Shown: piece after piece, positions 1-31,600 of the stretch
How the letters are laid out: the number at the start of each line of letters is the position of its first letter
Position numbering within the stretch: the stretch's first letter is position 1
IMG/VR virus record: IMGVR_UViG_3300042884_000097
Span: 1-31,600 of that record
Direction: 5' to 3' (one strand)
DNA: 31,600 nt
Origin: a virus
Program-made: the position numbers and the translations under genes
Notes under the pieces: generated by a model
What the model was told of the DNA's origin: nothing
Seen by the model: only the letters and a program-made list of their open reading frames with translations
Databases searched by the model: none

Positions 1-783
1 AGGGTTGGCGGACGAACTGCCAGTAGTGGCGGTTTTGATGCCGATGCACAAGCATTTTTTGACCGCGTTACAACTGCGGGTGGAACATTGTCAGAAACCG
101 AAAAAACTGCAACCAATACTTTAGTGGTTAGCATGAAGGCGGATGGTGTATGGTCAAGTATGAAAGCCATTTATCCAATGGTCGGTGCAAGTGCGGCTGC
201 GTGTGCGCAGAACTTAAAGAGTAGTTCGTTTACGGGTACATTTAGTTCGGGTTGGACTTTTGCGAGTACGGGGGTAACGGGTAACGGAACGAGTGCTTTT
301 ATGAATACCAACTTAAACCAAAATACTACTTTAACTACAACAAGCGGCGAATTAGGTGTTTATTCAAGGTCAAACTTTACAGGAACTTTAGTAGATATGG
401 GTGTTTATTTTGCGGGAACTGATTATTGTTTATTTGCCCGTTTGGGAACAAATACAATGTACGGACGTGCGGCAACTTTAGACGCAAATAGTGGTTATGA
501 CCCTACAACTTCTTTAGGCTTATTTTCAATAAATTCAAGCGGTGTAAATAGTCAAAAATTCTATCGTAATGGTGTTTTAAGAGCAACAACTACAGCAACA
601 ACAGGTGCTATAGGTTCACAAGTTATTTATTTAGGTGCTGCAAATGTTAGTGTAGGTGCAAATTATTTTACAAATAGGGAATATGCGTTTGCTTATATTT
701 CAGATACTTTGACAGCCACCAATCAAACAAATTTATACACCGCCGTACAAGCGTTTCAAACAACACTCGCTCGCCAAATTTAG
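1..783 (+). CDS. Tail fibre-like structural protein, 5' truncated by window
   Basis: The frame is open from base 1 to TAG at 781-783, so the start lies before the window. The visible N-terminal part reads RVGG.TASSGG, then DADAQAFFDRV and a stretch ending in TLVVSMKADGVW. This segment recurs in fibre or surface proteins of Bacteroidota phages (recollection, not searched). The rest is Gly, Ser, Thr and Asn-rich with short beta-type runs, as in LamG-like or fibre proteins. The RVGG.TASSG leader also occurs at the start of the gene at 31222, so the two genes share a 5' module. Base composition falls from fairly GC-rich (1-300) to AT-rich (about 330-780), which suggests a mosaic gene. A role in host recognition is inferred. 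Confidence 0.75.
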   Translation, partial: RVGGRTASSGGFDADAQAFFDRVTTAGGTLSETEKTATNTLVVSMKADGVWSSMKAIYPMVGASAAACAQNLKSSSFTGTFSSGWTFASTGVTGNGTSAFMNTNLNQNTTLTTTSGELGVYSRSNFTGTLVDMGVYFAGTDYCLFARLGTNTMYGRAATLDANSGYDPTTSLGLFSINSSGVNSQKFYRNGVLRATTTATTGAIGSQVIYLGAANVSVGANYFTNREYAFAYISDTLTATNQTNLYTAVQAFQTTLARQI

Positions 784-803
784 GTAATATGCTTACACTG
801 TTG

Positions 804-811
804 TATCTTTG
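804..811 (+). promoter_or_regulatory. Bacteroidota -7 promoter element for the HNH gene
   Basis: TATCTTTG matches TAnnTTTG, the -7 box of Bacteroidota promoters. It ends four bases before ATG 816, so the transcript would begin at or very near the start codon. No clear TTTG -33 box is seen. Confidence 0.5.
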
Positions 812-815
812 TGTT

Positions 816-1553
816 ATGGGAAATAGATGGTCAACATTAAAACCATTGGATGCTAACTACATTGTGAGCAACTATGGCAAGAAAACCGTACAACAAATTG
901 CAACTGATTTAAACGCAACTACAGACAGAGTTCGTAGGGTGTTAAAAATGCAAGGCATACCGATGATGGGTAAATCCGAGATGTACGCCAACATCAAACA
1001 ATTGAAATTTGATTACGAGGATGATTTGTGTAAAGATTACAGAAGCGGGACAACTCAATTGGCATTGGTAAAAAAATATAATATAGGTGCTGAAAAAGTG
1101 ATATTGCTTTTAGAACGAAATGGCATTGACCGATTAAAAGGCAAAGGCAGTGTAATGGCAAAAGTTTGGGCAGATGGGAAACGTAAACCAAGAAATTGCA
1201 ATAAAGGCGGTACACAAGACATTCACAATGCTTTGTACAATAGATGGAAAGCAAATGCCAAATCTAGGAATTATCCATTTGACGTATCTATTGAATACTT
1301 GCAAAGCGTTTTGTATTGTCAAGATTATAAATGTGCGTTAACTGGAAGTAATATGCTTTGCCCCAAAACATACAATGAAAGGCGTCAAATGACATCTAAT
1401 CCTTATTTGCTATCTTTGGATAGAGTTGACAACGATTTGGGGTATGAATACGGCAATGTACAATTTGTTTGTGTATGGGCAAACAAGGCACGAGGAAGTT
1501 ATGACAACGATATGTTTAAAGAAATAATCAACAACCTAAAAAGACAAGTATGA
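816..1553 (+). CDS. HNH homing-type endonuclease
   Basis: A 245-aa protein. Residues about 10-105 contain two helix-turn-helix-like segments (KKTVQQIATDLNATTDRVRR and TTQLALVKKYNIGAEKVILL). The C-terminal part has the HNH-type signature CALTG (about 172), then SLDRVDND and GYEYGNVQFVCVWANKARG. This combination is typical of free-standing homing endonucleases of phages. An upstream in-frame ATG at 789 would place the promoter box inside the gene, so 816 is preferred. It sits between a fibre gene and a short hypothetical gene, and ATG 1550 overlaps its TGA. Its own promoter suggests a mobile gene independent of the surrounding operon. Function is inferred from motifs; the exact HNH subfamily is uncertain. 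Confidence 0.8.
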   Translation: MGNRWSTLKPLDANYIVSNYGKKTVQQIATDLNATTDRVRRVLKMQGIPMMGKSEMYANIKQLKFDYEDDLCKDYRSGTTQLALVKKYNIGAEKVILLLERNGIDRLKGKGSVMAKVWADGKRKPRNCNKGGTQDIHNALYNRWKANAKSRNYPFDVSIEYLQSVLYCQDYKCALTGSNMLCPKTYNERRQMTSNPYLLSLDRVDNDLGYEYGNVQFVCVWANKARGSYDNDMFKEIINNLKRQV

Positions 1554-1777
1554 TAGGTTACACACTTACACCCGACCAATACGAGCAGATTCAAGGGCAG
1601 TATTACACGCCTTATCAGTTCTTTAATTGCGTTCAAGATATTAACGGAGTTTGGTTTTTGTTTTTATCAGATGAGGACAAACCCGAAGTTGAAATAACCG
1701 AATACGCTTGGGTTTTAGATTTACCCGAAGCCGAATACATCCCACCACCACCACCACCATTCCCACCAACTGAATAA
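1550..1777 (+). CDS. Hypothetical protein with proline-rich tail
   Basis: A 75-aa protein of unknown function. It starts with an ATGA overlap on the HNH gene and ends by sharing bases with ATG 1777. The body is rich in aromatic and acidic residues (YEQIQGQYYTPYQFFNCVQD). The C-terminus is a run of prolines (IPPPPPPFPP) encoded mostly by repeated CCA and CCC codons. Similar short proteins sit between fibre and lysis genes in Bacteroidota phages (recollection). No domain recognised; possibly a virion accessory protein. Confidence 0.7.
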   Translation: MIGYTLTPDQYEQIQGQYYTPYQFFNCVQDINGVWFLFLSDEDKPEVEITEYAWVLDLPEAEYIPPPPPPFPPTE

Positions 1778-2058
1778 TGACCGCCCCAAAAGTAAAACCC
1801 AATGCGTTGCCCGTTAGTTTTGAGCAATTTAAGAAAAATCCCATTGCGGCCGTTTCTTTTTGCATGTTGTTGGCTGTGTCTTATTTGTATATGGACTTGC
1901 GTTCGGGTTATAAGGAACAGATTGAAAAAGCCAATTTTAAGATTGAGGCGTTGGATGTCAAGATTGATAAATTGACATACGCATTGAAACGATCCGATTC
2001 TTGTTTGGCATCTGCCATGACTGAAATCCGTATAATGCAAACAATGAAGAAACTATGA
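1777..2058 (+). CDS. Small membrane-anchored coiled-coil protein
   Basis: A 93-aa protein. One probable transmembrane segment lies at about residues 22-40 (NPIAAVSFCMLLAVSYLYM). A charged, heptad-like helix follows (KEQIEKANFKIEALDVKIDKLTYALKR). This architecture is that of an inner-membrane protein with a periplasmic coiled coil, as in Rz-type i-spanins, but no family match can be claimed. It lies just upstream of a secreted helical protein, a holin-like gene and the endolysin, so a role in lysis is plausible. Its end overlaps the next gene (ATG 2055). Confidence 0.7.
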   Translation: MTAPKVKPNALPVSFEQFKKNPIAAVSFCMLLAVSYLYMDLRSGYKEQIEKANFKIEALDVKIDKLTYALKRSDSCLASAMTEIRIMQTMKKL

Positions 2059-2405
2059 GAACGGCATTATTGGTTTTTACCGCCCTATTTATGACGGCTT
2101 ATGTGTTCACAATTGCAAACGCAAAACAAACCCCCACAATCGACGAAATTGATGCGTTGCTTAGCAAGGTATCAAAAAATGTAGAAAGTGCGGGAGAAGT
2201 CACCAAAATGGCTCAAACGATGAATGCGGAGATGGTTGAATCAAAGGTTGCGGAAAAGGAAGCATTAAAAGAGGATGTAAAGAAGGCGGAAGCCAAGGCC
2301 GCCAAGTATGCAAACACCATGATGTTTATGGGTATTGATACCAGTATGGCGGATATGGACACCTTGTCAATTTCCAATATGTTACGATTAAACGGAATGA
2401 AATAA
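2055..2405 (+). CDS. Secreted helical protein of unknown function
   Basis: A 116-aa protein with an N-terminal signal-like segment (RTALLVFTALFMTAYVFTIANA). An Ala/Glu/Lys-rich helix follows at about 35-80, probably a coiled coil, then a Met-rich tail (MMFMGIDTSMADMD). There is no lipobox cysteine, so an Rz1-type lipoprotein is not supported. It overlaps the upstream membrane coiled-coil gene by 4 bases and the next ATG (2405) shares its last base. The pair may act together at the envelope during lysis or entry; this is inference from context. Confidence 0.65.
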   Translation: MRTALLVFTALFMTAYVFTIANAKQTPTIDEIDALLSKVSKNVESAGEVTKMAQTMNAEMVESKVAEKEALKEDVKKAEAKAAKYANTMMFMGIDTSMADMDTLSISNMLRLNGMK

Positions 2406-2521
2406 TGGCAAAGGCAACTAACACATCGACATTCCGTGCAAAGCCCAAAAACAAGTTGGGCAGACACACAAAGCACATTAACAAACACAAATCAAAAAAA
2501 GCCAGTAGAGGCCAAGGATAA
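2405..2521 (+). CDS. Very basic 38-residue peptide
   Basis: The ORF runs from ATG 2405 to TAA 2519-2521 and encodes 38 residues, 14 of them Lys or Arg plus several His, ending KKASRGQG. It fits exactly between its neighbours, sharing one base with the stop before it and one with the start after it, which argues it is real. Small basic proteins ending in a similar RGQG motif are common in Bacteroidota phages (recollection). Nucleic-acid binding is possible, function unknown. Confidence 0.65.
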   Translation: MAKATNTSTFRAKPKNKLGRHTKHINKHKSKKASRGQG

Positions 2522-2727
2522 TGGATAAGTTAAAAGCAAATATAACAGGCATTGTTGCCATTCTAATTTTGGCATTGAGTTATGCCATATTATTTTCAAT
2601 TATCTTTTGGGATTTCCCATCGGATCAAAAGGACATTTATTTTACCATAGCGGGTGGGGTTACTTCCATTGTGACTATGATAGTATCGTTTTATTTCGGA
2701 GCAAGTAAAAAACAAGATGAAAACTAA
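2521..2727 (+). CDS. Holin-like two-transmembrane protein
   Basis: A 68-aa protein with two hydrophobic segments, about residues 9-31 and 42-61, joined by a short polar turn (DFPSDQKD), and a charged C-terminal tail (KKQDEN). Size, topology and position directly before the amidase endolysin fit a holin that forms holes in the inner membrane to release the endolysin. The two genes overlap by 11 bases. The call rests on topology and context, not on a sequence motif. Confidence 0.7.
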   Translation: MDKLKANITGIVAILILALSYAILFSIIFWDFPSDQKDIYFTIAGGVTSIVTMIVSFYFGASKKQDEN

Positions 2728-3352
2728 ACAAGTACATTTTAGGTCGTACAATTACGAAAAGATTGAAAAGAAACAAATCTATTTACACCACACGGCGGGT
2801 GGACCAAGTGGCGAACAAGTGTTTCAGTTTTGGGAATTACAAGCCAACAAGGTTGCAACTTGCGTATCCATCAGTAATGACGGAACCATCGTGCAAGGGT
2901 TTGGAAGCGAGTGTTGGGCGTACCACCTTGGGTTAGGTACAAAGCACTTCATGTCCCAGGGGTTGCCATATCTTCCGTTGGATCGTTCATCCATTGGAAT
3001 TGAGATTTGTAATTACGGACCATTAACACAAAAAGGTGGTAAGTATTATAATTATGTAGGTGGTGAAATCAAGAAGGACGATGTAATTGAGTTGGATAAA
3101 CCATATAAGGGTTACAAGTATTGGCAGAACTACACAGATGCACAAATTGAATCCGTAAAGGAGTTGTTATTGCATTGGAATACCAAGTACGGCATTGATT
3201 TGACTTACAACGATGATATTTGGGAAGTAAGCAAACGGGCATTGAAGGGCGAGGAAGGTGTATTTACACACAATTCGGTTAGACCAGACAAGGCGGATGT
3301 ATACCCACACCCCAAGTTGATTGCAATGTTGAAGTCACTCACAAAAAAATAA
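2717..3352 (+). CDS. Endolysin, N-acetylmuramoyl-L-alanine amidase (Amidase_2 type)
   Basis: A 211-aa protein with the Amidase_2 (PGRP-like) pattern. An N-terminal strand ends in LHHTAG (residues 23-28), supplying a zinc ligand histidine. The middle has WAYHLG and SIGIEICNYG. The C-terminal part has THNSVRP...KADVYPHP, with the later zinc-site histidine and neighbouring catalytic region. It should cut the amide bond between muramic acid and L-alanine in peptidoglycan. No signal peptide is visible, so release through the upstream holin-like protein is expected. A terminator follows 14 bases downstream, closing the lysis cluster. Confidence 0.9.
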   Translation: MKTKQVHFRSYNYEKIEKKQIYLHHTAGGPSGEQVFQFWELQANKVATCVSISNDGTIVQGFGSECWAYHLGLGTKHFMSQGLPYLPLDRSSIGIEICNYGPLTQKGGKYYNYVGGEIKKDDVIELDKPYKGYKYWQNYTDAQIESVKELLLHWNTKYGIDLTYNDDIWEVSKRALKGEEGVFTHNSVRPDKADVYPHPKLIAMLKSLTKK

Positions 3353-3366
3353 GGTCATTCACAAAG

Positions 3367-3393
3367 AAAGTGGGTTAATTCTCACTTTTTTTT
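3367..3393 (+). terminator. Rho-independent terminator after the endolysin gene
   Basis: AAAGTGGG (3367-3374) pairs with CTCACTTT (3381-3388) with one G-U pair, around loop TTAATT. It is followed by T's to 3393. Confidence 0.8.
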
Positions 3394-3401
3394 AATCTTT
3401 T

Positions 3402-3445
3402 TATATTTGTAATTTGGAATTTACAATTCAATGGATGTATATTTG
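3402..3445 (+). promoter_or_regulatory. Tandem promoters of the early region
   Basis: There are two perfect TATATTTG -7 boxes, at 3402-3409 and 3438-3445. The second has TTTG at 3413-3416 as a -33 box, spaced 21 nt, which fits the Bacteroidota consensus. It would start transcription just ahead of ATG 3456. The pair follows the lysis terminator and probably opens the early operon. Confidence 0.75.
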
Positions 3446-3455
3446 TTGTATAGAT

Positions 3456-3692
3456 ATGACACAAACACAAAACAACATGACACACGCCGACTTTCAAAAA
3501 GCGTTAAAAAGCGGAAACACACAAGTAATTTTGACTTGTGCAAGGTCGGGCGAAGAACTCATTTGCACAATTACAAGTGCGGGGCCAAAACGGGTTACCA
3601 TCAAAGTGAGTGATTCTTATTCCTTTTCTTTTTTTAACAATGGAATCAGACAAGGAGGCACTTACAGATTATTAAACAACACGGGGGCCTAA
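3456..3692 (+). CDS. Small protein of unknown function
   Basis: The protein has 78 aa starting at ATG 3456 in the GATATGACA context shared by several genes here. Upstream in-frame starts at 3414 and 3431 would lie within the promoter. A charged N-terminus (MTQTQNNMTHADFQKALKSG) is followed by a compact beta-type region (VILTCARSGEELICTITS, RVTIKVSDSYSFSFFNNG). No known domain. Its stop codon lies inside a GC-rich hairpin (3683-3700). It is the first gene after the tandem promoters, so it is probably expressed early. Confidence 0.65.
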   Translation: MTQTQNNMTHADFQKALKSGNTQVILTCARSGEELICTITSAGPKRVTIKVSDSYSFSFFNNGIRQGGTYRLLNNTGA

Positions 3693-3700
3693 TCGCCCCC
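3683..3700 (+). promoter_or_regulatory. GGGGGC/GCCCCC hairpin spanning a stop codon
   Basis: GGGGGC (3683-3688) and GCCCCC (3695-3700) form a 6-bp all-GC stem with a 6-nt loop. The stop TAA 3690-3692 lies in the loop. No T-tract follows, so it is not a standard terminator. The same stem recurs at 5532-5549. Confidence 0.6.
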
Positions 3701-3715
3701 ATTAATAATATGGAT

Positions 3716-3880
3716 ATGACAATCAATATATACGAATGCGTTTATCGCACAGAACAAGGCAAAGAATTGTACACCAAAACTTGGTATGCACCGACATGGG
3801 AACACGCTTATCGCATGGCTGAAATTTATCGCACAGTCACTTTACACGATGCGTTTGATTTTATTTTACAACGCATTTAA
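3716..3880 (+). CDS. Small protein of unknown function
   Basis: A 54-aa ORF read from ATG 3716 (GATATGACAA context) or 56 aa from ATG 3710, ending TAA 3878-3880. The product is rich in aromatic residues, with Tyr-Arg and Trp repeats (IYECVYRTEQGKELYTKTWY, then TWEHAYRMAEIYRT). It fills the space between a hairpin and the next promoter, and its codon use resembles the neighbours. No family recognised. Confidence 0.55.
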   Translation: MTINIYECVYRTEQGKELYTKTWYAPTWEHAYRMAEIYRTVTLHDAFDFILQRI

Positions 3881-3912
3881 TTTGGAATCTAAAATTATTT
3901 AACCTATTTTTG
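3881..3912 (+). promoter_or_regulatory. Bacteroidota-type promoter
   Basis: TTTG at 3881-3884, 20 nt, then TATTTTTG at 3905-3912 match the -33/-7 consensus. It lies in a gene-free gap before ATG 3927. Confidence 0.7.
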
Positions 3913-3926
3913 AAAAGACAAATAAC

Positions 3927-4124
3927 ATGGATATAATTTACTTCATTCTACTTACGCCCGTTGCGGTGGTTGTTTCCTTCCTTGGATGGAAGTTGAGACA
4001 GTACAAAAATGACATTAACAAATTACCAGAGGCCAAGCCATTTGAGTTTGAGCGGGACCAATACATCCCACACTTTGATGAGTACACACAAACATTGTAT
4101 CAGTTTAAGACAGGCAAGAAATGA
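3927..4124 (+). CDS. Small membrane protein
   Basis: A 65-aa protein with one N-terminal hydrophobic helix (IIYFILLTPVAVVVSFLGW, about residues 3-21) and a polar, mostly acidic and aromatic cytoplasmic-type tail. It is the first gene of the operon driven from 3881-3912 and overlaps the next gene by 4 bases. Function unknown; early phage membrane proteins of this size often act on the host, but nothing in the sequence shows that here. Confidence 0.65.
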   Translation: MDIIYFILLTPVAVVVSFLGWKLRQYKNDINKLPEAKPFEFERDQYIPHFDEYTQTLYQFKTGKK

Positions 4125-4321
4125 ACAACGAACTATTAATTTGGACACCAGAACTTAACAAGTTGCGGGAGGTATTAGAAACCAACAAGAATTTCAAAGA
4201 CATCAAGATTTTAGAGATGCACTATGAATCGGAGTTAATGGATTTGTGGCGTATCACATTTAACCAGGAATTGACATTGTGGGATGGTTATGAATTAGGA
4301 AAAGAATGTAAAATTATATGA
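4121..4321 (+). CDS. Hypothetical protein
   Basis: A 66-aa acidic protein with no recognised domain. It shows short helical and beta runs (LRRITF-like strand WRITFNQEL) and no membrane segment. It sits in a chain of ATGA-type overlaps with the genes before and after, which supports translation from ATG 4121. Function unknown. Confidence 0.6.
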   Translation: MNNELLIWTPELNKLREVLETNKNFKDIKILEMHYESELMDLWRITFNQELTLWDGYELGKECKII

Positions 4322-4530
4322 CAACACACGAAGCGTTAAACGAAGTATTCAGCAAATCAAACAAAGAATTATCAGAGGTATTGCAAACCAATTACAACAC
4401 CGTTACGACATGGAAATTTCAATTCAAACGGAACGGGTTATCAATGGAAAAACAATTTGAGATTTTAGAGCAATTAAACTACACATTAAAAAACAAAATA
4501 ATATGGAACAAACAAAAAGAAGTGCGGTAA
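4318..4530 (+). CDS. Small helix-turn-helix DNA-binding protein (putative)
   Basis: A 70-aa protein. SNKELSEVLQTNYNTVTTWK (about residues 13-32) reads as a helix-turn-helix of the Cro/XRE type: first helix, turn at Gln-Thr-Asn, then a recognition helix ending in TWK. The C-terminal part is a basic amphipathic helix. It overlaps the SSB gene by 28 bases. It could be a transcription regulator of the early region. The call is from motif shape only. Confidence 0.6.
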   Translation: MTTHEALNEVFSKSNKELSEVLQTNYNTVTTWKFQFKRNGLSMEKQFEILEQLNYTLKNKIIWNKQKEVR

Positions 4531-4970
4531 CCAATGTAACCGCCAACGGATCATTCGATGGCCAGTATGGCACATTGTACAAATTTGAAATCACCTTTGC
4601 CAATGGCGATTCGGGTGAGTATGCGAGTAAGTCAAAAGACCAAACCAAGTTTAGTGTAGGGGTTGAAACGGATTACACCATCACGGACAGAACATTTAAG
4701 GACCGCATTTATTACAAGATTGCACCCGTAATGGCACAACCAGGGGCAACACAAGGATTTACACCAAAACCCAAAGACCCCGAAACGGGCAAACACATCA
4801 TGCGTATGAGCGTGTTAAAGGTTGCGGGTGACCTTGTTATCAACGGGGACATTAAATTGCATGAGATACTTTCTTATGCCCAAATTTTTGAGAATTTTGT
4901 GAACACGGGTATTGACACATTAGAAAAGTTCAAGCCAATGACCCGCGAGGATAACGATTTACCTTTCTAA
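4503..4970 (+). CDS. Single-stranded DNA-binding protein (phage SSB)
   Basis: A 155-aa protein with an N-terminal beta-rich part compatible with an OB fold (GTLYKFEITFANGDSGEYAS, FSVGVETDYTI, RIYYKIAPV). A polar linker follows (GATQGFTPKPKDPETGK), then a helix. The last residues, EDNDLPF, copy the acidic hydrophobic tip of bacterial SSBs (DDDIPF in E. coli), the docking site for partner proteins. It lies 0.7 kb upstream of the initiator and helicase genes. A role in coating ssDNA and recruiting replication proteins is inferred; the tip is the strongest evidence. Confidence 0.75.
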   Translation: MEQTKRSAVTNVTANGSFDGQYGTLYKFEITFANGDSGEYASKSKDQTKFSVGVETDYTITDRTFKDRIYYKIAPVMAQPGATQGFTPKPKDPETGKHIMRMSVLKVAGDLVINGDIKLHEILSYAQIFENFVNTGIDTLEKFKPMTREDNDLPF

Positions 4971-4973
4971 GAT

Positions 4974-5375
4974 ATGACAAACGATATTAGCAAATTGGCA
5001 AACATGATGATTGAAGTGGAGGGGGGCGAACGATGCCCCCTTGCATTCCACATCCACTTAAAAGAAATGGCGGAAGCCATCAAGGAACTACAAGACCAGG
5101 TAAAACCATTGGCATTAACCGAGGCGGTGAAATGGCATGGTCAAGTGTATTGCGGTTATGAGATAACAAAGAAAGCGGGTGGGGGTCGTTACAATTATGA
5201 CCATATTCCCGAGATAATTGAATTGAAGAACCAAGTAAAGGAGTTGGAGAAACAAGCCCAATATGCGTATAAAACAACCAACCAAGGTTTGTTGATTAGT
5301 GCAGACGGGGAATTAATAACACCCGCCCAGTATATTCAGAACGAGGACACGATCCAAATAAAACTAAGCAAATGA
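4974..5375 (+). CDS. Hypothetical coiled-coil protein of the replication region
   Basis: A 133-aa protein starting in the GATATGACAA context. Two helical stretches (LKEMAEAIKELQDQVK and PEIIELKNQVKELEKQAQYAY) look coiled-coil. The C-terminus is a polar beta region. GGERCPLAFHIHLKE is encoded across an internal GGGGGC/GCCCCC hairpin (5022-5040). No family assigned. Its position between SSB and the initiator suggests a DNA-metabolism accessory, but this is context only. Confidence 0.6.
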   Translation: MTNDISKLANMMIEVEGGERCPLAFHIHLKEMAEAIKELQDQVKPLALTEAVKWHGQVYCGYEITKKAGGGRYNYDHIPEIIELKNQVKELEKQAQYAYKTTNQGLLISADGELITPAQYIQNEDTIQIKLSK

Positions 5376-5542
5376 GAATGTTCATTTTATCCCTTGTCGT
5401 TATTGTATTAAGCGGGTTGGGTTACGGATGGTTAATTGTGCATCACCCGTATGTGGCCCAGTGCATCGGAATGTCGATGGTGGGGTTGGGTGGTGTCATT
5501 TGGATCGTTGTGATGTTTAACGCAATAAAAAGGGGGCAATGA
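5372..5542 (+). CDS. Small two-transmembrane protein
   Basis: A 56-aa ORF from ATG 5372 (ATGA overlap with the gene before) to TGA 5540-5542. Two hydrophobic segments, about residues 3-23 and 32-49 (VGLGGVIWIVVMFN), suggest an integral membrane protein with a short HHPY loop. Its stop is inside the GC hairpin 5532-5549. It is last in the operon. Function unknown; a holin role is less likely because a holin-like gene already precedes the endolysin. Confidence 0.6.
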   Translation: MRMFILSLVVIVLSGLGYGWLIVHHPYVAQCIGMSMVGLGGVIWIVVMFNAIKRGQ

Positions 5543-5549
5543 AGCCCCC
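5532..5549 (+). promoter_or_regulatory. GGGGGC/GCCCCC hairpin at operon end
   Basis: GGGGGC (5532-5537) and GCCCCC (5544-5549) pair around AATGAA. The TGA stop of the gene above lies across the loop. There is no T-tract. It is the twin of the hairpin at 3683-3700. Confidence 0.6.
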
Positions 5550-5580
5550 CATCCTATGATATGACAAATAACAAACGGAT

Positions 5581-5614
5581 TTTGCAAATATACGGATAAT
5601 TTATTTTATATTTG
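5581..5614 (+). promoter_or_regulatory. Promoter of the replication module
   Basis: A perfect TATATTTG -7 box lies at 5607-5614, with TTTG at 5581-5584 (22-nt spacing). It precedes the leader ORF at 5630 and the initiator gene. Confidence 0.7.
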
Positions 5615-5629
5615 TAGGGTATTACAGTT

Positions 5630-5719
5630 ATGTACGAGATAACTAACCATGACCTTTTGCCCTTGGCATACTATCAACTCGTACTTGGTGGTTTGTTCAA
5701 GGGCTTTATTATTTTATGA
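5630..5719 (+). CDS. 29-residue leader ORF upstream of the replication initiator
   Basis: The ORF runs from ATG 5630 to TGA 5717-5719 and encodes 29 residues (starts MYEITNHDLLPLAYY, ends FIIL). It begins 15 bases after the -7 box and its stop overlaps the initiator's ATG (ATGA at 5716-5719). No other sense feature fills this gap. The arrangement is that of a translationally coupled leader peptide that could set initiator dosage. The peptide itself resembles nothing known. Coding status is inferred from the fit. Confidence 0.5.
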   Translation: MYEITNHDLLPLAYYQLVLGGLFKGFIIL

Positions 5720-6396
5720 AAAACGAGAATGAAGAATTAGGATTATTTGTATTGTTTCCAACGGAGTATTTGGAACACATGACCGCCAGACAAGCCGTAT
5801 TAATGGGAATGTTAATTGGTATGGCTAAACGGAGTGGGTACGCATATCCATCCAACAAAACAATTGGTACAATTTTGAACATGACAACAATCACAGTTCA
5901 AAGGGAATTAGCCATATTGGAACAAGGTGGGTTTTTAACCAGGGAATTAATACGGGATGAATCCATGCAAATTGTGGCACGGAGAATTTACCCTCATATC
6001 AAAACGGATAGGGGGGTAGTATCAGAATTGAGGGGAGGGGTCATATCAGATTTGATACCACCCTCATATCAGAATTGTAATAGTAATAAAGATAATACTA
6101 TAAGTATAAATAATAAAAGTATATATGAGTTTCAACATTTTTGGGATTTATACAAAAGAAAAGGAACTAAGGCCACGGCGGAAAAGGCATTTAACAAATT
6201 AAGGAATGATGAAAAAGAATTATTATTGACCTTTATTCCAAAGTATGTACAAAACCATGAGGATGCCGCGAAAATGGAATTCATCCCGCATTTCACAACA
6301 TTTATCAATCAAAAGCGTTGGAATGATGAATTGCCATATCAAAAAATTAAACCACTTGATAATACAACAAATAAACCGAAACTTGCCACCCTATGA
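5716..6396 (+). CDS. Replication initiator / helicase loader (lambda O-like layout)
   Basis: A 226-aa protein. The N-terminal part (about 20-90) is a winged-helix domain: TARQAVLMGMLIGMAKRS, then YPSNKTIGTILNMTTITVQR as the helix-turn-helix, then LAILEQGGFLTRE. A low-complexity linker (about 95-140) follows. The C-terminal part is a helical domain (FWDLYKRKGTKATAEKAFNK... PHFTTFINQKRW) of the kind seen in phage replisome organizers and loaders. The gene is directly followed, with ATGA overlap, by DnaB helicase. The linker is encoded by an iteron array and AT-rich tract, which is probably the origin. Role inferred: binds the origin and brings the helicase. Confidence 0.75.
   Translation: MKNENEELGLFVLFPTEYLEHMTARQAVLMGMLIGMAKRSGYAYPSNKTIGTILNMTTITVQRELAILEQGGFLTRELIRDESMQIVARRIYPHIKTDRGVVSELRGGVISDLIPPSYQNCNSNKDNTISINNKSIYEFQHFWDLYKRKGTKATAEKAFNKLRNDEKELLLTFIPKYVQNHEDAAKMEFIPHFTTFINQKRWNDELPYQKIKPLDNTTNKPKLATL
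5994..6128 (+). repeat. Iteron array plus AT-rich tract, probable replication origin
   Basis: Four copies of TCATATCAGAATTG lie at 5994-6007 (3 mismatches), 6017-6030 (2), 6041-6054 (1) and 6064-6077 (exact), at spacings of 23, 24 and 23 bp. That puts every copy on one face of the helix. Each is preceded by GGG or CCC. From 6078 to 6128 the sequence is almost only A and T, as in a DNA unwinding element. The layout copies the lambda origin inside gene O. It lies inside the initiator gene linker. Confidence 0.7.
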
Positions 6397-7655
6397 ACAA
6401 ACAACAAATCGTACTTGCCAACATTCTGTATTATGACACGGCCCGTCATTTTTTACCACAAGTAAACAAAAATTGGTTCACAGATCCATTCGCCAAAAAA
6501 TTAATTGATGTCATGACGGAAATGTATTTTAATGATGAACCCATTGACATCGTAACTTTAGGACATCACTTTGAGCGGACTGACATGGTGAAAATTGTTA
6601 AACTCCAACAAGAAGCCAGTGGCATCCATGACATTAAACCACACTTAAAATATCTTGAATACGAGTATTTGCGTGATGAGTTGGTGCGTAAAATTAGTAA
6701 CATAGACATCAACAAGGATTTGAAAAGTTTGGTTAACGACATACAAGATGCGTTGGAAGCCACAACCTTTTCGACAAATAAAGAAGCGGAACAAATTATC
6801 AAGTTGACCAACATCGAGGTTGACCGAATTATTGAAAACTCAAAGAAGGGAAATACATTATCGGGTAAGCCAACTGGATGGAAATTTTTGGATAAGTATT
6901 TAGGCGGTTACAATGAAGGTGATTTGATAGTGGTTGCGGGTAGACCTGGAATGGGTAAAACGGCATTGGCCTTATCACTCATGAAGGAGTTTGCAAATTT
7001 AGGTGGAAAAGGGTTATTCTTATCGTTGGAAATGCCATCAGACCAATTGGCACGAAGGTATATTTCATTATTGGGGAACATAGACAATTGGAAGATTCGT
7101 AGCGGATCGTTACAAGCGTATGAAATTGACAAGGTAATTGATATGGCCAACAATCAAAAAATTAACTTTTGGGTTGATGATGAGATAAACGCAAAATTGG
7201 CACAAGTAAAAGCCAAGGCCAAAATACACAAATCGAAACATGGATTGGAAGTATTGATGATTGATTACCTACAATTAATGACGGGAACAAAGGATTTTAG
7301 AGAACAAGAAATTGCGGAAATATCTCGAGGACTTAAAATGTTGGCAAAGGAATTGAAATGCACAGTTATGGCGTTAGCCCAGTTATCACGCAAATCGGAA
7401 GACCGAGCCGACAAACGCCCGTTGTTATCAGACCTTCGTGAATCGGGTGCCATCGAGCAAGATGCGGATGTTGTTATGTTCCCATTCCGCCCCGCGTATT
7501 ACCAGGATGAAAAACCCGAAATTGAAGATGCTCAACTTATCATCATGAAAAACAGAAACGGGGAATGTGCATCCATTCCAACTTTTTACGAAGGGCGTTT
7601 GACAAGTTACACAGAAAATACCCAACCAAAAATTTCATCACCTTTTGAATTTTGA
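6393..7655 (+). CDS. dnaB: Replicative DNA helicase, DnaB family
   Basis: A 420-aa protein with a DnaB-type N-terminal domain (about 5-110: VLANILYYDTARHFL, DVMTEMYFNDEPIDIVTL) and the RecA-like C-terminal domain. Walker A GRPGMGKTA is near residue 185, LSLEMPSDQLARR follows, and Walker B VLMIDYLQLM is near 287. ALAQLSRKSEDR and SDLRESGAIEQDADVV complete the family pattern. It is a little shorter than bacterial DnaB (about 470), as is usual in phages. It unwinds DNA at the fork. It overlaps the initiator gene by 4 bases, so the two are probably translated together. Confidence 0.95.
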   Translation: MNKQQIVLANILYYDTARHFLPQVNKNWFTDPFAKKLIDVMTEMYFNDEPIDIVTLGHHFERTDMVKIVKLQQEASGIHDIKPHLKYLEYEYLRDELVRKISNIDINKDLKSLVNDIQDALEATTFSTNKEAEQIIKLTNIEVDRIIENSKKGNTLSGKPTGWKFLDKYLGGYNEGDLIVVAGRPGMGKTALALSLMKEFANLGGKGLFLSLEMPSDQLARRYISLLGNIDNWKIRSGSLQAYEIDKVIDMANNQKINFWVDDEINAKLAQVKAKAKIHKSKHGLEVLMIDYLQLMTGTKDFREQEIAEISRGLKMLAKELKCTVMALAQLSRKSEDRADKRPLLSDLRESGAIEQDADVVMFPFRPAYYQDEKPEIEDAQLIIMKNRNGECASIPTFYEGRLTSYTENTQPKISSPFEF

Positions 7656-7674
7656 AATTAAAATAGTATAATTG
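7644..7674 (+). promoter_or_regulatory. Probable promoter downstream of the helicase gene
   Basis: TTTG at 7644-7647, 19 nt, then TATAATTG at 7667-7674, one mismatch from TAnnTTTG. It lies ahead of ATG 7686. Confidence 0.5.
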
Positions 7675-7685
7675 TATCGACAAAT

Positions 7686-7988
7686 ATGAAAATGGATATC
7701 AAACAAACGGTGATTGACTTGCTTACGCAGTACACCGACTTCAAAGACAACGACCAACAATTGGTTGCATGGTATTGGAAATTGGAAATGGAAGCGATGG
7801 GCTACCCATCATCCAACACCACCGCGATGAACTTCTTAAAATTAATGGCCAATGGGCGGTTAACATCCTCGGACACCATTACACGGGTTCGTAGATTGGT
7901 GCAAGAAGAAACCCCCGAATTGCGTGGTAAAAAGTACGATGAACGCCAGGCAAAACAATCACAAGTTAAAAAGGATTTAGGATATTGA
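7686..7988 (+). CDS. Hypothetical protein
   Basis: A 100-aa soluble protein; a second start is possible at ATG 7692. It has several helices (QLVAWYWKLEMEAMG, AMNFLKLMANGRLTSSDTIT, RVRRLVQEETPELRG) and a basic tail. Similar proteins accompany replication genes in Bacteroidota phages (recollection). No catalytic motif is visible. A DNA- or helicase-associated accessory role is conceivable from position only. Confidence 0.65.
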   Translation: MKMDIKQTVIDLLTQYTDFKDNDQQLVAWYWKLEMEAMGYPSSNTTAMNFLKLMANGRLTSSDTITRVRRLVQEETPELRGKKYDERQAKQSQVKKDLGY

Positions 7989-7989
7989 T

Positions 7990-8027
7990 ATGACAAACAA
8001 TAAACAACAAACGGCAGTGGAGTGGTT
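7990..8027 (+). repeat. Direct repeat of gene start (second copy 8232-8269)
   Basis: Thirty-six of 38 bases are identical to 8232-8269, starting at the ATG of each gene. Confidence 0.85.
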
Positions 8028-8235
8028 CGCTAAAAAAGTAATGCACTTGGATTGGAAATTCTCAAATCAAAAAGAAAAAGAAAAAATTATTCAACAAGCC
8101 AAAGAAATGGAGAAGGAAAGAATTGAAACTGCATACAACAAAGGAACAGTTCATGGAATTGATTATCCTGAAAGTACACTACCAATAACTGGTGAACAAT
8201 ACTACGAACAAACCTACGAAGGAGGTGAGCAATGA
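7990..8235 (+). CDS. Small protein with MTNNKQQTAVEW N-terminus, copy 1
   Basis: An 81-aa protein of unknown function, starting in the GATATGACAA context. The first 12 residues are identical to those of the next gene. The body is charged and helical (KEKEKIIQQAKEMEKERIE) and the tail acidic. Proteins with this N-terminal motif are frequent in Bacteroidota phages (recollection) without known role. Its 3' end contains a perfect Shine-Dalgarno for the next gene. Confidence 0.7.
   Translation: MTNNKQQTAVEWFAKKVMHLDWKFSNQKEKEKIIQQAKEMEKERIETAYNKGTVHGIDYPESTLPITGEQYYEQTYEGGEQ
8219..8228 (+). promoter_or_regulatory. Perfect Shine-Dalgarno of the second MTNNKQQ gene
   Basis: AAGGAGGTGA is fully complementary to the usual 16S rRNA 3' end, with GGAGG six bases before ATG 8232. 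It is exceptional here, since most genes in the window lack such a site. Confidence 0.7.
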
Positions 8236-8438
8236 CAAACAATAAACAACAAACGGCAGTTGAATGGTTGTGGGAAATTGCATATAATAGAGAATTAACC
8301 GTTGCAGATTGGAAACAAGCCAAAGAAATGGAAGCGATTGGAAAGGAAATGAGTTATGACGATGGTTATGCGGAGGGTTATAAACGGGCATTGGATTACA
8401 TGACCATGTCAATTAAAAACGCAATTGAAACAAAATAA
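8232..8438 (+). CDS. Small protein with MTNNKQQTAVEW N-terminus, copy 2
   Basis: A 68-aa paralogue of the previous gene. The first 38 bases of the two genes differ at two positions, and QAKEME also recurs. The remainder differs (YDDGYAEGYKRALDYM, helical). It overlaps the upstream gene by 4 bases and has a perfect Shine-Dalgarno, so it may be translated more strongly than its partner. Function unknown. The pair looks like a tandem duplication followed by divergence. Confidence 0.7.
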   Translation: MTNNKQQTAVEWLWEIAYNRELTVADWKQAKEMEAIGKEMSYDDGYAEGYKRALDYMTMSIKNAIETK

Positions 8439-8617
8439 TGTTAAACGAAGAAATTACACCCATAGACCAGTTGATTGAATGGTTACAGATAAACCACGAC
8501 ATCACCATCCCCACGGATTTATTCCACGATTTGAAACGGGATGAAAAAATCCACGCCCAATGGTGGTATAACAAAGGATTCACAAAAGCCAAATCAATCT
8601 ATTTAGACGCGGAATGA
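8438..8617 (+). CDS. Small hypothetical protein
   Basis: A 59-aa ORF from ATG 8438, sharing one base with the upstream stop, to TGA 8615-8617, which overlaps ATG 8614 of the nuclease gene. It is acidic and rich in Trp and aromatic residues (QLIEWLQINHDITIPTD, AQWWYNKGFTKAKSIY). The IEW start resembles the VEW of the two genes before it, so it may belong to the same loose family. Function unknown. Confidence 0.6.
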   Translation: MLNEEITPIDQLIEWLQINHDITIPTDLFHDLKRDEKIHAQWWYNKGFTKAKSIYLDAE

Positions 8618-8967
8618 AACACCTTGAAAGCCGTATGCAAGTGCAATGTGTAAAGTGGTTCCGACTACAATACCGCCAAATGGGGGATTTATTAATCCAT
8701 GTTCCCAATGGTGGATCACGCGATTTGTTTACGGCCCAAAGGTTAAAAGCGGAGGGGGTTATCCCAGGTGTTTCGGATTTGGTGTTGTTTATGCCCAACC
8801 TAACCCATCACGGGTTATTCATTGAGTTAAAAATCAAACCGAATAAGCAATCCGAACATCAAAAGAAGTGGCAATTGATGGTCGAGGCCATGAATTATAA
8901 GTATGTGTTGGTATATTCGTTTGAGGATTTTATTGTGCAAATAGAAAGTTACTTTGATAACGCTTAA
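8614..8967 (+). CDS. VRR-NUC domain nuclease
   Basis: A 117-aa protein spanning one VRR-NUC domain (PD-(D/E)XK superfamily). The family pattern is visible: Gln in the first helix, then LIHVPNGGSRD, AEGVIPGVSDLVLFMP with the active-site Asp, and GLFIELKIKP with Glu and Lys. A final helix and strand (QKKWQLMVEAMNYKYVLVYS) follow. Stand-alone VRR-NUC proteins in phages are thought to cut branched or hairpin DNA, such as Holliday-type structures, during replication or before packaging. The specific substrate is inferred from the family. Confidence 0.85.
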   Translation: MKHLESRMQVQCVKWFRLQYRQMGDLLIHVPNGGSRDLFTAQRLKAEGVIPGVSDLVLFMPNLTHHGLFIELKIKPNKQSEHQKKWQLMVEAMNYKYVLVYSFEDFIVQIESYFDNA

Positions 8968-9562
8968 CGATATCGCCAAACGCCACATTGAATGGATTAA
9001 AATAGCCAAATACTTAGGTGCGAATCGTGATGAAGTCGATGATATGGTACAAACAATGTATTTGAAGTTGGGAGAAATACAAATCAAAGAAGGTTCACTA
9101 AACAGATTCGCCAATTACAACGGAACCATCAACACCATCTATCTTTTCAAAATGTTACATAATGCGTTTATAGACATCAAACGGGCGGAAAACAAGACAA
9201 TACCACACCAAGACCAATTCAACCCCGTAGAAAGCCCCGAAATGGCTGAAATGGCACACATGGACTTGATGGGTGAAGTAAAGAAAGCAATTGACGACCT
9301 ACGCGATTATGACCAGATGTTATTGGAACTGCATTTTGTGTACGGACATTCGATGCGGGACATTGAAAAAAAGACGGGCATTCCAACCCATAGCGTATTT
9401 AACTCAATCAAAAACGCCAAACAATTTATTAAACAAAGAACAACGGTAAAATATAAAATTTATGCAGAAGAAAAACGAAACACGGAAGAAGTACACCGAA
9501 TCACGACCATCAATCGGAGTGGGGGATATGATTCAGAAGGTGACACAAGCCACGGGGATTGA
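8954..9562 (+). CDS. Sigma-70-like / HTH transcription factor (putative)
   Basis: A 202-aa protein starting at TTG 8954, the only sensible start, with AGAAAG just upstream. Residues about 10-60 resemble sigma region 2 (HIEWIKIAKYL, REEV-like RDEVDDMVQTMYLKL). About 110-165 resemble region 4 (DYDQMLLELHFVYGHSMRDI, GIPTHSVFNSIKNAKQFI), a helix-turn-helix that would bind the -35/-33 box. It may redirect host RNA polymerase to late genes. The final 34 residues are encoded in a 101-base overlap with the next gene. A terminase-small-subunit-like HTH protein is an alternative. Confidence 0.6.
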   Translation: MITLNDIAKRHIEWIKIAKYLGANRDEVDDMVQTMYLKLGEIQIKEGSLNRFANYNGTINTIYLFKMLHNAFIDIKRAENKTIPHQDQFNPVESPEMAEMAHMDLMGEVKKAIDDLRDYDQMLLELHFVYGHSMRDIEKKTGIPTHSVFNSIKNAKQFIKQRTTVKYKIYAEEKRNTEEVHRITTINRSGGYDSEGDTSHGD

Positions 9563-10457
9563 ATTAGCCACCAAATTTTTGATGGGTGAGGACATTAAAG
9601 AAATCCCAAATTATGATGGGTATTTTATTGCCAATACGGGTCAAGTTTTTTCAACCCGTGGTAGGTGGGGTACAGAATCTCAAAAAGAATTAAAACAAAC
9701 CCTGCAAAATGGGTACCCATCGGTGACACTATATAAGACGGGCAATAAAGGAAGCGGATATGGTGATACATTGTATGTGCATAGATTATTGGCCGAGGCC
9801 TTTATCCCAGTTATTGACGGAAAAACATTTGTAAACCACAAAGATGGGAACAAAGAGAATAACGCATTGGATAATTTGGAATGGGTAACACAACAAGAAA
9901 ATAACTTACACGCGTTTCAAACGGGGCTTATGACACAATTAAAATATACCAAAGAACAACACATGGAAGTGTTAGACCGCTATCATGTTAAAGGTCAAAA
10001 ACAAGTTGACATCGCAAATGAAATGGGTGTACCTACACACTTTGTCAATGATTTAATTAGCAAAGGAACGGGAGTTCGCTCACAAGGTCTAGGAGATGAT
10101 ATTGAAAAGTTTTTGAACCAACCATTAATGAAACCAATTACCGAAAAAGTAAAAAAGTTGATTTGGAAGGATTCGGTAGACTGTGGATGCGATGCCCGTA
10201 AACACAAATTGAACAAAATATTTCCCACCCGTCAACCATTGTGCATGACGGAAGATGAATACCATTGGTGGACACATTTTAAGACAGTGAACGACACGAC
10301 ATTGGCCCCAATGGAGGCAAACAAGATAGCGGAAATATGGTCACGCATATTCCGTTCAAAGAGAATTTACAAACCATGTTCGTGCAACCCTAAGGCATGG
10401 CAAAACATGATTAACGAATTAACCCAGGTGTATGAAACTTACGAGAAACCTTTGTGA
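9462..10457 (+). CDS. Chimeric protein with in-frame NUMOD4-HNH endonuclease insertion
   Basis: A 331-aa protein in three parts. Residues 1-42 carry a GVGDMIQKVTQATGI motif. Residues about 43-200 are a complete homing endonuclease: NUMOD4 (EIPNYDGYFIANTGQVFS), HNH (VHRLLAEAFIP, FVNHKDGNKENNALDNLEW) and a C-terminal HTH (QKQVDIANEMGVPTHFVND). Residues about 205-331 repeat GLGDDIEKF, then have CGC and CSC cysteine pairs with KHKLNKIFPTRQPLCMTEDE. The outer parts look like one protein family common in Bacteroidota phages (recollection). No intein splice residues are seen at the joints. The host protein's function is unknown; the Cys pairs suggest zinc binding. Confidence 0.75.
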   Translation: MQKKNETRKKYTESRPSIGVGDMIQKVTQATGIELATKFLMGEDIKEIPNYDGYFIANTGQVFSTRGRWGTESQKELKQTLQNGYPSVTLYKTGNKGSGYGDTLYVHRLLAEAFIPVIDGKTFVNHKDGNKENNALDNLEWVTQQENNLHAFQTGLMTQLKYTKEQHMEVLDRYHVKGQKQVDIANEMGVPTHFVNDLISKGTGVRSQGLGDDIEKFLNQPLMKPITEKVKKLIWKDSVDCGCDARKHKLNKIFPTRQPLCMTEDEYHWWTHFKTVNDTTLAPMEANKIAEIWSRIFRSKRIYKPCSCNPKAWQNMINELTQVYETYEKPL

Positions 10458-10629
10458 TTGTTGTGACCATCATGCAGAATCAACAAAAGAACTGATAAAC
10501 GAAACGGGGCCAAACATCGAACCGAACCAAATTTATATGTGTATAAAATGCAGACAGAAATTTCAAGACCGAGCAAAATGGGGGCCGTGGTTACTCGCCG
10601 CCAAAAACTTGCAAAGCAATACGCCATAA
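10432..10629 (+). CDS. Small zinc-ribbon-like protein
   Basis: A 65-aa protein with two cysteine pairs, CDCC near residue 8-11 and CIKC near 37-40, consistent with one zinc site. It overlaps the previous gene by 26 bases and the next by 52 or more. The tail (KWGPWLLAAKNLQ) is hydrophobic and aromatic. Function unknown; similar short Cys4 proteins in phages often bind nucleic acid or host proteins. The dense overlap makes it less certain than its neighbours. Confidence 0.55.
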   Translation: MKLTRNLCDCCDHHAESTKELINETGPNIEPNQIYMCIKCRQKFQDRAKWGPWLLAAKNLQSNTP

Positions 10630-10775
10630 TTATTTTACGCGAGGATATGGGAATGACATGGGAAAAGGTAGGCAAAGCCATGGAAATGAACCCACGCGTT
10701 TGTAATGAACTATATTTGAAAGCCATCAAAGATGAAACCTTGGACAAAGATTTATTTAGACCACTTTGGGTATGA
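10578..10775 (+). CDS. Small HTH-like protein
   Basis: A 65-aa protein from ATG 10578; GTG 10539 and ATG 10548 are longer options. TRRQKLAKQYAIIILRED and MTWEKVGKAMEMNPRVCNEL read as a helix followed by a helix-turn-helix with the pattern of sigma region 4 or small transcription regulators. It overlaps the zinc-ribbon gene upstream and the HNH gene downstream (44 bases). A role in late transcription is possible. Coding status rests on protein-like composition and position in the operon. Confidence 0.5.
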   Translation: MGAVVTRRQKLAKQYAIIILREDMGMTWEKVGKAMEMNPRVCNELYLKAIKDETLDKDLFRPLWV

Positions 10776-10983
10776 CAAAGGGGATTGGATTGAATGCGAA
10801 GTACCCGATTGCGGAAAGCAAGGGATTGATATCCATCATTTATTGCCTAGGTCACGCGGAGGCAAAGACAACATTGAAAACCTTATGGGGTTATGTCGCG
10901 ATTGTCACCACGAAGTACACTTTGGAACAAAATTGAAAAACGAATATCTTATCACAGTACACCACATAAAACTAAACAAATGA
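10732..10983 (+). CDS. HNH nuclease (packaging-associated type)
   Basis: An 83-aa protein. The core is CEVPDCGKQGIDIHHLLPRS, then RGGKDNIENLMGLC, then RDCHHEVHFG. This is the classical short HNH fold with two Cys pairs holding zinc and catalytic His. Small HNH proteins of this kind are common close to terminase genes and are needed for DNA packaging in several phages such as HK97. Here the terminase genes begin 1.4 kb downstream. A role in processing concatemers is inferred. Unlike the other HNH genes in the window it has no promoter of its own and is locked into the operon by overlaps. Confidence 0.85.
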   Translation: MKPWTKIYLDHFGYDKGDWIECEVPDCGKQGIDIHHLLPRSRGGKDNIENLMGLCRDCHHEVHFGTKLKNEYLITVHHIKLNK

Positions 10984-12170
10984 ATATCGAATGGGTTAAA
11001 ACAAAAGACATCATCCCAAACACGGAAAACCCCCGCATAATTAAGGATGATAAATTCAAGAAGTTGGTACAATCAATCAAGGACTTTCCCGAAATGTTAG
11101 AGATTCGCCCAATTGTGGTCAACAACGAAATGATGATCCTTGGCGGAAACATGCGGTTAAAAGCCATCCAGGAGATAGGATTAAAGGAAGTTCCAATCAT
11201 CAAAGCGGAAAACCTAACCGAGCAACAACAACGGGAATTTTTGATAAAGGACAATGTTGGATTTGGTGAGTGGGATTGGGATGCGTTGGCAAACGATTGG
11301 GACCCCGCAGAATTGAACGAATGGGGTTTGGATGTACCCAATATGGATTTGACTGAATTGGAAGCGGAGGAAGATGATTTTGATGTTGATGCGGATGGCA
11401 TTGAAACGGATATTGTGTTGGGTGATTTATTTGAGATTGGTGAACACCGATTGTTGTGTGGGGATTCAACTGATAGCGATGCGGTTGCAAAATTAATGAA
11501 CGGACAAAAAGCGGATATGGTTTTTACCTCACCTCCTTATAACGGAGATACTCATTTAGATAGTAAAAAAGGTGGAGGCCGATTGTACAGTGATAAAGAT
11601 ATGGACAACAAAACAAGTAAGGATTATATTGTATTTCTGCAATCAACTTTGGATAATATTATTTTATATACAAATGGATTTATTTTTTGGAACATTAATT
11701 ATAACGCAAAATCAAGGAATGAATATTTAAAACATTTATTTCCATATTTAGATTTGTTATGGGAAACGATAATATGGGAAAAAACGGGAATGCCAATAGC
11801 CGACGGGTTGACGAGAAATTGTGAATTTATATTTGTTTTAAAAAATGGAGAAGAAAAGCATATAGGGAAGCATTTTGAAACAAATCATAATTTATGGAAA
11901 GTTAGTAATTTGAATAGTCAAGATAAAGCAAATAACCATAGGGCATGCTTCCCCGTTGAACTGCCTAATAAAGCAATAAATTTAGTTGCTAATGCCAATA
12001 TTGTATTAGAGCCATTCACGGGAAGTGGCACTACGATGGTTGCATCACACCAACTTAAACGCAAATGTTATGGAATGGAACTTGACCCAAAGTATTGCCA
12101 AGTTATTATTGACAGAATGAAAAAGTTAGATCCCACAATTAAAATTAAAAGAAACGGAGTTGAATTATGA
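10980..12170 (+). CDS. ParB-like domain fused to DNA methyltransferase (beta-class order)
   Basis: The protein has 396 aa from ATG 10980 (ATGA overlap), preferred over an upstream start that reads into the HNH gene. The N-terminal ParB/sulfiredoxin-like domain (1-100) has IIPNTENPRI and MILGGNMRLKAIQEIG. An acidic linker follows at about 120-145. The methyltransferase domain has motif IV TSPPYN near 183 and motif I EPFTGSGTT near 344, then DPKYCQVIIDRM. This order marks the beta class of N6-adenine or N4-cytosine enzymes. It probably protects phage DNA from host restriction. The target-recognition stretch (11540-11930) is strikingly AT-rich, suggesting module exchange. Confidence 0.9.
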   Translation: MNIEWVKTKDIIPNTENPRIIKDDKFKKLVQSIKDFPEMLEIRPIVVNNEMMILGGNMRLKAIQEIGLKEVPIIKAENLTEQQQREFLIKDNVGFGEWDWDALANDWDPAELNEWGLDVPNMDLTELEAEEDDFDVDADGIETDIVLGDLFEIGEHRLLCGDSTDSDAVAKLMNGQKADMVFTSPPYNGDTHLDSKKGGGRLYSDKDMDNKTSKDYIVFLQSTLDNIILYTNGFIFWNINYNAKSRNEYLKHLFPYLDLLWETIIWEKTGMPIADGLTRNCEFIFVLKNGEEKHIGKHFETNHNLWKVSNLNSQDKANNHRACFPVELPNKAINLVANANIVLEPFTGSGTTMVASHQLKRKCYGMELDPKYCQVIIDRMKKLDPTIKIKRNGVEL

Positions 12171-12340
12171 AAGCATGGCGAGAAACCAACCGAACAACAC
12201 CCATCGATAATGAATGGGTATTAATTGACACCAAACAAATAGGGTACATAATGGAAGACCAATGGTATTTGGCCCACGATGATTCACCAATACATCAACC
12301 AATTTGGTGGATGCCTATCCCAATTTTACCAAACGATTGA
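12167..12340 (+). CDS. Small DUF551-like protein
   Basis: A 57-aa ORF from ATG 12167 (ATGA overlap with the methyltransferase) to TGA 12338-12340. It has MKAWRETNRTTPIDNEWVLI at the start, a Trp-Tyr middle and ends PIWWMPIPILP. The layout of an N-terminal Trp, VLI strand and C-terminal WMP.P resembles DUF551 proteins of phages, whose function is unknown. The resemblance is from memory and the protein is short. Confidence 0.6.
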   Translation: MKAWRETNRTTPIDNEWVLIDTKQIGYIMEDQWYLAHDDSPIHQPIWWMPIPILPND

Positions 12341-12360
12341 TTTGATAAAGATTTGAAATT

Positions 12361-12684
12361 ATGCCAAACCCAGAAAACATAATCCCACCAAAGCCAGGTG
12401 AGGTAAGGAATCCCAACGGGAAACCCAAGGGGACAAAGAACCGAAGCACCATCGCCCGTAAATGGTTGGAGGTAATGCAAGACACAAAGAACCCCATCAC
12501 GGGAGAATTGGAGAAACTAAGCCAGGAAGATTTAATCACACTTGCAATGATACACAAGGCAAGGAAAGGTGATGTGGGTGCGTACAAACAATTGATGGAT
12601 TCGGGATTCGGTATGCCCACCCAACAAATTGATGTTACCACCGAGAAACCAATCTTCAACGGCATTGATTTGGATGTGAAGTAA
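12361..12684 (+). CDS. terS: Terminase small subunit (putative)
   Basis: A 107-aa protein. The N-terminal segment EVRNPNGKPKGTKNRSTIAR is the hallmark of the DUF5681/small-terminase group found before terL. Helices follow (RKWLEVMQDTKN, LSQEDLITLAMIHKARKGDVGAYKQLMDSG). It ends one base into terL (ATG 12684). It should recognise the packaging site and pass DNA to the large subunit. The weak box AAGATTTG just upstream is not a convincing promoter. Confidence 0.75.
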   Translation: MPNPENIIPPKPGEVRNPNGKPKGTKNRSTIARKWLEVMQDTKNPITGELEKLSQEDLITLAMIHKARKGDVGAYKQLMDSGFGMPTQQIDVTTEKPIFNGIDLDVK

Positions 12685-13841
12685 TGTTGCAAACCACGAC
12701 CGCCCAGAGTAAAATTGCCAACCTGCGGAAGCGGGTTAGAATCGTGCGTGGTGGCACATCCTCATCAAAAACTTTTAGCATCATTCCGATGCTTATCACC
12801 TACGCGGTGCAGAACGCAAAGTGTGAAATTAGTGTGGTATCGGAAACCATCCCGCACCTTCGAAGGGGTGCAATCCGTGACTTCCTTAAAATTATGGACA
12901 TGGTGGGAATGTTTGATCCGTTAAAATGGAACAAATCATCATTGACCTACACATTCAGCAATGACAGTTACATTGAATTTTTTAGTGCAGACCAACCACA
13001 AAAATTAAGGGGTGCAAGGCGTGATGTTTTATTTGTAAACGAGTGCAACAACATTGATTGGGAATCATACTACCAAATGGCGATTCGTACCCGTAAATTC
13101 ATTTATTTGGATTACAACCCCGTGGCGGAATTTTGGGTGGATAGTGAATTGGTAAACGACCCCGATGCGGAAATGATTGTACTTACCTACAAGGACAACG
13201 AAGCGTTGGACAAATCCATTGTAACGGAAATTGAAAAGGCACGGGATAGGGCAACCACATCCAATTATTGGGCGAATTGGTGGCGGGTGTATGGACTTGG
13301 TGAGATTGGGAACTTACAAGGTGTTATATTCAGCAATTGGCAAACCATTGACACCATCCCAGAGGATGCAAGGTTGCTTGGCATTGGTGTGGATTTTGGG
13401 TATACAAACGACCCCACGGCAATCGTAGCCGTTTATGAGTACAATGGTCAAAGAATAATAGATGAAGTGGCATACCGCACGGGAATGCTTAATTCAGACA
13501 TTGCAAAGGCATTACCCAGTCATGTACCTGTTTACGCGGATAGTGCCGAACCAAAGTCAATTGATGAAATAAAAAGATACGGCATAAGAATTAAGGGAGT
13601 AACCAAGGGCAAGGATTCCATTAACTACGGAATACAGATTATGCAATCACAATCGTACCTTATCACATCCACATCCACTAATTTAATCAAGGAGTTGCGG
13701 AATTATTGTTGGGATAGTGATGCCCAGGGGCGAAGCATGAACAACCCCATTGGCACATGTCACGGGCTTGACGCGTGGAGATACATGGAAATGATGTCAC
13801 TTGGCATAAAAGCCAACTATGGAAATTATGATATCCGATAA
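12684..13841 (+). CDS. terL: Terminase large subunit
   Basis: A 385-aa protein with both terminase domains. The ATPase domain has Walker A GGTSSSKT at residues 23-30, the motif KLRGARRDVLFVNECNN with Walker B acid near 113-119, and YLDYNPVAEFWV. The nuclease domain starts at GIGVDFGYTNDPTAIV near 233 and ends with HGLDAWRY. It is shorter than many TerL (400-600 aa) but all key motifs are present. It cuts concatemers and pumps DNA into proheads through the portal, which in this phage lies 12.6 kb downstream. An HNH gene with its own promoter is inserted right after it. Confidence 0.93.
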   Translation: MLQTTTAQSKIANLRKRVRIVRGGTSSSKTFSIIPMLITYAVQNAKCEISVVSETIPHLRRGAIRDFLKIMDMVGMFDPLKWNKSSLTYTFSNDSYIEFFSADQPQKLRGARRDVLFVNECNNIDWESYYQMAIRTRKFIYLDYNPVAEFWVDSELVNDPDAEMIVLTYKDNEALDKSIVTEIEKARDRATTSNYWANWWRVYGLGEIGNLQGVIFSNWQTIDTIPEDARLLGIGVDFGYTNDPTAIVAVYEYNGQRIIDEVAYRTGMLNSDIAKALPSHVPVYADSAEPKSIDEIKRYGIRIKGVTKGKDSINYGIQIMQSQSYLITSTSTNLIKELRNYCWDSDAQGRSMNNPIGTCHGLDAWRYMEMMSLGIKANYGNYDIR

Positions 13842-13880
13842 TATCGAATAATATACATATAGATTTTATCAGTTATTTTG

Positions 13881-13888
13881 TATATTTG
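13881..13888 (+). promoter_or_regulatory. Bacteroidota -7 element of the second mobile HNH gene
   Basis: A perfect TATATTTG ends four bases before ATG 13893, the same spacing as at 804-811. The AT-rich gap 13842-13880 lacks a clear TTTG box at -33. Confidence 0.6.
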
Positions 13889-13892
13889 TGGA

Positions 13893-14486
13893 ATGATAAC
13901 CACAAAAAGCAAAAGGGAAGTACCCATTCAAATCTTCAATGGTCGGACATATTACCAATATGAAGGCCGTTATTTTACAAGTCATAATAAAAAAATGCAC
14001 AGAGATGTTTGGTCGTTTTACAATGGGGAAATTCCAAAGGGCCATCACATACACCACATTGATGGTGATGTAACGAACAACGATATTTCAAACCTTCAGT
14101 TAATGGAAGCGTCCGCACATTTGCGAATGGAAGGAATTAAAAGACACAAGGAAAATCCCGAATGGTCAAAGCAGTTTCACGCCAAAGGAATTGAAATGGC
14201 AAAAGAATGGCACAAATCACCAGAAGGTCGGGAATGGCACAAACAACATGGCGTTGAAGCGTATGCAAAAAGAACCCCCGTTTCAATGGTATGTCAAAGA
14301 TGCCATAAAGAATATGAAACAACCAAGATGGCAAATAGCAAATTTTGTTCAAACAATTGCAAATGTGCATTCCGCAAAGCGAGTGGCATTGATGATGTAA
14401 AAAGAAATTGTGTTGTGTGTCAAACTCAATTCACCTGCAATAAATACCACCCACAAACCAAGTGCAAACGAGGTTGTAAAAAATAA
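13893..14486 (+). CDS. HNH homing-type endonuclease with C-terminal zinc fingers
   Basis: The protein has 197 aa from ATG 13893; an upstream TTG at 13878 lies across the promoter box. The HNH core is HNKKMHRDVWSFYNGEIPKG followed by HHIHHIDGDVTNNDISNLQL, the HNH_3 pattern with AP2-like context. The C-terminal half has CQRCHKEY...CSNNCK and CVVCQTQF...CKRGC, two likely zinc fingers for DNA binding. It lies between terL and a DnaA-like gene, with its own promoter, as expected for a free-standing homing endonuclease. Its target is presumably an intron-less or allelic site nearby. Confidence 0.85.
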   Translation: MITTKSKREVPIQIFNGRTYYQYEGRYFTSHNKKMHRDVWSFYNGEIPKGHHIHHIDGDVTNNDISNLQLMEASAHLRMEGIKRHKENPEWSKQFHAKGIEMAKEWHKSPEGREWHKQHGVEAYAKRTPVSMVCQRCHKEYETTKMANSKFCSNNCKCAFRKASGIDDVKRNCVVCQTQFTCNKYHPQTKCKRGCKK

Positions 14487-14490
14487 CGAT

Positions 14491-14934
14491 ATGACAAGCC
14501 ATTACCAGCAATTACACAACCAACGACAAGAAATTAAACGCCTTCGCTTATTGTTAGTTCAGATACAAGGCGAAGCCCTAACCAAAATCCAAATGTTAAA
14601 GCGTGAAATAATAAACCCACGGGTTGATTTTAACGATGCACCCAACCATTGGAAGGAGGTTTTACGGGCGGTTTGCACAGTAACCGAATTAACACCAGAT
14701 GAGATACTTTGCCCATCGCGGAAACGGGCATCGTTATACGCCCGTCACATGTTCAACTTTATTTGCAGAAAAAGGTTAGGGATGCCGTGGGCGGAAATTG
14801 GTCGGATTATCCATCGCGACCATTCAACGGCCATCAATTCGGTAAACGAGTTTAGTAACATTTTGTACACCGATAAGGAGGTGCAAAGGCAATACGCCAA
14901 GGTGTGTGTGTTGCTCAATGAAGCGTTGGAATAA
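14491..14934 (+). CDS. DnaA domain IV-like DNA-binding protein
   Basis: A 147-aa protein from ATG 14491 (GATATGACAA context). The N-terminal 45 residues form a charged coiled coil (YQQLHNQRQEIKRLRLLLVQ). The C-terminal part matches the DnaA DNA-binding domain: LTPDEILCPSRKRASLYARH, MFNFICRKRLGMPWAEIGRI, and IHRDHSTAINSV, which mirrors the DnaA signature RDHTTVLH. There is no AAA+ domain, so it cannot act as full DnaA. It could bind DnaA boxes to block or guide host initiation, or regulate transcription. The domain assignment is strong, the role open. Confidence 0.8.
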   Translation: MTSHYQQLHNQRQEIKRLRLLLVQIQGEALTKIQMLKREIINPRVDFNDAPNHWKEVLRAVCTVTELTPDEILCPSRKRASLYARHMFNFICRKRLGMPWAEIGRIIHRDHSTAINSVNEFSNILYTDKEVQRQYAKVCVLLNEALE

Positions 14935-14963
14935 CAAAGCGGGGTTTGGTCGTTTTATAATTA

Positions 14964-15710
14964 ATGATTGAATCAAAAACCATATTAGTACCCACATCGC
15001 TGAAGGATGTAAAGTTGCATCAAATGTTGGCGTATCAAGGTCTAAAAGAAGACATGGAAGATACCCAACGCCAATTGGAAGCGGTATCAATTTTTTGTGA
15101 GTTGACTATGACCGAGGTCATGGCCATGCCGTTTGATGTATTACAAAAGGCCGTTGAACGCATCACATTGATGTTGACAGAACAACCAACATTCACGCCT
15201 AGGTTCAAAATGGATGGCGTTGAATACGGGTTCATTCCAAACTTGGATGATATGTCGGTGGGTGAGTTTATAGACATTGAAACATACACAAAGGAAACCC
15301 ACGATTTGTGGAAGGTGATGAGTGTGTTGTATCGCCCCGTTACCCATAGCGGACAGAACGGAAGGTATGAGGTTGCACCCTATTCGGCAAACCTTGTCAC
15401 GGGTTTCAAGGATTTAGATTGCAACACCGCATTTGGGGCCATGGTTTTTTTTTGGAGTTTAGGAATCGACTTACTGAATTCTATCCAGAAGTATTTGGAG
15501 GGGCCGACGGGTCAGCAGATGAAAACCGCCTTACCAAAAAATGGGGATGGTTTGGAATGGTCTATCGACTCGCTTCAAGAAATTTCCTACGCTTGGAAGA
15601 TGTCTATACTAAGACCATTCACACCGCTTTGTATTGGACCGCTTACGAAAGCGACATTGCGGAAATGGAACAAAAAATTATTAAGCAAAGTTACAAGCGA
15701 TGATAAATAA
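14964..15710 (+). CDS. Tail-module protein, zero frame of a probable -1 frameshift gene
   Basis: The zero-frame product has 248 aa. The first 190 residues look like a Bacteroidota phage tail-module protein: helix TMTEVMAMPFDVLQKAV, FKMDGVEYGFIPNLDDMSVG, DLWKVMSVLYRPV, and the hydrophobic helix VFFWSLGIDLLNSIQKYLEG. After that the zero frame continues as a less ordered Trp/Pro/Lys-rich tail. A second frame offers a better C-terminus (see 15536-15703). The next gene's ATG overlaps the stop of the -1 frame, not the zero-frame stop. By analogy with lambda G/GT it may be a tail assembly chaperone upstream of the tape measure gene; this is inference. Confidence 0.75.
   Translation: MIESKTILVPTSLKDVKLHQMLAYQGLKEDMEDTQRQLEAVSIFCELTMTEVMAMPFDVLQKAVERITLMLTEQPTFTPRFKMDGVEYGFIPNLDDMSVGEFIDIETYTKETHDLWKVMSVLYRPVTHSGQNGRYEVAPYSANLVTGFKDLDCNTAFGAMVFFWSLGIDLLNSIQKYLEGPTGQQMKTALPKNGDGLEWSIDSLQEISYAWKMSILRPFTPLCIGPLTKATLRKWNKKLLSKVTSDDK
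15536..15620 (+). promoter_or_regulatory. Slippery heptamer and stem for -1 frameshifting
   Basis: A AAA AAT lies in the right register (codons AAA 15537-39, AAT 15540-42). After a 12-nt spacer, GAATGGTCT (15555-15563) is perfectly complementary to AGACCATTC (15612-15620). The interval holds a nested hairpin (15573-15579 with 15592-15599, one bulge). A second in-register slippery run, T TTT TTT, lies at 15446-15452. Confidence 0.6.
15536..15703 (+). CDS. Alternative C-terminus of the 14964 gene via -1 frameshift
   Basis: In the -1 frame, 53 codons from about 15542 to TGA 15701-15703 read KKWGWFGMVYRLASRNF, LEDVYTKTIHTALYWTAYES and DIAEMEQKIIKQSYKR, a well-formed helical domain. The frame is open further upstream but has no ATG, only TTG 15419. 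Slippage on A AAA AAT at 15536-15542 would join it to the conserved part and give about 246 aa. The downstream gene starts with ATGA on this frame's stop, so the shift product is the natural partner. A single-base assembly error in the T9 or A6 run would give the same picture. Confidence 0.65.
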   Translation, partial: KKWGWFGMVYRLASRNFLRLEDVYTKTIHTALYWTAYESDIAEMEQKIIKQSYKR

Positions 15711-16191
15711 CCACATAGGAACCGCATTTAAGGTATTCAAAGACATCGCCACGGACGAGGGATGGAATTATAGCCACGGAACATTAACGGAGTTGGACTT
15801 CAAAGCGTTCACGGTATTCCCGTTGATGCATTGCTCAATCCAAGCCGTGTCGCTTACCGACCAAATTGCATCCATCCAAATGAACATCATGATTGCGGAT
15901 CGTGTGAACTTTTTGAAAGGTGAGAATGAACAAAAAAACTTAATTACAGTTTACGACAAATACGGATACACCGAGAACCAAAACTATGCCCACATTTTAC
16001 AAGAAATGTATGTGCAAATGTCAAAGGGTTTGTGGAAGTTAGAGCAAGACAATTATTCACAAATACAATTCCAACGCCCCATTGTGTTTAATCCATTTGT
16101 TGAAACGATGGATTCAGTATTGGCGGGATATCAAATAAGTGTCACCATTGACTTAATAAACCCGTGGGTTACTGATGGCGATTGCGTTTAA
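15700..16191 (+). CDS. Tail or neck structural protein of unknown function
   Basis: A 163-aa mixed alpha/beta protein. It has IGTAFKVFKDIATDEGWNYS, then ASIQMNIMIADRVNFLKGEN and a C-terminal strand (AGYQISVTIDLINPW). Size and position between the tail-module gene and an HK97 gp10-like protein fit a tail terminator or completion protein. The domain type cannot be fixed by eye. It overlaps the previous gene by ATGA and the next by 17 bases, so it is part of the tail operon. Confidence 0.65.
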   Translation: MINNHIGTAFKVFKDIATDEGWNYSHGTLTELDFKAFTVFPLMHCSIQAVSLTDQIASIQMNIMIADRVNFLKGENEQKNLITVYDKYGYTENQNYAHILQEMYVQMSKGLWKLEQDNYSQIQFQRPIVFNPFVETMDSVLAGYQISVTIDLINPWVTDGDCV

Positions 16192-16726
16192 GAATAGCGT
16201 TGCCGTTGTTGCGGATTATTCCAAGAAGTGGGCAATTGCTTGTCGGAATATGTTGGAAATAAAACGCCCCCGAACTTCTATCCGTGCCAAATGGAAAAAG
16301 GTTGGCGGTGGATGGCAAGTTGTGTCAGCAACCAAAAAAACATTCCGTGGTAATTATGTGGCCAGTGGTCAATTGGTGGCATCCATCCAACCCGATCCGA
16401 ATGGATTGAATATGGGTATTAGCATGAACAAGACGGCCGACTATGTGCAAAGGGGTCGGAAGCCAGGCAAAGGGATTCCATTGGATTCCATGCGTAGTTG
16501 GGTTAAAATGAAACGCATCCAACCCCGCGACTTGTCAACGGGTAAATTCAAATCAAAGGCAAACGAGGAATCAATGCGGTTTATGATGAATAGAAAAATA
16601 AAGTATTTCGGTATTCAACCATTCCCATTTGTAAGCCAAGCAAGACAACAAATTTTACCATCGTTCAACAAGGCGTTGACCCAAGCGATGAAACAAGACA
16701 TTAAAAAAGGACTATTCAAAAGATGA
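16175..16726 (+). CDS. Tail completion / HK97 gp10-like protein (putative)
   Basis: A 183-aa basic protein. The segment VASGQLVASIQPDPNG, then KTADYVQRGRKPGKGIPLD and SMRSWVKMKRI resembles HK97 gp10-type head-tail joining proteins, where a strand-rich domain carries the Y..G..P.G motif. The C-terminal end is a helix with several Gln and Lys. It overlaps the gene before by 17 bases and the gene after by 4. A role in joining or closing the tail is inferred from this pattern and from position. Confidence 0.6.
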   Translation: MAIAFKNSVAVVADYSKKWAIACRNMLEIKRPRTSIRAKWKKVGGGWQVVSATKKTFRGNYVASGQLVASIQPDPNGLNMGISMNKTADYVQRGRKPGKGIPLDSMRSWVKMKRIQPRDLSTGKFKSKANEESMRFMMNRKIKYFGIQPFPFVSQARQQILPSFNKALTQAMKQDIKKGLFKR

Positions 16727-17835
16727 GTTTTACATTTACACAACAACCCGCATCCATAGTTGGGGCCAATTCCCCAATCATTTACCAAGCGTTTGAATCC
16801 ACCAATTATGCAAATGCGGGATTCCGTTATGAGTTCCAAGTTTATGTGTGGAGTGGCACGACATCCATCCCCGCAACACCGATTGTAACCATTAACAGAT
16901 TACCCGACCAATATGGAGGTGGAAGGGCGTGGATTGATGTTCACAAAATTGTAACCCAGTACATCACCACCGAGTTTTTGGTGAATGGCACATACAAACC
17001 AAACATCGGAAGCGGTGCAAAACGCGTAGCGGTGAAGTGTCAAGGCATTTGGACGGCGGGGTCAACCGCAGTTATTACTTCCAACTTATCGTTGGCCACA
17101 AAGGGTTATTCGTATACGGCGGAGGGATTCAATGTTGGTGTATCCAAATCTGTATTCACGGACAAAACGGCGTTGTATTTAACACCATTTACACCAACCG
17201 CTTATTTGTGGTATGATGCAACGGTGATTACATCAATCGTGGTGGGTTCGACAACAGTTATTCCAAACACGGTGACAACATCCGACCAAGCCATCCAAGG
17301 TATTGAAGTAAAACAATTATTTACCATCGCAGGTTTATTCGGCACCAATGCCAACATTACATTTGTGAAGGCGGGTGATGATGTGGTTATGCCCGTTGTT
17401 TTTGATTGCCAAAATAAGTATGGACAACAAGATGTGTTATTCCTCAATCGTTATGGGGTTTATGATTCGTACCTTTTTAACGGGGTATCACGCAGAACTT
17501 ACAATGTAGAATCCGAAAAATATAGCCAACCGATATTCAAACAAGCGGATTTGGCCCAATCGTGGAGTTACGGCGTACAGATTGCCACACCATTTTTGCA
17601 GAATAGCACGGAAGTAATGACAGTAAACACCGATTGGATACCCGAGGCGGATGTACCAATTGTTGAACAGATATTTTATTCCACCAATGTACTAATCATG
17701 ACGGGAACGGAAGTGTTATCAACACGGGTTATTGACACCGCATTTGAGTTCAAGAAACGCACCAACGAAAAATTGATCCAATACACCATCCAATTGGAAT
17801 ACAACCAACCTAAAATAAACAAGATTGTACGATGA
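16723..17835 (+). CDS. Tail structural protein, beta-rich
   Basis: A 370-aa protein that is mostly beta strands (Thr, Val, Ser and Tyr-rich), without signal peptide or membrane segment. Typical parts are FRYEFQVYVWSGTTSIPATP, GRAWIDVHKIVTQYI and, at the end, FEFKKRTNEKLIQYTIQLEY. Proteins of this type lie between connector genes and the large baseplate-like protein in Bacteroidota phages (recollection). A role as a distal tail protein or tail-tip component is possible. It overlaps the next gene by 4 bases. Confidence 0.65.
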   Translation: MSFTFTQQPASIVGANSPIIYQAFESTNYANAGFRYEFQVYVWSGTTSIPATPIVTINRLPDQYGGGRAWIDVHKIVTQYITTEFLVNGTYKPNIGSGAKRVAVKCQGIWTAGSTAVITSNLSLATKGYSYTAEGFNVGVSKSVFTDKTALYLTPFTPTAYLWYDATVITSIVVGSTTVIPNTVTTSDQAIQGIEVKQLFTIAGLFGTNANITFVKAGDDVVMPVVFDCQNKYGQQDVLFLNRYGVYDSYLFNGVSRRTYNVESEKYSQPIFKQADLAQSWSYGVQIATPFLQNSTEVMTVNTDWIPEADVPIVEQIFYSTNVLIMTGTEVLSTRVIDTAFEFKKRTNEKLIQYTIQLEYNQPKINKIVR

Positions 17836-20477
17836 ACATTCGGTTTAGTTTGGAAATTGAGGGGATACCCGTGGATTTATTTAATGACGAAAGTGTTGAA
17901 TTAAACCGCCAATTAAAAGACCTACAAGATTTATCCACAGTTTGGACAGATTACACCCAGGCGTTTCAGATACCCGCATCGGATACTAACAACCAAATCT
18001 TTTCGGATTGGTTTGATGAGAATGTGGTATTGGGTGCGTGGAATCCAAACATCGGAAAGGATGCTACATTATTGATTCACTCTTTGCCAGTGTACGCGGG
18101 TCGGATTGAGTTCGTTGGATGCAAGTTCAAAGACGGGATTCCGCAATTGTACAATTTGGTATTTTACGGAACGACCAAAAAGATATTGGACAAATGGGGT
18201 GAAACATTATTGAATCAAGTTGATTGGACGGCATACAACCACACGGCAAACTATGCCAACATTTTATTGTCGTGGGATAACGCATTATTGAGTGGTGACA
18301 TATTATGGCCCATTGCAGATTACAACCAAGGGTGGAGGTATTCCACCATGAAAGGGGTTAATGGTAACATCAAAGATTCAAGGGGTGTTGAGATTGATGA
18401 TTTACGCCCCGCAATTAAGTTAAAGGCCATGTTGACAACGGTATTTGCGGAAGCGGGGTTTACATTGAGTGGTTCGTTTTTATCAAAGGCCGAAATGGAC
18501 AAAGCGTTCATCCTTCCGATGCAAACGGCGGGGCCATTATACGACCCAGAATATACGCAAATTGGAACTTTTAACGCAAGTGTAGGGGCATTCACTTACA
18601 CCCAAACCACATTTGGAAGTTTGGCGTATACGAAAATTATATTCCCAACGGTGATTGCAAACCCATCGGGTAATTATAACGCAACCACGGGAGTTTACAC
18701 ACCAAACAGATTCGGTAATTACTCATTCCAAGTTGGTGTTGATGTTGTGATTACGGGTGCGGGTAGTATCAACTTCGTGTGGATGGTAAACGGAAGGGTG
18801 AAAAAATCCCAATCGTTTAATGCAACAACGGGCGGTGCATTTCCCGTGCGTTTCGATGCGGTGTTATCACCACAAGACGAAGTGACATTTGGTTATCGCA
18901 CCTATTCAGTCGTTACAAGCCCAGGCCTTATTTATATGTCTTGTTCAAATGCCCCACAAGGTATTAATGGAACAACCGTATCAATGGCGGATGCCATGCC
19001 ACAAATGACAATTAGGGATTTTGTGAATGGCGTGTTACAAACTTTTAATTGCATATTATTCCCAACGAGTGCAACCACCTTTGAAATACATAATTTGCAA
19101 GATTGGTTCAATACGGGAACGACAAAGAATTGGTCACCATTCATCGACGTAAAGGATATTGAACACGACAAGTTGCCAATCCCAAGCATCGTTTCAATGA
19201 CACACAAGGAATCGGAATGTTTGGCAAATGAATACTATCGAAACATTAACAGACGGGAATACGGGTCAATATCATTTGCACCCGAAATTGATTACCCCAC
19301 AGATACTTTTGAGTTAGAAACCCCGTTTAATGTAATTTGCCCATCTGTTTTATACGAGGTAAATGCCAATGGTCAAAAGATAAGGGATACAGAATTGACC
19401 ATTCCCCGATTTATGGATAAGGATGATAAACCAGTTCAACAAGATTTGACCTTGTTTTATTACGGCGGTAAATTTGCCGTTACGGATCAATATTATTTTA
19501 ACGGAATTCAACAATCATTTTTCCCGTTAATGACATCGTATTCCGCTTATCCCACAGTTCAATCAAGTTATTCAATGGCGTTTGGTTTGGAGTATTCCAT
19601 CAAAGGGGATGCACCCGTTAATTCAATTTATAATTTGTATTGGAAGGAATACCTATCCCGTATGTATTCAACGCAATCAAGGTTGGTTAAAATGACGGGA
19701 ATCGTACCCGTGGGTGAATGGTTGAACTTTGAATTGAATGACACCATCGCCATAAGTGGTAATTACTACAAAGTGCAATCGGTTAAGTACGATATGTTGA
19801 CCGAGATTGCAAACCTTGAATTAATCACTTACCCAAATGTGGATATTATGACGTTCACAACCACGGGGCAAAAACCCGTGTTCACCGATGTGGTGGTCAA
19901 TGTCAATGGCAAATCATATTTGAACGATTACGCAGTTGCAAAGGGTATCATGAACGCGTATCGTTTTGGAACACAAGATTATTTGGACACGAACCAGGAC
20001 ACGACATACAATCAAAATACTGTGAGTGATTTATCACAACAAGTCGAAAGTTTACAAGCCATTGTGCAATTCAACCAAATCACGATGTATAGGACCACGC
20101 CAACTTCCGTTGCAACCGATTCGACATTGTGGGCACCAGTGCCACAAGAATTACAAGTATCAATCGGCTATACACAGAACATAACATCAAATTTGGCATT
20201 GGCAAAATATGTATGCACCGATGGCGGTCAATACAAGTTCACGGGAATGTGTGCAGTTGGCCAAACGGGAAACAAGCAACTTGAATTTGAAATCCAAGTC
20301 AACGGGGTTCAAACAACGGCGTATGCGTTGACGGATTCAAACCATCACAGTATTAATTTTGATACCATTTTGGATTTATCCACAACCGATGAAGTGACAT
20401 TTGTTTGGAAGCCACACACGGGAGGTTCACACACGATAATTATTGAAAAATCAAACTTTTTAATACTTAAAAAATGA
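17832..20477 (+). CDS. Large tail-tip/baseplate-like structural protein
   Basis: An 881-aa protein. The N-terminal domain (MNIRFSLEIEGIPVDLFNDE, QAFQIPASDTNNQIFSDWF) is typical of large Bacteroidota phage tail proteins in which a polymer-interacting domain is followed by an IP.S..N motif (recollection). The rest is beta-rich with Tyr and Asn repeats. The last 120 residues form a C1q/TNF-like jelly-roll pattern (YKFTGMCAVGQTGNKQLEFE, DEVTFVWKP), often a trimeric receptor-binding module. It probably sits at the tail tip. It is the longest gene of the window and lies before the tape measure gene. Confidence 0.7.
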   Translation: MNIRFSLEIEGIPVDLFNDESVELNRQLKDLQDLSTVWTDYTQAFQIPASDTNNQIFSDWFDENVVLGAWNPNIGKDATLLIHSLPVYAGRIEFVGCKFKDGIPQLYNLVFYGTTKKILDKWGETLLNQVDWTAYNHTANYANILLSWDNALLSGDILWPIADYNQGWRYSTMKGVNGNIKDSRGVEIDDLRPAIKLKAMLTTVFAEAGFTLSGSFLSKAEMDKAFILPMQTAGPLYDPEYTQIGTFNASVGAFTYTQTTFGSLAYTKIIFPTVIANPSGNYNATTGVYTPNRFGNYSFQVGVDVVITGAGSINFVWMVNGRVKKSQSFNATTGGAFPVRFDAVLSPQDEVTFGYRTYSVVTSPGLIYMSCSNAPQGINGTTVSMADAMPQMTIRDFVNGVLQTFNCILFPTSATTFEIHNLQDWFNTGTTKNWSPFIDVKDIEHDKLPIPSIVSMTHKESECLANEYYRNINRREYGSISFAPEIDYPTDTFELETPFNVICPSVLYEVNANGQKIRDTELTIPRFMDKDDKPVQQDLTLFYYGGKFAVTDQYYFNGIQQSFFPLMTSYSAYPTVQSSYSMAFGLEYSIKGDAPVNSIYNLYWKEYLSRMYSTQSRLVKMTGIVPVGEWLNFELNDTIAISGNYYKVQSVKYDMLTEIANLELITYPNVDIMTFTTTGQKPVFTDVVVNVNGKSYLNDYAVAKGIMNAYRFGTQDYLDTNQDTTYNQNTVSDLSQQVESLQAIVQFNQITMYRTTPTSVATDSTLWAPVPQELQVSIGYTQNITSNLALAKYVCTDGGQYKFTGMCAVGQTGNKQLEFEIQVNGVQTTAYALTDSNHHSINFDTILDLSTTDEVTFVWKPHTGGSHTIIIEKSNFLILKK

Positions 20478-20629
20478 TATTACTCATTATAAAATTAGCA
20501 CAAGCCCAAGAATGGTATGGAGTATCGGAGACGGTGGAAATCGCCAAAGGGAAAAACCAATACAACCAAACATGGGGTCAAACAACCAAAAGCATTAAAA
20601 GGAGAATCAAATCATGGCGGAAGAAATAA
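20474..20629 (+). CDS. Small hydrophobic-to-basic ORF before the tape measure gene
   Basis: A 51-aa ORF from ATG 20474 (overlapping the previous stop) to TAA 20627-20629, overlapping the tape measure start by 16 bases. It begins with a hydrophobic stretch (MILLIIKLAQAQEWYG) and ends strongly basic (KRRIKSWRKK). It covers what would otherwise be a 136-base gap. The tape measure's Shine-Dalgarno (AAGGAGA) lies inside it. Function unknown; coding status is likely but not sure. Confidence 0.5.
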   Translation: MILLIIKLAQAQEWYGVSETVEIAKGKNQYNQTWGQTTKSIKRRIKSWRKK

Positions 20630-22506
20630 ATTATAAAGTCAATGTTGACACATCGGGGGTCAAAAAATCGGAAAGTGCGTTTGCAAGTTTTCAAAGCAAA
20701 GCATCCAAAGCCTTTGATGGCATTGGGGGTAAAATTCAAAATGTAGGGAATAAGTTTGGTGAATTGCCTGGTTCGGTTGGTGTTGCATCGTCGGCATTAA
20801 TGGGATTAGGCCGTGCCATGATGGTATTGGTGGCAAATCCAATTGGTGCAGTTATCGCCGCATTGGTGGGCATATTCGCAGCGTTAAAAGGGGCATTGAC
20901 AAAGAGTGAAGATGGTATGGATGCCCTTGCCCGTATTTCATCTGTATTTGGGGCAATCTTAAATCCAATCATCCAAGCGGTATCCAAATTCGCCGCGTTG
21001 CTTGTCAATGGTTTGGCAACGGGATTAGAAATGGTGGCGGGATTATTTGGTAGCGCAGCGGCAGAAGGCGGAAAATTGGCGGATGTTCAAGACCAGTTGG
21101 AGGACCAAGAACTTGCATTGGCTCAACTTCGTGCAAAACAAAACAAGGAATTGGCACAAGCCCGTGAATTGTTGTCGGATTCCAACGCATCGTTGGCGGA
21201 TAGACGAAAGGCATTAGAGCAAGTACGGAAATCTGAAACTGATTTAGCATCCAAAGAATTACAATTTGCCAAAAACAGATTGGCTGCAGCGCAGGAGGAC
21301 CAACGATTAAATGGTCAAACCGAGGAATCCAAAAAGGCAATCAGTGATGCCGTTGTTGCAACCCAAAATGCAGAAACGGAATTGGCAGCCAAACGGAGGT
21401 TGTTTAATCGTGAAGCCAAGAAATTAGATAGGGAAGAAGAAGAACGCAAAAAGGAAATGGCAAAAGCCGAGGAAGAACGGGCAAAGGAATTGGCAGCAAA
21501 ACAAAAAGAATATGCAGAAGCCAGACGGAACGCATCCGACAAGATTCGGGAAGCAGACCGCAAAAATATAATTGATTCTATTAAGGACGAGGAAGCCAAA
21601 GCACGGAAACAAGCGGAGTTTGATTTGGATAATGCCAAGCGTGAAATCAATCGTGGCCAATATACGGCAAAGGAAAAAGCAAGGTTGATTGAAGAAGCGG
21701 AAGAAGCCAACCAAATTAAATTAACCCAAATTACCACAGATGCGGAAAAGAAACGACTTGATGAAAAGAAAAAAGCGGATGATGAGTTAAAAGCGTTTAT
21801 GGAAAAGTCGGCCCAAGACGAAGCCAAATTTATTGACGAACAATATGCCAAAGAACAATTGCGCTTAACACAAACCATCACTAACGAAAAGGATTTACAA
21901 ACCGCGTTAACTAATTTGGAATTAGACCGACTTACTAACCAAATTCAAGCAAGAAAAGATGCGGGTCAACTTACCACAGATTTAGAATTATCATTGGCCA
22001 ACAAGCGTATCGACATTGCCAAAAACGAAGCCGAACAAAAAAAGGATTTAGCCAAAAAAGAGTTAGAAGCAAAGTTAGCCATATTCGATGCCACATCAAC
22101 CGCCTTATCATCCATCACACAATTGGTTGGAGAAAGCACCGCAATGGGCAAGTCGTTGGCAGTGGCCCAAGCCATTATTGATACATACACGGGTGCAACC
22201 AAGGCATTTGCGCAAGGTGGTGTATTGGGTTACATCGGTGCGGCGGGAGTAATTGCAGCGGGATTGGCAAATGTTCGGAAGATTGTATCGACCGAAATCC
22301 CAGGTCAAAGCGATTCGGGTTCAGCACCAAGCATGGGGCCAAGTGTTTCGATTATCGGTGGCACCGTTGATCCATCAGCACAAATGGCAGCAAGTTTGAA
22401 TAAGAGTTTAGGCAAACCCGCAAAGGCCTATGTGGTCGGTAACGATATGAGTTCACAACAAGCGTTGGATAGGCGTATACAAACAAATGCAACATTCCCA
22501 GGATAA
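20614..22506 (+). CDS. Tail tape measure protein
   Basis: A 630-aa protein with a typical layout. The N-terminal region is Gly/Ala/Val-rich with membrane-like helices (about 70-100, VLVANPIGAVIAALVGIFAA). A long coiled coil (about 150-480) is rich in Ala, Glu, Lys and Arg. A second hydrophobic segment follows near 540 (GYIGAAGVIAAGLANVRKI), then a polar tail. At about 0.15 nm per residue it would set a tail length of roughly 95 nm, a sign of a siphovirus (inference). It has one of the few Shine-Dalgarno-like sites in the window. Late tail genes precede it and head genes follow. Confidence 0.88.
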   Translation: MAEEINYKVNVDTSGVKKSESAFASFQSKASKAFDGIGGKIQNVGNKFGELPGSVGVASSALMGLGRAMMVLVANPIGAVIAALVGIFAALKGALTKSEDGMDALARISSVFGAILNPIIQAVSKFAALLVNGLATGLEMVAGLFGSAAAEGGKLADVQDQLEDQELALAQLRAKQNKELAQARELLSDSNASLADRRKALEQVRKSETDLASKELQFAKNRLAAAQEDQRLNGQTEESKKAISDAVVATQNAETELAAKRRLFNREAKKLDREEEERKKEMAKAEEERAKELAAKQKEYAEARRNASDKIREADRKNIIDSIKDEEAKARKQAEFDLDNAKREINRGQYTAKEKARLIEEAEEANQIKLTQITTDAEKKRLDEKKKADDELKAFMEKSAQDEAKFIDEQYAKEQLRLTQTITNEKDLQTALTNLELDRLTNQIQARKDAGQLTTDLELSLANKRIDIAKNEAEQKKDLAKKELEAKLAIFDATSTALSSITQLVGESTAMGKSLAVAQAIIDTYTGATKAFAQGGVLGYIGAAGVIAAGLANVRKIVSTEIPGQSDSGSAPSMGPSVSIIGGTVDPSAQMAASLNKSLGKPAKAYVVGNDMSSQQALDRRIQTNATFPG

Positions 22507-22523
22507 TTAGTTTTATAGGTAAT

Positions 22524-22859
22524 ATGAAAACATCATTTGATAAATTTATGGCATCAAGTGCCGTTAACCCCGTGAAAATGGAATTGGCATTGTTAGACGA
22601 TGTTACAAAGGCCAAAAATGGCTTTGAGCAAAGTGCAAAACAAGCAAGATTGATGGTTGCGGCTGCTGATAATAACACTAATGAAACATTGATGTTTTTA
22701 AAGAATGCGTTAAAAATTAGTGATGAGTATTTGCAAAAAGCCAAGGACTTGGGTTCACCCGAATTGATTAAACAAGGTGAAACAATTAAAGCAGGATTCG
22801 CGGGTTCTCTTTCTAAATGGCAAAAGATTTCTAACGACATCAAAAAGATTCAATTTTAA
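22524..22859 (+). CDS. Hypothetical helical protein
   Basis: A 111-aa protein, almost all helical (VKMELALLDDVTKAKNGFEQ, FLKNALKISDEYLQKAKDLG). It has no known motif. It lies between the tape measure and the prohead protease. Its last base pairs overlap ATG 22859. A role in head assembly or as a chaperone is possible from position only. Start at ATG 22524 is the only good one. Confidence 0.6.
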   Translation: MKTSFDKFMASSAVNPVKMELALLDDVTKAKNGFEQSAKQARLMVAAADNNTNETLMFLKNALKISDEYLQKAKDLGSPELIKQGETIKAGFAGSLSKWQKISNDIKKIQF

Positions 22860-23467
22860 TGAGAATCGTTGAATTGATATTGGACGACCAACAATTGGCA
22901 AGTGGCATTGATGCGATAAGCATCGTGGAAGCCCCCGCCATTGAATCCAATTTTATTGCATTGAAATCCCATGAAATAAAGTTTGCCCAGGTGGATGCCG
23001 AAAAACGCATCTTGATGGGTCCCGTTCTTATCCCCGACAAACCCATTTACCGCAAACAAGTGATGAATGGCGAGATGCAAGAATTTTATGTATACTTTTC
23101 AAAGAACACCGTGTCCCGTGCATCGCAAATGTTTTTGATGAAGGGGAACCAAGGCAAAGCCACATTGGAACACGACATGGCGTTGCAAGGTATTTGCATG
23201 GTGGAATCTTGGATTAAAGAGGACATGGAAAAAGACAAGTCGGCCATCTATGGTATGAACGATCCGATTGGAACTTGGATGGGGTCATTAAAGGTTACCA
23301 ACGATGAGATTTGGAACGACTATGTTAAAACGGGTCGTGTTAAAGGATTCAGCATCGAAGGTTATTTTGCGGATAGGTCAATGCCATTGTCAAAGGTTGA
23401 AACCGATGATGAGAAATTAAATAAAATACTTAACATACTAAAAGAATATGAAACTTCAAGGAATTAA
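22859..23467 (+). CDS. Prohead protease, XkdF-like (Peptidase_S78_2 type)
   Basis: A 202-aa protein. Its pattern is that of the XkdF serine-protease group: EAPAIESNFIALKS, then KRILMGPVLIPDKPIYRKQV, EHDMALQG with a likely catalytic His near residue 100, and VKGFSIEGYF with a likely catalytic Ser near 164. These act on scaffold and capsid proteins during prohead maturation. It lies upstream of a scaffold-like gene and the major capsid gene, as expected. Cleavage sites are not visible. The family assignment is from the motif pattern. Confidence 0.85.
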   Translation: MRIVELILDDQQLASGIDAISIVEAPAIESNFIALKSHEIKFAQVDAEKRILMGPVLIPDKPIYRKQVMNGEMQEFYVYFSKNTVSRASQMFLMKGNQGKATLEHDMALQGICMVESWIKEDMEKDKSAIYGMNDPIGTWMGSLKVTNDEIWNDYVKTGRVKGFSIEGYFADRSMPLSKVETDDEKLNKILNILKEYETSRN

Positions 23468-23756
23468 AGTTGAATTGGGAACGATTCAAGATTTGGATAA
23501 AAGAGCATCAAACTTACTTGATAGCATCGTATCAATTAAAACCAAATGGAATGATGCCAATATGATTGCCAAAAATTCAGCGGGAAAATTATTGACAGAA
23601 CACAACACGATTCAAAACGAAATTATCAAAGTTGAAAAACAAATGAATGACTTAGGGATGGTAAGTACAAAAGAATTGGATGATGTAGCGTTTCAAATTA
23701 AAAGTGCGTTAACATTAATCAAATTTGTACAAGACAATGCCAACGCATCCAAATAA
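23448..23756 (+). CDS. Coiled-coil protein of the head module
   Basis: A 102-aa protein, helical and rich in Lys, Asn and Ile (DLDKRASNLLDSIVSIKTKW, NEIIKVEKQMNDLG). It overlaps the protease gene by 20 bases. The coiled coil and the position between protease and scaffold-like genes suggest an assembly helper, but the function is unknown. A similar helical protein lies upstream of the protease (22524); direct homology between the two is not evident. Confidence 0.6.
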   Translation: MKLQGIKVELGTIQDLDKRASNLLDSIVSIKTKWNDANMIAKNSAGKLLTEHNTIQNEIIKVEKQMNDLGMVSTKELDDVAFQIKSALTLIKFVQDNANASK

Positions 23757-23804
23757 GCGGAATTTCAAAAATCAAACAATATAAACAATTAAAGTATTTT
23801 AGAT

Positions 23805-24434
23805 ATGAACGCAACCGAAACATTAAACCGCGTATTGGCAACTTTGGGATTAAAGCCCGAGGAGGCGATTGTGGTTGATTTGGCACAAGTTAAGACCGAG
23901 GATGGTCAAGCCACATTTGAATCAGACAATTTCGCCGTGGGTGAAGCGGTATTTATCGTAACACCAGATGGTAACATCCCAACACCAGAAGGTGAATTTG
24001 CATTGGAAAACGGAAATGTAATGACCGTGGATGCAAATGGTACAATCGTTGAAATCGCAACCAAGGAGGAAGAAGCCCCCGAGGAAGAAATCATCGAAGC
24101 CGAGGATATGCCGATGCAAGACGAAATCGCCGAGGCAATGCCAATGGCAAAGAAAGTAGTAAAAAGCAAAACCGAAATGGAAGAATCTTATTTCAGCAAA
24201 CAGATGAGCGAATTGGAAGCCAAGTTTGAAGCCCGTTTGTCAGCATTGGAAGGCGAGAAAATCGCATTGAGTGCCGAGAACAAGGAATTGACCGAGCGAT
24301 TGGCTAACGAACCAGCACCACACACATTGCACAACCCAGAATCAAATGGACAAGCAAAAAAATTGCAATTCCACATGGGCAATAAGAGAGCCGAATCAGT
24401 AAAAGACCGAGTATTTAATCAACTATTCAACTAA
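23805..24434 (+). CDS. Scaffold-like protein
   Basis: A 209-aa acidic protein. The N-terminal 80 residues form a beta domain with repeats like TPEGEFALENGNVMTVDANG. An acidic segment (EEEAPEEEIIEAEDMP) follows, then a long coiled coil (about 120-165) and a basic C-terminal end (NKRAESVKDRVFNQLFN). Acidic middle, coiled coil and a basic tail that can bind capsid protein are typical of scaffolds, and the position between protease and capsid genes fits. It would be removed by the protease. TATTTTAG at 23795-23802 is one mismatch from a -7 box. Confidence 0.72.
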   Translation: MNATETLNRVLATLGLKPEEAIVVDLAQVKTEDGQATFESDNFAVGEAVFIVTPDGNIPTPEGEFALENGNVMTVDANGTIVEIATKEEEAPEEEIIEAEDMPMQDEIAEAMPMAKKVVKSKTEMEESYFSKQMSELEAKFEARLSALEGEKIALSAENKELTERLANEPAPHTLHNPESNGQAKKLQFHMGNKRAESVKDRVFNQLFN

Positions 24435-24442
24435 CCACGAAA

Positions 24443-25363
24443 ATGAACAATAAATTAAACAAAATCAATTTGAGTGGCCCAACAGTTTCCCCCAATACCT
24501 ACGCGGGTCTTTGGAGTGGCAAGTATGTGGCCGCTGCCCTTTTGTCGGGTGAAACCTTGTCAAAAGAACTTATCACATTGCACCCCAATGTTGCATTCAA
24601 AGAAGTAATCCGTAATTGGCAGAACTCTGTATCAATTGATTCTGCAACTTGTGATTACACAGACAACTCATCAGTAACTTTGGGTGAATATGTGTTGACC
24701 ACAGTTGAAAAGCAAGTAAACATGACTTTGTGTAAAAACAACTTGCGTACAACATGGGAAGCAGCCCAAGCGGGATTCAGTGCATTTGAAAAATTACCAG
24801 CAACATTTGAGGAATTTTTGTTAGCCCAAGTGGCAGCAGAAGTTGCCCAAGGTGTTGAATTAGGTATTTGGAAAACCAATACATTCTACACGGGTGGTAT
24901 GGTTCAATACTTGATTGACAACTCGGCCATCATTAGTGCGGGTTCGGGTGCAACAAGTGGGTCAAATGTTGTTGCTCGTTTGCAATCAATGTTGGATGCT
25001 TCACCAGCAGCATTGTATGGTAAGGAAGGATATCAATTCTATGTTGGTCCTTTGACTATGAAGGCGTATCAAGCGGCGTTATCTGCGGGTAACTACAATT
25101 TCCAATTCTATGTTGGTGAGAAGCCAATGAACTTCCAAGGTATTCCCGTTACCATGTGTCCAGGTCTTAACGATTCGGATTGTGTGTTGGGTCTTAAAAG
25201 TGATTTGCACTTTGGAACAGGATTGTTGAGTGATTACAACGAGGTGAAGGTAATTGACATGAGTGACATTGATGGTTCACAGAATGTTCGTACAATCATG
25301 CGTTTTACGGGTGGTATCATTGCTACTAACCCAACCCAACAAGTTGTATTAAACATAACCTAA
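24443..25363 (+). CDS. Major capsid protein
   Basis: A 306-aa protein. The N-terminal part has YAGLWSGKYVAAALLSGETL and TLHPNVAFKEVIRNWQNSVS. The middle has TTVEKQVNMTLCKNNLRTTW and FEEFLLAQVAAEVAQGVELG. The C-terminal part has YQFYVGPLTMKAYQAALSAG and DLHFGTGLLSDYNEVKVIDM. This matches a capsid family of Bacteroidota siphoviruses (recollection), with the helix-and-strand mix of the HK97 fold. It follows the scaffold-like gene and has a strong terminator 23 bases after the stop, as is usual for a very highly expressed gene. Confidence 0.88.
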   Translation: MNNKLNKINLSGPTVSPNTYAGLWSGKYVAAALLSGETLSKELITLHPNVAFKEVIRNWQNSVSIDSATCDYTDNSSVTLGEYVLTTVEKQVNMTLCKNNLRTTWEAAQAGFSAFEKLPATFEEFLLAQVAAEVAQGVELGIWKTNTFYTGGMVQYLIDNSAIISAGSGATSGSNVVARLQSMLDASPAALYGKEGYQFYVGPLTMKAYQAALSAGNYNFQFYVGEKPMNFQGIPVTMCPGLNDSDCVLGLKSDLHFGTGLLSDYNEVKVIDMSDIDGSQNVRTIMRFTGGIIATNPTQQVVLNIT

Positions 25364-25386
25364 TAGTATAGGATAGATATAAACTT

Positions 25387-25418
25387 GGGGTGGGCATAAA
25401 CACCCGCCCCTTTTTTTT
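25387..25418 (+). terminator. Strong rho-independent terminator after the capsid gene
   Basis: GGGGTGGG (25387-25394) pairs with CCCGCCCC (25403-25410), one G-U pair, with an 8-nt loop. Eight T's (25411-25418) follow. Confidence 0.88.
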
Positions 25419-25439
25419 AACCAAGATAATAGAAAAGAT

Positions 25440-26006
25440 ATGCCAAGTTGTGGAACATTATTAGGAAGATACGAGCCGTGTAAGCAATATGTCGGTGGAA
25501 TTAAAGTAGCATACTTTATTCCATTTGAATTTGCAAACCGCGTTACCAAGAACGGAACGGGTGTTGTAACATTGATTGACAATGGTGCAAATACAACACC
25601 AATTGCAGCACCATTTTGGGAATTAAAAGGTTTGTCAACCATGGAAACCACCATCACCGCATCACGCGATAATGGAACATCAATGTATGAAACCATTTTT
25701 ACATTGTCATTCAAGCCAAGTGGCCTTACCGCCGTTACGGGTGATGTTGACATGGATGCGATTCAAACATTGGTAAAAGGTAGATGGCAAATTATCGTTT
25801 GGGATAGAAACGACCAAATGTGGTTGTTGGGTGAAACTTTGGGTTGTGATGCCAATGGCGGATCAAGTTCATGGGGTGTACAGATGGGCGATGCCCGTTT
25901 GAATACCATCACTTTTTCAAGCCAAGAGAAATTACCCCCAGGAATTGTTGATGCCAATTCAGCGGCAAGTATCGCATTGGTTATTACACCAACAATGCCA
26001 GTTTAA
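25440..26006 (+). CDS. Probable major tail (tube) protein
   Basis: A 188-aa beta-rich protein from ATG 25440. It contains TTITASRDNGTSMYETIFTL, VKGRWQIIVWDRNDQMWLLG, and the segment GVQMGDARLNTITFSSQEKL. The pattern of a strand, an aromatic loop and MGD..... TFSSQEK is that of tail tube proteins of Bacteroidota siphoviruses (recollection). It is flanked by terminators on both sides, so it is probably expressed as a strong separate unit. It has a GATATG start context. Confidence 0.7.
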   Translation: MPSCGTLLGRYEPCKQYVGGIKVAYFIPFEFANRVTKNGTGVVTLIDNGANTTPIAAPFWELKGLSTMETTITASRDNGTSMYETIFTLSFKPSGLTAVTGDVDMDAIQTLVKGRWQIIVWDRNDQMWLLGETLGCDANGGSSSWGVQMGDARLNTITFSSQEKLPPGIVDANSAASIALVITPTMPV

Positions 26007-26031
26007 TTTTAATTATATTTCTATGTTTAAG

Positions 26032-26056
26032 CCCTCACCATTTGGTGGGGGTTTTT
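26032..26056 (+). terminator. Rho-independent terminator after the tail tube gene
   Basis: CCCTCACC (26032-26039) pairs with GGTGGGGG (26044-26051), one wobble pair, with loop ATTT. TTTTT (26052-26056) follows. Confidence 0.85.
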
Positions 26057-26093
26057 CATTTATAACAAAAAATGTATTTCGCGTTTTATAACT

Positions 26094-26435
26094 ATGCACA
26101 TCAATAACGCATCCACCAATATCAATTTCACATCCTTTGTGGAATTTACGGGTGTATCAACGATTGAGGTGTGGCACAAGCCCACAAAAACGATGGTGAC
26201 GGCCACAAGTACCCCAAGCAAGTTATATTCGTTCTACACGATGAATTTGCCATCATTAACCGCCATCAATGCGGTTGCACAAAACACCGATGAGATATTA
26301 ATTCGTGTATTCAATGCAAATAATTTGGTGTGGGAGTATTTAGGGTATTGGATTACTGGAACAACCAACATTAACAACACTTGGAAGGATTGGGACACCA
26401 CCACCCCCGTTTCACCTAATTGGATAACACTATGA
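26094..26435 (+). CDS. Structural protein of unknown function
   Basis: A 113-aa Thr/Asn-rich, beta-type protein (TNINFTSFVEFTGVSTIEVW, NTDEILIRVFNANNLVWEYL). It ends in a Trp/Thr region and overlaps the portal gene by ATGA. No known domain. It is the first gene after a terminator, but no convincing TAnnTTTG promoter is seen upstream (26057-26093). A minor virion protein is likely. Confidence 0.6.
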   Translation: MHINNASTNINFTSFVEFTGVSTIEVWHKPTKTMVTATSTPSKLYSFYTMNLPSLTAINAVAQNTDEILIRVFNANNLVWEYLGYWITGTTNINNTWKDWDTTTPVSPNWITL

Positions 26436-28213
26436 GTTTAGAATTTATACAACTACAATCATACACCGCCCCATCCATCATTGAGCAAAAAAACAAAGAT
26501 TGGGTGCAATATGGTGACGATAACAACTATTATCAGTATTTGATTGACTTGTATCATGGTTCACCAACCAATAATGCGTGTATCAAAGGCATTGCGGATC
26601 AAATTTATGGCAAGGGATTAGAGGTGACTACAACATCGCGCGACTTACCAGGTTACATTGAGTTCAAAAGGATGTTTAGTGGGGATGATTTACGCGCGGT
26701 AATTATGGATTTGAAAATGTTGGGCCAAGCATCGTTTCAACTTATCAAGTCAAAGGATAAGAAAAAGTATGTTCAAGCCAAGCACTTTCCACAACAAACA
26801 CTACGCCCCGCCAAGTGCAACGACAAAGGCGAGATTGAAAAGTATTACTATTATCCCGATTGGGCCAATATCAAGCGTGGCACACAACCCACAGAGATAC
26901 GGGCATGGGGTTACGACCAAAACGCGAACGAATGTATATTAACAATCAAACCATATTCAACGGGTTCGTTTTACTTCGCACCCGTGGACTACCAAGGCGG
27001 TACGCAATATGCAAACTTGGAAGCGGAGATATCGAATTTCCACATCAACAACATCATGAATGGTTTGGCACCAAGTATGTTGATAAACTTCAACAATGGG
27101 CAACCACCCGCCGAGGTTAAAGATACGGTTGAATCACAAATCAAATCAAAGTTTGGTGGATCGTCCAATGCGGGTCGTTTTATTATCAGTTGGAACGATG
27201 GCAAGGATTCAGCGGCGGACATCACCCCAGTACAATTAAGTGATGCCCACAACCAATATCAATTCCTTAGTTCGGAATCAATGCAAAAGGTTATGATATC
27301 GCATCGCGTGGTATCGCCTTTGTTATTGGGTATTAAAGACGGAACGGGATTTGGTAATAACGCGGATGAATTAAAGTCGGCATCCATCTTGTTTGACAAT
27401 GTTGTTATTAGGCCTTTCCAACGATTGGTTATTGATGCAGTTACCAAGGTATTGAACCACAATGGTTACAACCTTAATATGTATTTCAAGACCTTACAAC
27501 CCCTTGAGTTTACGGATTTAACGGGTAATGTAATTGACGATGAAACACGCGAAGAAGAAACGGGCGTATCGTTGTCATTAAAAAAAAAGATTGATTTAGC
27601 GGACATGACCATCGCGGATGAAGATTCGTGGTTGGAACATTTGAAATCCCGTGGGGAAATAATTAACGAAGAGGTGTGGGAACTCATTGATGTAACGGAA
27701 GTTACGGATGCGGATGAGGAACTAAGATTTAACATGGCGTATGAAAACCCCAATAAAAAAAGTGGTGATGATAAAGGGGTTTACAAAATCCGTTATCGGT
27801 ACGGCCCTAATATCGTGGCCGACAATTCAAGGCAGTTTTGTTCTACAATGGTTCAAGAATCCAAAGGGGGAGTAATTTATCGCCGTGAGGATATTTTGAC
27901 AATGGGGGATGCGGGTGTGAACGGACAATTTGCACCAAGCGGACAAAGTTCATATTCCATTTGGAAATACAAGGGTGGTGTTAATTGCCATCACAGATGG
28001 GAACGATTGACATTCAGACGGAAGCAAATCAAAGGTAAGTTTTTACCTAAGCAACCAGGCGAAACGGGTGAGAATAGAGATTTAGAAAATTACAACGAAG
28101 TATCAAATAAGAGTGCCAACGCTGCGGGGGTTCCATTTTCACCCAGCGGATGGGAAACGGCATCAACAAGGCCCATTGATATGCCAAACAAAGGTTCATT
28201 AAAAAACAAATAA
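26432..28213 (+). CDS. Portal protein with C-terminal extension
   Basis: The protein has 593 aa from ATG 26432 (ATGA overlap), preferred over TTG 26420. The first 400 residues fit a portal: KDWVQYGDDNNYYQYLIDLY, then NACIKGIADQIYGKG, QASFQLIKSK, SHRVVSPLLLGI. The last 150 residues form an unusual domain with YRYGPNIVADNSRQFCSTMV, YRREDILTMG, YSIWKYKGGVNCHHRWERLT and a His/Cys cluster. Such an extension is known in Bacteroidota phage portals (recollection). The portal forms the ring through which DNA is packaged. Here it lies after the capsid and tail tube genes, which is an atypical order. Confidence 0.85.
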   Translation: MSLEFIQLQSYTAPSIIEQKNKDWVQYGDDNNYYQYLIDLYHGSPTNNACIKGIADQIYGKGLEVTTTSRDLPGYIEFKRMFSGDDLRAVIMDLKMLGQASFQLIKSKDKKKYVQAKHFPQQTLRPAKCNDKGEIEKYYYYPDWANIKRGTQPTEIRAWGYDQNANECILTIKPYSTGSFYFAPVDYQGGTQYANLEAEISNFHINNIMNGLAPSMLINFNNGQPPAEVKDTVESQIKSKFGGSSNAGRFIISWNDGKDSAADITPVQLSDAHNQYQFLSSESMQKVMISHRVVSPLLLGIKDGTGFGNNADELKSASILFDNVVIRPFQRLVIDAVTKVLNHNGYNLNMYFKTLQPLEFTDLTGNVIDDETREEETGVSLSLKKKIDLADMTIADEDSWLEHLKSRGEIINEEVWELIDVTEVTDADEELRFNMAYENPNKKSGDDKGVYKIRYRYGPNIVADNSRQFCSTMVQESKGGVIYRREDILTMGDAGVNGQFAPSGQSSYSIWKYKGGVNCHHRWERLTFRRKQIKGKFLPKQPGETGENRDLENYNEVSNKSANAAGVPFSPSGWETASTRPIDMPNKGSLKNK

Positions 28214-28216
28214 GAG

Positions 28217-28729
28217 ATGTACGCAAACGATGATGTATTACTAATCACCAAGGAGGACATATTCAAATACACGCAGTTAAGCGGGAATTTTGATGTGGAT
28301 AAAATAACCCCATTTATTAAGATAGCCCAGGATATCCAAGTTCAAGAATTGTGCGGTACTGTTTTGTATCGTAGGTTGTTGGATGATGTAAAGGCAAACA
28401 CCTTGGCGGGATTTTATCTTTTGTTGGTTGAACACTATTTGCAACCTTTGTTGATCCATTACGCGATGAGTGATTTGTTGTTATTCCACGGGTATGAGGT
28501 AACCAATGCGGGTATTGTTCGTAATTCACCCGAGAATACACAGTTACCAAGCAAGGAGGAATTGGACACGATTGTTCAAAGACAAAGAAACATCGCCGAA
28601 ACTTATCGGAGGCGTTGCGTTGATTACCTTTCGTATTTCCCACAACGATATCCAGAATACACCGCCAACCAACAAGCGGGAGAATACCCAAATAGTAATC
28701 CATCGAATTTCGTTACATGGAATTTGTAA
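28217..28729 (+). CDS. Head-tail connector-like protein (DUF6712-like)
   Basis: A 170-aa mostly helical protein. It starts with LLITKEDIFKYTQLSGNFDV, DKITPFIKIAQDIQVQELCG and TVLYRRLLDDV, a pattern seen in adaptor proteins placed after portals (DUF6712 type). The C-terminal part is polar and Tyr-rich. It starts three bases after the portal stop and overlaps the next gene by 13 bases. It probably links the portal to the tail. Confidence 0.72.
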   Translation: MYANDDVLLITKEDIFKYTQLSGNFDVDKITPFIKIAQDIQVQELCGTVLYRRLLDDVKANTLAGFYLLLVEHYLQPLLIHYAMSDLLLFHGYEVTNAGIVRNSPENTQLPSKEELDTIVQRQRNIAETYRRRCVDYLSYFPQRYPEYTANQQAGEYPNSNPSNFVTWNL

Positions 28730-29226
28730 AAAAGACATATAAACCAAAGGAGGAAAAGGTCAAGAAATTGACTACCTACATAACGCAATTGAAAATCGTT
28801 AATGCGGTAAAATGTGATTTGTTTACAAAGACGACCAAGATAATCGCCATTATGATATTCTTAACGGGGTGTTCGGCCGAATGGCACTTAAAAAAAGCCA
28901 TCCAAAAGAACCCCGCTATGGCACAAACATCCACACATACCATTGATACCCTATTTGTACGCGATTCTGTGAGCATTACAGACACTTTTACAACAAAAAC
29001 GATTGATACCATCACAATTGAAAAAGACGGCGTTAAAACGATTGTTTACAGAAACCACGATGTTATCCGAGTTCAAACAGTTGTAAAGGCCGACACCATC
29101 AGATACACCAAAACAATTCAGTTACCCGCCCAAATAAAGTACACGGAACGCGTAAAGGTTCCACAATGGATTGGATTAACTTTGTTTTTGGGATTAATTT
29201 TGTTAATGATAATTATAAAACGATGA
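28717..29226 (+). CDS. Lipoprotein with C-terminal transmembrane helix (u-spanin candidate)
   Basis: A 169-aa protein from ATG 28717, or 135 aa from TTG 28819. The second start gives a clean lipoprotein signal (FTKTTKIIAIMIFLTGC) with lipobox LTGC. The middle is Thr/Val/Ile-rich repeated beta (TIDTITIEKDG, VKADTIRYTKTI). The C-terminus is a transmembrane helix (WIGLTLFLGLILLMIIIKR). An outer-membrane lipid anchor plus an inner-membrane helix in one protein is the layout of unimolecular spanins such as T1 gp11. A spanin would fuse the two membranes at lysis. It lies far from the endolysin. The function is inferred from topology only. Confidence 0.65.
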   Translation: MEFVKKTYKPKEEKVKKLTTYITQLKIVNAVKCDLFTKTTKIIAIMIFLTGCSAEWHLKKAIQKNPAMAQTSTHTIDTLFVRDSVSITDTFTTKTIDTITIEKDGVKTIVYRNHDVIRVQTVVKADTIRYTKTIQLPAQIKYTERVKVPQWIGLTLFLGLILLMIIIKR

Positions 29227-29486
29227 GCGATTGGGGTCAAGAATATAACAACAAGTCAGCACCATCGCAAGGATGGAAAACACCATCACGGAGTTCACCA
29301 CAAGGGGGCGGAACGCGGGGTTGTTTATGCAAGAATGAAAATAAGTATTCACGAAAGTGTTGCGATGGGTCATTATGGGCGCAAGGGATTGGAAACATCA
29401 CACGAAGCCCCGTATTTACAAATGAGCAATGGCAAGGAATCACTACAAAGTGGGAAGAAATTAACGAAACTTGGAATAATATATAA
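29223..29486 (+). CDS. Conserved small Cys-rich protein
   Basis: The protein has 87 aa from ATG 29223 (ATGA overlap), not from 29166. It has a Gly/Ser-rich first part, then GCLCKNENKYSRKCCDGSLW and AQGIGNI. The CLC, CC and DGS.WAQGIG elements are common in small proteins preceding fibre genes of Bacteroidota phages (recollection). The cysteines may bind metal or form disulphides in the virion. Function unknown. Confidence 0.72.
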   Translation: MSDWGQEYNNKSAPSQGWKTPSRSSPQGGGTRGCLCKNENKYSRKCCDGSLWAQGIGNITRSPVFTNEQWQGITTKWEEINETWNNI

Positions 29487-29489
29487 GAT

Positions 29490-30575
29490 ATGGGAATTTC
29501 ATTAACGGGTTTAACACCCGCAACAACATACGATGCCCTAATAAAGGTGGGCGATAACGGACCAATTGATGCAACATTAAAAGTGTTATCCGATGGATTA
29601 GGTACAAACCTACCAATGGAGGCATCCACCACGGGTGTAAATTTCACGGGTAATTTAACGCAAAGCGGAACGGCATTACAACCCGTTTTGGTATCGGGAA
29701 CAAACATCAAAACCATCAATTCAACTTCTTTGTTAGGAAGTGGAAATATCGCGGTGGTAACATCACCAAGCGGTGTATCGGGTGCAATTCAGTTCAGCAA
29801 TGGAAGTGCGTTTGCAAGTGATGCCGCTAACTTGTTTTGGGATGATACAAATAATAGGTTGGGGGTTGGAACTAATGCACCGATTGCTGGACCTTTACAC
29901 GTAAAAACAACAACAGCAAACGCAAATGGGTCAATTATTTTTGGTAATAATGGAGCCGCAACAATTCTTGCCGCTACTGATACGGGGAGTGCGGTGACAC
30001 AATTGCAGTTTAGGGCATCAAGTTATAATTTTGCCGATTCAACGGGCGTTTTAATTGGAGGTACTTATGGCGCAACGCCAACTGCAATGCTACAAATCAA
30101 AGGCAGTGGCTCAACATCCGCCACTACATCGCTTTTGGTGCAGAATAGTGCGGGGTCGGAAGCACTAAGAATTTACGACGATAGATTAGTCGTCATTGGC
30201 ACAACTATACAATCTGATAATTTTTCAATTGGTCAATCAAATGCTAACTTAAAAGGCATAAACCAATCAGGTTCAAGAATTTTAATAAATTATGTAAATG
30301 GTGGCGGAGTAAAATTTTCAAATAGTTCAAGTGGTGTTGCAACTTTAATTGTTGGGGAAGTAAATGAAAATATTGTTTCTTTTGGTGGTATTACATCATC
30401 TTTCCCCGCATTAAAAAGAAGTTCGACAACACTACAAGCAAGACTTGCAGACGATAGCGGATACGCCCCTATTGACGCATCGCTTTACAAAGTAGGTGGC
30501 ACCAATGGATTTACGGGTACGGGTAGTTATACAAATTTTACAATCGTTGGCGGAATAATCACAAACGCCTCTTAA
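29490..30575 (+). CDS. Tail fibre / surface protein
   Basis: A 361-aa Gly, Ser, Thr and Asn-rich protein starting in a GATATG context. It contains ANLFWDDTNNRLGVGTNAPI, a repeat unit known from phage fibres and bacterial adhesins. The first 120 residues have normal base composition. From about 29860 to 30540 the gene is AT-rich and uses other codons. It probably forms part of the fibre or decoration, with a variable C-terminal part. No peptidase (intramolecular chaperone) domain was seen. Confidence 0.7.
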   Translation: MGISLTGLTPATTYDALIKVGDNGPIDATLKVLSDGLGTNLPMEASTTGVNFTGNLTQSGTALQPVLVSGTNIKTINSTSLLGSGNIAVVTSPSGVSGAIQFSNGSAFASDAANLFWDDTNNRLGVGTNAPIAGPLHVKTTTANANGSIIFGNNGAATILAATDTGSAVTQLQFRASSYNFADSTGVLIGGTYGATPTAMLQIKGSGSTSATTSLLVQNSAGSEALRIYDDRLVVIGTTIQSDNFSIGQSNANLKGINQSGSRILINYVNGGGVKFSNSSSGVATLIVGEVNENIVSFGGITSSFPALKRSSTTLQARLADDSGYAPIDASLYKVGGTNGFTGTGSYTNFTIVGGIITNAS

Positions 30576-30591
30576 TCATTAAATTCGCAAT

Positions 30592-30936
30592 ATGAAAGCA
30601 ATATCTATTCTTACAACAGTAAACCTTACAAGCGGTTTATCAATCCCATCGGGTTCAGTATGCGTAATCGCAGAAGGTTACGCTGATGTAAAAAGTCAAA
30701 AAGACGGAATCATCCCCGCCCAAATCGCAACCTTTGTTTTTGCAAGTGTACAAGCATTGGCAGAAGGCAAAGCCCCGATTCAAGGGATTCAAGATTTTAA
30801 CACCACTTTTTCCAACCTTGAATTATCGGTGGTATCGTATGAAACAATCCCCGCAGAATCATTGTTGGTGAATGCCGTGTACGATGCATTGGTAGCCATT
30901 TATGGTGCGGAGAATGTGGAACAAATAACCATCTAA
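30592..30936 (+). CDS. Hypothetical virion-associated protein
   Basis: A 114-aa protein with mixed alpha/beta, small and hydrophobic residues (ILTTVNLTSGLSIPSGSVCV, IPAESLLVNAVYDALVAIYG). The gene lies among fibre genes, after a 16-base gap. It resembles no known family to me. A role in fibre assembly is possible from context. Confidence 0.6.
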   Translation: MKAISILTTVNLTSGLSIPSGSVCVIAEGYADVKSQKDGIIPAQIATFVFASVQALAEGKAPIQGIQDFNTTFSNLELSVVSYETIPAESLLVNAVYDALVAIYGAENVEQITI

Positions 30937-30949
30937 TCGTTTTATAGAC

Positions 30950-31222
30950 ATGAGTATTTCAGCAAGTTCATTTAGCGCGGGTTACACGGGTTCAAAGGTC
31001 GTATCAAACACAAGTGCCAACACGGGCAGATTCCGTGGGTTTGTGGTGAACGCGGATGCCGTTGTTTCAGCAATTTTAGACCAGGCAAGTGCATCGTTAA
31101 TGACACCATTGGGATTGAGTGGCGTAACATTAAAGCAAGGCACATTCATTGCCGTTGCCGATGGTAGTTACATCAGTTCAATCACCTTGGCAAGTGGATC
31201 GGTTGTAATGTACGGAGAATAA
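30950..31222 (+). CDS. Small beta-rich structural protein
   Basis: A 90-aa Ser/Ala/Gly/Thr-rich protein (SSFSAGYTGSKVVSNTSANT, DGSYISSITLASGSVVMYGE). Composition and length fit a virion decoration or fibre-base protein. It ends with one base shared with the next gene's ATG 31222. Function unknown. Confidence 0.62.
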   Translation: MSISASSFSAGYTGSKVVSNTSANTGRFRGFVVNADAVVSAILDQASASLMTPLGLSGVTLKQGTFIAVADGSYISSITLASGSVVMYGE

Positions 31223-31600
31223 TGTTTGGCGTTGGTGTTGGTGTAAGGGTTGGCGGGTTTACTGCCAGTAGTGGGGTTGCCCCCTATGTAGGATTATTGG
31301 ATGATTATCCAAGTGCGGCGGCCGCATACTCCGTTCGTTTGTTACGCGGTGCGTACACGGGCAATGCAATACGTGTGCGTAGGTCAAGCGATAATACCGA
31401 ACAAAACATTGGATTCACTGCATTGGGTAATTTGGACACAACTTCGTTGACATCATTTTGTAGTGGTACAAATGGATTTGTCACCACTTGGTACGACCAA
31501 AGTGGAAATAGCAACAACGCAACGCAATCAACAGCAGCAAATCAGCCGCAAATTGTTAGTAGTGGTAGTGTGATAACATTAAATTCTAAACCATCTATTC
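31222..31600 (+). CDS. Tail fibre gene with arabinofuranosidase B-like segment, 3' cut by window
   Basis: The frame is open to the window end (126 codons seen). The start is MFGVGVGVRVGGFTASSG, a leader shared with the gene at 1-783. Next come LLDDYPSAAAAYSVRLLRGA, YTGNAIRVRRSSDNTEQNIG and FVTTWYDQSGNSNNATQ. These match the catalytic-like domain of fungal alpha-L-arabinofuranosidase B, found in phage fibres of Bacteroidota (recollection), where it may bind or cut surface glycans. A role in receptor binding is inferred. Confidence 0.78.
   Translation, partial: MFGVGVGVRVGGFTASSGVAPYVGLLDDYPSAAAAYSVRLLRGAYTGNAIRVRRSSDNTEQNIGFTALGNLDTTSLTSFCSGTNGFVTTWYDQSGNSNNATQSTAANQPQIVSSGSVITLNSKPSI
31246..31274 (+). 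repeat. Fibre-leader direct repeat (partner at 1-29)
   Basis: Twenty-five of 29 bases match 1-29: AGGGTTGGCGG, four variable bases, then ACTGCCAGTAGTGG. Both copies encode RVGG.TASSG. Confidence 0.8.

Follow-up and report, generated by a model that had tools for sequence, protein, structure and literature searches.

Comparative evidence for a conserved one-base frame switch at a run of nine T in a tail-assembly-chaperone-like gene of Bacteroidota viruses

Comparison of homologues indicates that a gene in a 31.6-kb virus record (IMG/VR IMGVR_UViG_3300042884_000097, positions 1 to 31,600; this whole stretch is called the window below) switches reading frame by one base at a run of nine T (T9), a feature kept among its relatives, and that two different C-termini behind the run are under selection. 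The finding is real and broader than first reported in an earlier note on this DNA, and the gene is carried by a large group of Bacteroidota viruses, most of them uncultured. As a whole, we favour with moderate confidence a model in which the gene would encode a chaperone-like pair, G and GT, GT being made through slippage of RNA polymerase at T9. A slightly more guarded proposal is that in a large clade of Bacteroidota phages the ratio of the two chaperone isoforms could be set by polymerase slippage at an invariant T9 and not by ribosomal frameshifting, with a true double-coding segment behind the run and with complete, different C-terminal domains on both isoforms. The main features of the locus are:

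14964..15710, + strand: zero-frame ORF of the G-like protein, 248 aa, the putative unslipped product (ORF call; phrog_32199, E 3e-15)
15445..15453, + strand: T9 run, the proposed shift site, with the in-register T_TTT_TTT at 15446-15452 inside it (281/281 complete homologues; pattern scans)
15452..15703, + strand: -1 frame T-like domain, 83 codons plus TGA (conserved in 43 representatives; phrog_38404)
15700..16191, + strand: next gene, 163 aa, whose ATG at 15700 overlaps the -1 frame stop as ATGA
20614..22506, + strand: tape-measure protein gene of the same tail module (phrog_3336, E 6e-19)
12684-13841: terminase
24443-25363: likely major capsid gene (our own inference)
26420-28213: portal gene

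The predicted GT consists of residues 1-163 of G followed by the -1 frame domain, which is open as far as the TGA at 15701-15703, and comes to 246 aa in total. Among the PHROG profiles, phrog_32199 covers residues 9-172 of the zero frame and phrog_38404 matches the KWGW region of the -1 frame, and these matches already hint at two proteins. The genes follow one another in the order terminase, G/GT gene, four more genes, tape-measure gene, head protease, likely major capsid and portal; the G/GT gene is therefore not adjacent to the tape-measure gene but lies about 5 kb from it.

Several observations on the surrounding genome can be added. The gene order across 12684-28213 is unusual, with the terminase followed by the tail genes and the tape measure, and only then by the protease, the likely capsid and the portal genes. 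Between the terminase gene and a DnaA-like gene lies an HNH-like ORF (13878-14486; HHIDGDVTNN motif, recognised by eye) that perhaps encodes a homing endonuclease, and in the DnaA-like gene itself (14410-14934) the C-terminal part resembles, also by eye, the DnaA DNA-binding domain, its sole profile match being phrog_16091, a family of unknown function. A DNA methyltransferase fused to a ParB-like nuclease domain is encoded at 10893-12170, and a large tail protein at 17832-20477 shows weak similarity to a C1q domain (E 3e-4, which does not reach the Pfam cut-off). The window's only A run of nine is found within the portal gene, at 27580-27588, and may be a second slippage site.

T9 is the window's sole run of nine or more T. 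A first search recovered 143 relatives from IMG/VR, and profile searches with the fused GT protein widened the set to very divergent phages and to three MAG loci; a first scan of genome contigs had yielded no relatives, and a second yielded these three loci. In the phage collection, homologues were found only in the Nonlabens phages P12024L/S. All 281 homologues from the protein searches that are complete at the site carry the T run (272 with T9, nine with T10, none shorter), and those bearing T9 range down to about 28% protein identity and include the isolated Nonlabens phages. The position of T9 is constant relative to both the G and the T domains, and the T_TTT_TTT heptamer is found in register in 230/230 site-complete homologues of the first set, as well as inside every one of the 281 T9/T10 runs. 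In the first-search relatives the zero frame is open to 247-248 aa in 71/71 full-length sequences (one ending at a contig end), and the -1 frame is conserved from T9 onward (FFLEFRNRL...). The Nonlabens phages have their T9 in the homologous position; 25 codons beyond it the zero frame meets a stop, and stop codons of the -1 frame lie just upstream, so that T would be entered from G at the run, within this ORF pair. Comparison of homologues shows the one-base -1 switch at T9 to be conserved, its direction included.

This gives strong support to the central claim of the earlier note, a -1 frame switch leading to two C-termini of almost equal length (248 and 246 aa). The positional facts that it listed, that is the ORF, A_AAA_AAT, the 9-bp complement, the 12-nt spacer, T_TTT_TTT and the ATGA overlap, are all present in the sequence. 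It had also named homologues read through in a single frame with a single-base difference as the outcome that would speak against a frame switch; none were seen when homologues were aligned, and the split was retained. An assembly indel or a broken gene might be suspected in a homopolymer, as such runs are error-prone and two relatives, L415 and L434, appear one T short of the family pattern, but the identical split frame recurs in 281/281 complete homologues, which derive from numerous separate assemblies as well as from two isolates, and selection acts on both frames, so that this explanation is barely credible.

The earlier note had placed the shift elsewhere, at a second heptamer with a downstream stem:

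15536..15542, + strand: A_AAA_AAT heptamer, rejected as shift site, lost in relatives
15555..15620, + strand: 9-bp stem (arms 15555-15563 and 15612-15620), 12-nt spacer after the heptamer, not conserved

Heptamer, register and stem are all found in the window, as a ribosomal frameshift at A_AAA_AAT aided by the stem would have it; however, neither element is conserved. The position of the heptamer reads G_AAA_AAT in 33/38 second-clade relatives and the heptamer is absent from many divergent lineages, whereas the -1 frame protein is conserved already from T9, well upstream of A6. The stem keeps 9/9 pairs in 21/34 close relatives, 8/9 in the other 13/34 and 7-8 in 38/38 second-clade sequences, pairs being lost without compensation, and its fold is unremarkable (z -1.7; 13/200 shuffles equally good). 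An Rfam search of the region gave no match. We therefore rejected A6 and its stem, a reading to which we now give almost no credence, and place the true site at T9, about 90 nt further upstream. The T_TTT_TTT at 15446-15452 had been mentioned in that note as a second heptamer in register: its presence holds, and it is its secondary rank that must be revised. With T9 as the site, about 85 codons differ between the two products, versus about 55 with A6.

The stretch behind the run can be divided in two:

15453..15623, + strand: double-coding stretch of about 57 codons, zero and -1 frames both constrained (similarity above null, stop avoidance, synonymous constraint)
15624..15710, + strand: distal zero-frame tail, open in the window's lineages and weakly constrained (z 3.5 and 2.4, within the control range)

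The relatives differ in where the zero frame ends. In the group of the window's type its end lies no more than 3 codons away from that of GT, or else 8 codons short of it, the stop being supplied by Asn codons of the next gene (15700..16191), in a second group it falls 28-32 codons short of the GT end, with the stop in a homologous position (...SLKEILQDLKISLN), and in the remaining lineages the zero/-1 overlaps are shorter. Over 80 codons past T9, 15 divergent representatives of the window's type have no stop in the zero frame and 109 overall in the third frame; when synonymous codons of the -1 frame were resampled, the chance of the observed zero-frame opening was about 0.006 per lineage, and as a control 0/3185 windows of 80 codons were open in the +1 frame of the G region. 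Synonymous constraint was strongest over the first 16 codons past the shift. Because synonymous-codon identity alone is ambiguous in the distal tail, being raised also after the zero-frame stop of the second group, we used a test of zero-frame similarity against stop-avoiding, synonymous-resampled versions, with the G region as a control (z -1.4 to 4.4) and the post-stop stretch of the second group as an internal control. Along the tail of the window's type the z values were, in order, 13.6, 2.8, 2.8, 6.8, 8.8, 3.5 and 2.4; in the second group they were 13.1, 8.8, 1.9 and 21.3, and 0.9 and 2.2 past its zero-frame stop. These tests treat representatives as independent despite their shared ancestry, and the exact probabilities are not to be taken literally.

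Dual coding over about 57 codons past the shift can therefore be regarded as firm on this comparative evidence. The last 27 or so codons in the window's lineage appear to be open more often than expected (per-lineage chance about 0.01-0.7) and are not clearly constrained. That GT alone is functional past T9, the open zero frame being a side effect of coding in the -1 frame or of composition, would agree with the zero-frame conservation of these last codons, which is within the control range. Against it stand the 15 x 80 codons free of zero-frame stops where the third frame has 109, the resampling probability, and z values that reach 13.6 and 21.3 and drop to 0.9 once the second group's zero frame has stopped, and we consider it very unlikely. 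The -1 frame had been described in the earlier note as looking more native than the zero frame, and this was half right: both frames are under selection.

How the slip is made is a separate question. T9 is a length-conserved A/T homopolymer of about nine or more, as looked for in transcriptional slippage, and T_TTT_TTT is a conserved in-register X_XXY_YYZ heptamer, as looked for in ribosomal frameshifting. Length-conserved 9A/9T runs have been proposed as a mark of functional transcriptional slippage, with a T-run insertion in mxiE as precedent (PMC1088944), and slippage insertions grow exponentially as runs lengthen (PMC5574713). In E. coli, U_UUU_UUU is a weak site for the ribosome and is surpassed by A_AAA_AAG (PMC5009743). 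In most of our lineages the run reads NTT TTT TTT TNN, where the heptamer and coding constraints already give nine T. Divergent lineages have GGT, GCT, AGT, GAT, AAT, ACT or TCT as the upstream codon, and there TTG or TTC follows downstream, so that the run again counts nine T but sits one base over with respect to the codons. When IMG/VR was scanned for this pattern, T9 in the displaced register was found at no fewer than 94 homologous sites in at least 42 clusters. The matching T8 scan had a single genuine site, L355, among the matches listed, a scan for T8 in the other register likewise one, L579, and a T7 scan no homologous site among the matches listed. Coverage of the T8 scan was about 0.8 of that of the T9 scan, as estimated from background matches and run frequencies (VT8V:VT9V about 5:1), and the T9-over-T8 contrast in the scans is real but approximate.

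L355 and L579 are T8 homologues with a normal frame relation and constitute exceptions to the nine-T rule. L415 and L434 also matched the T8 scan and were set aside as T8 sites, as the frame of their T domain is displaced by two from the upstream frame, which is what the loss of a single T would give; their runs of eight with displaced downstream frames may reflect assembly error or real length variation.

That run length is kept regardless of codon register favours transcriptional slippage, since a ribosomal shift needs only T7 in register, and we incline, with some reserve, towards RNA-polymerase slippage at T9 over ribosomal frameshifting. Of the 'ribosomal frameshift' of the earlier note, the frameshift stands and the attribution to the ribosome probably does not. 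The same two products could nonetheless arise by -1 ribosomal frameshifting on U_UUU_UUU at 15446-15452, in the manner of lambda gpG/gpGT. Ribosomal shifting is the rule for genes of this type, and a stimulatory structure is not obligatory for it in tailed phages (PMC5009743). The heptamer is in exact register throughout the first set and is kept in the two T8 homologues, and because every T9 includes it and these two T8 homologues exist, we still grant the ribosomal route a lesser but fair probability. Against it, T7 would suffice, yet runs below nine are almost absent among the matches listed, nine T are restored in another codon register, and there is no conserved stem at a suitable distance; the RNA folds after T9 differ among lineages and are near shuffle level, with no consistent or conserved downstream structure. 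Our literature search found no description of this site in Bacteroidota phages and no report of transcriptional slippage in tail-chaperone genes.

In the model with polymerase slippage, one gene would give two proteins resembling tail assembly chaperones, identical over residues 1-163. Translation of mRNA without a slip would yield G, whose post-shift tail includes a conserved NGDGLxxSxxSLxEI segment, and RNA polymerase would sometimes insert one extra U at T9, giving a U10 mRNA that would be read in the -1 frame to produce GT with its KWGW...AYxSD domain. On the pattern of lambda gpG/gpGT, G would be expected to cover the tape-measure protein, with GT bringing in the subunits of the tail tube. 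It is the polymerase origin of the slip, the product ratio and the chaperone role that we infer. A G/GT-like design in a tail module speaks for a pair of tail assembly chaperones, and we consider this role likely, although a position beside the tape-measure gene, as looked for in gpG/gpGT genes, is not seen here. Profile and structure searches gave little: phrog_166 'tail protein' matches few members, weakly (about E 1e-4), BFVD gave one weak chaperone match (E 0.65), PDB sequence and fold searches nothing significant, and Pfam and NCBIfam no meaningful match. In an AF2 model of the 248-aa G, residues 198-216 and 229-247 form helices, block pLDDT being about 62-84 in this part. Two single predicted proteins in BFVD, A0A516L611 and A0A6J7XA66, match both the G and the T models and are perhaps one-frame G-T fusions.

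The dnaX switch is made by RNA polymerase in Thermus and by the ribosome in E. coli, and the switch described here has probably moved likewise from the ribosome to RNA polymerase. As reported in the relevant part of the source, Thermus thermophilus dnaX and Shigella mxiE resemble the present case in that RNA polymerase slips at an A/T homopolymer, nine A in dnaX and a run of U in mxiE, to give a second product (PMC1088944). They differ in being bacterial genes and not phage tail genes, and that part of the source describes no long double-coding stretch for them (PMC1088944). In the Nonlabens phages P12024L/S, gp40/gp41 and gp38/gp39 are homologous to G and T and have T9 at the homologous place; their zero frame ends sooner than in the window. 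Their annotation lists two distinct hypothetical proteins and records no frameshift, and the G/GT gene has thus been misannotated, in the isolates examined, as two unrelated hypothetical proteins.

Membership among the gpG/gpGT tail assembly chaperones, in the sense of working alike, is probable. Lambda is the textbook case: without the shift its short chaperone is made, and a ribosomal shift gives the long one. The likeness to lambda (PMC5009743) lies in one gene of the tail module of a tailed phage, a common N-terminal part, a -1 switch near the end and a second C-terminal domain, and in the window, too, comparison of homologues points to two products of a conserved 3'-end frame switch. In lambda, the shift is ribosomal and GT is longer, whereas here the T9 is invariant and has no conserved stimulator, G and GT are about equal in length in the window's lineage, 55-85 codons are read in both frames, and the unshifted product, unlike that of lambda, is not truncated. 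The arrangement would represent a gpG/gpGT-like variant of the known frame-switched tail-chaperone genes, in which evolution appears to have kept two full-length alternatives over the same DNA, as opposed to the short and long pair of lambda.
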